Origin: a virus
Direction: 5' to 3' (one strand)
DNA: 64,000 nucleotides
Virus record (IMG/VR): IMGVR_UViG_3300032046_003126
Span: 1-64,000 of that record
In this document: piece after piece, positions 1 to 64,000 of the stretch
How the letters are laid out: the number at the start of each line of letters is the position of its first letter
Numbering within the stretch: the first letter of the stretch is position 1
Notes under the pieces: model-generated
Told to the model about the DNA's origin: nothing
The model's input: only the letters and a program-made list of their open reading frames with translations
The model's database searches: none
Position numbers and translations under genes: made by a program

Positions 1-743
1 CTCCTGCTAGAAATAAACATGGGAAATATGAATTTTTAAATGATTCATATAATGAAATTAATAATTTTCCAATAGAATTATTAAATAAAATAAAATATAA
101 AGAAAAAGAAATAACAACAACAACAACAACGAAAGAAATTAAAGAAAAAGTAAAAAAACAAAAAAAGGTTTTTAATAATATATGGTCAAAATATAAAATT
201 AAAGAATTGAGAGATAAAATAAACAATGGAGAGAAAATTCCAAATGGTTTAAGAAATACAATAATACACAAACTATTATCTTCTGATCGAGCTAAAGGGG
301 CTGTTTTAAATGATTTGATTAACAATGCTGAATTTTATTATAATTCTTTAGAAACAAAAGAAACATTTTCAAAAGAAGAATTAAAAACTATTGTTTTTTC
401 TGTATTAAAATATCCAATTTATAATCAAGAACACGAAAAAGTAATTTCTGGTTTTGTCAAATATAATAAAAAAATAAATGAATTATTTATTGAAACCGAA
501 GAATCTGTTAAAAAAATAGATGACATGTTTTTTAATAGTCTTAAAACAGGAGAATATTGTACTTCAATACAAAATTTAATTAAAACAAGACAAAATTTTT
601 ATAAAGAAAACAAAATAGTTGTTTATCCACACTACAGAGTCCAATTATTAGCTAAAAAATTAGTTGACTTAGGATTTAAAAAACAAAGAACTAGTAAAAG
701 TAATTTGTGGAATGTTAATTTGAGTGATTATACAAATATATAA
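1..743 (+). CDS. C-terminal part of a probable primase-polymerase (partial)
   Basis: The reading frame is open from the first bases (codons start at base 3) to the stop at 741-743, so the gene begins upstream of the window. The first residues, ARNKHGKYEF followed by an FPIELL segment, resemble the end of the archaeo-eukaryotic primase domain of prim-pol proteins, where an xHG-x-Y segment precedes an I-x-x-xP motif. A Thr6 linker encoded by (AAC)6 follows, then about 190 residues of charged, helical sequence rich in Lys and Asn with no recognised motif. A TTG at 207 could start a shorter ORF, but nothing there looks like a translation start. The prim-pol assignment rests only on the short N-terminal segment and is inferred; the sequence missing to the left would settle it. 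Confidence 0.5.
   Translation, partial: PARNKHGKYEFLNDSYNEINNFPIELLNKIKYKEKEITTTTTTKEIKEKVKKQKKVFNNIWSKYKIKELRDKINNGEKIPNGLRNTIIHKLLSSDRAKGAVLNDLINNAEFYYNSLETKETFSKEELKTIVFSVLKYPIYNQEHEKVISGFVKYNKKINELFIETEESVKKIDDMFFNSLKTGEYCTSIQNLIKTRQNFYKENKIVVYPHYRVQLLAKKLVDLGFKKQRTSKSNLWNVNLSDYTNI
113..130. repeat. (AAC)6 trinucleotide repeat
   Basis: Six perfect AAC units lie in frame in the partial first gene and encode six Thr. They sit between the primase-like segment and the charged C-terminal region, so they look like a linker that can change length by slippage. Confidence 0.8.
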
Positions 744-795
744 TTTTTTAGTATAAAGATGAATAGAGATAATCACGAAATTATAAAGGAGAAAT

Positions 796-1761
796 ATGAG
801 TAATTTAAAAAATTTAGGCACAATTGTTTCAAGAAGTGAGTTTAATAATATTCCAATTGAATATATAGTTCCTAAAAATACAAAAATAGTTTATGTGTCT
901 GATTTTATGGTTGATGAGGTTTCTGGTGGCGCAGAATTGACATCGGATGCTTTATTTGAAGAAGCACCATGTGATGTATTTAAAATTCATTCTTTATCTT
1001 TAACACCTAAATTTTTAAAGTTTAATAAAAACGTAGATTATATTATTGGTAATTTTTCCATGATGCCTGCGGAGTCCATAGGTTGTTTGATAGAAAACAA
1101 AATTAAATATTCAATAATTGAATTTGATTATAAGTATTGTATGTTTAGATCTGAAATGCTTCACAAACAACAAACAGGGCAATCTTGTGATTGTATGTTG
1201 AAACCAACTGGCATGTTAATTGAGGCTTTTTATGAAAATGCAGAAAAAATATTTTGGATGAGTGAAGCTCAAAAGGAACATTTTTTATCTAGAGTTCCTT
1301 CGTTAAATTTTTGTGAAGAAGGTAAACATGTAGTACAGTCTTCAACATTTACAAAAGATTCAATAGAAAAACTTTTGTTGCTAAGAAACCAAAGAGAAGG
1401 ATTGAAAAAATTACCAATTAAAATTTGGGCCGTGCAGGGTTCTCAAAACTGGATTAAAGGAACTGAGCAAACAATTAAACATTGTAATGAAAAAAGATAT
1501 GCAATGAGAGTATTACAAAATATGAAATATGATGAATTTCTATCAGAGCTATCAAAATGCGATGGTTTAGTATTTCATCCTATGGATTTCGATACTTGTC
1601 CTAGAATTGTAATCGAAGCAAAATTAATGGGACTTGATTTGGATTTAAATGAAAATGTTCAAATTAAAAACGAATCTTGGTTGAATGGATCCCATGAAGA
1701 GTTAATTGAATTCTTAAGTTCCAGACAAAAAAGTTTTTGGAATAATATAAAATATGATTGA
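796..1761 (+). CDS. GT-B-like glycosyltransferase
   Basis: A 321-residue protein that starts at an ATG with a strong AAGGAGA ribosome binding site 4 bases upstream. The N-terminal half has an early strand with an SGGAELTSD segment, typical of the donor/acceptor cleft of GT4-type enzymes. The C-terminal half has the GT-B donor-domain pattern: a WIKGTEQTI segment, then GLVFHPMDFDTCPRIVIEAKLMG, where the Glu before AKLMG is placed like the nucleotide-sugar-binding Glu of the E-x7-E region. It probably transfers a hexose from a nucleotide sugar; donor and acceptor are unknown. It lies before the main carbohydrate island, separated from it by a nucleotide enzyme and a nuclease. No signal peptide or membrane segment is visible, so it should be cytoplasmic. 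Confidence 0.65.
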   Translation: MSNLKNLGTIVSRSEFNNIPIEYIVPKNTKIVYVSDFMVDEVSGGAELTSDALFEEAPCDVFKIHSLSLTPKFLKFNKNVDYIIGNFSMMPAESIGCLIENKIKYSIIEFDYKYCMFRSEMLHKQQTGQSCDCMLKPTGMLIEAFYENAEKIFWMSEAQKEHFLSRVPSLNFCEEGKHVVQSSTFTKDSIEKLLLLRNQREGLKKLPIKIWAVQGSQNWIKGTEQTIKHCNEKRYAMRVLQNMKYDEFLSELSKCDGLVFHPMDFDTCPRIVIEAKLMGLDLDLNENVQIKNESWLNGSHEELIEFLSSRQKSFWNNIKYD

Positions 1762-1888
1762 ATATACAAAAATAAATTTTGATGTTTGGTCAAAATAGGA
1801 AGAATAAGTTTTGAATTTTTCTTCATGTGTAAAAGAATTATTTAGCATGATAGTGTACTGTAAGGAAAAAACCAAGGACACTTAAAAA

Positions 1889-2902
1889 ATGGGAAAATTC
1901 ATTGAAGAAGAAGCATTAGAATATGCAGATGTATTTATTACTCCACAATATTCTGAAATAACCACGAGAAAATCTGTAGATACTAGTATAAAACTTCTAA
2001 ATCTAAATTTAGATGTTCCAATTATATCTGCCAACATGGATACGGTTTCTGAATCGGAAACTTGTATTTCAATGTATAAAGCTGGTGCCCTTGGCGCGAT
2101 GCATAGATTTTTATCAATAGAACAAAATATTTTAGAATATGAAAAGGTTAAAAATGCTAAGTGTGAGTGTTTTGTTTCTTTGGGTGTCAATGAAGAATCT
2201 AAAGACCGAGCAAAAAAACTTTATGACGCTGGAGCTAGATATTTTGTAATTGATATTGCTCATGGAAATTCTCTTATTATGAAAAACATGATTTTTTGGT
2301 TAAGAGAAGAATTTGGAAAAGAAATCACAATAATGGCTGGTAACGTTTCTGATTCCAGTGGAGTTGAAAACTTACGTGAATGGGGAGCAGATATTGTTAA
2401 AACTGGAATTGGAGGTGGGGCAGTTTGTTTGACTAAAAATATAACTGGTGTAACAAGACCACAATTTTCTGCTGTTTTAGATTGTTGTGAATATGGAAAC
2501 AGGGTTGGTATCCCAATTGTTGCTGATGGTGGTTTAAAAGAGCTAGGAGATGCTTGTAAGGCTATTGCAGCAGGAGCAGCGTTGGTTATGGCTGGAGGAT
2601 TATTCGCGGGGTGTAAAGAGACCCCTGGAGACATTCTTACATATTCAGAAGATGGAACTCCTCTAACAAAAAGTTATCGTGGTATGGCTAGTAAGGCAGC
2701 TATGAGAACAATTAAAAGAGAAGAAGACATGGCAACTCCTGAAGGCACTGCAATAAGTGTTAATTGTAGGAATGAATCTGTAGTTGATGTTGTAAAGGCA
2801 TTCAAAGGAGCTTTACAAAGTTCAATGAGTTATTCAAACGCTAAAGATATTTCTGAATTTCAAGAAAAAATAATTTTTGGAATCAAAAAACAAAGACATT
2901 GA
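1889..2902 (+). CDS. IMP dehydrogenase / GMP reductase family enzyme (GMP reductase-like)
   Basis: A 337-residue TIM-barrel protein with the family's phosphate-binding and active-site loops: MAGNVSD, then ADIVKTGIGGGAVC with the catalytic Cys at residue 180, then GVTRPQ, VADGG and GTPLTKSYRGMASKAAM. It lacks the CBS domains usually inserted in IMP dehydrogenases, and its length and SKAAM segment fit GMP reductase (about 345 aa) better. GMP reductase makes IMP from GMP with NADPH, while IMP dehydrogenase makes XMP from IMP; sequence alone does not settle which. Either would influence guanine nucleotides, which also feed the GDP-sugar branch downstream. The start has an AAGGA site about 10 bases upstream and a 127-base spacer from the previous gene. 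No intein interrupts it, although phage IMPDH genes are known intein hosts. Confidence 0.8.
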   Translation: MGKFIEEEALEYADVFITPQYSEITTRKSVDTSIKLLNLNLDVPIISANMDTVSESETCISMYKAGALGAMHRFLSIEQNILEYEKVKNAKCECFVSLGVNEESKDRAKKLYDAGARYFVIDIAHGNSLIMKNMIFWLREEFGKEITIMAGNVSDSSGVENLREWGADIVKTGIGGGAVCLTKNITGVTRPQFSAVLDCCEYGNRVGIPIVADGGLKELGDACKAIAAGAALVMAGGLFAGCKETPGDILTYSEDGTPLTKSYRGMASKAAMRTIKREEDMATPEGTAISVNCRNESVVDVVKAFKGALQSSMSYSNAKDISEFQEKIIFGIKKQRH

Positions 2903-2908
2903 TTAAAC

Positions 2909-2914
2909 CATACT
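2909..2914 (+). promoter_or_regulatory. Possible -10 element (CATACT) upstream of the nuclease gene
   Basis: The short intergenic stretch carries CATACTTTTT, matching the ATACTTT core found at other gene boundaries in the window. No good -35 box is seen at the usual distance, so this is only a candidate. Confidence 0.25.
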
Positions 2915-2925
2915 TTTTATGATGT

Positions 2926-2940
2926 ATGATGTAACATCAT
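2926..2940. repeat. Short palindrome ahead of the nuclease start
   Basis: ATGATG-TAA-CATCAT is a perfect 6-base inverted repeat with a 3-base centre, ending 3 bases before the ATG at 2944. Its position would suit an operator or a start-site hairpin. A chance match is also plausible in such AT-rich sequence. Confidence 0.3.
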
Positions 2941-2943
2941 ATT

Positions 2944-3810
2944 ATGAATAATACCAATGAAGATACTAAAATAAAGTTAAAAGTTATTAACGAGTTGTTG
3001 CCAACGGGCAAGTCCCACATTTCATTCTCAGAAATGATGGATTGGGTAGATTGCTCTTGGAAACATAAGTTAAAACACATTTCAAAAATTGATTTACAAA
3101 AAGAATCAGAACATTTAGTTTATGGTTCTTTAATTCATGATGCCATTGAAGAATACTTGAATGGTAGTAAACCACTTGACTGGGAAGTTACATCTTTGAA
3201 AGTAAGAGAAGAATTAGAAAAGTTAGAAAAGTTAAAAGAAACACCTGAAGTAATAGATGGTTTTGTTAATTCTATTAAAACAATTTTTGATGAGTTTCCT
3301 ACATGGTTGGAAAAAACATTTCCTAAATTTGAAATTGTTGAGGCCGAGCATCAATTGCAAGAATCAATAGAGAAAAAACCTGGAAGATTTTTCAAAGGAT
3401 TTATTGATATTATATTGAAATATCCAGTTATTCAAAAAGGCAAACCATCTTCGGAACCACTAGATTATGAATACTTGGTGGGAGACTGGAAAAGCACGAA
3501 CGCCACTTGGGGCAATGATAAAAGGAGCGATCAATATAAGCAAATGCAAATGATACTTTATAAGTATTTTTGGTGTAGAAAAACTGGAATAGATCCTAAA
3601 AAAGTAAAATGTGCATGGATTCTTTTGAAAAGATCAGCTAAACCTGGACAACATATCGAACTAATTCCTGTTTCTTCTGAAGAATCCGATATAGAAAGAT
3701 CGTTAATAAAAGTTAATGAAATGATTTCTATGGTAGAAAAAAAGATTTTTCACAAAAATAGAAATTCATGTAGATTTTGTGATTATCTTAATACGAAACA
3801 TTGTAATTGA
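2944..3810 (+). CDS. PD-(D/E)XK nuclease, RecB/Cas4-like, with probable Fe-S cluster
   Basis: A 288-residue protein of the RecB/PDDEXK_1 nuclease superfamily. Visible motifs are YGSLIHDAIEEYL (His65, the motif I region), FFKGFIDI (metal-binding Asp) and GDWKS (Asp181 and Lys183, the catalytic D-x-K). Cys37 in the N-terminal helix together with Cys276, Cys279 and Cys287 at the very C-terminus (C-x2-C-x7-C) gives the four-cysteine layout seen in Cas4 and AddB-type nucleases, which bind a 4Fe-4S cluster. It probably acts on DNA ends in recombination or host DNA degradation. No Shine-Dalgarno is evident before the ATG; a small palindrome and a possible -10 box lie just upstream. It stands between a nucleotide enzyme and the sugar island, with no functional link apparent. 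Confidence 0.75.
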   Translation: MNNTNEDTKIKLKVINELLPTGKSHISFSEMMDWVDCSWKHKLKHISKIDLQKESEHLVYGSLIHDAIEEYLNGSKPLDWEVTSLKVREELEKLEKLKETPEVIDGFVNSIKTIFDEFPTWLEKTFPKFEIVEAEHQLQESIEKKPGRFFKGFIDIILKYPVIQKGKPSSEPLDYEYLVGDWKSTNATWGNDKRSDQYKQMQMILYKYFWCRKTGIDPKKVKCAWILLKRSAKPGQHIELIPVSSEESDIERSLIKVNEMISMVEKKIFHKNRNSCRFCDYLNTKHCN

Positions 3811-3815
3811 TATGG

Positions 3816-3843
3816 TTTATATTATATTAAATTTATTTATACT
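3816..3843 (+). promoter_or_regulatory. Candidate promoter (TTTATA - 16 - TATACT) before the sugar island
   Basis: TTTATA at 3816-3821 and TATACT at 3838-3843 are separated by 16 bases, within the 77-base gap before the first island glycosyltransferase. The -10 belongs to the ATACTTT group seen at other gene boundaries. The downstream leader carries an AAGGA ribosome binding site. This could drive the long, tightly packed sugar operon. Confidence 0.4.
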
Positions 3844-3887
3844 TTGTGTCGTGTCGGCAATATTATATGATATAGTAAAGGAATAAT

Positions 3888-4889
3888 ATGAAATTATCTG
3901 GATATGTAACTACAAGAAATACTGTTGAAATGGATTATCCAATGGAAGAATCACTTAAATCTCTTTTAGAGTTTTGTGATGAAGTTGTTGTGATGGATTC
4001 TTCAAATGGAAATGATTCTACTAAAGATGTTTTAAGTGATTTAAGAAAACAAAACAATAACTTAAAATTATATACTGCTTCTGTAGATTGGTCTGCGCCT
4101 AATCATGGTGTGTTTGATGGTGCTTTAAAACAAGCCGCAAGAGAGAAATGTACTGGTGATTTCTTATGGCAATCAGATATTGATGAAATAGTAAAAAAAG
4201 AAGATAGAGCTAAATTAGAAGATTTACTTAAACAAACAAATTATCTTAAAGATATACCAATTTTATGTTTGCCCGTTGTTGAATATTGGGGTTCTTATAA
4301 TAAAACAAGAGTAGATGTCAATCCATGGAAATGGAGAGTGTCAAGAAATGACCCAGATATTACGCACGGAATTCCACTTTCTCATAGAAAATACGAAAAT
4401 GGATTTTTATATTCCAAACACGGCTCGGACGGCTGTGATTTTATTTCAAAAACAAATGGTAATCCAATTCAATCTTTGAATTTTATGAATCCACAAATTG
4501 AACAATTAAGAATAGCTGCTTTGCAAAATGAAGAAGCTAGAAAACAATATGAAATTTGGTTTAATCATATTTCATCTAACTTGCCAACCGTTTATCATTA
4601 TTCATGGTTTAGTATAAAGTCTAAAATTGAAAAATACAAATTATTTTGGACAGATTTTTGGCCAGCACTTTATAACGAAACTCAAAAAAATCAAAATATA
4701 TTTTTTGACAATATTCCATGGGAAGATGTTACCGAAGAAATGATTATAGCAAAGGCGAATGAATTAAAAGAAAAATCAGGTGGACATATTTTTCACAAGC
4801 CATGGAATGGGGAATCTACTCCTAGTATTGTTATTCAAAATAATCCTTATGAGTTAATGGAAAAATGGTGTGAAAAACACAAAATATGA
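3888..4889 (+). CDS. GT2-like glycosyltransferase
   Basis: A 333-residue GT-A-fold protein starting after an AAAGGAATAAT leader. The opening MKLSGYVTTRN and the VVVMDSSNGNDST segment match the first nucleotide-binding strands of GT2 enzymes. SDIDEI is the likely DXD-type metal motif. The middle contains a WGSYNKTRVDVNPWKWR segment, and the C-terminal region is rich in aromatic residues, typical of acceptor sites. No membrane segment is seen. It overlaps the next gene by 4 bases (ATGA), so the two should be co-translated. The sugar it transfers cannot be deduced. Confidence 0.7.
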   Translation: MKLSGYVTTRNTVEMDYPMEESLKSLLEFCDEVVVMDSSNGNDSTKDVLSDLRKQNNNLKLYTASVDWSAPNHGVFDGALKQAAREKCTGDFLWQSDIDEIVKKEDRAKLEDLLKQTNYLKDIPILCLPVVEYWGSYNKTRVDVNPWKWRVSRNDPDITHGIPLSHRKYENGFLYSKHGSDGCDFISKTNGNPIQSLNFMNPQIEQLRIAALQNEEARKQYEIWFNHISSNLPTVYHYSWFSIKSKIEKYKLFWTDFWPALYNETQKNQNIFFDNIPWEDVTEEMIIAKANELKEKSGGHIFHKPWNGESTPSIVIQNNPYELMEKWCEKHKI

Positions 4890-5830
4890 AAAAAAATGTG
4901 TTAATAACTGGAGGTGCTGGTTTTATTGGTAGTAATCTATATAAATTATTATCTAAAAATCCAAAATATCATGTTGAACTTGTGGATGATTTATCAGCAG
5001 GTGTTTTTTCAAATATACAAAATGTTTGTGATGAAGATTTTCATTGGTTAAGTTTTGATAGTGAGTTTATAACAAACAGAATAAAAACAAAATTTTACTC
5101 TTATGTGATACATTTAGCAGCCAAACCAAGCGTTCCATATTCTATAGAAAACATATATGATTCTCATGATGTTAATGTTTTTAAAACTCTGAGATTATTA
5201 GAAGCCTGTAAAGGAAATATAGAAAAATTTATTTTTGCGTCTAGTGCAGCAGTATATGGAAAGTCATTTGACTTAAAATGGTCACTTGGAATTCCAGAAA
5301 CAACAAGTCTGCAACCATTGTCTCCATATGCGTTACAAAAATTTGAAATAGAACAATATTTGAACATGATGAAAAATTTATTTTCTTTTGAGTTTTTAAC
5401 TTTTAGATTTTTTAATGTTTATGGACCAAATCAATATGCTGGACATCCATATGCTAATGTGATATCATCTTGGTTGCACAATATCAAACATAATCTTCCT
5501 ATAAGAATTGATGGAGACGGCACACAAAAAAGAGATTTTGTTTTCGTAGAAGATGTTTGTAATATTATAATTTATTCTCTATCAAATAAGTTTAAAAGCA
5601 ATGAATATAATTTAGGAACTGGTACGGTTGTTAGTTGTAACGATGTTCTTAAAAATTTAGAAACAGAATACAAAGATGTAAAAAAAATCTATTCTCCAAC
5701 AAGAATCGGTGACATCTATGAGGCTAAGGCTAATATAGATTTATTAGAAAGTGATTTAAAATATAAATTTATTGATTTTGAAGATGGAATTAAAAATACT
5801 ATAAAATGGTGGAATAATGATTGTAAATAA
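4886..5830 (+). CDS. NAD-dependent sugar-nucleotide epimerase/dehydratase (extended SDR)
   Basis: A 314-residue extended SDR. The Rossmann motif GGAGFIGSN lies near the N-terminus, followed by HLAAKPSVPYS (usual form HLAA-x), the catalytic Ser in FASSAAVYG and the Tyr-Lys pair in SPYALQK. The C-terminal half has RFFNVYGPNQ and DGTQKRDFVFVEDV, conserved in UDP-glucose 4-epimerase-like and related UDP-hexose enzymes. It should interconvert or dehydrate a UDP- or GDP-sugar. It overlaps the preceding transferase by 4 bases and the next gene by 14, so it belongs to the same transcript. Exact substrate unknown; UDP-Glc/UDP-GlcNAc 4-epimerase is one option. Confidence 0.8.
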   Translation: MKKNVLITGGAGFIGSNLYKLLSKNPKYHVELVDDLSAGVFSNIQNVCDEDFHWLSFDSEFITNRIKTKFYSYVIHLAAKPSVPYSIENIYDSHDVNVFKTLRLLEACKGNIEKFIFASSAAVYGKSFDLKWSLGIPETTSLQPLSPYALQKFEIEQYLNMMKNLFSFEFLTFRFFNVYGPNQYAGHPYANVISSWLHNIKHNLPIRIDGDGTQKRDFVFVEDVCNIIIYSLSNKFKSNEYNLGTGTVVSCNDVLKNLETEYKDVKKIYSPTRIGDIYEAKANIDLLESDLKYKFIDFEDGIKNTIKWWNNDCK

Positions 5831-6626
5831 ATTAACAACAATAATATGTTCAAAAAATAGACCAATACAACTGTATGCTTTATTAGAATCTCTAAAAGAT
5901 AAAACAAATATTTCATTTAAAGATGTTAATGTTCTTTGTAAATATGAAAATAAATTTTTGGAATCTTTAATTGAAATAAAAAACACTTTTCCTGATGTGA
6001 ATTTTATTAGTGAGAATAGTTTTAAAAATGATATTTTAGAATTAATAAATGTAACAGATAAAAATTATTTAATGTTTTTGATGGATGATGATGTTATAAA
6101 GGAACAAGTTGACTTTGATGAAATAACAAAATATATGGATGAAAATCCAATTTTTGTATTCTCATTGAGAATGGGCAAGAACCTGAATTATTGTTATCCA
6201 GTAGATAAAAAACAAAGTATTCCTTTTGGATATGATATAGAAAATTATTTCATGTGGAATTTCAGAGAAGGTGAATTTGATTGGAATTACCCACTTAGTT
6301 TAGATGGACACATATTTCAAAAAAACGAATTTGATAAAATTATAAAAATGTTTAATAATTGGAATTCTCCAAATACATTAGAGGCCAACATTCAACCAGC
6401 CAACAACATTATTAATCCTATTTGTGTTTGTTACCAACAATCAAAATTAGTTAATCTTCCAATTAATAAAGTTCAAAATGATTTTAATAATCGTTTTGGG
6501 AATATCTCAGAAGGTTATTTGCTAAATGTTTGGAATGATAAGAAAAAAATAAATCTAGAAAAAATTTATGGATTAAATAATAATGGAGCACATCAAGAAA
6601 TAAGTTTGGAGTTTCTATCTAGATGA
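5817..6626 (+). CDS. Putative GT-A-fold glycosyltransferase
   Basis: A 269-residue protein whose start TTIICSKNRPIQLYALLESL matches the first strand-helix unit of GT2-type transferases. The motif FLMDDDV at about residue 91 is a plausible DXD metal site. The rest is divergent: a region rich in Trp, Tyr and Asn around WNFREGEFDWNYPLSLDGH, then NIQPANNIINPI. Start and end overlap both neighbours (14 and 4 bases). Families of this type are common in phage sugar clusters, but donor and acceptor are not predictable. Confidence 0.6.
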   Translation: MIVNKLTTIICSKNRPIQLYALLESLKDKTNISFKDVNVLCKYENKFLESLIEIKNTFPDVNFISENSFKNDILELINVTDKNYLMFLMDDDVIKEQVDFDEITKYMDENPIFVFSLRMGKNLNYCYPVDKKQSIPFGYDIENYFMWNFREGEFDWNYPLSLDGHIFQKNEFDKIIKMFNNWNSPNTLEANIQPANNIINPICVCYQQSKLVNLPINKVQNDFNNRFGNISEGYLLNVWNDKKKINLEKIYGLNNNGAHQEISLEFLSR

Positions 6627-7360
6627 AAGATAGATATCAAATAATTTTACCTGTTTATAATTGTGAAAAAACAATAATAAGAACTATAAATTCTATCTTA
6701 TATCAAACAGTTTTGGATGAAGAAACATATGAAGATTTCGGATTAACAATTATTGATAATAATTGTACAGACGAAACCATTGAAAAAATTATTAACATGG
6801 GTCATCAAATAAATTCAAAAATAGAATTTGAAATATTAGAATGCGACATAAAAGGAATAGTACCAGCATTAAACACAGGTTTGTTTAATAGTAGATTCTG
6901 TGATTATAGGTATGTTTTCAGACAAGATGGAGATGATCTTTGGTATCCAAACAAGCTTGAAAAACAGATAAATTTTTTAAAAAATAACAAAGATATAAAA
7001 ATCTTAGGAACGCAAATAAGGGCTGTCAATAACACAACACACGAACCTATAAACGAACAAATGAAACGCCCTACAAACGATTCCGAGATTAAACAATGGC
7101 TGTTTGGCAACATGAATCCGTTGGCACATCCCTCGGTTGTTTTTGATAAAGAAATTCTATTAAAAACAGGAGGATATGATGATTTTTTCCCCGTGGCAGA
7201 GGATTATGTTATGTGGTTGAAAGCATCTAAGTGGTTTAAATTTGCAAACCTAGAAGATACACTAGTGGACTACACAGTTAGTCACAATGTTAATTATGAC
7301 CCAAAAGTCGTACAAAAAGCATGTCAATTTTACAAAATATTATATAAACAACTAGGATAA
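6623..7360 (+). CDS. GT2 family glycosyltransferase
   Basis: A 245-residue, clearly GT2-like protein. ILPVYNCEKTI and the following SILYQT segment form the first conserved block; TIIDNNCTDETIE is the nucleotide-binding block. FRQDGDDLWYPNKLEKQI holds the metal-binding D-x-D (DGDD) and the conserved helix after it. NMNPLAHPSVVFDKEIL with GGYDDFFPVAEDYVMWLK fits the GT2 acceptor/catalytic region, where the ED pair supplies the general base. It overlaps the previous gene by 4 bases. It is cytoplasmic, with no transmembrane tail. Confidence 0.85.
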   Translation: MKDRYQIILPVYNCEKTIIRTINSILYQTVLDEETYEDFGLTIIDNNCTDETIEKIINMGHQINSKIEFEILECDIKGIVPALNTGLFNSRFCDYRYVFRQDGDDLWYPNKLEKQINFLKNNKDIKILGTQIRAVNNTTHEPINEQMKRPTNDSEIKQWLFGNMNPLAHPSVVFDKEILLKTGGYDDFFPVAEDYVMWLKASKWFKFANLEDTLVDYTVSHNVNYDPKVVQKACQFYKILYKQLG

Positions 7361-7363
7361 AAA

Positions 7364-7966
7364 ATGATACACTCAACAAATGATTTTTTTAAACACATTA
7401 TAAAAGTTTCTATTTGGTCAGACCCAAGCAGAAGACCAGGGTTTTTTAAGCAATACTGTGAAGGCAAAAATGTACTTCACATGGGTTGTTCGGATGCTCC
7501 GTTTCCATTTAATATACAAACAAGTTTACATTATCAATTAAGTTTATTTTGTAAAAATCTTGATGGATTTGATTTAAATTCGGACAATTTCCCTCAGATG
7601 GCCTCCGCAATTCCAGGAGGATATTTTACTGATACAAATCATTTACATGGACAAAAATGGGATGTTTGTTTAGTTCCAGAAACAATAGAGCATGTAGATA
7701 ACATTAAAGAATTTTGTGAATTTATAAATTCAATTGATGCGAAAACATTTATAATAACAGCGCCAAATGCATTTAATCCAAATAATAAAGAAAATATTTT
7801 ATTAAATGAAAACGAATATCTTGAATGTGTTCACCCTGATCACAAAGTGTGGTTCTCTCCTTATACGTTGACACATTGTATTAGAACATATATGCCTAAA
7901 GTTTCTATAAAACAAGTTTGGTTAATAGAAAAGCAACATATGGTAGCGGTGGTGTTTGAAAAATGA
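7364..7966 (+). CDS. Class I SAM-dependent methyltransferase-like protein
   Basis: A 200-residue protein with a Rossmann-like fold. NVLHMGCSDAPFPF corresponds to the glycine-rich SAM-binding motif I, in a divergent form. GFDLNSDNF supplies the acidic residue at the end of strand 2. WDVCLVPETIEHVDNI matches motif IV, with EH as in many small-molecule methyltransferases, and TFIITAPNAF fits strand 5. It sits within the sugar island, 3 bases after a GT2 gene and overlapping a GT6 gene by 4 bases, so methylation of a sugar or glycan is a reasonable inference. Confidence 0.7.
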   Translation: MIHSTNDFFKHIIKVSIWSDPSRRPGFFKQYCEGKNVLHMGCSDAPFPFNIQTSLHYQLSLFCKNLDGFDLNSDNFPQMASAIPGGYFTDTNHLHGQKWDVCLVPETIEHVDNIKEFCEFINSIDAKTFIITAPNAFNPNNKENILLNENEYLECVHPDHKVWFSPYTLTHCIRTYMPKVSIKQVWLIEKQHMVAVVFEK

Positions 7967-8646
7967 AAATAGGTTTATTAATAATTGCAACCGGAAAATA
8001 CATCCAATTTATTAATCCTTTACAGGAATCTATTAATAAATATTTTATGAAAAATCATGAAGTTACGACATTTGTTTTTACAGATTCAAAAGATTTTATG
8101 TCAAAACCAGGACAAAAAGTGATTTTTCAACAACATATTCCATGGCCTGGTTCTACATTATATAGATATAATATATTCAAAAGTAATGAAAAGAACATTG
8201 AAGAAATGGATTATTTATATTATTGTGATGCAGATATGTTATTTGTTAATGATGTTGGAGATGAAATTTTAGGTGATTTAGTAGCAACACAACATCCTGG
8301 TTTTTATAATAAACCAAGAGAATTATTCACTTACGAAACAAATCCTGAATCAAAAGCGTTTATTCCAAAAGACAAAGGAACAAAATATTTTATAGGTGCA
8401 TTTAATGGCGGCAAAACGTCAGAGTATTTAAAATTAATAACAAAATTAGCTCATAATACATCTTATGATACACGCCGTGGAATTATTGCAGTGTGGCATG
8501 ATGAATCTCACATGAATAGATATTTTATCGATAATGAACCAACTTTAATTTTGAGTCCATCGTATTGTTATCCAGAATTATTAAATATTCCATTTGAACG
8601 AAAATTATTAGCTTTAGATAAAAATCACTCGGAAATAAGAAAATGA
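7963..8646 (+). CDS. Family 6 glycosyltransferase (ABO/alpha-1,3-Gal(NAc) transferase family)
   Basis: A 227-residue catalytic domain without the membrane stem of animal enzymes. It carries many GT6 signatures: YYCDADMLFVNDV with the metal-binding DXD (Asp89, Asp91), ATQHPGFYNKPRELFTYE, SKAFIP, FIGAFNGGKTSEYL and WHDESHMNRYFI, then LSPSYCYPE. GT6 includes the human ABO transferases and alpha-1,3-galactosyltransferase, plus bacterial members that usually have NXN in place of DXD; a cyanophage member with DXD is known. The reaction is retaining transfer of Gal or GalNAc in alpha-1,3 linkage to a galactoside, often a fucosylated one. That fits the GDP-deoxyhexose genes nearby, though the actual acceptor is unknown. 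It overlaps the upstream methyltransferase by 4 bases. Confidence 0.88.
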   Translation: MKIGLLIIATGKYIQFINPLQESINKYFMKNHEVTTFVFTDSKDFMSKPGQKVIFQQHIPWPGSTLYRYNIFKSNEKNIEEMDYLYYCDADMLFVNDVGDEILGDLVATQHPGFYNKPRELFTYETNPESKAFIPKDKGTKYFIGAFNGGKTSEYLKLITKLAHNTSYDTRRGIIAVWHDESHMNRYFIDNEPTLILSPSYCYPELLNIPFERKLLALDKNHSEIRK

Positions 8647-8661
8647 AAAATAGAGGATAAA

Positions 8662-8752
8662 ATGAAAAATTTATGGGATTTTAAAAATAAAACAAGAAGA
8701 TAAAAATTATTTAGTAACAGTTTTTAATCCTTTGGAGTTTTGGAAAAGATAA
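8662..8752 (+). pseudogene. Short translated remnant or frameshifted small gene
   Basis: An ATG at 8662 follows an AGAGGA ribosome binding site but stops after 13 codons (MKNLWDFKNKTRR). In the next frame an open stretch ends in YLVTVFNPLEFWKR and its stop (8750-8752) lies directly before the ATG of the following gene at 8753. Joining both frames across the A-rich run near 8685-8700 would give a peptide of about 29 residues. This looks like a degraded or frameshifted gene remnant, or a leader peptide coupling translation to the next gene. A sequencing indel in the A run is possible. Confidence 0.35.
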
Positions 8753-9616
8753 ATGAGAAAAATATTAATATTTGGTGGAACAGGGATGATGGGAAGCATG
8801 TTGACTTCTTATCTTTTAAAAAGTGGTTGTAATATAACAATCACTTCAAGAAAACATTTAGATATACCTAATGTTGAAGTTATAGTGTTTGATGCAGAAA
8901 ATCAAAAAATACCAGATGTATCTGAATTTGATTGGATTATAAATTGTATTGGTATTATAAAACAAAGAAATCCATCTGATTGTAAAAAATATTATCAAAT
9001 AAATTCCATGTTTCCTTGGAAACTTCTAAACAAAGTTAATTTATATAATAAAAAATTAATACATATTTCTTCTGATTGTATATTTGATGGAATTTTAGAC
9101 GGCAATGAATCATATAATGTTTATGACATTCCTACAGCAACAGATGACTATGGATATTCAAAAGCACTAGGTGAGCCCGAAGGATGTATTGTGTTAAGAA
9201 CAAGTATAATAGGACCATCTAAAAGTGATTCGCTGGGGTTATTTGAATGGTTTAGAAATAATAAAGAAGAAATAATTTATGGATATAAACATTTCTGGTC
9301 TGGTGTAACAACATTAGAATTATCTAAAGTTATTGAAAAAATATTAACAAACAATTACTATCCCTCCAGAGATACAAAAAACATTTATCAAGTTTCTTTA
9401 AATGAGAGTATTTTTAAAACAACTCTTCTACAATATATAAATAAAATTTATAATCTTAAAAAAACAATTTCTAATAAAATTGCAGAAAATCCAAGTCACC
9501 AAATCATAAACAGAGGATTAAAAAATAATTTAAATGAATTATGTAACATACAAATAAAAGATATAAAAATACAATTACAAGAATTGAAAGAATGGGAAGA
9601 TAATGAAAAAAGTTAA
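8753..9616 (+). CDS. RmlD-like NAD(P)-dependent sugar-nucleotide reductase
   Basis: A 287-residue protein of the RmlD substrate-binding family. The Rossmann motif GGTGMMGSMLTSYLL is followed by FDWIINCIGIIKQ, HISSDCIFDGI (catalytic Ser-x2-Asp region) and YGYSKALGE, the Tyr-x3-Lys pair. VLRTSIIGPS and FWSGVTTLELSKVIE match the substrate half. Family members reduce 4-keto sugar nucleotides, such as dTDP-4-keto-rhamnose or the UDP-linked intermediate of L-FucNAc synthesis. A CapD/PseB-like dehydratase lies two genes downstream, so the pair could form a 6-deoxy-HexNAc branch. It overlaps the next gene by 14 bases. Confidence 0.8.
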   Translation: MRKILIFGGTGMMGSMLTSYLLKSGCNITITSRKHLDIPNVEVIVFDAENQKIPDVSEFDWIINCIGIIKQRNPSDCKKYYQINSMFPWKLLNKVNLYNKKLIHISSDCIFDGILDGNESYNVYDIPTATDDYGYSKALGEPEGCIVLRTSIIGPSKSDSLGLFEWFRNNKEEIIYGYKHFWSGVTTLELSKVIEKILTNNYYPSRDTKNIYQVSLNESIFKTTLLQYINKIYNLKKTISNKIAENPSHQIINRGLKNNLNELCNIQIKDIKIQLQELKEWEDNEKS

Positions 9617-10451
9617 AATATATTCAATACATTACAACAGACCAGATTTTATAGGTTGGCAATATGATAGTTTTAATAAATTCTTAAAAGTGAAAGATGG
9701 ATTTGAATTAATTATTGTAAATAATGCAAGAGATAATTTAATAAGAAATGAAATAAATAAAACTTGTAATTCTTATAATTTGAGAGTAATTGAAACACAC
9801 TCGGATACCCCATTTCATTTAGCTGGTAAACATCATGCTGATTCTTTAAATCATGTATGGAAAAATTATATTTGTAAAGATGATTTTGCTATGTTTTGTG
9901 ATGGTGATCTTTTTATGATTAAAGAATTTCATGTAGATAACTTTATGAAGGATGACCTTATAGCTGGTGCATATCAACATAGAGAACAAAAATATGAATA
10001 TCTTGCCCCAGTAATAGTTTTTATAAAACCAACAAAAATACCCGAACCTGAAACAATAGATTGGGAAGGTATTGGTGTTAACGGAATACGCTTAGACACT
10101 GGTGGTGGAATATATAATTATTATCTAAATCATCCTGAAGTAAAACAAAAAACAAAGCGTATATTGAATTCTTGGCACATTAAAAATGAAAATAATAATC
10201 TATTGGTGTTACCAGATGAAATAATAGAGTTATATAATGATTCATACAATATAGAATTTTTTGGAAATGAATTTCTACATTATTGTAGAAGTAGTAATTG
10301 GGACCATGAATCCGAACAACATCATTTAAAGAAAACAAATTTCGTACAATTGTTTGTATATGGATGTATAGAAAACAAAATTAACGCAAAAGAACATAAT
10401 TTTCAGATGCTTAATGATTATTATTTTGGTTGGGGCAAGATAGAAAAATGA
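9603..10451 (+). CDS. Putative GT-A-fold glycosyltransferase
   Basis: A 282-residue protein. KIYSIHYNRPDFIGWQYDSF and FELIIVNNARDN follow the GT-A opening pattern of a strand, an Arg/Asn-Pro turn and a second strand ending in acidic residues. AMFCDGDLFMI holds a D-x-D (DGD) metal motif. HLAGKHHADSLNHVW before it is rich in His. After it LDTGGGIYNYYL and GNEFLHYCRSSNWDHES are likely donor or acceptor loops. It overlaps both neighbours, showing operon membership. The specificity is unknown. Confidence 0.6.
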   Translation: MKKVKIYSIHYNRPDFIGWQYDSFNKFLKVKDGFELIIVNNARDNLIRNEINKTCNSYNLRVIETHSDTPFHLAGKHHADSLNHVWKNYICKDDFAMFCDGDLFMIKEFHVDNFMKDDLIAGAYQHREQKYEYLAPVIVFIKPTKIPEPETIDWEGIGVNGIRLDTGGGIYNYYLNHPEVKQKTKRILNSWHIKNENNNLLVLPDEIIELYNDSYNIEFFGNEFLHYCRSSNWDHESEQHHLKKTNFVQLFVYGCIENKINAKEHNFQMLNDYYFGWGKIEK

Positions 10452-11437
10452 CAACATTAATTTTTGGCGGAGCAGGTTCTTTAGGAACTGAATTAACAAA
10501 ATATATATTAAATAATTTTGTTAATGAACTTATTTATGTTGCTTCAAGAGATGAAGCTAAACATTGGGATTTGAAAAACAAATTTCAAAATAATCAAAGA
10601 ATACAAACATATATTTGCGATGTTAGAGATAAAAATAGAGTCAATCAAATAATACTTGCTTTAAAACCTGAAAGAATTATTATAGCTCAAGCACTTAAAC
10701 AAGTAGATACTTGTGAAAAATTTCCAGAGGAAAGTATTGACACGAATATCTTAGGTATGAGAAATATTTTAGATTCTATAAGAGAATTGTCTTTAATGAA
10801 TGTTTATAAACCAACCGAGGTTTGTTTTGTATCAACGGACAAAAGTTGCAACCCAATTAATGTATATGGGATGTGTAAAAGTATTGCAGAAAAAATGGTT
10901 TCAAATTTATCTCAATTTTTTGAAGATCAAAATATAGATACTAAATTTATTATTACAAGATATGGTAACGTTTTATCTTCTAAGGGAAGCATTATTCCTT
11001 TGTATATGAAGCAAGCCACAGATCCAAATATAGATTTTTTTGGAGTAACACATACAGACATGACAAGATTTATTATGACTCTAGAAGAATCTGTTGAACT
11101 TATTTTTTATGCGTTAAAAAACGGAAGAAACGGAGAGCTTTGGGTTCCTAAACTTCCTTCAATGAAAATAATCGATTTAGCTGAGGTATTTTCAGATCTA
11201 TTTGGAAAAAAAATTAAAACCATTGGGATAAGACCTGGAGAAAAAGTACACGAAGTAATGTTGAACGAAGAAGAATATAGAAATTCTACTGAAGAAAACA
11301 AATATTTTGTTGTTAAAAAACAACCTAAAACAACTAAAGTTATTTATAAAGAATATTCATCAAAAGATACAATATCAAAAGACGAATTGAAAGAAAAGAT
11401 AATAACATTTTTAAAAGATAATGAGTATATAAAATGA
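10448..11437 (+). CDS. CapD/PseB-like UDP-N-acetylhexosamine 4,6-dehydratase
   Basis: The ATG at 10448 overlaps the preceding stop (ATGA) and gives 329 residues; an in-frame TTG at 10430 is a less likely start. The N-terminal IFGGAGSLGTELTKYIL is the Rossmann motif. Characteristic family blocks follow: ALKQVDTCEKFPEE, NILGMRNIL, VSTDKSCNPINVYGMCK (catalytic Thr-Asp and Tyr-x3-Lys), ITRYGNVLSSKGS, then TDMTRFIMTLEESVELI and IRPGEKVHEVML. These fit single-domain inverting or retaining UDP-GlcNAc 4,6-dehydratases (PseB, FnlA/WbjB). The product would feed a 6-deoxy-amino sugar. With the RmlD-like gene upstream, L-FucNAc-type synthesis is one possibility. Confidence 0.85.
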   Translation: MTTLIFGGAGSLGTELTKYILNNFVNELIYVASRDEAKHWDLKNKFQNNQRIQTYICDVRDKNRVNQIILALKPERIIIAQALKQVDTCEKFPEESIDTNILGMRNILDSIRELSLMNVYKPTEVCFVSTDKSCNPINVYGMCKSIAEKMVSNLSQFFEDQNIDTKFIITRYGNVLSSKGSIIPLYMKQATDPNIDFFGVTHTDMTRFIMTLEESVELIFYALKNGRNGELWVPKLPSMKIIDLAEVFSDLFGKKIKTIGIRPGEKVHEVMLNEEEYRNSTEENKYFVVKKQPKTTKVIYKEYSSKDTISKDELKEKIITFLKDNEYIK

Positions 11438-12372
11438 CATTTAACAAAGTAATAGTTTGGGGTCACAAGCTTGGCGACCCACGTTTATCAAATACATTCA
11501 GTTTTATCCATGATTCCTGGAATAAAACATTTTCGTATTTGGGTTATGAAACATTGTGGTTAGATAATAATGACGATATTTCTAATATTAATTTCAATAA
11601 TTGTTTATTCTTAACAGAAGGACAAGTAGATCAAAAAATGCCAGTTAACAATACATCTAAATATGTATTGCATCATTGTAATTTAGACAAATATAATTCT
11701 ATTATTGGTAATTGTTTAAATTTACAAGTTTACACAAAAGATTGTTCGTTTAGAAAAGTCCAAAAAATGGACGAACCATTAACTTATTATCAACCAGAAC
11801 CCAATAATGAAACATGGCAAGATGGTTGTAACAATAGGACATTATATCAAACATGGGCAACAAATCTTTTACCGCACGAAATAAATGCTGATGATTTAAT
11901 TAAAAAAACACATGGTGTAACAAAACATAATAAACTTTATTGGGTTGGTTCTATATGCGATGGAAGACAAGGCAACATTACAGAACTACAAGAATTAATT
12001 CAAGCTTGTACTAAAAGAAATATAAGTTTTGTTCATGCCAAATTATCAAATGACAAACAACCAAGTGCAATACAGTTATCAAAAATTTCTCCTGCAATTC
12101 AAGGACATTGGCAAGTTGAAAACCATTATGTTCCATGTAGAGTTTATAAAAATATTTCATTTGGAAGAATGCCACTTTCAAACAACGAAATAATTTGTAG
12201 TTTATTTGATAATCAAATCATTTATGATAATAATATAGAAAATTTAATCGAAAAAGGAATGCAATTTGAAGCAAGCAATACATATACACAAGTTATGACA
12301 AAATTAATAAACGAAGTAAAAGAAAAACATACCTATGTGAGCAGAATTAATTCAATATTAAAAGTCATCTGA
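11434..12372 (+). CDS. Putative GT-B-like glycosyltransferase, divergent
   Basis: A 312-residue protein with an ATGA overlap to the gene before. The N-terminal half begins KVIVWGHKLGDPRLSNTF and has the strand-turn rhythm of a nucleotide-sugar transferase. The second half contains LYWVGSICDGRQGNI and SPAIQGHWQVENHYVPCRVYKNISFGRMPLS; the Pro-Arg-Tyr-Lys segment followed by FGRMPLS resembles the donor loops of fucosyltransferase-like or GT-B enzymes, where SYG precedes the phosphate-binding turn. Function is inferred mainly from this fold resemblance and from its place among transferases. Confidence 0.45.
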   Translation: MTFNKVIVWGHKLGDPRLSNTFSFIHDSWNKTFSYLGYETLWLDNNDDISNINFNNCLFLTEGQVDQKMPVNNTSKYVLHHCNLDKYNSIIGNCLNLQVYTKDCSFRKVQKMDEPLTYYQPEPNNETWQDGCNNRTLYQTWATNLLPHEINADDLIKKTHGVTKHNKLYWVGSICDGRQGNITELQELIQACTKRNISFVHAKLSNDKQPSAIQLSKISPAIQGHWQVENHYVPCRVYKNISFGRMPLSNNEIICSLFDNQIIYDNNIENLIEKGMQFEASNTYTQVMTKLINEVKEKHTYVSRINSILKVI

Positions 12373-12373
12373 A

Positions 12374-13192
12374 ATGAAAAATCTTATTATCGGTAACACA
12401 TCACAATTCAGTCATTATATGAATGATTCTGATAATATATTTTTATCTTCAAGAGAGAAAAACATAAAAGAATATAAAAAACAAAATTGGAATAAAGTTT
12501 TTTTATGTTTTGGAGAATCTAGAAAATTTATTGATGATCAAACACAATATGAAAAAATTAATTATAGTTTATCTAAACACTATATAAATTCTTTTAAAGA
12601 TAATTCGGAATATATTTATGTTTTTTCTACATGTGAATTGTGGAACAAACATTCTGGCCAAATTAGTTTAGAACTTCCAAAAGATCATTGGGATACATCA
12701 TATCTTAATTCTAAAAGAAAATTATCAGATTTTATTTTATTAGAACAGACAAAAAATAAATTAAATAATGTAAAAATAATTTATCCATTTAATTTTAATT
12801 CACCATTTAGAAATAAAAATTTTTTGTTCGGAAAAATTTATAATTCTATATTAAATAAAGAAAAAATATCAATAGGAAATACATATTTTTATAGAGACAT
12901 GATTAGTCCTTCTTATTTTGTAAAAGAAATATTAAACACATACGAACATAAAATAATTGGGTCAGGTCGTATGATTTTTGTAAATGACTTTATAAGAGAT
13001 TTATATAAATCATTTAATTTAGAATATGAAAATTTTGTTACCGAGGAATCAAATAAATTTAATGAATATTCTATAAATAAAGAATATTATCTTAAAACAA
13101 ACAGATGTTTACAAAATTATTCGGAACTATTATCTGATACAACAATAGATTTAAAAAACTTTTCAAACAGTAAGAAAGAAAGAAAATTATGA
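12374..13192 (+). CDS. Degenerate SDR-like protein
   Basis: A 272-residue protein that follows the SDR epimerase outline but has lost key motifs. The N-terminal strand NLIIGNTSQFSHYM lacks the GxxGxxG dinucleotide motif. VFSTCELW replaces the usual Ser-containing strand, and a Tyr/Lys pair (SYLNSKRKLSDFIL) is arranged like the Y-x3-K helix. NFNSPFRNKNFLFGKIYNSI and a FYRDMISPSYFVKEIL segment match the substrate-binding half of RmlD/epimerase proteins. It may be a non-NAD-binding partner or an enzyme decaying after duplication. It lies 1 base after the previous gene and overlaps the next by 4. Confidence 0.45.
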   Translation: MKNLIIGNTSQFSHYMNDSDNIFLSSREKNIKEYKKQNWNKVFLCFGESRKFIDDQTQYEKINYSLSKHYINSFKDNSEYIYVFSTCELWNKHSGQISLELPKDHWDTSYLNSKRKLSDFILLEQTKNKLNNVKIIYPFNFNSPFRNKNFLFGKIYNSILNKEKISIGNTYFYRDMISPSYFVKEILNTYEHKIIGSGRMIFVNDFIRDLYKSFNLEYENFVTEESNKFNEYSINKEYYLKTNRCLQNYSELLSDTTIDLKNFSNSKKERKL

Positions 13193-13884
13193 AAAATTTT
13201 GGATATTTTAAACCAACAGACCCAACATTAGATGGTTTGCGTTTTGGCAATTGGGGTTCAAGACCATATGAATATTATTGGGCAGCAACAATTTTAGATG
13301 CCAAAGATAAAACTGTTCTTGATTTAGGAATAGGTTCACCCTCGGAACATAATTGGTATGATTTTGTCACTAATGTAATGAAAACAAAATTATATTGTGG
13401 AATCGATTTTGATGAAAGACTCAAAACAGAAACAATAGACACAGATAACTGTAAAGTCCAGTGGATGGATATGACGGATTTAAAATTTGATAATGATAAA
13501 TTTGATATTGTCTATTGTATTAGTACTTTCGAACACTTTGAAAAAGAAGAATTGTTCTTGGAAAGTATAAAGGAAGCTCATAGGGTATGTAAAAAAGATG
13601 GATTGATGGTTGTTACATTAGATGAACTTTGGAACAAAGACAATAAAGATCCTATATATTCTGCATGGAATGAATTAGAAAAAATTCTAATAAAAAATAA
13701 TCATTATGATAATTCCAATATTAGTTTTGGAATGAAAGATTTTATTAATCTAGTATCAAATTATTTTGAACCATTAGAATTTAAAACAACAGAGATAGAA
13801 AAAGCAAATTCAGATGAAAGTTTATTACATAGTAAAATTTGGAATAGTGTGGTAAGTTATGGAATTTTCAAAGTTAAAAAATAA
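13189..13884 (+). CDS. Class I SAM-dependent methyltransferase
   Basis: A 231-residue protein with clear methyltransferase motifs: TVLDLGIGSPSEHNW (motif I), CGIDFDERL (acidic end of strand 2), VQWMDMTDLKFDNDKFDIVYCISTFEHF (motifs II to IV) and LMVVTLDELWNK (strand 5). It resembles small-molecule and sugar methyltransferases of the methyltransferase-11 type. Island membership suggests methylation of a nucleotide sugar or a glycan end. It overlaps both neighbours (4 and 26 bases). Confidence 0.8.
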   Translation: MKNFGYFKPTDPTLDGLRFGNWGSRPYEYYWAATILDAKDKTVLDLGIGSPSEHNWYDFVTNVMKTKLYCGIDFDERLKTETIDTDNCKVQWMDMTDLKFDNDKFDIVYCISTFEHFEKEELFLESIKEAHRVCKKDGLMVVTLDELWNKDNKDPIYSAWNELEKILIKNNHYDNSNISFGMKDFINLVSNYFEPLEFKTTEIEKANSDESLLHSKIWNSVVSYGIFKVKK

Positions 13885-14800
13885 AAAATTATTAATCACT
13901 GGCGGAAATGGATTATTAGGAAAAACATTTCAATCAAAAAATATAGACTATAAGATTTATGCTCCTTCGTCAAAAGAGTGCAATCTTTTTATTAAAGATG
14001 ATATAAAAAATTATATTAGAAATACTAATCCTGATTTTGTAGTTCATTGTGCCTGTAAAGTCGGAGGAATACAAGCGAATATATTAAATCAATTTGAATT
14101 TGGACATTCTAATATGTTAATGTATTTAAATCTATTAAGTTCTTTAAAAGAACTAAACATTTCATGTAAAATCCTAAACATAGGAAGTTCTTGTATGTAT
14201 CCTCGAAACAGTGTTCAACCTTTAAAAATAGAATACTTAGGTATTGGAGAACTTGAACCAACGAATGAGAGTTATGGATTTGCAAAATTATTTGGTACTA
14301 AATTGTGCCAACATTTATCTGATGATAAATCTAATAATTTAGAATTAAAAACGCTTATAGCACCAAATCTTTATGGTCCTTTTGATAAATTTAATGAAGA
14401 TGCTCATTTAATACCAGCAGTAATTAAAAAAATAGATAATAAAAAAAATGAAGATTTAGCATTATTACCAGCACAACCAACTGAAATTAGAAGAGAATTT
14501 ATGTTTTCTGAGGATTTTGCTGACGCCATGTGGTTTTCAATTAATAATTGGGAAAAAATACCAAGTATTTTGAATGTAGGAATAGGATGTGATTTTTCTA
14601 TTAAAGAATATTATGATATAATTGCAAATGTTCTAGGTGTAAAAGTAGAATACTCTGATTACGATCACAGTATGCCTAAAGGAATGAAACAAAAATTATT
14701 AGATTCGTCTGACGCATTTAAAATTGGAATTTATCCAAAAACTTCTTTAAAAGAAGGCATTGAAAAAACATATAAATATTATTTGGAGAATATTAAGTGA
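13859..14800 (+). CDS. GDP-L-fucose synthase / GDP-L-colitose synthase-like epimerase-reductase
   Basis: A 313-residue extended SDR with hallmark GDP-fucose synthase (Fcl/WcaG) blocks: LLITGGNGLLGKTF, CACKVGGIQANI, NIGSSCMYPRNSVQPLK (catalytic Ser), ELEPTNESYGFAKLFG (Tyr-x3-Lys), LIAPNLYGPFDKFNEDAHLIPAVI and TEIRREFMFSEDFADAM. Fcl epimerises C3 and C5 of GDP-4-keto-6-deoxymannose and reduces C4 to give GDP-L-fucose. The homologous ColC does the C5 epimerisation and reduction on the 3-deoxy intermediate to give GDP-L-colitose. A ColD-like gene directly follows with an overlap, so a ColC role is attractive, but the sequence does not separate the two. Confidence 0.85.
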   Translation: MEFSKLKNKKLLITGGNGLLGKTFQSKNIDYKIYAPSSKECNLFIKDDIKNYIRNTNPDFVVHCACKVGGIQANILNQFEFGHSNMLMYLNLLSSLKELNISCKILNIGSSCMYPRNSVQPLKIEYLGIGELEPTNESYGFAKLFGTKLCQHLSDDKSNNLELKTLIAPNLYGPFDKFNEDAHLIPAVIKKIDNKKNEDLALLPAQPTEIRREFMFSEDFADAMWFSINNWEKIPSILNVGIGCDFSIKEYYDIIANVLGVKVEYSDYDHSMPKGMKQKLLDSSDAFKIGIYPKTSLKEGIEKTYKYYLENIK

Positions 14801-15978
14801 AGAAAATAGAATACAAATTAGCATCAATCACTTGGGATCAAAAAGAATATGATGTATTAGAACAAGTTATTAAATTTGGAAAATTTACCATGGGAGATAA
14901 TGTTAAAAAATGTGAAGAAAATTTTGCTGAATATGTGAAATCAAAATATTGTGTTATGGTAAATTCTGGAAGTTCTGCAAATTTACTAATGGTTGCAGCT
15001 TTACAATATAGAAAATCTTTTAAAAGAAAAAAAAATCCTCTGGTAATTGTACCAGCAGTTAGTTGGGCAACAACATATTACCCTTTTCATCAATATGGCT
15101 ATAGGTTAAAGTTTGTTGATATTGATTTAAAAACATTAAATTATAATCTTGTTGATTTAAAAAATGCGTTCAAAGAAGAAACTCCAGATATATTAATGTG
15201 TGTAAATCTCTTAGGTAATTCAAATGATTTTGATGAAATAAAATCAATTATTGGAAATACCGATACCATTCTTTTAGAAGATAATTGTGAATCTATGGGT
15301 GCTTTATATAAAGATAAACAATGTGGAACAATTGGATTAATGGGAACGTTTAGTACATTTTTTAGCCATCATATAAATACAATGGAAGGCGGGTTTGTAG
15401 TAACTGATGATGAGGAGTTATATCATATAGTATTATCTTTAAGAGCACACGGTTGGACAAGAAATTTACCTGATGAAAACCACGTCTCGGGTACAAAATC
15501 CAAAGATTGGTTTATAGAATCATATAATTTTATTTTACCAGGATACAATGTAAGACCACTTGAAATGAGCGGAGCTTTAGGAATAGAACAAATAAAAAAA
15601 TTACCAAACTTGTTGAAACAAAGAAGAAAAAATGCTAAATATTTCATTGAAAAAATGAAAGAAATTGATTTTATTCAAATTCAAGAAGAAACAGACAATT
15701 CAAATAGTTCTTGGTTTGGATTTTCTTTAATTTTAAAAGATTCCTATTCTAGAAAAAAATTAATTAATTTATTAGATAAACACAACATAGAATGTAGACC
15801 TATTGTTGCAGGTAATTTTTTTAGAAATCCTGTTGTAAAACATATGAAATGTAAAAAATATAATAAATTAATTAATGCAGATTGTGTTAATGACAATGGT
15901 TTATTTATTGGAAATCATCACTTTGAAATAACAAAAGAAATTGATTATTTAGTTGATGTTTTAAAATTATATAAATAA
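14797..15978 (+). CDS. ColD-like PLP-dependent sugar 3-dehydrase (DegT/StrS fold, catalytic Lys replaced by His)
   Basis: A 393-residue DegT/DnrJ/EryC1/StrS-family protein starting with GTG that overlaps the previous stop (GTGA). VNSGSSANLLMVAAL, VIVPAVSWATTYYP, LLEDNCESMGALY and LPGYNVRPLEMSGALGIEQ are family blocks. At the PLP site, aminotransferases have Lys six residues before the Glu of EGG; here FFSHHINTMEGG has His191 there. The same swap occurs in ColD (GDP-4-keto-6-deoxymannose 3-dehydrase) and RfbH (E1), which remove the C3 hydroxyl. The length fits ColD (about 390 aa), and the adjacent genes encode GDP-mannose 4,6-dehydratase and an Fcl/ColC-like reductase. The likely product route is a GDP-3,6-dideoxyhexose such as colitose. 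Confidence 0.8.
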   Translation: MKKIEYKLASITWDQKEYDVLEQVIKFGKFTMGDNVKKCEENFAEYVKSKYCVMVNSGSSANLLMVAALQYRKSFKRKKNPLVIVPAVSWATTYYPFHQYGYRLKFVDIDLKTLNYNLVDLKNAFKEETPDILMCVNLLGNSNDFDEIKSIIGNTDTILLEDNCESMGALYKDKQCGTIGLMGTFSTFFSHHINTMEGGFVVTDDEELYHIVLSLRAHGWTRNLPDENHVSGTKSKDWFIESYNFILPGYNVRPLEMSGALGIEQIKKLPNLLKQRRKNAKYFIEKMKEIDFIQIQEETDNSNSSWFGFSLILKDSYSRKKLINLLDKHNIECRPIVAGNFFRNPVVKHMKCKKYNKLINADCVNDNGLFIGNHHFEITKEIDYLVDVLKLYK

Positions 15979-15991
15979 ATTACAATTATGG

Positions 15992-15997
15992 TATACT
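15992..15997 (+). promoter_or_regulatory. Possible -10 element (TATACT) before gmd
   Basis: The 73-base gap before gmd carries GGTATACTAAAAATT. No clear -35 box lies at the usual distance. The gap interrupts an otherwise overlapping operon, so an internal promoter is plausible. Confidence 0.3.
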
Positions 15998-16051
15998 AAA
16001 AATTAATATTAAGTTATAATTTATGTAATTATTAAATTCATTTAGAGGCAT

Positions 16052-18268
16052 ATGATAAATAAACAAAAAACAGCAATAATTTCTGGAATAACAGGACAAG
16101 ATGGAAGTTATTTAGCAGAACTTTTACTTGAAAAAGGTTATAAAGTAATCGGAATTAAAAGAAGAACTTCTCTGTTAAACGCACATGAGAGATTAGATTC
16201 ATTTTATAATAATAAAAATTTAGAATTAGTATATGGAAATATGCATGATGCTTCTTCTATCTTTAGTATTATAAACAAATATAAACCAGATGAATTTTAT
16301 AATCTCGCAGCGCAATCTCATGTAAAAGTCTCTTTTGAAGTAACCGAAGAAACTTTGGATACTGTTGCAAAAAGCACATTAAGAATTCTTAATGCAATTA
16401 AAGAATTATCTCCACATACAAGATTCTATCAGGCGTCATCCTCAGAAATGTATGGAACGGCACCGTGTCCAACAACTGGTTATACTGAAGACAGTATCAT
16501 GCTGCCTGCTTCACCGTATGCGGCTGCAAAACTGTTTGGACATAATATAGTAAAAAATTATAGAAATTCTTATGGGCTTCATGCTTCTTCGGGAATTTTG
16601 TTCAACCACGAAACTTTAGGTGGTTTTATGCCTCTTGTTTTTAAAACTAGTGAAACAACAAATTTAATTGATATAAAACCAATATCTGAAATTGTAAAAT
16701 ATCATACTAAAAATGAAAATATTCCATCAATAAATGAAGATTTGGAAAAATATCAAGAAACAAATGTTGATACTGATTTGTATGTTTGGGATAAAGAAAA
16801 ATGGACAAAAGTTTTATATGCGTCTGGATATCCCCATTTAATTAAAGAAGACAACAAGAGACCAAAATTTATTATTTCAAAAAAATCAGCAGTATTTGCA
16901 ACAGGGAATCATCATCATATTATGGATGACGGGACAGAGAAAGAATTTTCAAATATAAAAATCGGTGATAAGGTTAGTTTGGTAAAATCTTTTCCAGATA
17001 TTGATGAAAGTAAAAATTTAACTATTGAAGAAGCAAATTTGATTGGTTTTATTGTTGGTGATGGATATTGTAAAAAACAAAAAAACAAAAACAATTATAA
17101 TTTAAAACTCATATCAAAAAATAAAGAAGAATTAGAAAAATATAAAAAAATTTGGGATTCGTTGAATAAAACTTCAAATTATTATCATGGTAAATCTGGT
17201 TTTAATCCTTTACAAAAAATTTGGCATTTAACATTAAATCAATCTACGCAATGGGTAGAAGAAAAAATACCAGATTTATATACAGAAACAAATTATAAAA
17301 GAATTCCGAAAATAATTTTAAATTCAAACAAAAACATTATGCAGGCATTTCTTGAAGGCTATAATGATGCTGATGGATTGAAAAAAAATAATTGTATTTA
17401 TGAATTTAAAAATTTTAAAACAAACTCTGCTACTCTTGCTCTTGGGCTATTGTTTTTGATTGAAAAAACAACAAAACAAAAATGCAATATTAACGTTGAG
17501 CATGTTTTTAAATTTAATAAATGGAATCTTTATTATTCTATAAATTTGTTATCAAACACAAATCGTTCATTGGAAAATAGTAAAACAAAATATGAATTGG
17601 TTAAAAGATTATTAGATAATAAAACTTCAATTAGAAAAATCAATAGAGATACAAAAATTTCACGTAAAACAATACAAAAAATTAAAAAAGGATATATTCC
17701 AAGTGGAAAACATCATTTTGCTAAAAATGAGAATGAAGTAAAAAAAATTATTGAAATACCAAATTATAATGGTTGGTTTTATGACCTTACAACCGAATCG
17801 GGTACATTTCATGCTGGTATAGGAAATGGACATGTTCATAATAGTCCGCGACGCGGAGAGACATTTGTAAGTCGTAAAATTTCAATTGCTGCCGCTAGAA
17901 TAAAAACAGGTGTTCAAGATAAATTATATTTAGGAAATTTAGATGCTTGTAGAGATTGGGGTTATGCAGATGATTATGTGTATGGTATGTATTTAATGCT
18001 TCAACAAGAAAAACCAGATGATTATGTGTTAGCAACAGGAGAAACCCACACGGTTAGAGAATTTTTAGAAGAAACATTTAAACTTGCTGGTCTTGATATA
18101 GACAAATGCGTAGAAATTGATTCTAGGCTCTTTAGACCAGAAGAGGTTCCTTACCTACTAGGAGACGCTTCCAAGGCAAATAAAGCCATTGGCTGGCTAC
18201 CAAAAGTAAAGTTTAAAGAGTTGGTTGAAGTGATGTATGAACACGAGATAGAAAACATATTGAAATAG
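16052..18268 (+). CDS. gmd: GDP-mannose 4,6-dehydratase precursor, interrupted by an intein
   Basis: A 738-residue precursor with 328 residues of GDP-mannose dehydratase split after residue 187. Extein motifs are SGITGQDGSYLAELLLEKGY (NADP binding), YNLAAQSHVKVSFE, QASSSEMYG (Ser/Thr and Glu of the active site) and SPYAAAKLF (Tyr-x3-Lys). The insertion lies inside the family's highly conserved NHE-SPRRGETF motif; removing residues 188-597 restores it exactly. The enzyme makes GDP-4-keto-6-deoxymannose, the precursor of GDP-fucose, colitose, perosamine and rhamnose. It follows the ColD-like gene after 73 bases and has an AGAGG ribosome binding site. Catalytic activity should require protein splicing. 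Confidence 0.93.
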   Translation: MINKQKTAIISGITGQDGSYLAELLLEKGYKVIGIKRRTSLLNAHERLDSFYNNKNLELVYGNMHDASSIFSIINKYKPDEFYNLAAQSHVKVSFEVTEETLDTVAKSTLRILNAIKELSPHTRFYQASSSEMYGTAPCPTTGYTEDSIMLPASPYAAAKLFGHNIVKNYRNSYGLHASSGILFNHETLGGFMPLVFKTSETTNLIDIKPISEIVKYHTKNENIPSINEDLEKYQETNVDTDLYVWDKEKWTKVLYASGYPHLIKEDNKRPKFIISKKSAVFATGNHHHIMDDGTEKEFSNIKIGDKVSLVKSFPDIDESKNLTIEEANLIGFIVGDGYCKKQKNKNNYNLKLISKNKEELEKYKKIWDSLNKTSNYYHGKSGFNPLQKIWHLTLNQSTQWVEEKIPDLYTETNYKRIPKIILNSNKNIMQAFLEGYNDADGLKKNNCIYEFKNFKTNSATLALGLLFLIEKTTKQKCNINVEHVFKFNKWNLYYSINLLSNTNRSLENSKTKYELVKRLLDNKTSIRKINRDTKISRKTIQKIKKGYIPSGKHHFAKNENEVKKIIEIPNYNGWFYDLTTESGTFHAGIGNGHVHNSPRRGETFVSRKISIAAARIKTGVQDKLYLGNLDACRDWGYADDYVYGMYLMLQQEKPDDYVLATGETHTVREFLEETFKLAGLDIDKCVEIDSRLFRPEEVPYLLGDASKANKAIGWLPKVKFKELVEVMYEHEIENILK
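16613..17842 (+). mobile_element. Intein with LAGLIDADG endonuclease inside GDP-mannose 4,6-dehydratase (410 aa)
   Basis: The boundaries are set by the GMD motif NHE|SPRRGE. The first intein residue is Thr (TLGGFMPLVFK), followed by Ser as the +1 extein residue. The N-terminal splicing block B has FATGNHHHI (T-x2-H). Two dodecapeptides, LIGFIVGDGY (intein residue about 143) and FLEGYNDADGL (about 246), mark a LAGLIDADG homing endonuclease. A helix-turn-helix-like stretch (RDTKISRKTIQKIKKGYIPS) precedes the C-terminal blocks GWFYDLTTESGTFHAG and GHVHN, which end in the His-Asn pair needed for cyclisation. Thr at position 1 is unusual, since Cys or Ser is normal. The element is otherwise intact and probably mobile. 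Confidence 0.92.
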
Positions 18269-18300
18269 TAAAATAAAATTTTTGTTTTGATATGTTGTAT

Positions 18301-18306
18301 TATACT
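18301..18306 (+). promoter_or_regulatory. Possible -10 element (TATACT) before the last two glycosyltransferases
   Basis: The 83-base gap after gmd carries GTATTATACTTTTGATAG and, 23 bases on, CATACTTTTTT. Both contain the ATACTTT core. An AGAGGA ribosome binding site (18341-18346) lies before the ATG at 18352. No strong -35 is seen. Confidence 0.35.
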
Positions 18307-18351
18307 TTTGATAGAAAAAAACTCATACTTTTTTAATAAAAGAGGAAAATA

Positions 18352-19764
18352 ATGAGTTTTAATCCAAGTTCAATAGGAATAAATTTACCAAAAGAAAAAA
18401 AGAAGATATTAGTATTATCTGATCATGTGTTATCACCAAGTGGAGTCGGAGTCCAAACTCTTGCACTAATAAATGGTTTAATTCAAACAGGCAAATATAC
18501 TTTTAAGTCTTTGGGCGGCGCGATTAAACATGGTAATTATGATGTAATGAAACCACATCCAGATTTAGAAATAAAACCTGTAGATGGATTTGGCAGCAAA
18601 GAACAGTTAAGAAAATTACTATTAACTGAGCAGCCTGATGCCATTTTAATGGTAACTGATCCTAGACAATTTGTTTGGGTTTGGGAAATGGAGGATGAGA
18701 TAAGACAAGTGTGTCCGATAACATACTGGCATGTGTGGGATAATGACCCATACCCAGATTTTAATGGAGTATGGTATCGTTCTACAGATTTAATAAATTG
18801 TCTTTCATGGAAAACATTTGAATTAGTTAAACCAAATTTTCCTGAGAAAACAAATTATATTCCACATGCTTTTCCTAAAGAGCAATATTTTCCAATGTCA
18901 GACGAACAAATACAGACATTAAAAGTTCAACACTTTGGAGACAAAGCAGATTGGTTTAAAGTATTATGGGTTAATAGAAATGCGACAAGAAAGTTGCCTG
19001 CTGATGTTATGGCTTGTTGGAAAGAATTTCTAGATGAATTAGAAAAAAAATATGGTCACAGAAAAGCTTTATTAGTAATGCATACAGATCCAGCAGATAT
19101 GGAAGGGCCAAATCTATATGCTGTAAATGAAATGTTGAAAATAAATGAAAATGTTATGTTTTCAGTAGACAAACTTCAGGCTAATCACATGAATATGTTG
19201 CACAACATAACAGATACAATTATAAATATAGCAAAAGCTGAAGGTTTTGGTTTAAGTACTTTAATTTCCATGATGGTTGGAAAGCCAATAATTGCTTTAT
19301 GTACTGGAGGAGAAACCAGACAAGTAATTGACTGGAGAGATGGTAGCGAAAATGGCGTCGCAATACAACCTGCTTCTAGACAAATGGTTGGTTCACAAAT
19401 GGTTCCTTATATTTATGAAGATTTTTCTTCTCATAAAGATGTCGTTGAAGGATTTATGAAAATTTTTGACATGACAAGTGAAGAAAAAATTAACATGAAA
19501 AGGAAAGTTTTAGATTATGTTGATTTTGAATTTTCATATCAAAATATGATAAACTCTTGGGATTCTACATTATCTACTTGTATTAATAATTTCAATAATA
19601 CAAAAGGTTCAAAGTGGACATTTCAACAAATTGAAGCATCAAAGTTTAATAATAAAAATAAAGAAGCTATTATAGAAAATTCCGATCAAACTAAAAATAT
19701 TCAACATCCTATAGATGCAACAAGTGAAATTTTAAAATCTATAAAAATCATAGAGGAAATTTAA
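18352..19764 (+). CDS. GT4-like glycosyltransferase
   Basis: A 470-residue GT-B-fold protein. The N-terminal domain starts ILVLSDHVLSPSGVGVQTLALINGL, where the Gly-rich segment is the GT4 acceptor-side loop. ITYWHVWDNDPYPDFNG has the aromatic and acidic residues common in phage-type GT4 proteins. The C-terminal domain opens KVLWVNRNATRKLPAD, the R/K phosphate-binding site, and ends with the donor motif AKAEGFGLSTLISMMVGKPII, a good E-x7-E-type block. The last about 70 residues are low-complexity and lysine-rich. It has its own ribosome binding site and possible promoter; the next gene, another transferase, starts 2 bases later. Confidence 0.85.
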   Translation: MSFNPSSIGINLPKEKKKILVLSDHVLSPSGVGVQTLALINGLIQTGKYTFKSLGGAIKHGNYDVMKPHPDLEIKPVDGFGSKEQLRKLLLTEQPDAILMVTDPRQFVWVWEMEDEIRQVCPITYWHVWDNDPYPDFNGVWYRSTDLINCLSWKTFELVKPNFPEKTNYIPHAFPKEQYFPMSDEQIQTLKVQHFGDKADWFKVLWVNRNATRKLPADVMACWKEFLDELEKKYGHRKALLVMHTDPADMEGPNLYAVNEMLKINENVMFSVDKLQANHMNMLHNITDTIINIAKAEGFGLSTLISMMVGKPIIALCTGGETRQVIDWRDGSENGVAIQPASRQMVGSQMVPYIYEDFSSHKDVVEGFMKIFDMTSEEKINMKRKVLDYVDFEFSYQNMINSWDSTLSTCINNFNNTKGSKWTFQQIEASKFNNKNKEAIIENSDQTKNIQHPIDATSEILKSIKIIEEI

Positions 19765-19766
19765 AT

Positions 19767-20942
19767 ATGAAAAAGACAATTTTATTAAGAGCACCACTAT
19801 TAACACAAAGTGGATATGGAGTCCATTCAAGACAAGTAGCTAGATGGTTATTTGATTATGCAGACAGAGTAGGAAATATTGAAATACATACTGAATTATT
19901 AAATTGGGGACAAACTCCATGGTTGACAAACGTATATGAGCAAAGTGGTTTAATAGGAAGAATATTTCAAGCAAGTTATAAAAAACTGGATAAATACGAT
20001 GTTTCTATCCAACTGCAATTACCAAACGAATGGTGTGAAGAATTAGCAGACATAAATATTGGGATAACTGCTGGTGTTGAGGCAGATAGAGTAAATCCAG
20101 AATGGATAAATTGTGTTAATAAAATGTCTCTAGTGATTGTGCCATCTGAATATTCTAAAAAGGCTTTTTCAAATACTGGTCCTACAACAACAGAAATTTG
20201 TGTCATACCAGAAAGTTATTTTGATGAATTAGAAAATATTAGTTCAATAGAACCGTTGGGATTAAATCCTGAAACTAAATTTAATTTCTTAATTTTTGGA
20301 CAATTTACTTCTAATGTAGCCGAAGAAGATAGAAAAAATTTAGGATATACTCTAAAGTGGTTATGTGAAGAATTTCAAAACGATTCCGATGTTGGTATAA
20401 TTCTAAAAACAAATCTGGGTAGAAATAGTGAAATAGATAAGCAATTTGCTAATAACATGCTTGTTAAACTTTTAGATCAGGTTTCTGTAAAGGCAAATCC
20501 AAAAATTTATTTATTACATGGCGAGATGTCTAATTTAGATATTGCTAAATTATACAAAGAACCAAGTATTAAAGGATTTGTGACTTTGACACATGGAGAG
20601 GGTTTTGGTTTGCCAATATTAGAATCAGCAGTAGCAAAAATACCAATAATAGCTTCAAATTACTCCGCTCATACGGAATATTTGAAATTAGGTAAATTTA
20701 TTCCTATAGAGACTAAATCGTCCCCTGTTCCTGCTGGAAGAATAGATAATCAAATTTTTATGCCTGGTGCTCAATGGGGAGAACCCTCAGAAGTTGATTT
20801 TAAAAATAAGATAAGAAAATTTTACAAGTCTTCAGAAATACCAAAACAATGGGCAATAGAACTATCAGAAAAACTAACAAAAAATTATTGTTTTGATTCT
20901 ATTTCTAGTAAATATACTGAATTACTAGGTAAGTTTTTATGA
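19767..20942 (+). CDS. GT4-family glycosyltransferase
   Basis: A 391-residue GT-B enzyme. LLRAPLLTQSGYGVHSRQVARWL is the N-terminal acceptor loop; GITAGVEADRV and LVIVPSEYSKKAF mark the inter-domain region. The donor domain has NFLIFGQFTS and the EX7E-type motif THGEGFGLPILESAVAKIPIIAS, where both Glu residues are visible. It forms a pair with the preceding GT4 gene and closes the sugar island. Its last codons overlap the small membrane protein by 4 bases, which ties the end of the island to the tail/transcription genes. Confidence 0.87.
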   Translation: MKKTILLRAPLLTQSGYGVHSRQVARWLFDYADRVGNIEIHTELLNWGQTPWLTNVYEQSGLIGRIFQASYKKLDKYDVSIQLQLPNEWCEELADINIGITAGVEADRVNPEWINCVNKMSLVIVPSEYSKKAFSNTGPTTTEICVIPESYFDELENISSIEPLGLNPETKFNFLIFGQFTSNVAEEDRKNLGYTLKWLCEEFQNDSDVGIILKTNLGRNSEIDKQFANNMLVKLLDQVSVKANPKIYLLHGEMSNLDIAKLYKEPSIKGFVTLTHGEGFGLPILESAVAKIPIIASNYSAHTEYLKLGKFIPIETKSSPVPAGRIDNQIFMPGAQWGEPSEVDFKNKIRKFYKSSEIPKQWAIELSEKLTKNYCFDSISSKYTELLGKFL

Positions 20943-21286
20943 TAAATGTTTTATTAATTTTATCTGTAATTTCAAATTTTATTTTTTTTATTTTATTAGT
21001 TGTTTCTTGTTATTATTTAATTAAATTTGTTAGAATAATAATGAATATAGAAGATGCACTATCTGATGCTTTACAGGTATTTGAGAGAACAGCAAAAAGC
21101 ACAACTGATGTGTTGCAAATGGAAATGTATTTTGAATCTCCAGAAGTAAAAAGATCGATTCAAATTCTTCTTGATGATGTCAAATTAAGTAATGTTGAGT
21201 TGCTAAGAGTAATAAAAAACTTTACAAATTTAAGTAAAGAGAAATATATAACGGTAATAAATGATGATTATGAAAAAGAAAACTAG
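20939..21286 (+). CDS. Small membrane-anchored protein
   Basis: A 115-residue protein of unknown function. Residues 3-30 form one hydrophobic helix (VLLILSVISNFIFFILLVVS) directly after a short N-terminus, followed by a basic KFVR segment, so it is probably an N-out or N-in single-pass membrane protein with a cytoplasmic tail. The remaining about 80 residues are amphipathic and probably coiled-coil. It overlaps the glycosyltransferase before it and the sigma-like gene after it (26 bases). No family is recognised. Confidence 0.6.
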   Translation: MINVLLILSVISNFIFFILLVVSCYYLIKFVRIIMNIEDALSDALQVFERTAKSTTDVLQMEMYFESPEVKRSIQILLDDVKLSNVELLRVIKNFTNLSKEKYITVINDDYEKEN

Positions 21287-22088
21287 GTTTAAAGTAAACA
21301 AGTCACAAAAAAATTCTGAATTATCATTAGAACTAGAAGATGCATTGTCTAACAAACCTGATAAGGCTTATAAAAAAATAAGTAGAAAAAAGCCAGGCCA
21401 GAAAACAATGAATTATATTACCATGGAGACACAAGATGCAATTGTGTCATATCAAGCAAAAGAAGACATTAAATTAAAAAACGATATTTATCTAAAAGAA
21501 ATATATCCTGCTTTTGATTCTTTGGTAGAAAATTTGATTAATGTTTACGGGTTTAATGTAGTACATGAAAGCAGGGTTGATTTAAAAAACGAATGTTTAG
21601 AGTTTTTGTATAGAACACTTCCAAAATTTCAAGCAGATAAAGGTTCTAAGGCGTTCAGTTACTTTAACGTTGTAGCTAAAAATTGGCTTACAATAAGAAG
21701 CAAAACAAATGCTAAAAAAGTACAAACATATATTTCAATTGACGACAAAGATACGATGGCTCAACATGATTTGTATACTATAGAAAATTACAATATAATA
21801 CCAGCTGGTGATGATTTAATGTTTATGAAATTATACCCAGATGAATTAAAAGCAACAATAGAAGATTTGGTTAATATTGTAAAAACAGAAAATGAAAAAA
21901 ATTGTGTTAGAGCTATTTCTATGTTATTAAAAGATTTAGAAGAAGTAGATTTTTTAAACAAAAGAGCTGTTTTATTATATTTAAGAGAAATAACTGGATT
22001 AAATTCAAAACAACTTAGTGTTATTTTAGCTTCTCTGAAAAAACACTATAGAGATATAAAAAGAAAAGAAGAAAATGAAATCTCATAA
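21261..22088 (+). CDS. Probable phage late sigma factor (gp55-like)
   Basis: A 275-residue protein. The central block, DLKNECLEFLYRTLPKF followed by GSKAFSYFNVVAKNWL, resembles sigma region 2 as it appears in T4 gp55-like and other phage sigma factors, where an aromatic-rich helix contacts the -10 element. The C-terminal about 80 residues (FLNKRAVLLYLREITGLNSKQLSVILASLKKHYRD) form a helix-turn-helix-like unit that could read a promoter. T4 gp55 (185 aa) recruits polymerase to late promoters with the sliding clamp. It lies just ahead of the baseplate genes. The true start may be the ATG at 21270. Confidence 0.6.
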   Translation: MMIMKKKTRFKVNKSQKNSELSLELEDALSNKPDKAYKKISRKKPGQKTMNYITMETQDAIVSYQAKEDIKLKNDIYLKEIYPAFDSLVENLINVYGFNVVHESRVDLKNECLEFLYRTLPKFQADKGSKAFSYFNVVAKNWLTIRSKTNAKKVQTYISIDDKDTMAQHDLYTIENYNIIPAGDDLMFMKLYPDELKATIEDLVNIVKTENEKNCVRAISMLLKDLEEVDFLNKRAVLLYLREITGLNSKQLSVILASLKKHYRDIKRKEENEIS

Positions 22089-22560
22089 AAAAAATGATAA
22101 TTCAATAAACGAATTGGTTTTTGATGATATAGAACCTTTAACTAGAGAATTCAAAGATGTTGAATTTGCTGAATTAGAAATTACAAAAGTTAAAGAACTT
22201 AAAAAAGAAAACGAAAGATATCTGAGAGATTTTAATAAATTATTAGATAATATTTCAAGTACAGAAGACAAACAAAAGACTTTGTGGAAACAAATTTTCG
22301 AGAACGCTACCGCTGATAGGGTAAATGCCTATATAGTTTGGTATGATTTATATGAAGCCGTTTATGGTAAACCAAACGAACATGCATTGCATGGACAAAA
22401 TCTATCAAGATATATGGAACGCATGTCAAAAGCAAACGAGCAATTATTAAAATTAGCCGAACAAGTATTTGCAGCTGAGAAAAAAACTGATAATTTGGTT
22501 GTTAGTGATGATGATATTTACAATACTTTGGAAAAAGAGTATGAAAAAAATAAAAACTGA
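22075..22560 (+). CDS. Coiled-coil protein of unknown function
   Basis: A 161-residue, highly charged protein. Residues 25-75 are predicted coiled-coil by heptad pattern (ELEITKVKELKKENERYLRD). A more ordered C-terminal part has ADRVNAYIVWYDLYEAVYG and HALHGQNLSRYMERMSKANEQLLKLAEQV. A small terminase subunit (gp16-like) would be short, helical and coiled-coil too, but I see no direct signature, so this is only a possibility. It overlaps the sigma-like gene by 14 bases and precedes the hub gene. Confidence 0.5.
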   Translation: MKSHKKNDNSINELVFDDIEPLTREFKDVEFAELEITKVKELKKENERYLRDFNKLLDNISSTEDKQKTLWKQIFENATADRVNAYIVWYDLYEAVYGKPNEHALHGQNLSRYMERMSKANEQLLKLAEQVFAAEKKTDNLVVSDDDIYNTLEKEYEKNKN

Positions 22561-22572
22561 TAATTAAAATGT

Positions 22573-24240
22573 ATGGCAAATGGTTTAATAGTCACTAGAA
22601 GAGTCGCAGGTGGGTTTGCCAATAATCAAATTGGTGACGACCTAAGACAATTAAGAAATCAAGGACAAGCACCAACTTTATTAAAAGCTGTTGTCACTGA
22701 GGTAATTTGTGATCCTTCCTCATATACAGAAGAAGAACTTCAAGCACTAGCAGAGAGAGTTAATAATCCAGAATATGTAGACATAATGCCAATAAATTCT
22801 GTTGTTGCAAGGATTACATCAAATAGTCAGGATGCAGCAAATCCAACAGAAATAATTTTATTTCCATTTTTTTCTAGTAATTTCTTATTACCAATAGCTC
22901 CTGGGGAACAGATATATGTAATATATGAAGATTATTCTTTTCAACGTTCTTTAATGGGATTTTGGTTAACTAGAATATCAGAACAGAGAACTGTTGAAGA
23001 TGTAAATTACACGCATGGAGATCGTAGATATCAAGGATTTTTAAATCCACAAAACATAGGAACAGATCAGCGTGGCAAACAAACAGTTATAACACAAAGT
23101 TTTCCAAATGGTGGAAACAATGAAGGAAACCTTACCTTAAGGATAACAGGAAGTAATAATGAAAATCCATATGATGGAATATTAGCTGGAAGTAAAGCGG
23201 CAAAGTTTTTTACTTTTGAACCAATTCCTAGATTTAAAAAACGACCTGGAGATTTTGTCTTGCAAGGCAAAAATAATTCTTTAATTATTTTAGGAACTGA
23301 CAGAATAAATTCCATAACCTCTTCTTTGGGTGTAACTCAAGCAGGATGTATTGATATGGTCGCAGGACGTTCCAGAGTATTACCAGAGGGCGACGGGCCA
23401 AGTCAAAGTGTAACTTCACCAAATGGAACTTCTCCGTGGATTACACGCAATTCTAGAGGCCATCGCGAAGTTAATAAGTCTCCATATGTTTATGAAGGAG
23501 ACCAAGATGCACAAAACGAGGGCAATCCTGATTTAATTAATGATGCAGCAAGACTTCTTGTTACAATGCAATCTAATGCAGATATTAATTTTGGAATAGT
23601 AAATAATCCAAATGTAACATACGCAACAGATACATTGCCAATTATACAACCAAATCCAACTTTATCAGGTACGTTTGGAAAGTCTTATGTAATTGGAAAA
23701 GCAGACAATATAAGATTTATAGCAAGAAACAATACTGATTTAAATATTTCTGGTTCTTTATTGTTAATGAGAGAAGGAACTACTGAGGATGACATTGGAT
23801 ATTTCTTTATTAATAACGAAGCAAATATTCAAATAATGGCTCCAAAAATTTATTTTGGTAAAGCAACAGGACAATCAACCAATAACGAACCTCCCGAACC
23901 TTATATTAAATGGACTGAATTTAAAAAAACCGTTGATCACTTGCAAAAAGAAATTGAAGATGTAAGAGCTGCTTTGCAATCACAATTAAATGCTATAAAT
24001 CAAAATTTTACAATACTAGCGAATACATTAAATGGTGCATTTATGGCATCCGTGGCCGTACCTTTTACTCCAATTTCTAGTTTAACAGCAGCAGCTTCAG
24101 CGGTGACACCCACAGCTACATCCATAAGTACTGCGGTTACAACAGGTGATTCGCAAGCCCAACAAGCAGTTAGTAACGGTAAATCAAATACAGATACTTC
24201 TGTAGAAGAATCTAAGTCTGAAAGGATATTCGGAGAATGA
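22573..24240 (+). CDS. Baseplate hub protein, gp5 N-terminal (OB-fold) type
   Basis: A 555-residue protein that opens the baseplate module. Residues 35-140 have the strand pattern of a gp5/VgrG-like OB fold: LLKAVVTEVICDP, DIMPINSVVARI, FLLPIAPGEQIYVIYED and LMGFWLTRISEQ. The middle is rich in Gly, Asn and Pro, and the C-terminal about 150 residues contain a coiled region (DHLQKEIEDVRAALQSQLNAI) then an Ala/Thr/Ser-rich tail. No lysozyme motif is apparent, unlike T4 gp5. It lies directly before gp25 and gp6 homologues, as hub genes often do. The gp5 assignment is inferred from fold pattern and place. Confidence 0.6.
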   Translation: MANGLIVTRRVAGGFANNQIGDDLRQLRNQGQAPTLLKAVVTEVICDPSSYTEEELQALAERVNNPEYVDIMPINSVVARITSNSQDAANPTEIILFPFFSSNFLLPIAPGEQIYVIYEDYSFQRSLMGFWLTRISEQRTVEDVNYTHGDRRYQGFLNPQNIGTDQRGKQTVITQSFPNGGNNEGNLTLRITGSNNENPYDGILAGSKAAKFFTFEPIPRFKKRPGDFVLQGKNNSLIILGTDRINSITSSLGVTQAGCIDMVAGRSRVLPEGDGPSQSVTSPNGTSPWITRNSRGHREVNKSPYVYEGDQDAQNEGNPDLINDAARLLVTMQSNADINFGIVNNPNVTYATDTLPIIQPNPTLSGTFGKSYVIGKADNIRFIARNNTDLNISGSLLLMREGTTEDDIGYFFINNEANIQIMAPKIYFGKATGQSTNNEPPEPYIKWTEFKKTVDHLQKEIEDVRAALQSQLNAINQNFTILANTLNGAFMASVAVPFTPISSLTAAASAVTPTATSISTAVTTGDSQAQQAVSNGKSNTDTSVEESKSERIFGE

Positions 24241-24464
24241 GTGATATTTTAACAAATGAATTACGCGACGCATTAATTAAAGTTGCTAAAGACACTAATG
24301 ATAGAGCTGAATTATTATTGAAGGCAAAAACACCCGCAAAGGCATTAGCAGAAGCATTAATAAAATTCCAATCAGAACAAACCGCTTCAGCCATTGCTTC
24401 CTATGTAGGAAAAAAGATTTTAAATTCAATGCAAACAAATTCTCTTCAAATTAAAAAAGTTTAA
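24237..24464 (+). CDS. Small helical protein in the baseplate operon
   Basis: A 75-residue, mostly alpha-helical, Ala- and Lys-rich protein with an ATGA overlap to the hub gene and 12 bases before gp25. No motif is recognised. The tight packing between two baseplate genes suggests a structural or assembly role. Confidence 0.55.
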   Translation: MSDILTNELRDALIKVAKDTNDRAELLLKAKTPAKALAEALIKFQSEQTASAIASYVGKKILNSMQTNSLQIKKV

Positions 24465-24476
24465 TATTTAAAAAAT

Positions 24477-24950
24477 ATGTCAAAGTTAAGTTTTAAAAAT
24501 GTAGGGATTAAGAAATTCTCAGTAGAAGATACTAGTTTACCTGTCAGACTTACAAAACCAATAGGAATTAAAACTCCTTTAGAATTAGATTATGACGGGC
24601 AGGGTCTCTTGGTTATGCATACAAATATTGCGGATCAGATTGATGATAACTTTAGAAATTTAATTTTAACAAATTGGGGAGAAAGAATAGGAAAGTATAA
24701 TTTTGGAGCAAATTTAAGACCAATACTTTGTGATTTTTCTCACAAAGAAAATTTTGACAACGAGGCAATGATTAGAATTAACACAGCATTAACAAAATGG
24801 ATGCCATTTATCAGTCCCGATAACTATGTATCTACTATATTACACTCTGAGAAAACCACAACAGCTAGAGTGAACCTGCTAATTGAATATAGTATACCTT
24901 CTTTACAAATTACCAATAGAAATATAGAAGTAACATTATTTACTATATAA
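24477..24950 (+). CDS. Baseplate wedge protein gp25-like
   Basis: A 157-residue protein of the GPW/gp25 family. The characteristic segment LILTNWGERIGKYNFGANLRPILCDF is present, with the family's T-x-x-GER pattern followed by a FG-x-x-L turn. Family members form the wedge sheath-initiating part of contractile baseplates (T4 gp25, P2 gpW) and connect to the gp6 wedge. The next gene, gp6-like, follows after 10 bases, the same order as in T4 (25-6). Length (T4: 132 aa) is similar with an N-terminal extension. Confidence 0.9.
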   Translation: MSKLSFKNVGIKKFSVEDTSLPVRLTKPIGIKTPLELDYDGQGLLVMHTNIADQIDDNFRNLILTNWGERIGKYNFGANLRPILCDFSHKENFDNEAMIRINTALTKWMPFISPDNYVSTILHSEKTTTARVNLLIEYSIPSLQITNRNIEVTLFTI

Positions 24951-24960
24951 GGAATAAATT

Positions 24961-26805
24961 ATGTCATTCGATTCAAAAAAAGATTTAATAAAATCTATTA
25001 AACAAAGAAAATTCTTAAATAAAGATTTTGAAGGATTTAAAAATGATCTTTTTGAATATGCAAGAATTCATTTTCCAGATAGAATTCAAGATTTCTCTGA
25101 TGCTTCAATGGGTGGATTATTATTAGAATTAGCCGCATATGTTGGAGACGTTCAATCTTTCTACCTAGATCATCAATTTCATGAATTGGACCCAACATCA
25201 GCCACAGAAATTAAAAACATTGAAAGGCATCTGAAAAATTCTGATATAGAAATTACTGGAATGTCACCTGCTGTAGTTGATTTAGAATTATCTATTCAAG
25301 TACCTGCGGATTACTCTGTATCACCACCTATTCCTTTACATGAGTGTCTCCCAATTGTTCAGGCAGGCAGTGTATTTAAATCAAATAGTGGTATAGGATT
25401 TGAATTATTAGAAAATTTAGATTTCTCGGAATTTGATAGTAATAATAACTACATTGCTTCTGTTAGAATTGGTTCAAAAGATCCCAATAACTTGCCAACT
25501 TCTTTTATTTTGGCCAGACAAGGCACCGCTATATCGGGAAAAAGAGAAACAGAAAGTTTTAATGTTGAATCTTTTGAAAAGTTTAAAAAGTTCACACTAT
25601 CAAGACCTGATTTAACGCAGATTATATCAGTAATTGATTCTAGTGGGAATGAATATTATGAAGTAAAATATCTCACACAAGACACAGTTTACAAACCAAT
25701 ATTAAATTTTGGCAAAGATAATGTTCTTGTTAGAGATAATTTAATTGTAATGTCTGCTCCTTATAGATTCATAAAACAAATGAGTATAAATACCAAATTA
25801 ACAACTTTAACTTTTGGTGGCGGAAACGCAAAAGCTTTAAATGATGATATTATACCAGATCCATCCGAATATGCGCTTCCTTTATATGGTAAAAAAACCT
25901 TTTCAAGATTTTCAATAAATCCAGGTAATTTATTGGATTCTCAAACTCTTGGAGTAATTACACCAAATTCTACAATAACTGTACAATTTAGATATGGTGG
26001 TGGATTACAGCACAATGTATCCGAAAATACAATTAGAGGATTAGATTCTGTTGGAATGTCATTTCCAAATTCTCCTAGTGCTGCAAATTCACAATACGTT
26101 AGAAGATCATTAAATGTGACAAATCCTCAAAAAGCTCAAGGGGGAGAAGATGCTTTGAGTATAAACGAAATGAAGGCATTAATACCAGCTTCTAAGGCTT
26201 CTCAAAGCAGAATAGTTACAAAAGAAGACCTTATTGCCAGAGTTTATACAATGCCAGCAAATTTTGGAAGAGTTTATAGGGCTAGTGTTCGCTCTAATTC
26301 AAACAATCCTTTAGCTACACAACTATACATAGTATCAAGAAACGCAAACAAACAACTTGTTATTTCACCAGATACTTTAAAACAAAACATGGAAGTTTAT
26401 TTAAATAATTATAGAATGATATCTGATGCAATCGATATATTAGATGCACAAATAATAAATATTAAAGTGGAATTTTCAATAGTACCACACCCAGATTATA
26501 ACGCAAATTTAGTAATACAAAATATTTTATCTAGGTTAAAGAGTTTTTTTCAAACAAAAAATTTCAACATAGACCAGCCATTAATAATATCTGATTTACA
26601 CAATCTTATATATAATAATTTGGGAGTAATTTCAGTCAATTCAGTTAAAATAAAAAATATTTCAAATAATATCGGCCAAAGAAATTATAGTGATATACAG
26701 TTTGACGTGGAATCAAATATTACTAAAGGAATATTGGTTGGCCCCCCAGGTTCAATATTTGAATTACGATATCCTGATTTCGACATTGAAGGCGGGGTTA
26801 TATAA
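24961..26805 (+). CDS. Baseplate wedge protein gp6-like (baseplate J family)
   Basis: A 614-residue protein of the gp6/gpJ family. The N-terminal about 100 residues hold the conserved DFSDASMGGLLLELAAYVGDVQSFYLDHQFHELDPTSA block of T4 gp6. The core from about residue 400 shows KALIPASKASQSRIVTKEDLIARVYTMPANFGRVYRASV, the J-type repeat, and a C-terminal sheet domain (ILDAQIINIKVEFSIVPHPDYN). Gp6 forms the ring that holds the wedges and triggers sheath contraction. An AAGGAATAAATT leader precedes the ATG. Length close to T4 gp6 (660 aa). Confidence 0.92.
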   Translation: MSFDSKKDLIKSIKQRKFLNKDFEGFKNDLFEYARIHFPDRIQDFSDASMGGLLLELAAYVGDVQSFYLDHQFHELDPTSATEIKNIERHLKNSDIEITGMSPAVVDLELSIQVPADYSVSPPIPLHECLPIVQAGSVFKSNSGIGFELLENLDFSEFDSNNNYIASVRIGSKDPNNLPTSFILARQGTAISGKRETESFNVESFEKFKKFTLSRPDLTQIISVIDSSGNEYYEVKYLTQDTVYKPILNFGKDNVLVRDNLIVMSAPYRFIKQMSINTKLTTLTFGGGNAKALNDDIIPDPSEYALPLYGKKTFSRFSINPGNLLDSQTLGVITPNSTITVQFRYGGGLQHNVSENTIRGLDSVGMSFPNSPSAANSQYVRRSLNVTNPQKAQGGEDALSINEMKALIPASKASQSRIVTKEDLIARVYTMPANFGRVYRASVRSNSNNPLATQLYIVSRNANKQLVISPDTLKQNMEVYLNNYRMISDAIDILDAQIINIKVEFSIVPHPDYNANLVIQNILSRLKSFFQTKNFNIDQPLIISDLHNLIYNNLGVISVNSVKIKNISNNIGQRNYSDIQFDVESNITKGILVGPPGSIFELRYPDFDIEGGVI

Positions 26806-26812
26806 ATAAATT

Positions 26813-28396
26813 ATGTATAGAATATTAAAATGTTTAAAAGATACGTATATAACAAATAAAGTTATTAAAAACAGCAGAAGCTTAGATTCAAATGTTGGTT
26901 CCGCTGGAACTTTAGATTTATTTAAACTTTATAATGAAAGTAATTTTTTATCTGGAACTTCTGATTTAACAGAATTAAGTAGAATTTTAATAAAGTTTGA
27001 TTTAGAGCCTTTGCATCAATTGACTTCTTCAATTTTTAATCCAAGTGGTTCTAATTTTAAAACTTATATTAATTTAAAAAATATTTATGGAGGACAAACA
27101 ACTCCAACTCACTTTAATTTAAAAGTTTATCCACTGGCCAAAGACTTCAATGAGGGAACTGGTCTAGATGTCGTAGCATACAGAGATCTCGACGCTGCAA
27201 ATTGGATAACCGCGTCACATACTAGCGGAATAATTGTTCCATGGATAAGCGGAGGAGCATCTTGTTCAGGCTCTATAGGTTCAAATGTAGACTATTACAC
27301 ATCAGGTAATATAGGACTTGGTTCACAAAGCTTAGGGGTTACTAGTTTTTTTGAATCTGGCGATGAAGACTTGTTTATAGACGTAACAAGTTTAGTATCA
27401 GCTTCGATATTTTCAAATATAACAAATAATGGATTTAGAATTTCATTCGCCGAATCAGAAGAAAATGATGAATATACTAGATTTGTTAAAAGATTTGGTT
27501 CCAGGCATACAAATAATAAAAATCTGCATCCAAAATTGATAGTAAAATGGGATGGTGACACAATATCTGACGACTCTAGTTTGGCACTATTCGATCAACC
27601 AAACAAATTTTATATTTATAATACTCCGCGTTCAATTTTAACTAATTTTAATTCTTCTTCACAAGAAGTTACAGGAGCAAATTCATTAGTTTTTGAACTT
27701 TTCGCAAGCAAATCTATTTCAATTTTAACTACATCTTATAGTCCAACTCATTTACAAAACATAACATATAAAACATCAATTTTAAGTCATTATAGCGCAT
27801 CTTTCTCGGGTAGTCAACTGTCTTTCGGTAGTTTAAAACAAAACGGAATTTATTATACCGATGTAGAACTGTTAACAACAAACCCAACGTTGTTAGATTT
27901 TATAGACGATGTAGGATATTCAGTAACTTTTCAAACCGTATGGAAGTCTTTAGATAATTCTATAGTATATTCATCTGGTTCAAATATCAAGTTCAATAAA
28001 TACTCTGTATCAGATTCTTCGTTTGATTTAAAAAATTATGTTGTTAACATAATAAATTTAAAAGAATATTATAATACAAAAGAACATTCAAAATTACGTG
28101 TTTTTATTCAAGATTATAATTTTGAAGTTTTTGCATTAAAATTGCCGCGACCTTCAAAATCAAGAATATTTGAAAATATGTTTTGGAGATTAATAGATCC
28201 TTACACTAAAGATATAATAATTCCTTTCGATGACATTGGAACAAAAATGTCATCTGATGGCGAGGGAATGTATTTTGATTTTTGGTTCGAGGATTTAGAT
28301 ATAAATAAAGTTTATGAATTTGAATTTAAAATAATCGAAGATGATAATGTACATTTTGTGTCAAATGAAGGATTTATATTTAAGGCAACAAAATGA
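26813..28396 (+). CDS. Tail/baseplate structural protein with DNRLRE-like N-terminal domain
   Basis: A 527-residue protein starting 8 bases after gp6. Residues 1-245 follow the DNRLRE-type beta-sandwich pattern: DTYITNK with SNVGSAGTLDL, a RILIKFDL strand, NLKVYPLAKDFNEGTGLD, then a DLFIDVTSLV strand and HPKLIVKWDG at the end. Such domains are used in phage and bacterial surface proteins to bind partners or glycans. The C-terminal half is beta-rich without a recognised family. In T4 the gene after gp6 is gp7, but no gp7 similarity is seen. It overlaps the next gene by 4 bases. Confidence 0.6.
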   Translation: MYRILKCLKDTYITNKVIKNSRSLDSNVGSAGTLDLFKLYNESNFLSGTSDLTELSRILIKFDLEPLHQLTSSIFNPSGSNFKTYINLKNIYGGQTTPTHFNLKVYPLAKDFNEGTGLDVVAYRDLDAANWITASHTSGIIVPWISGGASCSGSIGSNVDYYTSGNIGLGSQSLGVTSFFESGDEDLFIDVTSLVSASIFSNITNNGFRISFAESEENDEYTRFVKRFGSRHTNNKNLHPKLIVKWDGDTISDDSSLALFDQPNKFYIYNTPRSILTNFNSSSQEVTGANSLVFELFASKSISILTTSYSPTHLQNITYKTSILSHYSASFSGSQLSFGSLKQNGIYYTDVELLTTNPTLLDFIDDVGYSVTFQTVWKSLDNSIVYSSGSNIKFNKYSVSDSSFDLKNYVVNIINLKEYYNTKEHSKLRVFIQDYNFEVFALKLPRPSKSRIFENMFWRLIDPYTKDIIIPFDDIGTKMSSDGEGMYFDFWFEDLDINKVYEFEFKIIEDDNVHFVSNEGFIFKATK

Positions 28397-31300
28397 GCAA
28401 TGACGTAACAGATAATCTAAGAAACAATGTTCCTGCATTGTTTTCCCCAATGGTAATAAGAAATGCATTATCACCAGATAAAGGTTCTATTATTTTAACA
28501 ACAAATAATTTAAATGATTATTCTAATACCGAATTAGGAAATTCTTCATCTTACAAATATGATTTATTTGGAACAGGATTAAAATCAACACAACAATTAA
28601 AAATTGATTGGAGTAAATTTGAGGAACATACCTTTTTTAACTCCGCTCAAGTAAAAACAAATATTTCATTTGATAAGATTTTCAATCAATTTCCTTTTGA
28701 TGGGACAAAAAAAGAGCATGAAGCATTTCTTGATAGTTTGACTGGGTTTGAAAAATATGTTTTTGATAATTTTCCAAAACACAAAGGTTATGCTTTCTTT
28801 TCTGGTTCTGCTGTAAATGAATCAAATGGAGGAACCTGGATTACTGTAAAAGACATTGAGGGAGTTCAATATCCAGAGCTATCTAGAGAAATCTCAGGTA
28901 AATCAATTTTAAATGTTGGTCTTGATTCAATGACGATTGAAATGTATTTGTTTTTGCCTCCTGAACAAAATTTTGGGCAAACGATATTGACAAAACTAAG
29001 CCAGTCAAGTGTTGGTTATGAAGGATTTAATTTAGTTGCCAGCTCTACATTAAACTCGTCTACTGCTTCTTTGTGGTTTAATGTATCAAGTGGTTCCAAA
29101 ACAAAATCAATCAATTTTGATTTTCCAAAAGGAAATTTTCATCATTTGTCTTTAATTTGGGACAGAAATCCTGTTGTAAATAAAGTTTTTACTTATGTTG
29201 ATCAAAATTTAATAGCAAGTTCTTCTGGTTTTGAATTCAAGTCAACATATTGGGATGGAATAGATTTTGTTATAGGCTCTGGTTCGTCTTTTAATACAAA
29301 TGAATATTCACATACTGAACAAACTACATTGTCTGGTGCTATTGATGAATTGAGAATTTGGCATTCTATTCGTTCTGATGCTCAAAGACTCGAATATCAA
29401 AATAAAGTGGTATATACTTCTGATGATTTAAAACTTTATTTTAAGTTTAATGAGCCGCCAAATTGTGAATCTCTTGTAACAATTGACAGTAGTGGAAAAT
29501 CTCTACATGGAAAACTTAATATTTTAGGTAATTCATTAGGAGTTAGGGAGTTTCCAACTTCTTCAATTGCTGGTAGTTCTCCAATGGCATATGAAAAAGA
29601 AGAAACTTGCCCTGTTTTGTTTGGACAAATTGCCGAAGTAGAAACATTTAGAACAAATCTATTAATAAGCGCATCTAATTTTGATGAGCAAAACCCAGAT
29701 TTAATTACAAAATTAATACCAAAGCATTATTTTCTAGAAGGTCAAGTACAAGATGCTTTAGAGTCTGAGGACGGTAGTATTTTAACCGAACTTGATTCGA
29801 CAACCGAACCAAGAACAACAAAACTTGGTAATACACAAATTCTAATGTCACTTCTTTATGTGTGGGCCAAATATTTTGATGAATTAAAATTATTTATAGA
29901 AGCGTTCGGTAATTTAAACTATGTAGATTATGACGAAAAAAACACAATACCTGATGAGTTTTTACAATTTTTAGCAAATCAATATGGGATAAATTTGCCC
30001 TCTCTGTTCTCAGGAGCCTCGATTGAACAATTTATAGAAAAAGAAAATATTCAAGATTCAATTTCAACAAATCAATTAAGTTTGCAAAATATACAAAATC
30101 AAATTTGGAGAAGAATTTTAACAAATTTGCAGGATATTTTAAAATCAAAAGGCACTTTGTATTCAATAAAATCTTTCATAAGAACACTTGGAATTGAACC
30201 AGATAATAATTTTAGAATTAGAGAATATGGTGGTCCAACAAAATCTAAGTTAAATTGGGTTAGAGAAAACAAATCCGAAATAAGTACAATGATCAACTTC
30301 TTTTCAGGAGGTTTAGTAACCTCGCCTTACTTGGTCGCTCCAAGAGTAGAACCTGGATATCCTGAGCCAGAGGGTACTGTAAATGATACACTTTTAACAT
30401 CTGGTTCTTTCACTATAGAAACTTGGGTGCAATTTCCTAAAAATAGAGCTTATCATGCTTCACAAAGTTTAATAAAAACATTCATCACTGGGAATCCAGC
30501 AAGTTTACCAAATCAAACTGAAACTCTTGTGTCAAACATAGTTGCTGTACAAAATGGAAATATTTCCTTTTATTTTTCTCCTAATAATTCTTTTAATGTT
30601 CTTTCAATGAGCGGCATTGATTTGTTTGATGGTGATAAGTGGTATATGTCCTATGGTCGCCAAAGAAATGATGATAATTTAAATTCATCTGTTTCTTCAT
30701 CGTATTTTTTACGAATAGGAAAGCCCATAAATGATAATAATTTTATTTTATATAAAACAAGTTCTTTTATTTTAGATACTGGAAATCAATTTTCATCTTT
30801 TCAAACACAGAATGATTCTGGTTCTTATATAGTTGTTGGTTCAAAAAGTATAGATTACAATGTTTCTTATACTAGTGTAAATTATTTAAACAATCAATCT
30901 TTAAGTTCTACTTGCAGGGCTTCTGAATTTGAGGGAAGATTTGGTCATCTTAGATTTTGGTCAAAATATTTAGATGAATCTGAAAGCGTTGAACACATTA
31001 AGAATTTTAAATCTCTTGGAGTTCGAGACCCAAGAAATAACTTTAATTTTGTTAATTCTATGTCTGGTTCTTGGCAAAGATTGCGCGCAGATATTTCAAC
31101 AGATCAAATTGTTACTCAATCTAATATAACAGGTAATATTTTATTAACAGATTTTTCTCAAAACAATTTTGTTTTCTCGGGTTCTAATTTTTCTATAACA
31201 AGTTCTATAGTAGAACCAGAAAAATTCTTTTACTCATTGATTTCTCCAAAATTCGATGAATCCAGCACAACAAATAAAGTAAGGGCAAGAAGCTTCCAGG

Positions 31301-31806
31301 ATTTCGATTTGGTCAATTCTAGTTCATATGCTGCCCAAGCACCTCTTTATGAATTAAGCCCCAGCGAACGCCCCACAGATAGCACTAAATTAACAATAGA
31401 CTTCTCTGTGGTAGATGCCCTTGATCAAGATATAGTTAATATGTTTTCTACTTTAGATATTTTAGATAATATTATAGGAAATCCTGAATTGTTATTTTCT
31501 TCTGATTATCCACAATTAGAAGTGTTACGGGATGTTTATTTTAATCGTTTAAGTGATAAAATAAATCTTAAATTGTTTTTTGAATTTTATAAATGGTTTG
31601 ACACAAACATTGGTTATTTTATTTATCAATTAATTCCAAGAAAAACAAAATTTTTAGGTGTCAATTATGTTATTGAATCTCACATGCTTGAAAGACCAAA
31701 AATGGAATATAATTTATCTGATATTTATTTAGGTGACAATAACAGACATGGATTAAAAGGTAATATAAAATTACAACTTATCAATGGAAACTTCACAAGA
31801 TATTAA
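28393..31806 (+). CDS. Large tail structural protein with two LamG-like domains
   Basis: A 1137-residue protein with two concanavalin/LamG-like beta-sandwiches at about residues 175-334 and 666-875. The first includes SMTIEMYLF, FHHLSLIWDRN and AIDELRIWHSIRSDAQRLEY; the second has SFTIETWVQFP, DKWYMSYGRQ and FGHLRFWSKYLDESESV. The repeating -G-x-I-D/H-x-L-R-x-W strand is diagnostic. Between them (residues 460-640) is an alpha/beta region with WAKYFDELKLFIEAFGNLNYVDYDE and IWRRILTNLQDILKSKG, resembling phage proteins that join baseplate and fibres. LamG domains commonly bind carbohydrates, so host receptor recognition is likely. Confidence 0.75.
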   Translation: MSNDVTDNLRNNVPALFSPMVIRNALSPDKGSIILTTNNLNDYSNTELGNSSSYKYDLFGTGLKSTQQLKIDWSKFEEHTFFNSAQVKTNISFDKIFNQFPFDGTKKEHEAFLDSLTGFEKYVFDNFPKHKGYAFFSGSAVNESNGGTWITVKDIEGVQYPELSREISGKSILNVGLDSMTIEMYLFLPPEQNFGQTILTKLSQSSVGYEGFNLVASSTLNSSTASLWFNVSSGSKTKSINFDFPKGNFHHLSLIWDRNPVVNKVFTYVDQNLIASSSGFEFKSTYWDGIDFVIGSGSSFNTNEYSHTEQTTLSGAIDELRIWHSIRSDAQRLEYQNKVVYTSDDLKLYFKFNEPPNCESLVTIDSSGKSLHGKLNILGNSLGVREFPTSSIAGSSPMAYEKEETCPVLFGQIAEVETFRTNLLISASNFDEQNPDLITKLIPKHYFLEGQVQDALESEDGSILTELDSTTEPRTTKLGNTQILMSLLYVWAKYFDELKLFIEAFGNLNYVDYDEKNTIPDEFLQFLANQYGINLPSLFSGASIEQFIEKENIQDSISTNQLSLQNIQNQIWRRILTNLQDILKSKGTLYSIKSFIRTLGIEPDNNFRIREYGGPTKSKLNWVRENKSEISTMINFFSGGLVTSPYLVAPRVEPGYPEPEGTVNDTLLTSGSFTIETWVQFPKNRAYHASQSLIKTFITGNPASLPNQTETLVSNIVAVQNGNISFYFSPNNSFNVLSMSGIDLFDGDKWYMSYGRQRNDDNLNSSVSSSYFLRIGKPINDNNFILYKTSSFILDTGNQFSSFQTQNDSGSYIVVGSKSIDYNVSYTSVNYLNNQSLSSTCRASEFEGRFGHLRFWSKYLDESESVEHIKNFKSLGVRDPRNNFNFVNSMSGSWQRLRADISTDQIVTQSNITGNILLTDFSQNNFVFSGSNFSITSSIVEPEKFFYSLISPKFDESSTTNKVRARSFQDFDLVNSSSYAAQAPLYELSPSERPTDSTKLTIDFSVVDALDQDIVNMFSTLDILDNIIGNPELLFSSDYPQLEVLRDVYFNRLSDKINLKLFFEFYKWFDTNIGYFIYQLIPRKTKFLGVNYVIESHMLERPKMEYNLSDIYLGDNNRHGLKGNIKLQLINGNFTRY

Positions 31807-31863
31807 TTTTATAAAAAATTAATGTAAAAATTTATATTGTTTGTATTTACTATAAGGTACATT

Positions 31864-32724
31864 ATGGGAATTTCTACAGAATACGGTATCATAGGAACAG
31901 AATTTACGCCATTTAATGATTTATTGCCAAATAATTACATTCCTGCCCCATTTGATGCAGGTGGTATAAATACAAGAGAAGTAGATGCCTATCGTCAAGG
32001 CGTAGAAATAATAACTGCAAGACATAGATTTGCTGGTATGCAGCCAAAAATTTGGGCAGGAAATATTAAACATTATGTAAATGTTAATGTACTTGGTCAA
32101 GCAAGAAGTTTTACAGAATTTGAAAACGATCCAGCATTTAAAGATTTACCAATTTTTGATCCTGTTTCTTTTATAGAATTAGGAATTGATTATCCGTTTC
32201 CAATAGTATTCAATAAAGGCCCACAACAAGAAGAAGAAGCTATTATAGAACCAATTACAATACCGTTTAGAAAAAATTCAAATGAAGGAAAAAACATAGC
32301 ACACAGAGTTCATGGTTCATTGGAAGATGGTAATAATTTTCAAGATTTTAATAGAAGCGCAAACAGAATACAACAATTTATATCATACAAAGAATTAGAA
32401 TTTAGATTTTTTCTAGATGATGGCGGGAGTTATTTTGGTACCGGCCCAATAACAGATGGAATTATTATTCCGCAATATGTTTCTACTCACGAAGGAGAAC
32501 CAGAATTTTTTGATGAAACTTCTGTTGATGATTTAGTAGAGTCTATAAATACTAATGATGTTTATTTTACAAACATTTTAAAACAAATGGATTATAATAT
32601 AGACGAAGACCTGAGACCAAATCAGAGCAAATCTGCAAATGCTGGTTTTTTTGTTTATGGAGGAAATTCTGCACAATATGGCACAGATTCTATAGCATAT
32701 GTTGGTAGATTTAGAGGAGTTTAA
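31864..32724 (+). CDS. Structural protein of the baseplate/tail module, unknown
   Basis: The ATG at 31864 is preceded by an AAGG ribosome binding site at 31854-31857 and gives 286 residues (MGISTEYGIIG); an upstream in-frame ATG at 31837 lacks such a site. The sequence is rich in Gly, Pro and aromatics (PFDAGGINTREVDAYRQG, NIKHYVNVNVLGQAR) with no recognised family. The downstream ATG overlaps its stop by one base (TAATG), so it is translationally tied to the LamG protein that follows. Confidence 0.6.
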   Translation: MGISTEYGIIGTEFTPFNDLLPNNYIPAPFDAGGINTREVDAYRQGVEIITARHRFAGMQPKIWAGNIKHYVNVNVLGQARSFTEFENDPAFKDLPIFDPVSFIELGIDYPFPIVFNKGPQQEEEAIIEPITIPFRKNSNEGKNIAHRVHGSLEDGNNFQDFNRSANRIQQFISYKELEFRFFLDDGGSYFGTGPITDGIIIPQYVSTHEGEPEFFDETSVDDLVESINTNDVYFTNILKQMDYNIDEDLRPNQSKSANAGFFVYGGNSAQYGTDSIAYVGRFRGV

Positions 32725-35246
32725 TGTCTAGAGTAAATAAAAAAACACAAATAAAAAAACTTCCACCTATTTTACAATTGCAATTAAAGGATTCATTAAC
32801 AGGAAGTTTTCCAACCGTTGTGAGATTTTCATCAGATGGAAGAACTGGTAGTTATAAAACATTTTACAATGATACAAATACTTTAAATTTCATAGATTAT
32901 TCTTTTTCTAATCCAAATCTTAAAAATTATTTATATTCTTATTATCCAATATCGGGAAGTACTATTGGTGTTGCACCTGATAATGTTTTTCCACCTGAAT
33001 ATGGACTTGTTGCGTCTCTTCCTACTGGGAGTCAAGAAAATAATAAATTAATTTTTTCTTCAAATGCAATCATTTATGATAATGACTTACCACATTTATA
33101 TCATGGATATAAAAATTATTCTTTAAGGTTTATGGATGATTCGGCTTTTTTAACAACTGGTGCTAGTGATTTATATGATTTTTCTCCACATAAACCTTTT
33201 TCTATAAGTTTGTGGATAAAATATAACATAGAAAATTCCGCAAGTAATCAAGATATTCTGGCCTTCAGAACAGACAACGCAACAAAAACAGATTATGTAT
33301 TTGCAGCGGATCAAGATTTTGCTACCGTATTTATGTCACCAGGTTATCCACCGAAATTTGTTCAAAAAATATTTACCTTCCCTGATAGTAGAAATGATTT
33401 GGCTTGGCATCACTTGGTATTTACCTATAATGGACAAATAGTAAGTGGTACAAGTAGTGATTATGAAATGTTTAAAGTGTATTATGACACACAAATAACA
33501 TCAGGTACATTTCTTCAAAATTCTCTACTGTTGGAAGAAAATTTAATGGCTGGCGGCCCAATGGATTATTCTATTGGAAATATGGGTACTGATACTCTTG
33601 TAACTCAACATTGTATTTGGAATAAAGAATTATCTCAATTAGAAATAAACAAAATATATAATGATCAAACAAATTATTTAATAATTGACCCTCCAACTGA
33701 TATAAATCTTGGTTTGGGACTTGAAAAAGGAAATAAATTTTTAGATTCCGAAATAACTTCAAGTATTTATGGACCCGGCAGGATAATATCTGGTATCGGT
33801 GATTCTCTTATTCACTTCACTCCTGGACAAGAAGGAACAATATATAATGATAGTGGGCAGTTGGCATCTGATGGCAAAAGTTCTAATAATTCATTTTATG
33901 CTACTGGTTCATCGAATATTAATTTTGATGAACCACTATGGGCTAAACAGAAAATAGAAATAGATCTAACCCCAAACAACTCACAATCAATTGAATTAAT
34001 AGATTCGGATAATTTTTTTGGTTCTATTGTTTATTGGAACAATAATTTAAAAAAATGGGAAAAAATAGGTTCTGGTGTAGAACCAAGTACATATAGTACA
34101 GATACAGTAACTTTTGTTCAACAAACATGTTTAGCAACAACGCCATCACTACATTTTAAAAACGAAGAAGTAACAACCCAAACTAAAAATGACGGTAATT
34201 TAATAACTAATTTTGGATTTCCTCAAAGTGACAAATATCACGCTACTTCATCCCAACAAATAAATTTATCAAATTATATTCAACAACCATTTTTAGTAGA
34301 AAAAGTAGTTTTGGTTTTTAATGGTGGAATAGAAATAATTGATTCTGGTAGTTTTTTTGGAGATTTTTCCAATTCATCAATGACTACGTTTCTTTTAATA
34401 AATCAAAGAAATGTAGCTGACAAACAATCAATAACATTTAATACAAGTTGTTTTAATAGAAGCACAAGCGGATTCTTTCCTTCATATATTACAAATATTT
34501 CAACTGGTTCCTTTGAAACGACTTTTTCTACTATTTCATCTAGCAAAGATATAATTGGAAAAATTAATATTTTTGGTTCAACAGACTCAACTAAAACAAG
34601 CATTACTGACGCAAATTATATTTTTACAGACAAAAATTGGACTACAGATAGTTCGATTAATATTTCTTGTTCTTTAACATCTGAACAAGATGATTCATAT
34701 CCTGGTATTTTTTCTCATGTTGGTGTAACAGGTAGTGGAATAATTTCTACTATAGATGTAGGTTTTGGCAATACAATAGTGGGTGCATCAACTATTGCCA
34801 CAATGAACGAAATAAATAAAACTAATAAAATCTTTAATCCAAGAAGAAATAATTTTATTGTTCCTGAAAAAGAATCTACAAGTGATTTTTTCTCAATATA
34901 TGATTATATTGGTTCTTATGGAAATGAAGATATTAAAATAAATTCAAATAAACCAAATTCTATAAAGAATTCATATTTATTAATGCCAGGAGATAATTTA
35001 GTCTTCGGTTGGTGTCTTCCATATCCAGATAGATTTAATGGAAAAACCGTTTATGGTTCCATGATAAATCAATATTCTAATATAACAATAAATTCAGTAC
35101 AACCTTTAAGATCAATAATGAATTTCAACAATCAAAGCCCATCAAAAATTATTATATACGGCTCATATATAACCGAAGGAAAAGAAAATAATAATTCAAT
35201 AAACCAATTACTTTCTTCCGAAACCATTCATGAGGTTATCGAATGA
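32724..35246 (+). CDS. Tail structural protein with LamG-like domain
   Basis: An 840-residue beta-rich protein. A LamG-like sandwich covers about residues 152-316: SPHKPFSISLWIKY, FAADQDFATVFM, RNDLAWHHLVFTYNGQ, and DTLVTQHCIWNKELSQLEINKI. After it, about 500 residues of Ser/Thr/Asn-rich strands include repeated EIIDSGSFFG and ELIDSDNFFG segments about 90 residues apart, which suggests an internal domain duplication. It overlaps the genes before and after it by 1 and 4 bases. It probably is a fibre or baseplate-rim protein contacting glycans. Confidence 0.7.
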   Translation: MSRVNKKTQIKKLPPILQLQLKDSLTGSFPTVVRFSSDGRTGSYKTFYNDTNTLNFIDYSFSNPNLKNYLYSYYPISGSTIGVAPDNVFPPEYGLVASLPTGSQENNKLIFSSNAIIYDNDLPHLYHGYKNYSLRFMDDSAFLTTGASDLYDFSPHKPFSISLWIKYNIENSASNQDILAFRTDNATKTDYVFAADQDFATVFMSPGYPPKFVQKIFTFPDSRNDLAWHHLVFTYNGQIVSGTSSDYEMFKVYYDTQITSGTFLQNSLLLEENLMAGGPMDYSIGNMGTDTLVTQHCIWNKELSQLEINKIYNDQTNYLIIDPPTDINLGLGLEKGNKFLDSEITSSIYGPGRIISGIGDSLIHFTPGQEGTIYNDSGQLASDGKSSNNSFYATGSSNINFDEPLWAKQKIEIDLTPNNSQSIELIDSDNFFGSIVYWNNNLKKWEKIGSGVEPSTYSTDTVTFVQQTCLATTPSLHFKNEEVTTQTKNDGNLITNFGFPQSDKYHATSSQQINLSNYIQQPFLVEKVVLVFNGGIEIIDSGSFFGDFSNSSMTTFLLINQRNVADKQSITFNTSCFNRSTSGFFPSYITNISTGSFETTFSTISSSKDIIGKINIFGSTDSTKTSITDANYIFTDKNWTTDSSINISCSLTSEQDDSYPGIFSHVGVTGSGIISTIDVGFGNTIVGASTIATMNEINKTNKIFNPRRNNFIVPEKESTSDFFSIYDYIGSYGNEDIKINSNKPNSIKNSYLLMPGDNLVFGWCLPYPDRFNGKTVYGSMINQYSNITINSVQPLRSIMNFNNQSPSKIIIYGSYITEGKENNNSINQLLSSETIHEVIE

Positions 35247-36874
35247 TTTATGATCAATATGAATTAGAATTTAATAGTGCCTATACTGGTTCTTATGTTA
35301 ATGACATTTTTGTTCCTCCAACAAATAACACGTATGGCAATATTACACTTACAAATACCTTTCAAATAATTAATGGAAAAACTGTTTTTAATTATAATAC
35401 TTTATTTAAAGCCTTAACTGGTAGTTTGTCTCATGGTTTAACAGATAGAAATCCTTATTATACTCAAACACATGTTCCTGGTAATATTCTAGTTATAAAA
35501 GGATATAATTTAAGCGGAACATTATCAGGTCCACCAGTAACTAATTTTAATAATTCTTTTGTTTCTAATAGCAATATGTTAACATGGGGCGATTGTTATA
35601 ATTTTTTAGATAAAAATTTTAGCCCTTCTCCAAAAAGATTTCTGAAATTATTTTGTCCTGAAGAAACATTTTTTGATTCTGTAATGCCAGATCCAGAAGA
35701 AATTTATGTTTTAGGTGTAGTTGATCCAGTTAGAACTGCTCCTGTAATTTTTAAAAAACCTGGTATTCATTTTATATCAAGTTCTTATATGATGCTTGGA
35801 TATAATGTGGTACCTTCTAGTTTGGCATATGTTGATTTTTATGGAATTTTCCCCCCCACCCCAATAACAAGTGTTAATCCTTTATCTGACCAGATATATT
35901 TAGGAAATTATAAGTGGCCATTACAATTTCCATTTGAAAAACAATATAAAAACATTGCAAGAAACATAATAAAACCACATGAAATTAAACACCTGACTTC
36001 ATCTTTAATGCTTTTTGATTCCCTTCAATCAGGGATTGTTTTTGGAACAGATTTTTTTTATGATCCTGGTTTGAGTGTAAATATTAGAGATTTTTTAAAA
36101 ATTGAATTGCCTCCTTCTAATTTTAAAAAAACTGGAATTGGTGGAACGGTTGGGTTTCCACTTGGAATATCGTATTTAGGCACTAATGAAAAAGACACAA
36201 AAGATATAGACTCATATGGTATTGATCCAAGTAGAACTCATTTCACAAAATCTTTAACTTCTGTTGTTGACATTAAGTTTCGTGGTGATACGATAGATTA
36301 TACATATAATGATTTTATTCCACCAGATACTAAGACTTTATTATTTCATTTTTTTGGATTTGGAGACTATCTTGGTAAGTTTGTAAATGGACTCGAAACA
36401 GCTATTATGCCATCTGGTTCTTCACCTTCAATTTTAGTTAAAGAATGGAGTAATGGTTGTAGAGTGAAACATTGGAATTATCCTGGTTACGGACATCTTA
36501 TAGCAGACTCAGTTGCTAATGAATATTTCGATCCATACCAATATGAACTAGTTACTGGTTCGCTGTTGGGTTATAATTGTAGAGGATATAAATACGGTGT
36601 TTATAAACCAATACCGGAATCAACAAATATAATTTTTAGAAGAAATAAATTTGGTCAACCAAGAGACATGTTAGAACAACGTTTGTTTACAAATTTTTAC
36701 AGTTTTGACACCAATACAAACCAAGGTTCAATTGTTGATATAAATTTTTCAACAACAAGTTCTTATGGTATAACTGCATCTAATCCTTTGTTGAATCCAA
36801 AAGATAGCGGCATTTATGATTTACAATATAAATGCGGACAACCATTTTTTGATGATGACTTAAGGATAATATAA
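35243..36874 (+). CDS. Tail structural protein, unknown
   Basis: A 543-residue protein rich in Tyr, Pro, Gly and Ser, beta-rich by pattern, with no recognised domain. Its N-terminus (MIYDQYELEFNSAYTGSYVN) and central Cys-containing segments (WGDCYNFLDKNF) give no family. ATGA overlap with the LamG gene and a 1-base overlap with the following gene place it firmly in the tail operon. Probably virion structural, by context only. Confidence 0.55.
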   Translation: MIYDQYELEFNSAYTGSYVNDIFVPPTNNTYGNITLTNTFQIINGKTVFNYNTLFKALTGSLSHGLTDRNPYYTQTHVPGNILVIKGYNLSGTLSGPPVTNFNNSFVSNSNMLTWGDCYNFLDKNFSPSPKRFLKLFCPEETFFDSVMPDPEEIYVLGVVDPVRTAPVIFKKPGIHFISSSYMMLGYNVVPSSLAYVDFYGIFPPTPITSVNPLSDQIYLGNYKWPLQFPFEKQYKNIARNIIKPHEIKHLTSSLMLFDSLQSGIVFGTDFFYDPGLSVNIRDFLKIELPPSNFKKTGIGGTVGFPLGISYLGTNEKDTKDIDSYGIDPSRTHFTKSLTSVVDIKFRGDTIDYTYNDFIPPDTKTLLFHFFGFGDYLGKFVNGLETAIMPSGSSPSILVKEWSNGCRVKHWNYPGYGHLIADSVANEYFDPYQYELVTGSLLGYNCRGYKYGVYKPIPESTNIIFRRNKFGQPRDMLEQRLFTNFYSFDTNTNQGSIVDINFSTTSSYGITASNPLLNPKDSGIYDLQYKCGQPFFDDDLRII

Positions 36875-37824
36875 TGGCAGGAATATTAAATTCAAAAGAA
36901 AGAATTCTTGATACACTTTTAACAGAAGAAGGTCGGCGGCAATTAGCAGCGGGTAATTTTCAAGCTGTATATTATAGTTTTTCTGATGGTTTATCCATAT
37001 ATCAGACTGATACTATCGTTTCTTCAAGTATATCTTCTGTGCCTGTTTTAGATGAAACATATCGTCTCTGTTTTGAGGCGACTTCTTTACCACAAGACCA
37101 GGTTACATTTGAAGCCGATGATTCAGGTAAATTATTTAATCCAAAAAATTCTCCAATTGATGTTATGTCGGGACAAATTTTTTCTGGTTCTATTTTGGTT
37201 ACAAGTTCACAATTCGCAAGTACAGCAGGTACATTGTTGAGTTCTTCACTAGAAAGTTTTAAAAATTTAAGAATACTATCAAGTCCTAATAATTTTCAAA
37301 ATCCAAACATGGAATTTTTATTAAGTAATAAAAATATAAAATTTAATATAACAAATAATAAACCAATTCATAGCGAAGATACACAAAAGATATCCATAGA
37401 CAAAGTGGAAAGTTTTTTCATGGATAAAAGACTTTCTCATATTCCAAATTTTTCATTCTTACCACCAGTAAATTCGGCACAAACTGGCAGAACAACTTCA
37501 TCCCTTGGTGATTTCAAGAATATTAATCAAGAATCTTTTGAATCATATAGTGATCTTGAAAAAGAATTAGAATATTTTTCTAAAAATGGGTTTGAAGAAA
37601 TAATTGAATTTACCGAGACTACTACTCAAAATAATATATTTGCTCAGTTTTTTGAATTATCAGATAATTCTGTTGTAAAACTTGATGTTATCGACTTTGG
37701 ACAATTCACAGTTTCTAATCAAAAAGAATTTTTTATAAAACATGTATTTTTTGCGGGTAAGATATTTATAGATAATTTCGGAGCGACTACTTTTATTAAT
37801 ATGTTTACTTTAGTTTTTGAATAA
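36874..37824 (+). CDS. Tail protein of the ILDxLLTxxGR family
   Basis: A 316-residue protein. Its N-terminus (ERILDTLLTEEGRRQLAAG with NFQAVYYSFSDG) matches the start of the gene at 46472, where NIILDAVLTSTGREFLSRN is followed by FSIIKFAVSDDEIDY. Both belong to a phage structural family recognisable by an I-L/D-x-x-LT-x-x-GR-x-x-L start and an F-A/S-x-S-D-x-x pattern. The C-terminal part is unique. A 1-base overlap with the previous gene and 3-base spacing to the next show it is in the same operon. Confidence 0.6.
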   Translation: MAGILNSKERILDTLLTEEGRRQLAAGNFQAVYYSFSDGLSIYQTDTIVSSSISSVPVLDETYRLCFEATSLPQDQVTFEADDSGKLFNPKNSPIDVMSGQIFSGSILVTSSQFASTAGTLLSSSLESFKNLRILSSPNNFQNPNMEFLLSNKNIKFNITNNKPIHSEDTQKISIDKVESFFMDKRLSHIPNFSFLPPVNSAQTGRTTSSLGDFKNINQESFESYSDLEKELEYFSKNGFEEIIEFTETTTQNNIFAQFFELSDNSVVKLDVIDFGQFTVSNQKEFFIKHVFFAGKIFIDNFGATTFINMFTLVFE

Positions 37825-37827
37825 AAT

Positions 37828-40203
37828 ATGAAAGCCATAATAAAAAAATATACAGATATATTGGATACCAATTCCTGTGAGGCGTTTTTATTAAAAACAA
37901 CACAAGAAGAAGGTTATAATTATGAAATTTCATATAATATAGATGCAAATAAAGCATTAATACACAATGTTAATATTGTTGAAATATTAATATCTAAAAA
38001 TTCATTAAGTGAAAATAATAGTCAAAATATTTTTGAAGGAAATTCAATCGAACAAATAACTCAAGAATTATTATATAAAATTTCTAAAGAAAAAGATTTA
38101 AGTAGAACAATTGAATCAAGTGTTTTTTTAAGAATAAAGTCAGATATAACAAAAAAAATTCCTAATGATCAAATTAAATCTTTGAAAAATAACACTTCAA
38201 CAACAAAAACAACTTCGCTTAATTTATTTTCATCTAACGATTTAAAAAATAAAAATATAACATATCCAATATTTGAAACAAACATTTTTTCTAAACCCGA
38301 ATATGCGGCAGATATTAAAAAAATATCAAATAATTTAATAAATGAAGCGATAGATCCGGCCCAAATTTTCGGCACGCCAACAAATAACATAATTTCTGCA
38401 AGAAAATCCATTGCTGGCTTGGGATTGTCGGGCAAAAAAACATCTTTATATGATTTTATTTTATTATCAAACAATCCCTCAACCAATGTTAATGTAAACA
38501 ATAATTCTTTAATAAATGTCAAAACAGAACAACAATTTAAAAATTTAACATTAAAAGAAATATTTACTATACCATTTAATACAATTACTGATTCATTTTA
38601 TGTAACATATAAAGTAAAAAACAAAAATGGTATTGAGTTACAAAGAAAAAGTCTTTTAGTTCCACATTCAAAATTAATAGAACAAGAAAATTTAATTTCA
38701 CAACCTCCAATAGTTAATGTAGTAAAAGCAACACAAGCAGGTAAAAATGTTCTTTATATAAAACAAAAAGACCCAATGGCAACAGGTATTTCTGTTTATA
38801 AGAAAAATTTAAATCTTACTTTAAAAGAATTTGAAAAAAATTATAATTTTATAGGAGATTTGGAACTTTCATACGGAGAAGACTTTAAATCATTTATTGA
38901 TTTAACAGCTAATTCAAGTGATTCAATCTATAGATGCATTCCGTATAATAATGAAAAAAAATTATCATGTGAATTTACCAGTGTTGGAGTCAAAACAAAT
39001 AGCAAAATTTTAAAAAATAAAAATTTATTTAAAAACGACAATACTACAATTGTTACTACATTACAATTAGATAACATAAAAATAGAAATTACTGACATTC
39101 CTGTTGATGCTATTAATATAGAATTGCATAGACGTAATTTAACTATAAAACAAAAAGAGTCTGATTTAATCAATACGTTCTTTATTTCAAGTGAAGGTTC
39201 AAACAAATTAACTTTTAAAGACACAACTGTTTCACAGAATCATTCTTATGAATATTTTATAAAAATATTATATAAAACTGGAACAAAAAACAAAGCTAAA
39301 ACAAGTTCTTTTATTACATTTGTTAAAACTAAAAATAATATTGTAGAAACAATTATAGAAAGTCCCAATGTTATTTTTGATACAAATGGAATAGATGTTA
39401 AATTTAATATAGCATCAACATTTTTAGTATCAACACAAGATAAAATAAGACAATTTTTACAAGAACAGGGAATTTTAGATTTTTATTTAGATGAGATTTC
39501 TCAAGAAAAAGATAAATTTCAAAATTTAATAGCTTATGATGTAAGCAGAACAAATATTACAAATGGCGAAGTTGAAAACTTTGGAATCATTAATTCCGTA
39601 ATTTTTTCAGATATAGAAGAAGGAAGAATAAAAAACGTATCACCATTAAAGAACGGAATGGAATATAAATACTCAGTAACTACATATTTTAGAATAACAG
39701 AAACAATGTTGAAATATTTTACAAAACAAGTAACTGATAAAAACAATAGGACATATACTTTATATCCTTATAAATGGAGACATCCAGTTACTTTAAAAGA
39801 AGGAAATATAGTTAGTGATAATAGCCTAAAAAGAAACCACTCAGAAAATCAATTTACTTTTGGAGAAATAGCTAATTTTGTAGAAACACAAATATCTTTA
39901 TCAGGTGTCATCCCTTCTATAAAAGAAGCAAGTGCTATAAAATTATCAGATAAAAAAGTTCTTGTTAAGTGGACAATACAAGGAAATTCTAATAAATTTG
40001 ATCATTTTTTAATCATACTAGAAATACTTGGAATGCGAAAAATAATAGGAAAAAGCCATAATGTTACAAATTCAAATTTTTTTCAATTCGTTGATAATTT
40101 GACAGACAATGAAAAAGGAAAATTTAAATATTATGTTGTGCCTATATATTATGATTTTTCAAAAGGAACTGAAATTGAAACAAACGAGGTAAAAGTTCAG
40201 TGA
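37828..40203 (+). CDS. Large structural protein, fibronectin III-like C-terminal domain
   Basis: A 791-residue Lys- and Asn-rich protein. At least two stretches follow fibronectin III strand patterns: one around the middle (VVKATQAGKNVLYIKQKDPMATGISVYKKN) and one at the C-terminus (ASAIKLSDKKVLVKWTIQG with FDHFLIILEIL and FKYYVVPIYY). The N-terminal 200 residues are helical. The gene ends in GTGA, overlapping the next start. Likely a virion component of the tail or its attachments; specific role unknown. Confidence 0.55.
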   Translation: MKAIIKKYTDILDTNSCEAFLLKTTQEEGYNYEISYNIDANKALIHNVNIVEILISKNSLSENNSQNIFEGNSIEQITQELLYKISKEKDLSRTIESSVFLRIKSDITKKIPNDQIKSLKNNTSTTKTTSLNLFSSNDLKNKNITYPIFETNIFSKPEYAADIKKISNNLINEAIDPAQIFGTPTNNIISARKSIAGLGLSGKKTSLYDFILLSNNPSTNVNVNNNSLINVKTEQQFKNLTLKEIFTIPFNTITDSFYVTYKVKNKNGIELQRKSLLVPHSKLIEQENLISQPPIVNVVKATQAGKNVLYIKQKDPMATGISVYKKNLNLTLKEFEKNYNFIGDLELSYGEDFKSFIDLTANSSDSIYRCIPYNNEKKLSCEFTSVGVKTNSKILKNKNLFKNDNTTIVTTLQLDNIKIEITDIPVDAINIELHRRNLTIKQKESDLINTFFISSEGSNKLTFKDTTVSQNHSYEYFIKILYKTGTKNKAKTSSFITFVKTKNNIVETIIESPNVIFDTNGIDVKFNIASTFLVSTQDKIRQFLQEQGILDFYLDEISQEKDKFQNLIAYDVSRTNITNGEVENFGIINSVIFSDIEEGRIKNVSPLKNGMEYKYSVTTYFRITETMLKYFTKQVTDKNNRTYTLYPYKWRHPVTLKEGNIVSDNSLKRNHSENQFTFGEIANFVETQISLSGVIPSIKEASAIKLSDKKVLVKWTIQGNSNKFDHFLIILEILGMRKIIGKSHNVTNSNFFQFVDNLTDNEKGKFKYYVVPIYYDFSKGTEIETNEVKVQ

Positions 40204-43200
40204 ATTCATTAAAAAATAGATTATTTAAAATAAGACAACGATTAGGTGCAACAGCTGTACATGTTCGTCCTCAATTTAACAGAACTGAAACACCAATCGG
40301 AACCAATGTTAATACCATAGCAAATACAACACTGGTAATAGCCACGCCCGAGATAAGAACTTTAAACCAAAACACTCTTGACTTGACTAATCTTGCTGTG
40401 ACAAACAATTCATTTGATATTGTTGAAAAAAATGGAATTTCTGTTTATAGACCAGAAATAATAAGTATAAATGAATTTAATTCTGTTTTTGAACAAGAAA
40501 CTAATAATTTAAAAGATACAGTGTCTGATACGAATCAAATTTTAGAATTGATTAATTATCAAATTCAAACAAATTCACTTAGAGAAGACACTCTTAAAAA
40601 AATGTTAACTGAGATGAATTCTTCATCTACAAATTTCAAACTTAATAAAATAAGTTCTGAGTTTAATTCAAAGTTGCTTACCTTGCAAAAGGTAGCAACA
40701 TTTTATGGATATTTAATACAACAAACAAATATAGTTAAAAATTCTCTGGAAATAAAAGATATACCTAATAGCCTATATGGACCAGGAAATTTAAGTATAA
40801 AAGAATTCTATAACAGATATATGCAATTTTCCGAAGGAGAATATAACTCTTTCACAGAGACAAAAGTATTCAATCAATTAATCTCAGATATGAGAAATGT
40901 TCTTGAAAGTTTCTCATATTCTTTATTTGATACTGTTGATAGTGATAGAAACGAAAATCACGAACCTTTTAAAATAGATAAAAGTTACACATTACCTAAT
41001 AATTTTTCTTTCAAACCATCAATGTTAACATCAAACGGAACTGAAATAAAAAATGCATCAAACAATGCAACTTTAACAAGTTTCTTGAGTTCATTACCTC
41101 CTGAACCGTCAGATAGAATTAAAGTTCTTTGTAATTTTTTGTCTAAAGAACTTAGAGTTTCAAAGGCCCTTGGAAGACCTGATATTAGAAATATTTTGTC
41201 AAGTAAATTTAATCAATCTGATACCAACAATCCATTTGATAATATTATAGGAGAAGTAGGAGATACAATTTTTGAAAAACCATTAGGAGAAAATTCTTTG
41301 GCTTCTTTTTCATATGTGAGAACTGGAGATAAAGTTGTTTTGCCTTTCGAAAATACATATATAGATTCCACAGATTTAAATACTAGTAACATCTATATAC
41401 CGGGTTCTTCTTACTTTGGTGATTCTATTTTAAATGTATCAAGTAATATTAATAATAATACTTTCAACTATGAGCCCTTTTCTAATTATGCCAACAATTT
41501 TAATGATAAATTAACTAGCGCACTCAGTGTTCTAAATAAAATGTTTGAATTTGATAATATAAATTCAAGTTTAACTCAAGAATCAATTATAGATTTATTT
41601 TTAGTTTCATTCAAACAAGCAATAGAAAAGATGGTTGATAACACACATCCAAATAGAGATCAAATGTTTGTTCTTTCTTTGTTTAAATTAGCATCAACTA
41701 ATACTAAATTAAAAAATCATTTATTTGATTTTTGTATTTTAATATTACTAGCAATATCAACGCCCGACAATGAAAGAAAAATATTTGAACATATTAAAAG
41801 AGATATTCCTACAATAAATTCTTTATTTTCTTTTAAAGATAAAACAACAATAGTTAATTTAGAATCGGGTATTTCTTTTTTGTATCCTTATGTTATGGAA
41901 TTAGCAGAAATAATAGAAGATAATGTTTTTGAAATATTATATAATAATCCAAATTTTAGAAATACAAGATTAAATGGAACACTAGATACAAGCTCGGTAT
42001 CATTTACCGGGACAACTTTTTTTCGTAATGATAGTAATAATCATATCTTACGATTCATTTATGGAGACATTAAAGATACTTTAATAAAGTTATTAAATAC
42101 ATCAGGTTTAGCATCAGTGTCTTTGGTGCAAGTATTTTCTGAGATTATGACCAAATTAGATGTTGCTGCCTCAGAAGGTTCAAATTCTTTATATCTTATA
42201 GAAGACAACACATATAGAACAAGATATAATTTCTTAGGGACATCCTCTATAATGTTGGTTGTTTTTGAAATTTTATGTTCTTTTACAAAATTCTTAGATA
42301 TTAATTATTTTAAATCAACCGATGTATTGAATGGAAATATTAATACCAATACAACAACAAATTTAGCGATTTTTAATCATATAAGTTTAATTTTAAGTGA
42401 AAATTCTAGAAATACAACAAATAGTATAACAACCACAAATGCCAATATTATTATACCAGGAAACTCATCAGCAACATCTTCTCTAATAACAACAGGCACT
42501 TTTAATGGAACTGTTGTATCAGTTTTAACAGGCATAGCTCCAAATGTCTCCATTACTGTTATAAGAGAAAAGCTTAAATCAGAAGATCTTTATATTAAAA
42601 ATGCACTCAATATATTAAGTGTAATCAATACAAGATTAAAGGATGCATTGTCATCGGTAATTGTTTCGTTTTCAAATGAACACACAAGAAACTTTATTGT
42701 AGAAAATAACATTAGACCTGAAGAATTAAAGATATTAACCAATCCTTCTCAACTTAGAACCTCGTTTTGGATTTTAAATAAATATCAAAATGCAGTATTA
42801 GACGCTAATACAAAAAATTTAGATAAAATATTAATATCTGATTCGATAAAAAAATCTGTTAAAAATGCTATGTTGTTGTTGTTAAAAGAAAGCAAGTTTC
42901 TCAAAGGAACAAAAGATATAAAACTTTTTTCAATAGGAATCCCCTCTGGATTTACCAATCAAATGGTTAATAGAATTGACAGAAACAATATAAATAATTC
43001 AACTTTTCTTTCTAAGGAATTTGATGTAATAAAGGTAAAACTTTATAAAAGAGATTTAAGATATGATGATATTATCTTTATACCAAAAATATTTTATTTT
43101 GATTTATCTTTATATCCAATGAATTTTTACGATATTGTTAAAATAAACGAAGTTCAAGAAATAACGTGGTCTATTTTTTCAAGGAATTTGTTTTTAAAAG

Positions 43201-43832
43201 ATTATGAAAATATAAATTCGGTTAAAAATATAAACATTAACAATATAATTTCTAATGAAAAATATTCGTTTTTAACAAATGAACAAAAAATTGAAATGTT
43301 TAATAATCACTTGGAGAGTATGTTTTTAAAAATTTATGTTAATTTAACATCTGGATTTAAATTAGACGAAGATACATTTTCGAATGAAGTTGTTGATATA
43401 TTGGGCAATATGAATCAAGAAGTATATGATTTGATATATGAATATATTACTAATGTAAAAAATTTACAAATGACAAAGACCGATAATTTTAAAACATTAT
43501 TAAATGACCTAAATGTATCACAAATAGCAAAAGATATGATTACAACAATGTCTTTCGGTAATCTACTATTTCAGTCAGATTCAATACGAAAAAAAGTTTT
43601 ATCTCAAAAAATGTTTGATCGTGTCTTTACTTTAGCAGTTGATGCAGGTAGTTTTGAAATAGATTTTAATAAAACTCTTTTAACACAATCTGGTAAATCA
43701 GCATTTACAAAAGCAAATTTGCAAAATGCAATAACAGTAAAAAATAACAGATATTATATGAAACAAAAAAACGAAACTGATTTTATATTTGAAGATTATT
43801 TTTTAACAATTGAAAATAATTTCAATGGATAA
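40200..43832 (+). CDS. Very large structural protein of unknown function (1210 aa)
   Basis: A 1210-residue protein starting with GTG that overlaps the previous stop (GTGA). It is predominantly helical, Asn- and Ser-rich, with no recognised domain. A Thr/Asn-rich low-complexity segment around residues 720-780 (NINTNTTTNLAIF, TTNSITTTNANIIIP) lies near the middle. It is the longest protein in the window. Tape measure proteins are long and helical too, but lie usually elsewhere and have hydrophobic segments, which are not obvious here. Function unassigned. Confidence 0.5.
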   Translation: MNSLKNRLFKIRQRLGATAVHVRPQFNRTETPIGTNVNTIANTTLVIATPEIRTLNQNTLDLTNLAVTNNSFDIVEKNGISVYRPEIISINEFNSVFEQETNNLKDTVSDTNQILELINYQIQTNSLREDTLKKMLTEMNSSSTNFKLNKISSEFNSKLLTLQKVATFYGYLIQQTNIVKNSLEIKDIPNSLYGPGNLSIKEFYNRYMQFSEGEYNSFTETKVFNQLISDMRNVLESFSYSLFDTVDSDRNENHEPFKIDKSYTLPNNFSFKPSMLTSNGTEIKNASNNATLTSFLSSLPPEPSDRIKVLCNFLSKELRVSKALGRPDIRNILSSKFNQSDTNNPFDNIIGEVGDTIFEKPLGENSLASFSYVRTGDKVVLPFENTYIDSTDLNTSNIYIPGSSYFGDSILNVSSNINNNTFNYEPFSNYANNFNDKLTSALSVLNKMFEFDNINSSLTQESIIDLFLVSFKQAIEKMVDNTHPNRDQMFVLSLFKLASTNTKLKNHLFDFCILILLAISTPDNERKIFEHIKRDIPTINSLFSFKDKTTIVNLESGISFLYPYVMELAEIIEDNVFEILYNNPNFRNTRLNGTLDTSSVSFTGTTFFRNDSNNHILRFIYGDIKDTLIKLLNTSGLASVSLVQVFSEIMTKLDVAASEGSNSLYLIEDNTYRTRYNFLGTSSIMLVVFEILCSFTKFLDINYFKSTDVLNGNINTNTTTNLAIFNHISLILSENSRNTTNSITTTNANIIIPGNSSATSSLITTGTFNGTVVSVLTGIAPNVSITVIREKLKSEDLYIKNALNILSVINTRLKDALSSVIVSFSNEHTRNFIVENNIRPEELKILTNPSQLRTSFWILNKYQNAVLDANTKNLDKILISDSIKKSVKNAMLLLLKESKFLKGTKDIKLFSIGIPSGFTNQMVNRIDRNNINNSTFLSKEFDVIKVKLYKRDLRYDDIIFIPKIFYFDLSLYPMNFYDIVKINEVQEITWSIFSRNLFLKDYENINSVKNININNIISNEKYSFLTNEQKIEMFNNHLESMFLKIYVNLTSGFKLDEDTFSNEVVDILGNMNQEVYDLIYEYITNVKNLQMTKTDNFKTLLNDLNVSQIAKDMITTMSFGNLLFQSDSIRKKVLSQKMFDRVFTLAVDAGSFEIDFNKTLLTQSGKSAFTKANLQNAITVKNNRYYMKQKNETDFIFEDYFLTIENNFNG

Positions 43833-43841
43833 ATATATTAT

Positions 43842-45656
43842 ATGGCAATTTCACTACCCTCAAAAAAAATATTAATAGCAGACGTACCAGAAGTAGAAAA
43901 TTTTAACTCTGAGTTTTCGTATAATTTTTTTATTGAGGACGAACAAACAAACGACACTGGAAAATCCCCTTTTTCATTTATTGAAAACATAAATGATAAT
44001 ACTAGTGATTCTAAATTTATTAATAGTAAAAATTTTCAAAACAAAATACCAAGGGCAATTAAATTTACCTGGAAACCCATTGTGTTAAACACTGATTCTA
44101 ATGTTGTGACAAAATATTATAACGATATTAAAGTAGCAAATAAAGTATCAATAAAAAATAATTTATCAAAAATAAAATATGAAAATGAATTTATTCAAAA
44201 AAGCTTCACTTCTATAGAAACACAAGATATTGAAAAAGATAAGAAATTAAATTTCTTTATTGAAAGAGCTTTAAGCGAATTTAAAATTAGAAACAATGGT
44301 TCTTTGTTGGATGTTTCAAAAGAGTTAAATGAAAAATTATCCACCGATGTATCAAGTGATTATATATCTAATATTTTAAATAATTTAAGTAATAATGGAA
44401 TAAATTTTACAAATACTAATAAAAAAGAAATAGTCTCCAAAACCATTATAGATAAAATAAAAAATATTAAATTAAACAATGTGATAAATAATAAAGTTTT
44501 AACTCATTTAATAAATTCTTCAATTGAAAATATAACAAATGTTTATCAAACTGACACTTCACAATTTATTGAAAGAATCAACCAGATACAAAATCATGCC
44601 ATCAAAACGGATTATTCTTCTCTAATCTCGGAAGGAGAATATGATTTATTTATTGATGATTATTTGGTTGTAAAAAAAGTAGATAATAATTTTGATTCTA
44701 TTATGATTCCAATTGGATATGTAATTGAAAAATATGAAATATTAAAAGATAATTCCAAAATAAAAAAAGAATCTATAATAATAGAAAATCCAGCTACTTC
44801 TGTAGCTTATGATACTCAAATAAAATATGGATCAAAATATTCATATAATATAAAAACAATTTGTTATATCGAAACATCTGCAATAGAACAAGAAACCGGG
44901 GAAATAATATCTTTATCGTTTTTGTTATCTTCAAAAAATTCAGAAGAAAAAAGTGTTATTTGTACTGAAATGGTGGCTCCTCCTAGTCCTGCTGATTTTG
45001 TATGTCATTGGGATTATGTAAAACAAAACTTAACAATAATGTGGAGTTTTCCACCAAATCAACAAAGAGATATAAAATATTTTCAAGTATTTCGCAGACG
45101 AACAATAACTGAACCATTTGAACTTATCAAAATGTATGATTTTGATAATAGTGAAATTTTATCAACTAAATTTGAAACTCCTGAAAAATACTTAGTAGAA
45201 AAACTTACTAATCCAAAAACATATTATACAGATTTAGATTTTAAAAAAGAATCCAAATTTATATATTCTATTTGTTCTTTAGATGCCCACGGCTTGACTT
45301 CGAATTATTCAATTCAATATGAAATTTCTTTTGATAAATTCAAAAATAAAATAAACAAAAAACTAGTCTCATTATCAGGAGCACCAAAATCATATCCTAA
45401 TATGTATCTAAATCAAGATACTTTTGTTGATGTTATTAAAGATTCAAATCACAAAAGATTAAAAATATATTTTAACCCAGAATACTTAGAGGTAATTGAT
45501 AACAATTATAATGATTTAAAATTACTAAGAACAAAAACAGATGCTTTATATAAATTACAAATTATCAATATAGATTTACAACAAGAACAAGATGTTATTA
45601 TAAAATTAGAAGACAGAAGAACGACAAGGGAAACTGATATACTTAAAATAATATGA
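43842..45656 (+). CDS. Structural protein with fibronectin III-like C-terminal half
   Basis: A 604-residue protein. The first about 270 residues are Lys/Asn-rich helices. From about residue 375 the sequence has a fibronectin III pattern: PPSPADFVCHWDYVKQNLTIMWSFPP, FQVFRRRTITEPFELI, and FIYSICSLDAHGLTSNYS. It resembles the C-terminal part of the gene two upstream in style, so these may be related attachment proteins. It overlaps the homing endonuclease that follows by 4 bases, which means the endonuclease gene has been inserted without disturbing the operon. Confidence 0.55.
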   Translation: MAISLPSKKILIADVPEVENFNSEFSYNFFIEDEQTNDTGKSPFSFIENINDNTSDSKFINSKNFQNKIPRAIKFTWKPIVLNTDSNVVTKYYNDIKVANKVSIKNNLSKIKYENEFIQKSFTSIETQDIEKDKKLNFFIERALSEFKIRNNGSLLDVSKELNEKLSTDVSSDYISNILNNLSNNGINFTNTNKKEIVSKTIIDKIKNIKLNNVINNKVLTHLINSSIENITNVYQTDTSQFIERINQIQNHAIKTDYSSLISEGEYDLFIDDYLVVKKVDNNFDSIMIPIGYVIEKYEILKDNSKIKKESIIIENPATSVAYDTQIKYGSKYSYNIKTICYIETSAIEQETGEIISLSFLLSSKNSEEKSVICTEMVAPPSPADFVCHWDYVKQNLTIMWSFPPNQQRDIKYFQVFRRRTITEPFELIKMYDFDNSEILSTKFETPEKYLVEKLTNPKTYYTDLDFKKESKFIYSICSLDAHGLTSNYSIQYEISFDKFKNKINKKLVSLSGAPKSYPNMYLNQDTFVDVIKDSNHKRLKIYFNPEYLEVIDNNYNDLKLLRTKTDALYKLQIINIDLQQEQDVIIKLEDRRTTRETDILKII

Positions 45657-46447
45657 CTATATTAAAAATAAAAAAAGGTAACAATGGTGGAAAAATTTTT
45701 TTATTAACTTGTAATAATTGTTTAAAACATTTTGAAAGAAAATATAAAAAAACAATTAACAAACAATATCATTATTGCAATGTTTCTTGTTCAATTAAAG
45801 CCAGGCATCAAATTTTTAAACAAAACAATATTAGTTTAATTGAAAAAGCTCATAAAACATATTTAGAAATGTGTATCTCTGATCCTACTTTAAGGAAAAA
45901 AGTAACAAAAAAAGCTTTGAAAACTGTAAATGAAAAATATAAAGTATCAAATGTTTCTTTGCTTGATGACGTAAAGAATAAAAAAATATCTTCTTATAGA
46001 AAAAACTTTGGCGTTGATCATCCGATGTATTTGGATATAATAAAATCTAAAGTATATGATACTATGAAAAAAAACGGAACTTATAAAAAAATATCAAAAC
46101 CAGAAATGTTGTTTAAATTATACATTGAAGAAAATTATGGACAACATAATATTGAATGTCAAAAACGTATAAACAATTGGAACATAGATTTTTATATTAA
46201 TACTCTAAATACATACATTCAAATAGACGGTATTTATTGGCACGGCATTGGAAAATCAGACGAAGAAATTACAAACAATTTTAATAAAAGAAATAAATCT
46301 ATACTAAATACAAAAAATATTGATAAAAAACAAAATTTTTGGTTTGAAAAAAATAATTTGAGATTAATTAGAATAACAGATGTTGGGTTATTACAAAATA
46401 TCAAGCAAGGGTGTTTTAACAAGATATCTAAAACTCTAGAAACGTGA
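45653..46447 (+). mobile_element. Free-standing homing endonuclease, Vsr/EDxHD-like
   Basis: A 264-residue protein carried as a guest gene in the tail operon. The N-terminus has a zinc-finger-like pair (TCNNCLKHF and YCNVSC). The nuclease domain shows INNWNIDFYIN, YIQIDGIYWHG and a conserved R-x3-I-x9-NFWFEKNNLRLIRI segment, the Vsr-type core used by the I-Bth0305I class of endonucleases found in T4-like phages. Such enzymes spread by cutting intron-, intein- or gene-free alleles nearby. The tail genes around it appear intact. Start overlaps the previous stop (ATGA); 24 bases separate it from the next gene. Confidence 0.8.
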
Positions 46448-46471
46448 AAAATAGGCTGAAAAAGGTGAAAA

Positions 46472-47185
46472 ATGGGATTCCTACAGAATGATTCAAATAA
46501 TATTATACTCGACGCAGTGTTAACAAGCACTGGCAGAGAATTTTTATCTAGAAATGATGGAAGTTTTAGTATTATAAAATTTGCAGTATCCGATGATGAA
46601 ATTGATTATGGTATTATAAAAAAATTCGGTAGAACGGTTGGGCAAGAAAAAATTGAAAAGAATACACCAATTTTTGAAGCTCTAACTAATGGAAATTTGG
46701 CTCAAAAATACAGATGTTTGTCTGTATCTAATCCTAATTTAATTAGATTACCAAGTATGTCTTTGGTTGGTGAAGGTGTTGATAGTAATAACAATATTGT
46801 AGCTATAGGAAACACGACAATTAAAAGGCGCACCCTCAACGTATCACAAACCATACAAGACGAACAAACCATAGATGTAGAACTTAGAGATCAGGCTTTT
46901 GTTGTAGAGATGTCAAATCTATTTTTACAGGTGCTAGGATCGGCACCAGACAACATTGATGCTCAACAGAGAGCAACATATATCCTAATAAGAGATGCCT
47001 CGGAAACGTCTCTGGGTGGCTCTAAAGTAACCTTTACAATTTCTACAAAAGCAATCAGTTTAAAAGAATTTCAAATATATGGCACAACTTACAATAAAAG
47101 TCTTATTAGTACATTTGTAAAAATATATGGAATTCAATCTGGTACAGTTACAGAATTTGAAGTACAAATAAATAAAGATTCGTGA
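46472..47185 (+). CDS. Tail protein of the ILDxLLTxxGR family (paralogue)
   Basis: A 237-residue protein with an AAGGTG site before its ATG. It shares the N-terminal family pattern (NIILDAVLTSTGREFLSRN and FAVSDDEIDYG) with the 316-residue gene at 36874 but is shorter, with a different C-terminus (VTFTISTKAISLKEF, then FVKIYG). Two members of one family in one tail module suggest proteins occupying equivalent sites. Presumed virion protein. Confidence 0.6.
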   Translation: MGFLQNDSNNIILDAVLTSTGREFLSRNDGSFSIIKFAVSDDEIDYGIIKKFGRTVGQEKIEKNTPIFEALTNGNLAQKYRCLSVSNPNLIRLPSMSLVGEGVDSNNNIVAIGNTTIKRRTLNVSQTIQDEQTIDVELRDQAFVVEMSNLFLQVLGSAPDNIDAQQRATYILIRDASETSLGGSKVTFTISTKAISLKEFQIYGTTYNKSLISTFVKIYGIQSGTVTEFEVQINKDS

Positions 47186-47231
47186 TAATTACAAAAACAT
47201 AAAAATACAAAAGGCATAACGGTATAAGAAC

Positions 47232-48428
47232 ATGGCAATATTTAAAGAGTTTTCTGGAGAAGATATTAAAAGCAATAGGTCGTTTTTAAATCAGTTAGTC
47301 GATATAGTGAATGACGATATTTCTGGTTCCAACACAAGAAAACAATATCAGGTGTATGTAACCGGAGGGGTCGGTCCTGGTGTTACATCTTCTTTGTTCC
47401 AAACTACATTCGATCAGGACTTTACACTACAAACAGCAAATCCAGTGTTTGATATGACATTTGGATTCTTTAGTGCTTCAAATATTGTCACTAACTTAAA
47501 TCCAACAATTGATTTAAATGGTAAATATATTTTTCCTTCTCAGTCGTTAATGATGAGAGAAAAAATGGATATTTATAGATTGTTTGCACAAAATTTACTT
47601 GGTAGTGCCGATAAATCATTTGAATATACTTCAACTACAAACAAAATAGACAATGCTTTATTTATTTCTTTCAAGAGATTATTTGCCAGAGATCAAATAA
47701 AAAGAGAAACCTTTGCTATAAAATTATCACCATCTGCCGCTTATGCAAAATATAATCTTGAAGTTAATTCTACAGGTCCACCTAAAATTTTATCTGATAT
47801 AGGTTCGACTGCAAATATTGGATATTCTTTTGGCGGCCAGGTTTCGTCAATTGTTGATTCCTCAAATACCTCAAACGAATTAGGGCTTTTATATATTGAT
47901 AAAGGAATCGCAGTTCTAGATATAGATAAAGTTTTTGATCAAGTTACAAAAATCTCTGGTACGATTAAAGCTATGTCTCCAAGTGGATATAATTTTGTAA
48001 GTGCATCATTTAATGAGTTTCTCACGTCAGCATCAATAGATCAAGCCCTTGATCATATTTGTAGTACAAGATTTACAGGTTCTTCTGCAACATCAATCAC
48101 ATTCCAAAATACAACAAATATTAATTCTACATTGTTTTTCTGTAGATTAGGAGCAGATGAGTTCAATTATTCTTCTAATCCAACATTTACAGATGAAAAT
48201 AACAGAATTGTTGTTATTGATCAAGGACAAGAAACAACACAAAGAACATTTACATTCGTATCAACAATTGGTTTATATGATGCGAACGATAATTTGCTTG
48301 GTGTTGGTAAGTTGTCTAGGCCAGTGCTAAAAGACGACGAGCGCGATTTAACTCTAAAAGTTCGAATCGATTATATCTCACATAGTACTACATCAATAAA
48401 TAATAAAAAGAAAATTAAAATATCTTAG
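47232..48428 (+). CDS. Structural protein with shared LYDxNxxLL C-terminal domain
   Basis: A 398-residue protein. The last about 60 residues, FVSTIGLYDANDNLLGVGK with LSRPVLKDD and LTLKVRIDY, match the end of the LamG protein at 48951 (LTTLYIHDENMNVIAKTN, LAQPVMKRD, KFNWKMDF). The domain is common in phage tail proteins of this kind. The N-terminal half is rich in Ser, Thr and Gly. It is preceded by a 46-base gap and followed by an AAGGATAA hairpin region, which ends the tight run of structural genes. Confidence 0.6.
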   Translation: MAIFKEFSGEDIKSNRSFLNQLVDIVNDDISGSNTRKQYQVYVTGGVGPGVTSSLFQTTFDQDFTLQTANPVFDMTFGFFSASNIVTNLNPTIDLNGKYIFPSQSLMMREKMDIYRLFAQNLLGSADKSFEYTSTTNKIDNALFISFKRLFARDQIKRETFAIKLSPSAAYAKYNLEVNSTGPPKILSDIGSTANIGYSFGGQVSSIVDSSNTSNELGLLYIDKGIAVLDIDKVFDQVTKISGTIKAMSPSGYNFVSASFNEFLTSASIDQALDHICSTRFTGSSATSITFQNTTNINSTLFFCRLGADEFNYSSNPTFTDENNRIVVIDQGQETTQRTFTFVSTIGLYDANDNLLGVGKLSRPVLKDDERDLTLKVRIDYISHSTTSINNKKKIKIS

Positions 48429-48450
48429 TTTAAACATTAAATCTTTATTG

Positions 48451-48480
48451 TTATCCTTGTAGTTAATTCTATAAGGATAA
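48451..48480. repeat. Inverted repeat (TTATCCTT ... AAGGATAA) before a small gene
   Basis: A perfect 8-base inverted repeat with a 14-base loop lies in the 154-base gap after the 47232 gene. Its right arm holds the AAGGA ribosome binding site of the small gene at 48489, so the stem could hide that site. It could also be a transcription terminator-like hairpin, but no T run follows. Confidence 0.45.
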
Positions 48481-48488
48481 TTTGTTTT

Positions 48489-48590
48489 ATGAAAGAAAAT
48501 AATATAAAATTTGAGATATGGAAAAAGGATGAGGTTCAAAATTATTATAAACAATTCTATAATAGTAATATAGGTTTAAAAAATGAATAA
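48489..48590 (+). CDS. Small unknown protein (33 aa)
   Basis: A 33-residue ORF (MKENNIKFEIWKKDEVQNYY...) with an AAGGA ribosome binding site 11 bases upstream and a stop at 48588-48590, overlapping the ATG of the metallopeptidase at 48583. The overlap suggests translational coupling. It is charged, without recognised motifs. It could be a leader peptide for the peptidase, or a real small protein. Confidence 0.4.
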   Translation: MKENNIKFEIWKKDEVQNYYKQFYNSNIGLKNE

Positions 48591-48921
48591 TTATCCAATA
48601 AAAATAGGTGGAAAAAAATATAAATTATCTTTAACCGATCACAAAACTGATGAAATTTTTAAAGACAATGAAGAAGCTAATGGGTATATAAAATACGATT
48701 TAAGCGAAATAAACATTCGTTCATCTAATTCTAGTGATGTAATTAAAGAATCTATTATACACGAGTTGTTGCACGCTCTTTTAGATGATTCTGGTGTTGA
48801 TGATTTAAACACAGAAAAACTAGTTAAAATACTAACACCTAGACTTAATGCTTTATTAGAAGATAATCCTGAATTTATTATGAAGTTTATTAAAAATGAT
48901 TTTACATTTGATCATATTTAA
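48583..48921 (+). CDS. Small HExxH metallopeptidase
   Basis: A 112-residue protein with a zinc-binding HELLHALLDDSG motif at about residues 65-76 (His-Glu-x2-His with downstream Asp) and a preceding ESIIHELL helix. The size fits ImmA/IrrE-like or other phage minipeptidases rather than a full protease. Such proteins cleave repressors or act as assembly proteases. It sits among tail structural genes, so an assembly-linked role is possible but not shown. No signal peptide. Confidence 0.65.
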   Translation: MNNYPIKIGGKKYKLSLTDHKTDEIFKDNEEANGYIKYDLSEINIRSSNSSDVIKESIIHELLHALLDDSGVDDLNTEKLVKILTPRLNALLEDNPEFIMKFIKNDFTFDHI

Positions 48922-48950
48922 CATAAAATGTTAGTAGAGTATTATTGTAA

Positions 48951-51278
48951 ATGTCATTATTCAAAATAAACGAAGACGATAGAGATTTCTTTACATTAGA
49001 GACGCATCCCAAAAGGAGTTATTTAAGTTCCTCTTCAGGAATTACTGGTTCTGTTTATATCTATGCCCGTCACTCTGCACTAGAGAAAGAAGCTCAACCT
49101 CTTTCTATGTTTAGTTCATCATTATTTAATGATGTGAATTTAAATGAATTATTAAATAATTGTAAATTATATTCTGTTGTTTCTGGAAATAACTACGGAC
49201 AAGTCTCAGGGTATTTATCTAAAGTATTTGAACAACAACCATCGGCCCGAAAACAACAAAAATTAGATATAATAAGATTCACTCCTCCATTTGTGTATAA
49301 TACAAATACAGGTAGAAAATTAGCTACAATAAATTCTTTGATGCCTTTTTATCGTTCGCAAAATTCAAATTATAATTACAATGTGTCAAATTATTTTTGT
49401 TTGAATTTTTTTACTTCAAGTGATAATCATAATGATGCAGTTTTATTGTATCCAAATCAACCAACGACCCAATATCCTTATGGACAATATTGCCCAAATA
49501 ATGGATGGTCTTTTGATTTTAGAATAAATCCAAAATATACTACCGATACAGTAAATTCGGATTTTAAAACAGGCACAATCTTTCATTTATCTGGGGTATA
49601 TGCAGTTTCTCTTTTAACTGGTTCTTCAAGAGATTTAAACGGATATCCAGATGCATTTAGAATAATGCTTCAGGTTTCTTCTAGTGCAAACATTAAACCA
49701 AGTGAAGCAACACCTGACGAATTCACATTTTTATCAGATGACAATTCTATTAAAAGAAATGAATGGAGCCAAGTAACAATAAGACATGGTGGAAATTCCC
49801 CAGTTTATGATTTCGGAACAGGGTCTTTTGTTATAAACGATATCGAAAAAGGAATTTTTGTTTTAACTACAAGTTTAGCTACAGGCTCTTTTGGTGCGAC
49901 TTCAGGACCACAAGTATTGGCTGTGGGGAATTATTATGAAGGAGACAATACCGGAACTTCTCAAATGGTTTATTTTTTCGCAAACAATACCACAATAAGA
50001 GAAGGATTATTTGAGTTGAATTCGGCTATAGTTGACAATCCTGCGGAATTTTTATTTGATCATCCTTTAAATGCTGAGGTTCATGAACTTAAAATATTTA
50101 ACAAATATCTTACAGATTATGATCTATCTCTTTTAAGAAACGAATCTCCATCTTCTATAAAAGATTTATTATTTTACTTACCTCCATATTTTACTTATGA
50201 ATCTCCATCCAGATCTTTTCATTTGGGCGCAGGCGGAATACCAGTTACACCATTCCAAACAAAAGATGGATCAACTAACGACTTGTTTAATGTAACAATG
50301 TCTTTTAGTATAGGTGGACAATTCATTAATTTAGAAAATTACACAAAAGACTTTGCAACAAATAATTTTCCAAAATTATTAAATCTAACGTCATCTATAA
50401 TAAATGAAACAACTGATGTTTTATCTGCTAATGAGTTTATATTTGCGACAGCTTCAAATCGTTATAGACAATACATTGTCATGCCATGTGATGATGGAAA
50501 TTTTTATCCAAATTACATTTTTCTTTCAACCGGGTCATTAGATAAATTTAAAAATGATCTAGGAAATACTAGTGTAAATAAAGTGACATTGAGAAATTTG
50601 GTTGGTGGTTTTGATAAAGCATCTGCGTTAACAAGATTATCTGGGTCATTAACAGATGAATTTATTGGTCCATCTCCAGATAATGTGTCTGGTTCTTATA
50701 CAGATTCTTTGGCAATTTATCATAGAACAAGAGATAATAGTTCAAATCAATGTGTTATTTTTGACATATCCAATATATTTTATGGACAAAATATAACCCC
50801 AGGAAGTGTTGTGTTAACAGATACAAGCTTGTCAGGTTCGGGAAATAAAATCTCAACAACCCTAAAAGACGATGGAATGGGTGGTTTATATAGAGCAGAT
50901 TGTTTCTCTAAACAAGCTACTTGGTCTAATATAGGAAATGTATTTTATAATGAAGGTATAATTTTAATAAAATCCCCCCAGCTTTTCTTTTTCGGGGAAC
51001 AGGCTTTTGAGTTAGAATTCAAGGGCGAACAAAACATATATGTTATGAAGCTAAATTTAACTGTATTTCCAAAAACGGCCACATCTTCTTCAAATCCATC
51101 TTATATTTCAACTCCTGCATCTTCTTTAGCGAATGATACCGATAAAGACTTTGTTTGGTTAACCACTTTATATATTCATGATGAAAATATGAACGTTATT
51201 GCAAAAACAAACTTAGCACAACCTGTAATGAAACGAGACGGAGATAAAATTAAATTTAATTGGAAAATGGATTTTTAA
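48951..51278 (+). CDS. Tail structural protein with LamG-like domain
   Basis: A 775-residue protein. A LamG-like domain is seen at about residues 183-398: NGWSFDFRI, NEWSQVTIRHGG, VLAVGNYY, and NAEVHELKIFNKYLTDYDLSLLRN. The C-terminal about 50 residues (LTTLYIHDENMNVIAKTN, QPVMKRD) match the gene at 47232. So it carries both the carbohydrate-binding module and the shared attachment domain. It is the last of the tail structural genes; a short A/T-rich gap precedes the nuclease genes. Confidence 0.7.
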   Translation: MSLFKINEDDRDFFTLETHPKRSYLSSSSGITGSVYIYARHSALEKEAQPLSMFSSSLFNDVNLNELLNNCKLYSVVSGNNYGQVSGYLSKVFEQQPSARKQQKLDIIRFTPPFVYNTNTGRKLATINSLMPFYRSQNSNYNYNVSNYFCLNFFTSSDNHNDAVLLYPNQPTTQYPYGQYCPNNGWSFDFRINPKYTTDTVNSDFKTGTIFHLSGVYAVSLLTGSSRDLNGYPDAFRIMLQVSSSANIKPSEATPDEFTFLSDDNSIKRNEWSQVTIRHGGNSPVYDFGTGSFVINDIEKGIFVLTTSLATGSFGATSGPQVLAVGNYYEGDNTGTSQMVYFFANNTTIREGLFELNSAIVDNPAEFLFDHPLNAEVHELKIFNKYLTDYDLSLLRNESPSSIKDLLFYLPPYFTYESPSRSFHLGAGGIPVTPFQTKDGSTNDLFNVTMSFSIGGQFINLENYTKDFATNNFPKLLNLTSSIINETTDVLSANEFIFATASNRYRQYIVMPCDDGNFYPNYIFLSTGSLDKFKNDLGNTSVNKVTLRNLVGGFDKASALTRLSGSLTDEFIGPSPDNVSGSYTDSLAIYHRTRDNSSNQCVIFDISNIFYGQNITPGSVVLTDTSLSGSGNKISTTLKDDGMGGLYRADCFSKQATWSNIGNVFYNEGIILIKSPQLFFFGEQAFELEFKGEQNIYVMKLNLTVFPKTATSSSNPSYISTPASSLANDTDKDFVWLTTLYIHDENMNVIAKTNLAQPVMKRDGDKIKFNWKMDF

Positions 51279-51338
51279 TAATTTTATACAATTAAAATGT
51301 TCTTATTCTATTTATCTTATGGTCATCTTCCACAAAAA

Positions 51339-51863
51339 ATGAATAAAATAAAAAAATTTACAAAACCCAGAGTAAGAAAAAAATCAAGATATAAAACTGG
51401 GATTCATGTTAGTGCGAAAAGCAATTTGCCAATCAAGTATCGTTCTGGTTGGGAAATGTTTGTTTGTTTATATTTTGATCAAGAACCCAGTATAATAAAA
51501 TATTATTACGAACAAATAAAAATACCTTATGTGGCTAATATCAAAACCGGGAAAGTAAGAACGTATTATCCAGATTTTTTAGTTATTTATTCTGATGGCA
51601 CTAAAAAGTTAATAGAGGTTAAAAGGCAAAATCTACTTGATAATATAAAAGTTCAAAAGAAAGCCGAAGCTGCTAAAACATGGTGCGAAAAAAATCAAAT
51701 AATTTACGAGTTTCTAACGGACGCAAAAGTAAAGGAAATTCAAAAAATGTTCAAACACCTGATGCCAGTTGCGAAAAAGAAAAAGAAAAAAACAACAACA
51801 GCAAAGAAAACATTGTTGGCTCCAACAACAACAACGACGGCGGCAGACCTAAAAAAGAAGTAG
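51339..51863 (+). CDS. TnsA-like endonuclease, T4 gp4 (head completion)-like
   Basis: Taking the ATG at 51339 gives 174 residues (MNKIKKFTKPRVRKK); the ATG at 51297 adds 14 hydrophobic residues and neither has a clear ribosome binding site. The PD-(D/E)XK core has RSGWEMFVCLYFD, EQIKIPY, YYPDFLVIYSDG (catalytic Asp) and KLIEVKRQ (Glu-x-Lys). This pattern is that of the TnsA N-terminal family to which T4 gp4, a head-completion nuclease-like protein, belongs. The C-terminal about 30 residues are a Lys/Thr-rich low-complexity tail that overlaps the RuvC-like gene in another frame. Confidence 0.7.
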   Translation: MNKIKKFTKPRVRKKSRYKTGIHVSAKSNLPIKYRSGWEMFVCLYFDQEPSIIKYYYEQIKIPYVANIKTGKVRTYYPDFLVIYSDGTKKLIEVKRQNLLDNIKVQKKAEAAKTWCEKNQIIYEFLTDAKVKEIQKMFKHLMPVAKKKKKKTTTAKKTLLAPTTTTTAADLKKK

Positions 51864-52408
51864 ATGTTGGTTTAGATATTTCTTCTAGTTGTATTGGAGT
51901 TTGCATTCTTGAACACAAGAAAGACGTTTTAGTAGAAATCTTCAAAATAAAACTAACAAGTACAAAGTTTGAAGATTTAATCGATAAAGCAGTTGAAGTA
52001 AAAAAGCATTTTTCCAGGCTCTCTAAATACTCTATAAAAAACGTTTACGTAGAAGACATAGCCTTGAAGTTTACTAGCGGTAAAAGCTCTGCACACACCA
52101 TTGTAACGCTGGCAAAAATGAATGCGCTGACTTGTTACGAAATGTACTCTCAGTATAATATAAAACCAGAATTTGTTAATGTCAGAACTTGTAGAAAAAA
52201 ATTAGGCATTAGTATAAACACAAAAGATAAAACTAAATCAACAAAAGAAAAAGTTTTTGATATAGTTCGTGTTATGAAAAAAGATTTTCCTTGGGAAACA
52301 CACTTAGCTAAAACAGGGAAGTATAAAGATCAACTTGTATATGATAAGACAAATCAGGATATGGCTGATGCTTACATTGTTTGCGCTAGTGGCCAACTTA
52401 TTAAATGA
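51680..52408 (+). CDS. RuvC-like Holliday junction resolvase, overlapping gp4-like gene in another frame
   Basis: A 242-residue ORF whose ordered part (VGLDISSSCIGVCIL, VYVEDIALKFTSGKS, NVRTCRKKLGI and a final QDMADAYIV) contains the acidic residues of a RuvC-type RNase H fold: Asp in strand 1, Glu in the second motif, and two Asp in the last helix. The first about 60 residues, upstream of that domain, are low-complexity (EKEKEKNNNS, NNNNDGGRP) and lie wholly within the preceding gene, 184 bases of overlap. There is no in-frame ATG closer to the domain. Either the long start at 51680 is real or a shift of -1 from the upstream frame makes a fusion. It should resolve branched DNA before packaging. 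Confidence 0.75.
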   Translation: MVRKKSNNLRVSNGRKSKGNSKNVQTPDASCEKEKEKNNNSKENIVGSNNNNDGGRPKKEVDVGLDISSSCIGVCILEHKKDVLVEIFKIKLTSTKFEDLIDKAVEVKKHFSRLSKYSIKNVYVEDIALKFTSGKSSAHTIVTLAKMNALTCYEMYSQYNIKPEFVNVRTCRKKLGISINTKDKTKSTKEKVFDIVRVMKKDFPWETHLAKTGKYKDQLVYDKTNQDMADAYIVCASGQLIK

Positions 52409-53409
52409 TTTTTACTCAAGGACAATTTATTGATTTTATAGAAACCGTATTTGGTAAAGGTATTTTATCAAATGGAGGGAAAAATATATCTGTTGTTTGT
52501 CCGGTTTGTACCAGAGAAAAAGGAACACAGTATAATAAAAAAAAGTTAGTCATTAGAACAGACAATGGAATTAATCATTGTTGGGTTTGTTCTTATAAAT
52601 CTAAAAATCTATTAGCATTAATAAAAATAACTAATCCTGAATTTCTTGAAGAATACAAAACAACATTTAACAATATCACCACAAACAGTAGATGTTTTAT
52701 TTTAGATATAGATGATGTTGAAAGAACAACAACTTCAACGGATTTTGAAGACATTCTTTTTTTGCCTAAAAAAACAATGCTTTTAGCAGACAATTATAAA
52801 ACATATCATGGAAATAAATATTTTAACTACCTTAGAAAAAGGGGAATTACAGAGATAGAAGACTTATGGTATTGGAAGTTTTTATATACGGTATTTGACG
52901 AAGACTATAAAGATAGAATAATAATACCTTCTTTTGATTCGACGGGCACATTGAATTATTTTACAGCAAGAAGTTTGTTTGATGGGGCTTATGTTAAAAG
53001 ATATAAAAATCCTATAAAATCAAGAGAATCAATTATATTCAATGATATAAATATAGATTGGCAAAATCCACTTACTCTAGTTGAAGGTCCGTTTGATTTA
53101 GTTAAATGCAATCAAAATGCAACATGTCTATTGGGTTCAGTTATTAATATAAAATATGAATTATTTCAAAATATTATAATAAATAATACTCCAATAATAC
53201 TTGGGTTGGATGAAGACGCAACAAACAAGGCTATAAAAATAGCAGAAAATTTATTACGGTACGATATTGATGTCAGTATGATTACGCCTCCAACAAATAA
53301 AGATGTTGGAGATTTATCCAAAGAAGAGTTTAATGATTTATATCAACAAACTCATGTTTTAACAAAAAAAGATTTACTTCTTTACAAAATAAGGAATATT
53401 CAATTATAA
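52405..53409 (+). CDS. DnaG-type DNA primase (gp61-like)
   Basis: A 334-residue primase. The N-terminal zinc-binding part has CPVC and CWVC pairs (around residues 32 and 59). The TOPRIM domain shows LTLVEGPFDL with the catalytic Glu and IILGLDEDATN with the D-x-D pair. T4 gp61 has the same architecture and works with helicase gp41 to prime lagging-strand synthesis. It overlaps the RuvC-like gene by 4 bases and the recombination gene by one base, which places replication and recombination in one transcript. Confidence 0.85.
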   Translation: MIFTQGQFIDFIETVFGKGILSNGGKNISVVCPVCTREKGTQYNKKKLVIRTDNGINHCWVCSYKSKNLLALIKITNPEFLEEYKTTFNNITTNSRCFILDIDDVERTTTSTDFEDILFLPKKTMLLADNYKTYHGNKYFNYLRKRGITEIEDLWYWKFLYTVFDEDYKDRIIIPSFDSTGTLNYFTARSLFDGAYVKRYKNPIKSRESIIFNDINIDWQNPLTLVEGPFDLVKCNQNATCLLGSVINIKYELFQNIIINNTPIILGLDEDATNKAIKIAENLLRYDIDVSMITPPTNKDVGDLSKEEFNDLYQQTHVLTKKDLLLYKIRNIQL

Positions 53410-56400
53410 TGAAAAAAGAAATTAAAATAATACAAATAAGTGATTTACACTGGCGCGGAAATACACGTCATGAAGAATATACAAAATCTTTTGAGTTGTT
53501 GTTTGAACAGTTAAAAGAAATTAAACCAGATTTTATTGTTTGTACAGGAGATGTATTTCATACTAAAACCCAAGGACTCACAAATGAGGTTGTTGAACGT
53601 ATGGCATGGATGTTTAGAAGCTTGGACAAGATAGCTCCCGTTAGGACAATACTTGGAAATCACGACGGAAACCTTAAGAACGAACAAAGACAAGACGCTG
53701 TTACGCCTATTTTTGAAGCAATTGGTTCTGAACCAAGAAATATTTTATATAAAAAATCTGGAAACTATATCGAGCAATTCGATGATAGAATTAATTGGTG
53801 TGTATTTTCTTGTTTTGACAAAGAAAATTGGAATTTGGTATCTCCACAAAAAGACAAAATCAATATAGCACTATACCACGGAAGTATTTCGGGTTGCGTT
53901 GTAGGAAGCAATCACTCTTTAGAACATGGAGAAGAAAGTATTTCCAAGTTTACCAAATATGATTTTGGTTTATTTGGGGATATTCACAAAACTCAATTTC
54001 TTTCTTACAGAAAAGACAAAAACAAAAAAGATAAACCATGGGCCGGGTATCCTGGTTCTTTAATTCAACAAAATCATGGAGAAGAAGAACAAAAGGGATT
54101 TCTTTTATGGACAATAAGAGATACCAAAGATTGGGATGTGAACTTCATTGAAGTAGAGAATGAACGACCATTTTTTACATCTGAATGGAACACCTCAGTA
54201 AAAGGTACTGTTGATTTAATTTTAGAAAAAAGAAAGATAATTAAACAAAATTCTAGAATAAGAATTTTTTCTAATAAAAAAATATCGGCTATAGAAGTAA
54301 AACAATTAACCGAAATATTAAAAAAAGATTATCAAGCCGAAGAAGTATCTTTTAAAATAGATACAAAGGAAAAAATAGATAAAATAAAAACAGGAAACGT
54401 AGAAGCATCAAAAGATAATTTGAGAACAAACACCGAGGTCATTGTTGATTTATATAGAGAATTTGTTGATAAAAATAAAAAGAAAAATTCATTATCTGAA
54501 GAAAATATGCTAATAGCCGAAGAAACAATCAAGGCTTATATTAAAAAAATCGAAGAGGACAACCCAGACGAATCGGCCAAAAATGTTGTTTGGGATTTGA
54601 AAAAAATTGAATTTGATAATGTTTTTAGATATGGCGAAGGTAATTGTATAAATTTCGATAACTTAAGTGGGATTGTTGGTATTTTTGGTCCTAATAGAAT
54701 AGGTAAGAGTTCAATACCAGGAGCTTTAATGTATGGATTGTTCAATACAACCGATCGTGGCCCAATGAAAAATGGCCACATGATTAAAGAAGGAACCAGA
54801 GAGTGTAAAGCAAAAGTACAATTCCAAGTAAATGAAGAAATGTTTTTCGTAGAACGATCTTCGGCATTAGAAGAATCAAAAAAGAAAACAATAGATGATT
54901 CATATAAAACAAGTACAGATTTAAATTTTTATAAAATTGACAAGGAAGACAATATTGTTTCTCTTAATTTAGACGATCGTGACAATACAGATAAAAACAT
55001 AAGAAAAACAATAGGAACAGCAGAAGATTTTCTCATGACATCTTTTTCATCTCAAGGTGACATTAATAGATTTATCAATGAAGGTTCTACAAAAAGAAAA
55101 GAATTGTTGTCAAAATTTCTAAATTTAGATATTTTCAAAACTCTATCGGTTATTGCCAAAGAAGATTTAAATTCTTACAATGCAATAGCTAAAAAATATA
55201 TTAGTATAAATTTCGACCAAGATATTAAAGATTTAGGAAATCAAATAAGTGAAAATAATTCTTTATTAGAATTATATGAGAATAAAATTCTTGAAACAGA
55301 AAACAAATTACAAGATATAAAAACACAATTGTTAATTTATGAACAAAAATTTGATTTTGATTCCTTAAGAACTCTTGAAAGAGATTTGGAACAAAAAGAA
55401 AAAGAATATCAAACAATAAAAAATCTAAAAGAAGAAACTGAAACTAATATAACCAATGTTAGAAAACAAGAAATAAATCTAAAAAAACAACTGGATTCTT
55501 TAGATATACAAAGCCTGGAAGAGAAGATTGAGAAGATGCAGTCTTTAAGGGCTCTAGCAGCCGACATACAGGCTTCTTTTAAGATAGAGACTAATACATT
55601 AGAGCAACAAGAGAAAACGCTTAAAAAGCTAACTGTGGTGCCTTGTGGTGATTCATATCCAACTTGCACCTATATCAAGGATGCACATGAAAATAAAACA
55701 CTGATCGTAGAACAACAAAGCAAAGTCTCGGAGTTAAAAAATAAGTTAAAAGACTTTGAGTTAATAGCAAAAGAATTTATAGAACAAAAAATTGCAGAAA
55801 AATATAAAGAAAGTAAATTGTTAACAGAACAATTAACACAGTTTAAAAATAAATCAGATGTTTTAAATGAAAGATTTAATAATATTAATTTATCTAAAAT
55901 AATAGAAGAAAAAAATAAAATTAATGATAAATTAAATAAAACAAAACAAAAAATAAATTCTGATGATTTAGGAAAAAAAGAAGATTTGCAAGAATCACAC
56001 AAGGTTTTATCTTCACAAATGAGAGAATTTATTAATAATAAAAACGAATCTCTAATTTCTGTAGGTTCTTTGAATCAAAAAATGCAGACTGCCGTTCTTC
56101 AAAAGAAAGAATTGGCAGATTTAATAGAAAAAACAAATATCCAACAAACTGTATATAATGCGTTTTCTAAAACAGGTATACCAACCATGGTCCTAGAATC
56201 ACAACTTCCTGCTATAAATCAAGAATTGCAAAAAATTCTAGCAGGAGTATCTGATTTTCAAATTGAAATAGTGGCTTCATCTACTTCAAATGCAATGGAT
56301 GTTTATATTATCAACGGAACATCAAGAAGAATAATCGAAACTGCATCAGGGATGGAAAAAATGTTATGCTCTCTTGCTCTACGTGTTGCCTTGAATAACT

Positions 56401-56615
56401 TATCTTCTATGCCTAAATCAAATATATTTATCATAGATGAAGGATTTGGAGTATTAGATGAACAAAATATTAGCTTATGTTTACAAATGTTAAATACTTT
56501 AAAAACTTATTATAAAACAATTTTAATCATAACTCATATATCTGAAGTAAAAGAAATTGTGGATAACATTATCGAAATTAAAGATTTCAACGGAGAATCT
56601 TATGTCTATATCTGA
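53409..56615 (+). CDS. Mre11-Rad50 (SbcD-SbcC, gp47-gp46) fusion protein
   Basis: A 1068-residue protein combining both recombination subunits in one chain. Residues 1-340 are the Mre11 phosphodiesterase: SDLHW (12-15), GDVFH (47-51), GNHDG (83-87), YHGSISG and GDIHKTQ, all metal-binding motifs. From about residue 395 the Rad50 ATPase begins with Walker A GPNRIGKSS (427-435), the Q-loop near TSFSSQGDINRF, long coiled coils around a hook PCGDSYPTC (Cys746, Cys753), a signature ASGMEKM, Walker B FIIDEGFG (Asp1010, Glu1011) and the H-loop ITHIS. In T4 gp47 and gp46 are two genes. The fusion forces equal amounts of both activities for resection in recombination-dependent replication. Confidence 0.9.
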   Translation: MKKEIKIIQISDLHWRGNTRHEEYTKSFELLFEQLKEIKPDFIVCTGDVFHTKTQGLTNEVVERMAWMFRSLDKIAPVRTILGNHDGNLKNEQRQDAVTPIFEAIGSEPRNILYKKSGNYIEQFDDRINWCVFSCFDKENWNLVSPQKDKINIALYHGSISGCVVGSNHSLEHGEESISKFTKYDFGLFGDIHKTQFLSYRKDKNKKDKPWAGYPGSLIQQNHGEEEQKGFLLWTIRDTKDWDVNFIEVENERPFFTSEWNTSVKGTVDLILEKRKIIKQNSRIRIFSNKKISAIEVKQLTEILKKDYQAEEVSFKIDTKEKIDKIKTGNVEASKDNLRTNTEVIVDLYREFVDKNKKKNSLSEENMLIAEETIKAYIKKIEEDNPDESAKNVVWDLKKIEFDNVFRYGEGNCINFDNLSGIVGIFGPNRIGKSSIPGALMYGLFNTTDRGPMKNGHMIKEGTRECKAKVQFQVNEEMFFVERSSALEESKKKTIDDSYKTSTDLNFYKIDKEDNIVSLNLDDRDNTDKNIRKTIGTAEDFLMTSFSSQGDINRFINEGSTKRKELLSKFLNLDIFKTLSVIAKEDLNSYNAIAKKYISINFDQDIKDLGNQISENNSLLELYENKILETENKLQDIKTQLLIYEQKFDFDSLRTLERDLEQKEKEYQTIKNLKEETETNITNVRKQEINLKKQLDSLDIQSLEEKIEKMQSLRALAADIQASFKIETNTLEQQEKTLKKLTVVPCGDSYPTCTYIKDAHENKTLIVEQQSKVSELKNKLKDFELIAKEFIEQKIAEKYKESKLLTEQLTQFKNKSDVLNERFNNINLSKIIEEKNKINDKLNKTKQKINSDDLGKKEDLQESHKVLSSQMREFINNKNESLISVGSLNQKMQTAVLQKKELADLIEKTNIQQTVYNAFSKTGIPTMVLESQLPAINQELQKILAGVSDFQIEIVASSTSNAMDVYIINGTSRRIIETASGMEKMLCSLALRVALNNLSSMPKSNIFIIDEGFGVLDEQNISLCLQMLNTLKTYYKTILIITHISEVKEIVDNIIEIKDFNGESYVYI

Positions 56616-56904
56616 AAATAAAATAAAAACACTATGTGGTGGAAAAATCGTAGTAATAATTCCTGAGACCCAAGACCAAACAGTCCCTTTGTTTTGTGAC
56701 CTGTGTTTATTTCCTATGAAAACACTAGAAGATTCACTTTCTTATAAAAAAAACAAGTGTTGTTCTATTTGTGAAATGAAGTGGTCTAAAACAATTTTTG
56801 GTAATTGGGACGAAGGTTGGAGGCCAACAAAAGAAGTACAAGGTTGGAATGAATATTTAGAAGAAAGAAAATTACTTAATAGACCAGTATTTAATTTAAG
56901 GTAA
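56602..56904 (+). CDS. Small two-CxxC zinc-binding protein
   Basis: A protein of 100 residues starting at the ATG at 56602, which has a GGAG ribosome binding site inside the end of the Mre11-Rad50 gene (14-base overlap). Two Cys pairs (FCDLC and CCSIC) flank a KTLEDSLSYKKNK segment, a plausible zinc ribbon, followed by W-rich sequence (GNWDEGWRP). An upstream in-frame start at 56557 is less likely. Function unknown. Confidence 0.65.
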   Translation: MSISENKIKTLCGGKIVVIIPETQDQTVPLFCDLCLFPMKTLEDSLSYKKNKCCSICEMKWSKTIFGNWDEGWRPTKEVQGWNEYLEERKLLNRPVFNLR

Positions 56905-56911
56905 AATAAAA

Positions 56912-57313
56912 ATGACTGTAAAAAATTACAACAAGTATCTAGAACTTTCAAAAGTATTCAACGAAACCTTTGGAGCAAAAAATAAAATGGATAATACCGT
57001 ATTCACAGATATGGTAAGAACAAGACTTATTGATGAAACAAAAGTTAGTGTCATGTACATCACTGTTGTAAATCTTCAAAGAGAAGACCAGTGGCTCGAA
57101 TTATCAAATAAATTCACCAGTGATGCCGTAGAAATAATAAGAAATTATCTTAAAAAAGCAACAGAGGAATATAAAAAAAATACGGATGATAAAATTAAGT
57201 TTACAATAGATTCAAAGTCTGTTAAGTTCGATGTAGAGTTTCTAAACTACAATATATTAAGGACAAACAGGAATGCATACTTCAGAGTTTATTGCGACGC
57301 CGAAATCGACTAA
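56912..57313 (+). CDS. Unknown protein upstream of the packaging genes
   Basis: A 133-residue protein with a helical N-terminus and a beta-rich C-terminus (KFTIDSKSVKFDVEFLNY). No known motif is seen. It lies where small terminase or packaging accessory genes often occur, and its last 41 bases overlap the start of the terminase-like gene, but nothing in the sequence confirms a packaging role. Confidence 0.5.
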   Translation: MTVKNYNKYLELSKVFNETFGAKNKMDNTVFTDMVRTRLIDETKVSVMYITVVNLQREDQWLELSNKFTSDAVEIIRNYLKKATEEYKKNTDDKIKFTIDSKSVKFDVEFLNYNILRTNRNAYFRVYCDAEID

Positions 57314-57977
57314 AGAAATAATTTTATTGTCTGTTTTGAACGAATATCCTTTTAATCCTCTTGAAAAAGATAAAGAATATTTAGGATTAAATTATTGCCA
57401 AAAAACAATATTTGAATTAGATTTTAAAAAAGAAAAAATAATTTTTTTAAAAGAAAGACAAAAAGGTTGTACGGTCGCTCTGTTAGCTCATGCGGTGGAA
57501 TCGTTAAAACAAAATAAAAATTATTCTATTTTGTTTTTAACAGAATCATCAATGATTGAGTTATATAAGACTTATTGTTTGTTTCTCATGGGCGACAAGA
57601 ATAACACAAAACACATAAAAAATAAAATAAAAATAAATAATTCTTCTATTGAATTTAGTAGTGGAAAACATATCAATAATAATTTCTTTCATGGCAAAAC
57701 ATATGATCTTGTTGTTTGGGATGAAATTCGTATAAAAGAATTTTTACTTCTTAAATCAAATTTTAATAAAAATTTCATTGGAACAAGTACCATCTTAGAT
57801 AATAATATTAAAATTATCCCTGACAGATATTGTAATTTACATATTTTTAAAGATTTATGGAATATAAATGAACCAAATTTAAACGTTTTGCCTGTATATT
57901 TACAATTACTACCAGATCTAACACAAGAATCTGAATTCGTAGGTAAAAGTTTAATAGAAAATTATGGCAGATTCTAA
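57273..57977 (+). CDS. Divergent TerL ATPase-like protein (short)
   Basis: A 234-residue protein with an AAGGA site about 9 bases upstream. It aligns by eye with the ATPase domain of the TerL that follows: IIFLKERQKGCTVALLAHAVESL resembles TerL's ITNKSRQLGLSTISAAYALWMSL (Walker A region), NYSILFLTESSMIELY matches the next strand, and YDLVVWDEI parallels TerL's IIIIDE (Walker B). There is no nuclease domain. It overlaps TerL by 14 bases. It might be an inactive or regulatory ATPase subunit, a partial duplication, or a helicase-like protein. I know of no described role. Confidence 0.5.
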   Translation: MHTSEFIATPKSTKEIILLSVLNEYPFNPLEKDKEYLGLNYCQKTIFELDFKKEKIIFLKERQKGCTVALLAHAVESLKQNKNYSILFLTESSMIELYKTYCLFLMGDKNNTKHIKNKIKINNSSIEFSSGKHINNNFFHGKTYDLVVWDEIRIKEFLLLKSNFNKNFIGTSTILDNNIKIIPDRYCNLHIFKDLWNINEPNLNVLPVYLQLLPDLTQESEFVGKSLIENYGRF

Positions 57978-58560
57978 TAAAAAAATTCAACGTAAACAAG
58001 ATCAAATTGAAGAAATAATAAAATGCGGAAAAGAACCTTCTTATTTTATTAAAAACTATGTTAAAATACCTCATCCAATGAGAGGACTTGTTCCTTTTGA
58101 GACATTCCCATATCAGGACGATTGTTTGGAAATGTTTCAATCTCACAGACTCGTTATCACTAATAAGTCTCGTCAGTTAGGGTTATCCACAATATCTGCC
58201 GCATATGCCCTGTGGATGTCTTTGTTTTATAAAGAAAAAAACATAATAGTAATTGCAACAAAATTGGAAACAGCAAAAGAATTTATCGTTAAAGTTAAAA
58301 CAATGCTTGATTCCCTACCACCATGGTTAGTTCTACCAAAACTAACAGGAGAGTCTGTTAGATATCTTAATTTTTCTAATGGTTCTAAAATAAAAGCAAT
58401 GTCTACATCAAAAGACGCAGGCCGTTCTCAGGCCGCATCCATAATTATTATAGATGAGTGTTTGGATGCTACTAGTAAGATAACTCTACGAAATAAACTG
58501 ACAGGCGAAATGAAAGAAATTTCAATTGTCGATTTGTTTAATGAAGAAATATATGAATAA
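57964..58560 (+). CDS. terL: Terminase large subunit, N-terminal part fused to N-intein
   Basis: A 198-residue precursor: 165 residues of the TerL ATPase domain plus a 33-residue N-intein. Extein motifs are YFIKNYVKIPHP, TFPYQDDCLEMF (adenine region), VITNKSRQLGLSTISA (Walker A), IIVIATKLETAKEF and the Walker B strand IIIIDE, after which the reading frame enters the intein at Cys (58459). T4 gp17 has DECAFIPNFH there, which the downstream gene supplies as CAHIENF. The gene ends in a stop at 58558-58560, so TerL activity needs trans-splicing with the product at 60552. Confidence 0.9.
   Translation: MADSNKKIQRKQDQIEEIIKCGKEPSYFIKNYVKIPHPMRGLVPFETFPYQDDCLEMFQSHRLVITNKSRQLGLSTISAAYALWMSLFYKEKNIIVIATKLETAKEFIVKVKTMLDSLPPWLVLPKLTGESVRYLNFSNGSKIKAMSTSKDAGRSQAASIIIIDECLDATSKITLRNKLTGEMKEISIVDLFNEEIYE
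58459..58557 (+). mobile_element. N-terminal fragment of a split intein (33 aa)
   Basis: The fragment starts CLDATSKITL with the nucleophile Cys at position 1 and ends at a stop after 33 residues. It covers only splicing block A and a short strand, unlike the usual about 100-residue N-intein. This atypical split, with a very short N-part and a long C-part, is the arrangement of the AceL-TerL class, found in TerL genes. The cognate C-part (60552-60929) shows the same class. Confidence 0.88.
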
Positions 58561-58645
58561 AAAAATATATGTCTGTATGTTCTTTATAAGAAATTTTGTT
58601 ATGTTAACATTCTCACATGAATATTAAAATTATAGATGGAGAATT

Positions 58646-60610
58646 ATGACCAAACAAAGAGAAATTTTATCAAACGGAATTCTTTTTAATTGTGAGTTAT
58701 GTGATAAAAAAGATATGAAATCAACAGGGTTTTCGAATCATGTTAATAGTATGCATGTGAAAAAAGAAAATATTTCTTCTTTAGAAGAATATTATAAGTT
58801 ATATATAAATTTAAAATGGGGCAATTCAAATAATTTATGTAAATTTTGTAATAAAGAAACAAAGTTTATGTCAATTTTCGAAGGATACTCAGAGTTTTGC
58901 TCGCATCAGTGTTCGGTGTCTACTACTGAACATAAAGAATTAATTAAAGTAAATTATAAAATTTCTATGTTGGAAAAATACGGAGTAGAACATTCAAGTA
59001 AACTTTCTGGATTTGGTGATAAGGTTAAAGCTACTAAGCTAAAAAAACATGGGGATGAAAATTTTAACAATATTGAAAAAGCAAAATTAACTAATCTGGG
59101 TCGCTATGGTGTAGAAAATTATGCTAAATCTAATGAATATGTTGAAAAAACAAAAGCAACATCACTGGAAAAATATGGTGTAGAACACTTTACACAAAAC
59201 GAAGAAGTTAAAAACAAAACAAAACTAACTAATTTAGATCGTTATGGTTTTGAAAATCCAATGAAAAACGTTGAAATATATAATAAATCAAAAGAAACTA
59301 ATTTAAAAAGATATGGCGTAAAACATGCTACTCAATATGAATTTTTTAGAAATAAAACAAAAAAAACTTTAATGGAAAAATATGGAGTTGACAGTCCTTT
59401 AAAATTATTTCATACAAGATTAAAATCAAAAACATCTATAAGAAAAAAGTTTGAAGATAATTTTAATTTTTTAGAACAAACTAAATTAAAACTATTAGAT
59501 TCAAATGAATTAAAATTTAAATGTCTTGTTTGTAACAATGATTTTATTTTTGAACCCGAAGGGGAATATAAATATTTATCTTCTAATTCTTCTACACCTT
59601 CAAGGTTTCCTCATTGTAAAATATGCAATCCCGTTGGAGCACGAGATGGTTCATCAATTCAAAAAGAAATTTATTCTTATATTTGTTCTTTTTTTGATAA
59701 AGAGAAAATTAAAATAAACGATAAAAGTATATTAAAAAACATAAACAAACAAGTTGATATTTATATAGAAAATAAAAATATTTCTTTTGAAATAAATGGT
59801 TTATATTGGCATTCTGAGATTGGCGGCAACAAAGGAAAAACATATCATGTTAATAAAACAAATTTATCAGAAGCAAAAAATATTAAATTAATTCATATTT
59901 TTGAAGATGAAATTAATGATAAAAATAAAATAATTAAATCAAAATTAGATTATCTATTAAATAATACAAAAAATTCTAAATCAATAGGCGCAAGAAAATG
60001 TGTTATTAAAAAAACAAATAAAAAAGAATACTTTGATTTTTATGAAAACAATCACTTACAAGGGAAAGTTATAGGAGGAAATATTTCATATGGTGCATTT
60101 TATAATAATGAACTTGTTGCCTGTATGACGTTTGGCCAAGAAAGAATTTCTTTAGGCAGCAAGAATCATACAAACAAAAACGAGTTTGAGTTGCTTAGAT
60201 TTTGTACAAAAATAGGATATGTAATTCCTGGTGTAGCGAGCAGGTTATTTAGTCGTTTTATAAAAGAAAATAATCCCAATAAAATCATATCTTATGCTGA
60301 TAGAAGATGGAGTAGTTCTATTAATAAAGACACCGTTTATCAAAAACTTGGTTTTACAGAGGTTCATAAATCTGAACCAAATTACTTTTATTTGCTTAAA
60401 GAAGATAATTATAGGAAAAGACATAACAGATATAAATTTAGAAAATCAGAACTAAATAGGTTATTATCTATATACGACCCAGCGTTATCAGAGTGGGAAA
60501 ATATGAAAAATAATGGACACGATAGAATCTGGGATTGTGGGACAATAAAATATGAGTGGAAAAACAAAACCGTACAAGAAAATATCGAATTGGGAAGTTC
60601 TAACTCCTAA
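58646..60610 (+). mobile_element. Free-standing homing endonuclease between the two terminase halves
   Basis: A 654-residue protein with a GGAG ribosome binding site. The N-terminus has two zinc-finger-like pieces (NCELCDKKDM and CKFCNK with CSHQCS). Seven repeats of about 24 residues (pattern L-x-KYGVEH/RYGVEN ... KTK-x-T) occupy residues about 112-275. A Cys4-type site (CLVCNNDF, HCKICNP) precedes a Vsr/EDxHD nuclease core with QVDIYIENKN and FEINGLYWHSE. The C-terminal domain (ARKCVIKKTNKKEYFDFY, GAFYNNELVACMTFG, SYADRRWSSS) is shared by phage Hef-like endonucleases. The gene fractures TerL and overlaps the start of the C-intein ORF by 59 bases. Confidence 0.88.
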
Positions 60611-60929
60611 AGGCTTTAAGTCATTTTCGGGTATTAAAAAAGTAAACAAAGAATATTCTTTAAAATTCACAACAGAATTTGACAAAGAAATAACCTGTTC
60701 TGGTGGTCATCAACTTTATGTAAAAAGAGAACTAGAAGGTCAAGAGTCTGAGGAAATGTTTTGTTTTGCTGATATGATTGAGCCTTATACAGATAAAATA
60801 AAAAACAAAGTTGGAGAATATGAAACTGTTATTGAGATAGAAAAAACAGAAAAAGAAATTGATTTATTTGATCTTGTTGATGTAGAAGATGGATATGAGT
60901 ATTACGCCAATGATTTATTAAGTCATAAT
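60552..60929 (+). mobile_element. C-terminal fragment of the split intein (126 aa)
   Basis: It holds splicing blocks downstream of the short N-fragment: NWEVLTPKGFKSFSGIKK, a SGGHQLYV (His) block B, and the C-terminal YYANDLLSHN, ending in His-Asn with Cys as the +1 residue. The order and lengths match AceL-TerL. Trans-splicing with the N-fragment would rejoin IIIIDE with CAHIENF in the Walker B region of TerL. Confidence 0.88.
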
Positions 60930-62900
60930 TGTGCTCACATTGAGAACTTTTCTGAGTTGTGGACCGGCCTTCAGCCCACAATATCTTGTGTGACTGGTGA
61001 TACATTAATATTAACAGATAATGGATTTGAAAAAATAGAAGATTTTCATAAAACACATAATGTTGGAGATTATTTTAAACTAGAAATACCAATTTATGGA
61101 AAAAATGGAATGGAAAAAACGTCTCACGGATATGTTTCACCTGAATCAGATACCATTATTATAAGAACCAAACATGGACATGAAATAGAATGTACTCTAA
61201 AACATCCATTGTTTGTGTATCAAAATGGTAAAAATGATGGAGTGATGATCGAATCTCGAAATATTACGATAGGTAATAAGTTGAGAATTCAAACAGGAAT
61301 GAAGTGTTATGGAACCAATACTAAAAACATAACATTATTGGAGGCCAAAAACACAGCATTAAAATATTCCAAGTCATTAATTTTTGATGAAAATTTGGAT
61401 TTAGATAGTGATATCTTGACCGCAAATGAAATATTTGTAAAAAATTATTTAAAAGAACTTATCAAAATCTGTTGTGTGGAAACAATAGAAACCATAAATA
61501 AAAAAATATTTAAAATAGAAATTAAAAGTAAAGGTTTTATAAAAAAACTTAATTTACTTTTTCATAACGATGGATATAAATCATATATTTTAAAAGAAAA
61601 AGAAAAAATCTTTCTTTGTGTTCCATTTGAAGAAACGAAAGATAATTTTTATTGGGATGAAATTGTTTCTATTGATAAATCTAAAAATAAAACATATGAT
61701 TTTACAGTTCCAAAAACACATACTTTTTTACAAAACGGAATTTTAGGAAGCAACACAGGAGGCTCTGCTATTTTAATTTCTACTCCTTTGGGAATTGGAA
61801 ATCAATTCCATAGCATATGGGCAAAAGCAACAGATAAAAACTTTGACCCGGCCAATATTAAAACAAACGAAGAGGGTTCAAATAAGTTTTATGCGATAGA
61901 ATTACCATGGACAGTACATCCCGAAAGAGATCAAGAATGGTATGAATCGCAGTGTTCCGAGTTGGGAAATGATCCTCGTCGTATTTCCCAGGAACTTTTA
62001 TGTGCTTTTAATTCATCTGGTAACAATTTCATTGACAGTAAAATATTAGAATATTTAAAAACACAACTTAAAACTCCAATTGCGAGATATGGCAATGGCA
62101 ACGATATGAATATATGGGAATATGCAAAACCAGGCCATAAATATATAATCTCAGCTGACGTAGCTCGTGGAGATTCGGAAGATTTTTCAACAGCTTGGAT
62201 TATAGATGCAGACACTAATATCTGTGTAGCTGATTTTAAAAGCAAAATACCTCCTGATAGATTTGCAGAATTTTTAGTTGATATTGGAGAAAAATACAAC
62301 AAAGCATTTATTGTCAACGAGATTAATAGTGTCGGGGTAGCTACTTCTTTTGCGTTGAAGACATTAAAATATCAAAATTTATATTTTGAAAAACTCTTTA
62401 ATGGTTCAATTGAAAACAACTATACACAAGATATGATAGGAGACTTAATCCCAGGATTTAATACTAATGTTAAATCCAGAGTAGAAATAATGACAAAATT
62501 TGAGGCTGCAATAAGAAATAAAGAAATACAAGTATATTCTGATAGGCTTATTAAAGAACTCGAAACATTTATTTGGGATGGGAAAAAAGCAAAGGCTTTA
62601 AAAGGCTACAATGACGACTTAATAATGGCGTTAGCAATAGGAGTTAACTTTATCAATTGGGGGGCCGCTAGAAGCACGTATGACGATGGTGCAAGTATAA
62701 TGGCTATGATTCAAGGAATGTCAAAGAACTCTAGAACTCTAGAACAATTAACCAAACAACAATCAGAGCCCAATACAGTAGATTGGGGTAATATTGGCTT
62801 TGATCTGCCATCCAAGGGAAGTATTTATTCTAATTCTAATACTAAAAATAATATTTTTGTAGGAGGAACAAGAATTCCAAGTTGGATTAAACAAAGTTAA
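60552..62900 (+). CDS. terL: Terminase large subunit, C-terminal part with C-intein and an internal intein
   Basis: A 782-residue precursor. It starts with the C-intein (126 residues, residues 1-126), then 19 terminase residues beginning with CAHIENF, then a complete second intein (256 residues), then 381 residues of TerL. The last part opens with GGSAILISTPLGIGNQFHSIW (coupling motif and hinge) and continues with the RNase H-type nuclease: ISADVARGDSED (Asp), VNEINSVG (Glu) and YNDDLIMALA (Asp). Together with the N-part the mature TerL has 565 residues, close to T4 gp17 (610). The enzyme powers DNA translocation into the head and cuts concatemers. The first start ATG is at 60552; a Shine-Dalgarno is not obvious. 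Confidence 0.92.
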   Translation: MSGKTKPYKKISNWEVLTPKGFKSFSGIKKVNKEYSLKFTTEFDKEITCSGGHQLYVKRELEGQESEEMFCFADMIEPYTDKIKNKVGEYETVIEIEKTEKEIDLFDLVDVEDGYEYYANDLLSHNCAHIENFSELWTGLQPTISCVTGDTLILTDNGFEKIEDFHKTHNVGDYFKLEIPIYGKNGMEKTSHGYVSPESDTIIIRTKHGHEIECTLKHPLFVYQNGKNDGVMIESRNITIGNKLRIQTGMKCYGTNTKNITLLEAKNTALKYSKSLIFDENLDLDSDILTANEIFVKNYLKELIKICCVETIETINKKIFKIEIKSKGFIKKLNLLFHNDGYKSYILKEKEKIFLCVPFEETKDNFYWDEIVSIDKSKNKTYDFTVPKTHTFLQNGILGSNTGGSAILISTPLGIGNQFHSIWAKATDKNFDPANIKTNEEGSNKFYAIELPWTVHPERDQEWYESQCSELGNDPRRISQELLCAFNSSGNNFIDSKILEYLKTQLKTPIARYGNGNDMNIWEYAKPGHKYIISADVARGDSEDFSTAWIIDADTNICVADFKSKIPPDRFAEFLVDIGEKYNKAFIVNEINSVGVATSFALKTLKYQNLYFEKLFNGSIENNYTQDMIGDLIPGFNTNVKSRVEIMTKFEAAIRNKEIQVYSDRLIKELETFIWDGKKAKALKGYNDDLIMALAIGVNFINWGAARSTYDDGASIMAMIQGMSKNSRTLEQLTKQQSEPNTVDWGNIGFDLPSKGSIYSNSNTKNNIFVGGTRIPSWIKQS
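60987..61754 (+). mobile_element. Second, complete intein in terL (256 aa)
   Basis: The intein begins CVTGDTLILTDNGFEKIEDF (block A, Cys1), has HGHEIECTLKHPLFVYQ (block B with T-x2-H), and ends YDFTVPKTHTFLQNGILGSN with a terminal Asn and Thr as the +1 residue. The junction restores LQPTIS-TGGSAILISTP, the TerL coupling motif. It lies only 19 extein residues after the split intein. The middle shows no clear LAGLIDADG motif; FIKKLNLLFHNDGYKS may be a decayed one. The residue before the final Asn is Ser rather than the usual His. Confidence 0.9.
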
Positions 62901-62914
62901 AAACAAACATGGTC

Positions 62915-62937
62915 TTGTAAAAGATTTTCGTTTACAA
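62915..62937. repeat. Inverted repeat TTGTAAA ... TTTACAA
   Basis: A perfect 7-base inverted repeat with a 9-base loop lies between terL and the ATP-grasp gene. Its right arm includes the TTTACA -35 box of the candidate promoter that follows, so it could be an operator. It is not followed by a T run, which argues against a terminator. Confidence 0.4.
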
Positions 62938-62959
62938 CCTTGTGTTGGCGTGTTATACT
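62931..62959 (+). promoter_or_regulatory. Candidate sigma70-type promoter (TTTACA - 17 - TATACT) of the ATP-grasp gene
   Basis: TTTACA (62931-62936) and TATACT (62954-62959) are separated by the ideal 17 bases. The transcript would start near 62966, the ATG itself, and no ribosome binding site precedes that ATG, so the mRNA may be leaderless. This is the best promoter-like sequence in the window. Confidence 0.5.
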
Positions 62960-62965
62960 TTGGAT

Positions 62966-63808
62966 ATGAAAAATCCAGTCATTTTAATGAGAGCTTCACT
63001 CGCAGAAGAAAAAGAATTACTCATAGCAAAAAAATATTTTGATGTGTATGAAAATCGATGTTCAATACCAGAAAATTCTCTAGTAATTCCTAGATTTTCA
63101 TATCTTCCATTTCCAAAAGAATTTGAAGAAGACATGAAATATAAAAATTGTGATGTTATAAACACATACAGACAACATCGTTATATAGCAGATTTATCTA
63201 ACTGGTATCAAGACCTTGAAGACATAACTCCAAAAACATGGTTTAGATTTGAAGATGTGCCCAAACACTGTGGGCCTGTTGTTTTAAAGGGAGAAACAAA
63301 TAGTAAAAAGTATTTTTGGCATACTCACATGTATGCTGAGAATTGGGATGCTGCAAATAAAGTATTTAGTAATTTAATGATGGATAGTTTAATTGGAGCA
63401 CAGAATATCTACATTAGAGAGTATGTGCCACTAAAAACATTTGATTATGATGTGACCGGCATTCCTATCACAGAAGAATATAGATTTTTCATATTAGATG
63501 GAAAAGTTGTAACGTCAGGATTTTATTGGTCTTCACATTGTGAATTATTAGAAAATAAGGAACTGAATATAAATCCTGATAATGTTCCGAAAGAATTCAT
63601 TCGGGATATTATCGACAGAGTTGGAAAAAATTCAAGATTTTTCGTTGTTGATGTAGCCAGAGCACAAACTCCTTATAATCCTTTATATAATCAACATGGT
63701 TTAGGAGAATGGATTGTTGTGGAGTTAAACGACGGCATGATGTCAGGAATATCAGAAAATGATCCAAATGTGTTGTATTCAAACATGAAAGATGTTTTAA
63801 CAAAATGA
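62966..63808 (+). CDS. ATP-grasp domain protein
   Basis: A 280-residue protein with the ATG at 62966; an upstream GTG at 62942 would place the -10 box in the coding sequence. The ATP-grasp fold is suggested by GPVVLKGETNSKKYFWH (nucleotide-binding strand), IYIREYVPL, EYRFFILDGKVVTSGFYW and the metal-binding end VVDVARAQ and WIVVELNDG, placed as in the DUF4343 group. Family members ligate carboxylates or amines, and phage ones have unknown targets. The next gene starts inside its last codons (ATGA). Confidence 0.7.
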   Translation: MKNPVILMRASLAEEKELLIAKKYFDVYENRCSIPENSLVIPRFSYLPFPKEFEEDMKYKNCDVINTYRQHRYIADLSNWYQDLEDITPKTWFRFEDVPKHCGPVVLKGETNSKKYFWHTHMYAENWDAANKVFSNLMMDSLIGAQNIYIREYVPLKTFDYDVTGIPITEEYRFFILDGKVVTSGFYWSSHCELLENKELNINPDNVPKEFIRDIIDRVGKNSRFFVVDVARAQTPYNPLYNQHGLGEWIVVELNDGMMSGISENDPNVLYSNMKDVLTK

Positions 63809-64000
63809 TAGGAAAAACACTAGATAAAGTTAATATAAAAGATATTCAAATTGGAATGAAAATAAAAGAAATAAAAACAAATAGAAAAGGTCTTATAACA
63901 AATAAAATAAGACCTTGTGATAGTTTTTGTGGAGGATGGGAAATAGGAATTGTGTTTGAATATGAACCCGAGAAACCCAAGAAGATTAAATCAATAGGTT
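63805..64000 (+). CDS. Unknown protein, N-terminal part (partial)
   Basis: An open frame runs from the ATG at 63805, overlapping the previous stop, to the window end: 65 residues starting MIGKTLDKVNIKDIQIGMKI, with a CDSFCGGW segment. No family is recognised. It is cut off by the window edge. Confidence 0.55.
   Translation, partial: MIGKTLDKVNIKDIQIGMKIKEIKTNRKGLITNKIRPCDSFCGGWEIGIVFEYEPEKPKKIKSIG

Follow-up and report, generated by a model that had tools for sequence, protein, structure and literature searches.

We found that a tailed phage encodes a family 6 glycosyltransferase (GT6) with a DXD motif and catalytic residues in place, within a glycan cassette that most likely includes a predicted GDP-L-colitose gene set. 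The DNA analysed, hereafter the window, comprises positions 1 to 64,000 of an 87,181-base virus record (IMG/VR IMGVR_UViG_3300032046_003126). In the proposed mechanism the enzyme would be soluble and metal-dependent and would act as a retaining alpha-1,3-galactosyl- or N-acetylgalactosaminyltransferase, with the DXD motif holding Mn2+/Mg2+ and the UDP-sugar and with E181 as the catalytic Glu. It would add a terminal or branching sugar to an oligosaccharide made by the cassette at about 3.9–20.9 kb. The cassette would also supply activated sugars, most likely GDP-L-colitose (through GMD, ColD and an Fcl/ColC-like enzyme), and the glycan would most likely remodel the infected host surface, for example by blocking superinfection or hiding the cell. 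This explanation as a whole, joining metal-dependent Gal/GalNAc transfer, colitose supply and host-surface remodelling, is modestly favoured; within it, we infer UDP-Gal as the donor, the metal dependence, colitose on the acceptor and the biological role.

Genomic context

The window is from a tailed phage, with the markers being a baseplate wedge protein (24961–26805), a phage-type primase and an SbcC-like protein. The baseplate protein was about 32 % identical to proteins of Microcystis and Flavobacterium phages. The cassette contains GT2-, GT4- and orphan GT-like ORFs, SDR enzymes, methyltransferases and nucleotide-sugar genes (Table 1). The candidate GT-A-like ORF 5817–6626 is conserved in the sister phages described below. 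Homologues of ORF 9603–10451 were present at 54 GT6 loci and those of ORF 11434–12372 at 35, with none of either at the control loci.

Table 1. Features of the glycan cassette and of the GT6 gene, with the evidence for each assignment
Feature	Position	Strand	Evidence
GT2-like glycosyltransferase; in sister phages L002, L181, L006	3888..4889	+	PF00535 E 3e-4, under cut-off
NDP-sugar epimerase/dehydratase (GalE-like SDR)	4886..5830	+	PF01370 E 1.1e-48; equivalog cut-offs missed
Candidate GT-A-like glycosyltransferase	5817..6626	+	DDD by eye; no Pfam match; homologues in 8 GT6 loci
GT2 glycosyltransferase	6623..7360	+	PF00535 E 2.9e-18
Methyltransferase-like (weak, by eye)	7364..7966	+	No Pfam match; 4-bp overlap with GT6 start
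GT6 glycosyltransferase, 227 aa, ATG start	7963..8646	+	Pfam PF03414; PDB relatives BoGT6a, ABO
DXD codons, D89 A90 D91	8227..8235	+	Aligned with BoGT6a N95-A-N97, ABO-type D-V-D
Donor tripeptide I144-G145-A146 (ABO codons 266–268)	8392..8400	+	Alignment, census
E181 (in WHDE), equivalent to BoGT6a E192 / ABO E303	8503..8505	+	Alignment
RmlD-like reductase	8753..9616	+	PF04321 E 2.4e-15
Candidate GT-A-fold glycosyltransferase	9603..10451	+	AlphaFold pLDDT 86.7; Foldseek best matches GT6 structures, TMq about 0.4
UDP-GlcNAc 4,6-dehydratase-like (PseB/FnlA type)	10430..11437	+	PF02719 E 7.3e-77; PseB 254.8 bits, below cut-off 407.75
GT-B-fold glycosyltransferase	11434..12372	+	AlphaFold pLDDT 92.6; GT-B matches, Z about 17
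ORF without family, SDR-like by eye	12374..13192	+	No Pfam match; no homologue in compared loci
Methyltransferase	13189..13884	+	PF08241 E 1.2e-10
GDP-fucose-synthase-like / ColC-like epimerase-reductase	13859..14800	+	NF047922 202 bits, below cut-off 500; PDB best match GDP-L-fucose synthase
ColD orthologue (GDP-4-keto-6-deoxymannose 3-dehydratase)	14797..15978	+	2gms ColD/WbdK 490 bits; His at residue 191
GDP-mannose 4,6-dehydratase with LAGLIDADG intein	16052..18268	+	PF16363 E 2.8e-111, two stretches; PF14528; gmd 398.9 bits, cut-off 415
GT4-like glycosyltransferase	18352..19764	+	PF00534 E 7.3e-5, under cut-off
GT4-like glycosyltransferase	19767..20942	+	PF00534 E 1.2e-6

Identity and catalytic residues of the GT6 enzyme

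ORF 7963–8646 is a GT6-family member carrying DXD and the catalytic residues. An earlier note on this DNA had assigned it to GT6, and the profile and structure searches agreed: it matched PF03414 (Glyco_transf_6) at 175.5 bits (cut-off 25, E 1.6e-51), and the closest solved structures were BoGT6a (4ayj, E 4.3e-52) and ABO transferases (E about 6e-45). The score against NCBIfam NF041524 (family 6 glucosyltransferase subfamily) was below the cut-off, at 233.1 versus 250 bits. The DXD that the note had read as DAD was likewise confirmed, with D89-A-D91 aligning with NAN in BoGT6a and DVD in ABO. WHDE is intact with the catalytic Glu E181, the C-terminal Lys (K220) and the Arg at K+6 (R226) are present, and the ABO-type acceptor-side HPGFY is retained. 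Retaining alpha-1,3 transfer of Gal or GalNAc is predicted for the enzyme.

Passages of PMC3961637 already describe GT6 in cyanophages, and the window enzyme is a new member. Kinship with phage GT6 was supported. The enzyme of Prochlorococcus phage P-SSM2 (PSSM2_268), at 44.6 % identity, is like other cyanophage GT6 and the window enzyme in being phage-borne, having DXD and lying within a glycosyltransferase cassette. P-SSM2 has a GT11 gene 1.4 kb upstream and the tripeptide AGG, whereas IGA, a lack of GT11 and a predicted colitose gene set distinguish the window from it. BoGT6a of Bacteroides ovatus (4ayj, 4ayl) shares the family, the length class, WHDE and HPGFY, but has NXN and is metal-independent according to passages of PMC3961637, whereas the window enzyme has DXD. 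The vertebrate ABO A/B transferases share DXD, WHDE, the Lys and the Arg at K+6, and the window tripeptide is near their B-type MGA; the window enzyme differs in having no membrane anchor or stem and in its phage origin, and its donor and acceptor are putative.

We infer that the window enzyme is metal-dependent because of its DXD motif and of passages of PMC3961637, in which a DXD-bearing bacterial GT6 (Parachlamydia) needs Mg2+/Mn2+. The same passages state that an Arg at the alpha3GT R365 position accompanies most metal-dependent GT6. This Arg at K+6 was present in 129 of 147 DXD rows and in none of nine NXN rows, but it is no strict marker, since 10 of the 13 named-phage rows lack it despite having DXD. 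For the donor, passages of PMC6351642 indicate that ABO codons 266–268 steer specificity, with LGG/AGG in A-type and MGA in B-type enzymes, and IGA is not among the tripeptides tested in those passages. IGA was found in the window enzyme and in none of the 120 viral ORFs, 114 of which have AGG. The nearness of IGA to B-type MGA suggests UDP-Gal as the donor of the window enzyme, and AGG suggests UDP-GalNAc for most phage GT6.

Distribution of DXD and phylogeny of the family

To compare motifs across the family, a main set of 134 GT6 ORFs was assembled, comprising the window ORF, 120 ORFs from 116 IMG/VR loci and 13 from 13 phage records. All 134 carry DXD. Part of this set was gathered with sequence patterns containing the DXD stretch and is biased to DXD; the 80 loci gathered with patterns lacking that stretch also all have DXD (motif stretches, by eye). 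The motif-pattern search of IMG/VR kept 80 of 271 relatives. For named phages, 17 of 71 records with a GT6 match were examined, most of the others listed being near-copies of ACG-2014f. Four later phage records, outside the main set, were split between two DXD and two NXN; the latter (L235 and L236) are short human-fecal scaffolds marked UNVERIFIED and are outside the tree. The 24 genome and plasmid rows, in which one locus is counted three times, included 13 with DXD, nine with NXN and two gapped at the motif. A scan of IMG/VR with BoGT6a found no relative, a single-protein query of this kind reaching close relatives only. GT6 was present in three of 395 bacterial genomes, all of one phylum and one of them the centre of the census itself, which is too few for frequencies.

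DXD is normal in phage GT6 (134/134 in the main set) and does not set the window enzyme apart. On this point the interpretation in the earlier note was not supported, unlike its GT6 assignment, DXD, phage kinship and GDP-deoxyhexose genes. The motif was also rejected as an indication of animal-like origin, since the phage and viral GT6 in the main set all share it.

The phylogenetic placement that the note had proposed as a check was made in an unrooted GT6 tree of 98 rows, from which near-copies above 85 % identity and the short rows L169 and L178 were dropped; L179, a doubtful GT6 without WHDE, was kept. The window grouped with the IMG/VR rows L002 and L181 (100/81), and this group adjoined a Verrucomicrobiaceae MAG row (97/84). 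The nine NXN rows, including BoGT6a, all fell into a single clade (99/92) that adjoined the cyanophage QGC clade (99/96). NXN is likely a derived state in GT6, short of proof in a tree that has no root and in which the vertebrate row occupies a long branch (2.01). The placement of that row is unsure, and so no claim on animal origin is made. In Gastranaerophilales MAGs (L172–L176) the GT6 has NXN, the unusual tripeptide MSG, and EW.KL in place of HPGFY.

Association with GT11 and the putative acceptor

The GT6 loci were searched with a profile constructed from cyanophage GT11 sequences, which matched at 88 of 116 viral loci and all 13 phage loci, compared with none of 80 viral control loci. 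After removal of near-copies the counts were 48/65 viral and 11/11 phage loci, or 59/76 in total, versus 0/40 controls (Fisher p 6e-18). The control loci were viral loci chosen by ColD-like genes, a different gene, with other flank lengths (8 versus 6 kb), so the contrast gives no calibrated rate and is taken as a strong hint of GT11–GT6 pairing in phages. GT11 lay immediately upstream of GT6 in 8 of 13 named phages and was present in two of the four later records. GT11 was likewise present at each of the nine deduplicated viral GT6 loci that have a ColD-like gene. In cyanophage ACG-2014f, GMD, SDR, a His-type dehydratase, GT11 and GT6 follow one another, with two small ORFs ahead of GT6; its 'hypothetical protein' at L225 3240–4433 is this dehydratase, a sugar 3-dehydratase nearest to ColD (177.6 bits).

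The 87-kb window record, perhaps a fragment, gave no match to PF01531 (GT11) even at E 10 and none to the cyanophage GT11 profile, and a scan of the cassette ORFs for the HxRRxD motif was negative. The near relatives G407, G408, G412 and G413 had no GT11 at E 0.001. An A/B-antigen-type cassette, in the sense of GT11 near GT6, is absent from the window's record, and an H-type acceptor is therefore putative in this clade. GT11 is the enzyme that would ordinarily make such an acceptor, and the alpha-1,3 linkage to a fucose- or colitose-bearing galactose that the note had suggested is likewise putative. A GT11 hidden in the window was considered and rejected; the predicted folds of two orphan ORFs were GT-B (11434) and GT-A (9603), with no fucosyltransferase assignment among the families in the structure-match lists.

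These absences bear on whether the GT6 acceptor lacks a fucose or colitose branch altogether, for example being plain galactose as for alpha3GalT, with colitose on another residue. We regard this as quite plausible, if somewhat short of an even chance. Besides the missing GT11, 5 kb and six ORFs separate GT6 from the colitose genes, and in the GT11-less relatives G412 and G413 (loci L184 and L180) GT6 has few cassette genes nearby. Against it, most phage GT6 loci have GT11, and the window keeps the ABO-type HPGFY on the acceptor side. For the colitosyl or fucosyl step, the GT-B-fold ORF 11434–12372 may tentatively be put forward as the leading candidate, though a weak one. Among the deduplicated viral and phage loci, its relatives were present at 5 of the 17 that lack GT11 and at 9 of the 59 that have it. 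According to passages of PMC11987014, WbgN belongs to GT11 and can transfer either colitose or fucose, from GDP-Col or GDP-Fuc.

Host surface or virion

The most likely role of the glycan would be a change of the host surface, with decoration of the virion itself, by glycans on the phage tail or capsid, as the main rival. A review (PMC2984593) relays a suggestion that P-SSM2 uses its 24 LPS genes to modify the surface of its host and thereby stop other phages. Virion decoration is consistent with the position of the glycan genes a few kb upstream of the tail and baseplate genes and with the large lectin-like proteins downstream, but the combination of nucleotide-sugar synthesis with many glycosyltransferases resembles host-type surface polysaccharide clusters, and we consider it rather unlikely. 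The ORFs searched included no lipid-carrier or export genes, and neither location is strongly favoured as a result. The downstream proteins, at 28393–31806 and 32724–35246 among the tail genes, match Laminin_G_3 (ConA-like lectin) and are possible glycan-binding adhesins.

Predicted colitose gene set and sister phages

The earlier note had pointed to nearby GDP-deoxyhexose genes, and their identity can be sharpened by the ColD orthologue at 14797–15978. This ORF scored 490 bits against ColD/WbdK (2gms) and 170 against the next kind, a CDP-type enzyme, and 190 of 309 aligned columns were identical to ColD (61 %). In the alignment His replaces the PLP Lys, and ColD is the closest among solved DegT-fold enzymes. 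The RfbH/CDP-4-keto-6-deoxyglucose 3-dehydrase model NF011936 was missed (244.4 versus 423). The ORF lies between GMD and the Fcl/ColC-like gene, which it overlaps by 4 bp; the latter gene fails its equivalog cut-off and keeps a family likeness in which Fcl and ColC are indistinguishable. Together the three genes are most likely a predicted GDP-L-colitose set. No INPHARED phage record matched the window ColD at E 1e-60, and its IMG/VR relatives were more distant, the best at 56 %.

The E. coli O55/O111-type colitose pathway consists of Gmd, ColD/WbdK and ColC, and the window likewise has GMD, ColD and Fcl/ColC-like genes adjacent. It differs from that pathway and its GT11 WbgN in being phage-borne, in having no GT11 in the record and in the intein in GMD. 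By eye, this intein is inserted between FNHE and SPRRGETF, begins with Thr and ends in HVHN before Ser; inteins starting with Thr are unusual.

The cassettes of the sister phages L002 and L181 both run GT2-like, GT-A (5817), GT2, (ORF), GT6, RmlD, GT-A (9603), PseB/FnlA, GT-B (11434) and methyltransferase, followed by a fused Fcl-GMD protein of 671–672 aa, without ColD or GT11. At the position of the fusion the window has Fcl/ColC, ColD and GMD as three ORFs, and ORF 12374–13192 is extra ahead of the methyltransferase. The simplest reading of this comparison would be a fucose/colitose swap within one cassette. That the deoxyhexose is instead GDP-L-fucose, with another job for the ColD-like protein, is improbable: the Fcl-like gene retains GDP-fucose synthase residues by eye and the sister phages have Fcl-GMD, but the identity to ColD, the gap in bit scores and the catalytic His all stand against it, and the question leans clearly towards colitose. 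The natural Fcl-GMD fusion of the sister phages, which joins GDP-fucose synthase to GDP-mannose dehydratase within a single ORF, lies at L239 537–2549 (−) and L240 1103–3118 (+).

Implications for GT6 and phage-encoded glycans

Within the limited library of literature searched, no paper dealt with GT11–GT6 pairing or colitose synthesis in phages. As far as searched, the GDP-colitose set beside GT6, the sister-phage swap and the systematic GT11–GT6 pairing are new. The phage may rebuild host surface sugars during infection through an ABO-related enzyme and probable colitose synthesis, and a phage with a colitose pathway provides a case in which a virus's choice of host-surface sugars can be tested, the sister cassettes offering a natural fucose/colitose swap.

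A wider and speculative generalization, which is unlikely to hold in full, is that phages widely encode ABO-type antigen lines (GT11 then GT6), that some have swapped fucose for colitose, and that NXN is derived. If true, such lines bring their own GDP-deoxyhexose genes, the window lineage is among those in which colitose took the place of fucose while the rest of the cassette stayed conserved, and the antigens on infected cells or virions would be colitose-type and B-like; the NXN enzymes of bacteria, which are metal-independent, would form one derived branch of a DXD family borne mostly by phages. GT6 enzymes synthesize the A, B, Forssman and alpha-Gal antigens, and the origin of the family is debated. 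The large and diverse phage DXD pool and the single clade of NXN bacteria are new data on that origin.

Elsewhere in the window, an IMP dehydrogenase/GMP reductase-family gene is present at 1889–2902, with homologues in the related loci L002, L037 and L004, and a DUF7487/homing-endonuclease-like ORF at 58646–60610 (phrog_3339, E 1.7e-118).

What the first reader, a model, noticed from the sequence alone, without database searches (positions are those of the whole stretch)
57964..62900. Terminase fractured at Walker B by an atypically split intein with a homing endonuclease in the gap
The N-intein has only 33 residues and the C-intein 126, joined at IIIIDE|CAHIENF, the Walker B region. A 654-aa endonuclease gene and a 59-base overlap separate the halves. 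Short N-fragment split inteins of TerL are described (AceL-TerL), as are fractured genes with intervening endonucleases, so this looks like a new natural member with all parts in one locus. The 33-residue N-part would be valuable for comparing minimal N-inteins.
Basis: partly seen in the sequence, partly recalled or inferred. Interest (0 to 1): 0.82.

Follow-up and report, generated by a model that had tools for sequence, protein, structure and literature searches.

The report
Phage DNA-packaging motor split by an intein
In this phage the gene for the DNA-packaging motor is broken in two at its catalytic heart, each half carries part of a self-splicing protein (an intein) that should weld the halves together, and a DNA-cutting gene sits in the gap; the design is real, belongs to a known kind, and turns out to be present, largely unrecognised, in many phages that can be grown in the laboratory.

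Summary
Confirmed, and the reading is essentially right. TerL is encoded as an N-half (165-residue extein + 33-residue N-intein), a 654-codon homing-endonuclease gene, and a C-half (126-residue C-intein, 19-residue extein, a 256-residue second cis intein, 381-residue extein). Without inteins, the 565-residue TerL aligns gap-free across both junctions with intein-free relatives. The C-intein matches the engineered AceL/GOS-type intein Cat in sequence (E=1.3e-8) and predicted fold (best PDB hit). A syntenic relative (L223) has the same split, site and endonuclease family; the closest other TerLs are empty there. Corrections: Cat-type inteins sit at another TerL site (EFE|CEFLGS); this one is at Walker B (DE|C). 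The 33-residue N-part is ordinary here (30-43) and not minimal (AceL 25, VidaL 16). The Walker-B split TerL occurs in about 35 cultured-phage records (T4-like and others) plus about 40 Campylobacter phage records, where the halves lie about 24-26 kb apart on opposite strands. Shewanella phages Thanatos-1 and -2 form a natural minus/plus pair (610 of 611 joined residues identical). Verdict: new member of a known kind (fractured gene with atypically split intein). Trans-splicing itself is inferred, not shown.

The parts
57964..58458 (+). TerL N-extein (165 aa: Walker A SRQLGLST, ends at Walker B IIIIDE)
   Evidence: Terminase_6N E=5.3e-9; phrog_5989 terminase E=4.7e-45; 61-66 % identity to relatives
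58459..58557 (+). N-intein, 33 aa (CLDATSKITLRNKLTGEMKEISIVDLFNEEIYE), Cys1; stop codon 58558-58560
   Evidence: Aligned with N-inteins of relatives
58561..58645 (+). 85-nt spacer between TerL-N stop and HEN start
58646..60610 (+). Free-standing homing endonuclease gene, 654 aa: DUF7487 repeats (about 100-265), EDxHD/Vsr-like nuclease domain (about 335-440; D371, E382, H389, H401 invariant), GNAT/Mom-like C-terminal domain (about 445-640)
   Evidence: Pfam DUF7487 E=3.2e-26; phrog_3339 homing endonuclease E=1.7e-118; family profile hits 3r3p at E=2.9e-6; AF2 model and Foldseek
60552..60610 (+). 59-nt overlap of HEN end and TerL-C start (different frames); ATG 60552 is the only start before the C-intein core
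60552..60929 (+). C-intein, 126 aa, ends SHN (block B His53, block F Asp107, penultimate His125, terminal Asn126)
   Evidence: CatC E=1.3e-8; alignment A5; AF2 pLDDT 92.7 and Foldseek top hit 6dsl
60930..60986 (+). C-extein segment 1 (19 aa, CAHIENFSELWTGLQPTIS; Cys+1)
   Evidence: gap-free alignment with intein-free TerLs
60987..61754 (+). Second, contiguous intein, 256 aa (CVTGDT...GILGSN|T), with a shrunken endonuclease region
   Evidence: Intein_splicing Pfam; TIGR01445/TIGR01443; full-length 436-aa version with LAGLIDADG-type motifs at the same site in L199
61755..62897 (+). C-extein segment 2 (381 aa: rest of ATPase and nuclease domain); stop 62898-62900
   Evidence: phrog_2 terminase; TerL relatives

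Best explanation
The phage makes TerL as two proteins. The 33-residue N-intein on the N-half docks into the 126-residue C-intein on the C-half, completes a Hint fold, and protein trans-splicing (Cys1, Cys+1, terminal Asn) joins ...IIIIDE to CAHIENF..., restoring the Walker B segment; the second intein splices itself out in cis. The result is one 565-residue TerL. The 654-aa gene in the gap is a free-standing homing endonuclease that (inferred) cuts intein-free terL alleles so that the cassette N-intein/HEN/C-intein is copied in during mixed infection. Shown: anatomy, homology, catalytic residues, precise fit of exteins, empty and filled alleles, recurrence. Inferred: splicing, cutting, homing.
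For: Exteins join without gap to match uninterrupted TerLs. C-intein matches CatC, folds confidently (pLDDT 92.7) with 6dsl, the split intein Cat, as best PDB match; residues for splicing are present. The split falls in the loop after the first helix, as in AceL/GOS, and contiguous inteins span the same loop, one at the same DE|C site in Desulfovibrio phage 7757. Syntenic relative L223 has the same split and a same-family HEN. Thanatos-1/-2: a 1265-nt insert exactly between GAA|TGT; joined exteins 610/611 identical. In T4-likes TG1 and PD112 both intein halves and the endonuclease are under strong purifying selection (pN about 0.09-0.10 against pS 0.66-0.86). About 40 Campylobacter phage records keep both halves at distant loci, which needs joining or association in trans.
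Against: No splicing, expression or virion data exist for this phage; it is an environmental assembly and reads could not be checked. The N-intein is divergent at its start (CLDATS where most relatives have C..GDT). Between window and L223 synonymous sites are near saturation and omega for the inteins is 0.3-0.5, so selection there is only loosely measured. The second intein has Ser instead of the usual penultimate His (also in L199 and SCTP-2). TerL halves could in principle associate without ligation.
Confidence: 0.9

Rival explanations
1. The gene was broken by a homing endonuclease and works as two separate polypeptides without splicing (like the nrdA split by mobE), the intein-like ends being dead remnants.
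For: Genes-in-pieces without splicing are known for phage ribonucleotide reductase (cited in PMC10448857). Splicing is not shown here.
Against: Both intein halves keep all catalytic positions, are conserved in L223 at the level of the C-extein and are under strong purifying selection in T4-likes. The break separates the catalytic Glu of Walker B from the rest of the ATPase core.
Confidence: 0.05
2. RNA-level removal: a group I/II intron (the reading given for Campylobacter IBB_35) carries the endonuclease and the terL mRNA is spliced.
For: ICP1 terL is interrupted by an intron (PMC10448857); IBB_35 terL was described as holding an intein and an intron with a HEN (PMC3322345).
Against: No Rfam family in 57200-63000 at E<=1. 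The insert begins and ends with coding intein halves, with its own stop and start codons; removal at RNA level would have to remove both intein halves, leaving their conservation unexplained.
Confidence: 0.02
3. Assembly artefact or decayed pseudogene: a continuous intein gene with frameshifts or a chimeric contig.
For: Metagenomic assembly, reads not available.
Against: Same layout in L223 and, with other endonucleases, in many independent assemblies and cultured phage genomes; all frames open.
Confidence: 0.02

Closest known systems
AceL-TerL / GOS-TerL / Cat atypically split TerL inteins
   Same: Host protein TerL; short N-intein, long C-intein, split after the first helix; CatC is the best sequence and fold match; Cys1/Cys+1
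   Different: AceL/Cat-type sits at EFE|CEFLGS (site B; L042); the window is at Walker B DE|CAH (site A). N-part 33 against 25/37/30
Fractured genes with split inteins and EDxHD homing endonucleases (Dassa et al. 2009, not held here; type nuclease I-Bth0305I, PDB 3r3p)
   Same: Host gene broken at a split intein with a free-standing endonuclease gene in the gap; HEN family profile matches 3r3p at E=2.9e-6
   Different: HEN has DUF7487 repeats and a GNAT/Mom-like C-terminal domain; other phages at this site use other nucleases (TnsA-like, MobE) or none
Fractured gp17 of T4-like phages (Yersinia TG1, phiR1-RT, E. coli PD112, HY03; Shewanella Thanatos-2)
   Same: Split intein at the same DE|C codon boundary with an endonuclease gene in the gap or fused to the N-half
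   Different: TerL lineage, about 200-aa TnsA-like endonuclease (phrog_15427) and N-intein of 41-43 aa differ
Campylobacter fletchervirus TerL (PC5, CP39 and others)
   Same: N-half ends DE|CVAGDTKITVRNKKTG..., C-half starts with the matching C-intein ending SHN|CAF
   Different: Halves lie about 24-26 kb apart on opposite strands
Salicola phage SCTP-2 TerL
   Same: Split-intein C-part and a second intein at the same TIS|TGG site
   Different: Split site shifted to SQ|CDEF (terminal Gln); HNH-like gene upstream; N-part elsewhere

Membership tests
Atypically split TerL inteins (AceL/GOS/Cat class) | Short N-intein, split after the first helix (S2 position), long C-intein | tested here: met
   33 + 126 aa; break in the loop that contiguous relatives span
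Atypically split TerL inteins (AceL/GOS/Cat class) | Sequence and fold kinship with Cat | tested here: met
   CatC E=1.3e-8; Foldseek top hit 6dsl E=1.1e-7
Atypically split TerL inteins (AceL/GOS/Cat class) | Splicing residues: nucleophile 1, block B His, block F Asp, His-Asn, Cys+1 | tested here: met
   C1, H53, D107, H125, N126, Cys+1
Atypically split TerL inteins (AceL/GOS/Cat class) | Trans-splicing activity | not testable with these tools
   needs expression
AceL/Cat insertion-site allele (EFE|CEFLGS) | Same insertion site in TerL | tested here: not met
   Cat-matching L042 is at EFE|CEFLGS; window at DE|CAH
Fractured gene (split intein + free-standing HEN) | Two host-gene halves ending/starting in split-intein parts with an endonuclease gene between | tested here: met
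Fractured gene (split intein + free-standing HEN) | Endonuclease of the EDxHD (I-Bth0305I) family | tested here: met
   A6 profile to 3r3p E=2.9e-6 with conserved D and E-x-N-G positions
Fractured gene (split intein + free-standing HEN) | Mobility into empty alleles | tested here: inconclusive
   Empty and filled alleles exist; homing not shown
Group I/II intron interruption | Intron RNA core | tested here: not met
   Rfam scan empty at E<=1

The most novel reading that the evidence does not exclude
The Walker-B split intein is kept as a checkpoint rather than only as a parasite: because the break falls directly after the catalytic Glu, no half can hydrolyse ATP, so the packaging motor becomes active only after both halves meet and splice. 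Its survival in many lineages, including phages with no endonuclease in the gap (L008-L010) and Campylobacter phages with halves 24-26 kb apart, would then reflect regulation of packaging.
Probability: 0.1. Interest if true: 0.8.

Novelty: new member of a known kind. Interest (0 to 1): 0.55.

Why it matters
It adds a Walker-B lineage of naturally split inteins with short N-parts, useful for comparing and engineering protein ligation. More important, the comparison shows that the same split TerL is present and mostly unrecognised in culturable phages, with a natural intein-minus/plus pair (Thanatos-1/-2) in a laboratory host, so whether an essential packaging motor is made by trans-splicing, and whether the gap endonuclease drives homing, can be tested directly.

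Tried and rejected
A protein-only viral-contig scan with the window C-intein found nothing; an alignment query was needed. PDB search with the N-intein alone found nothing (too short). Rfam for an intron: nothing. Promoter-like sites near the genes are at the shuffled level (37 against 36.0) and were not used; terminator-like sites are 5 against 1.6 expected, but three are on the minus strand and the two on the plus strand lie inside reading frames. Omega for window against L223 is close to saturation, so the selection argument rests on TG1/PD112. hhalign of the upstream 234-aa ORF with TerL was not significant. The C-intein tree does not place the window on any starred branch; only the clustering by site is clear (8 changes against 22.3 shuffled). 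Dassa 2009 and the primary AceL/GOS/VidaL papers could not be read.
Full report
Anatomy. The window is bases 1-64000 of an 87,181-base IMG/VR virus record. TerL is encoded in two reading frames separated by a third gene: N-half 57964-58560 (165-aa extein ending IIIIDE + 33-aa N-intein), 85-nt spacer, endonuclease 58646-60610 (654 aa), C-half 60552-62900 (126-aa C-intein ending SHN; 19-aa extein CAHIENFSELWTGLQPTIS; second intein of 256 aa; 381-aa extein). HEN and C-half overlap by 59 nt in different frames; ATG 60552 is the only start codon before the C-intein core. Only one TerL ATPase hit exists in the record.

It is a TerL. The N-half matches Terminase_6N and phrog_5989. The joined 565-aa product aligns without gaps at both junctions with the uninterrupted TerLs of Microcystis phage Mel-JY01 and Flavobacterium phage immuto. 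The closest relatives in viral contigs (L195-L202, 63-66 % over the N-extein) are all empty at the Walker B site, reading LIIDEAAHVDG; in 39 intein-free TerLs scored, the residue after DE is Ala (many of these are near relatives, so this is not 39 independent events), while the window and L223 have the Cys that a +1 nucleophile requires. So in this TerL lineage the Cys seems to have arrived with the element; in T4-likes the intein-free allele already has DEC (Thanatos-1).

It is a split intein of the AceL/GOS/Cat kind. The C-intein matches CatC, the engineered consensus of GOS-TerL and AceL-TerL, at E=1.3e-8. With 33 relatives as alignment its model has mean pLDDT 92.7 and the best PDB match is again 6dsl (Cat, E=1.1e-7, TM 0.71/0.75), followed by gp41-1 and other Hint folds. 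Block B His53, Asp107, His125, Asn126 and Cys+1 are present. Contiguous relatives span the break with a loop between the first helix and the strand Y/W-EVLTP; one of them, in Desulfovibrio phage 7757, sits at the same DE|C site. The break is therefore at the S2 position given for AceL and GOS-TerL (PMC13014065).

Where it differs from AceL. A scan of viral contigs with the C-intein family gave 136 relatives, 80 kept. They fall into several TerL sites: A, Walker B (DE|CAF/CAH); B, EFE|CEFLGS further on; C, a few residues before Walker B; and single cases at Walker A. The locus that matches CatN and CatC (47.9 and 188 bits) is at site B with the EFE extein seen in the crystal construct (L042). 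The window is at site A. On a tree of 51 C-inteins the site label needs 8 changes against 22.3 after shuffling: lineages are largely site-specific. N-intein length is 30-43 at site A, so 33 is ordinary; published short N-parts are 16 (VidaL), 25 (AceL), 30 (Cat) and 37 (GOS) (PMC13014065, PMC11766414).

The endonuclease. It matches phrog_3339 (homing endonuclease) at E=1.7e-118 and Pfam DUF7487 repeats. A profile of 18 family members matches 3r3p, the I-Bth0305I catalytic domain (identity of the entry from my own knowledge; the PDB names it 'Mobile intron protein'), at E=2.9e-6 over residues that include the invariant D371, E382 and G385. Its C-terminal third is predicted with high confidence as a GNAT fold whose best PDB match is phage Mu Mom, with a weak sequence match to a GNAT enzyme (E=3.3e-4). 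The same HEN family stands in the same gap in L223 and L012. Other phages at this site carry a TnsA-like nuclease (phrog_15427: T4-likes, L018, L022; L026 and L079 have similar genes by eye), a DUF7487 protein with a TnsA-like tail (L011), or no gene in a gap of 77-106 nt (L008, L009, L010). One type of split intein is thus served by several different endonucleases, or by none.

Function is conserved. L223 has the same gene order (SbcC-like protein, zinc-finger-like ORF, small ORF, TerL-N, HEN, TerL-C), every frame open, at 61 % (N-extein), 48 % (N-intein), 37 % (HEN), 43 % (C-intein) and 46 % (C-extein) identity. Synonymous sites are near saturation there, so the better measure is TG1 against PD112: pN/pS 0.096/0.86 (N-intein), 0.099/0.73 (C-intein), 0.088/0.66 (endonuclease).

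Culturable relatives. tblastn with the TG1 C-intein finds 35 phage records, several of them RefSeq/GenBank duplicates: Yersinia TG1 and phiR1-RT, E. coli PD112, HY03, JEP6, Salmonella SG1, Pseudomonas PspYZU05, Shewanella Thanatos-2, krischviruses, Desulfovibrio 7757 and others. Thanatos-1 lacks the insert: 1265 nt lie exactly between GAA and TGT in Thanatos-2, and the joined exteins equal Thanatos-1 TerL in 610 of 611 residues although the flanking DNA differs by 12-13 %. The authors read the insert as causing a frameshift (PMC7530303). In Campylobacter fletcherviruses the N-half and the C-half are separate genes on opposite strands: PC5 99273-99989(+) and 72400-73728(-); CP39 68949-69662(-) and 93501(+); 39 and 44 Campylobacter records carry the halves. 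Some environmental phages have TerL in three pieces with two endonuclease genes.

Mechanism. Most likely: translation of both halves, N-intein docking into the C-intein, trans-splicing to restore DE-CAH in Walker B, and cis-splicing of the second intein. The second intein is the shrunken form of a 436-aa intein with LAGLIDADG-type motifs at the same site in L199. Splicing, cutting and homing are inferred from homology and allele distribution; none was measured. Rivals (unspliced halves, RNA intron, artefact) are addressed in their own sections.

Novelty. Each ingredient is known: split inteins in TerL, short N-parts, fractured genes with EDxHD endonucleases. The TaPaz paper cites Dassa 2009 for terminases as common intein targets (PMC8228797), and IBB_35 terL was reported as interrupted by an intein plus a HEN-bearing intron (PMC3322345). 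In the papers I could search I found no description of a Walker-B split intein, of the T4-like members as split inteins, or of the dispersed Campylobacter halves; subscription papers were not available, so prior description cannot be excluded. The window locus is therefore a new member of a known kind; the family around it is the more interesting result.

Noticed in passing
L102 (Thanatos-1) and L005 (Thanatos-2): Natural intein-minus/plus pair: a 1265-nt insert exactly at DE|C of terL, joined exteins 610/611 identical; published as a frameshift-causing insertion (PMC7530303).
   Followed up: yes
L006 and L110 (Campylobacter phage PC5); CP39, CPX, CP81: TerL N-half and C-half with matching split-intein parts are separate genes about 22-26 kb apart on opposite strands; about 40 Campylobacter phage records carry both halves.
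   Followed up: partly
L027:4369-8712, L018:4345-7861: Terminase in three pieces joined by two split inteins (Walker B and CEFLGS-type site); L027 has a gene in each gap, making five consecutive genes for one TerL; L018 has a gene in the first gap only.
   Followed up: partly
L012:66-5777 (also L013): TerL fractured at both Walker A (RQIGK|C) and Walker B (DE|C), each gap with its own endonuclease gene.
   Followed up: partly
L085:4372-4770 and 5998-7704: Walker-B split intein with Ser1 (DE|SLYGSS) and Cys+1, the unusual nucleophile pair I recall being reported for GOS-TerL.
   Followed up: no
window 59978-60607 (HEN residues about 445-654): C-terminal third of the homing endonuclease is predicted as a GNAT fold with phage Mu Mom as best PDB match; conserved over the family (phrog_3339, phrog_559). 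Role unknown: DNA recognition or modification.
   Followed up: partly
window 57273-57977: 234-aa ORF overlapping the TerL-N start by 14 nt, absent in syntenic L223; by eye a degenerate TerL ATPase core (ERQKGCTVALL, DLVVWDEI). HMMER E=0.001 in a single-target search; hhalign not significant.
   Followed up: partly
window 60987-61754; L199 frame 6965-10009: Second intein at TIS|TGG is a shrunken form of a 436-aa intein with LAGLIDADG-type motifs in L199; also shrunken in SCTP-2; all three have Ser as penultimate residue.
   Followed up: yes
window 53409-56615: 1068-aa ORF: metallophosphoesterase-like N-terminus (phrog_1649) followed by SbcC-like part (phrog_77): apparent fusion of the two SbcD/SbcC-type (T4 gp47/gp46-like) subunits.
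   Followed up: no
window 62942-63808: ATP-grasp R2K family protein directly downstream of TerL-C (PF14243, PF18299).
   Followed up: no
L115-L122 and other intein-free TerLs: Residue after Walker B DE is Ala in all 39 intein-free TerLs scored, but Cys in the window and L223, so the +1 Cys seems to arrive with the intein in this lineage.
   Followed up: partly
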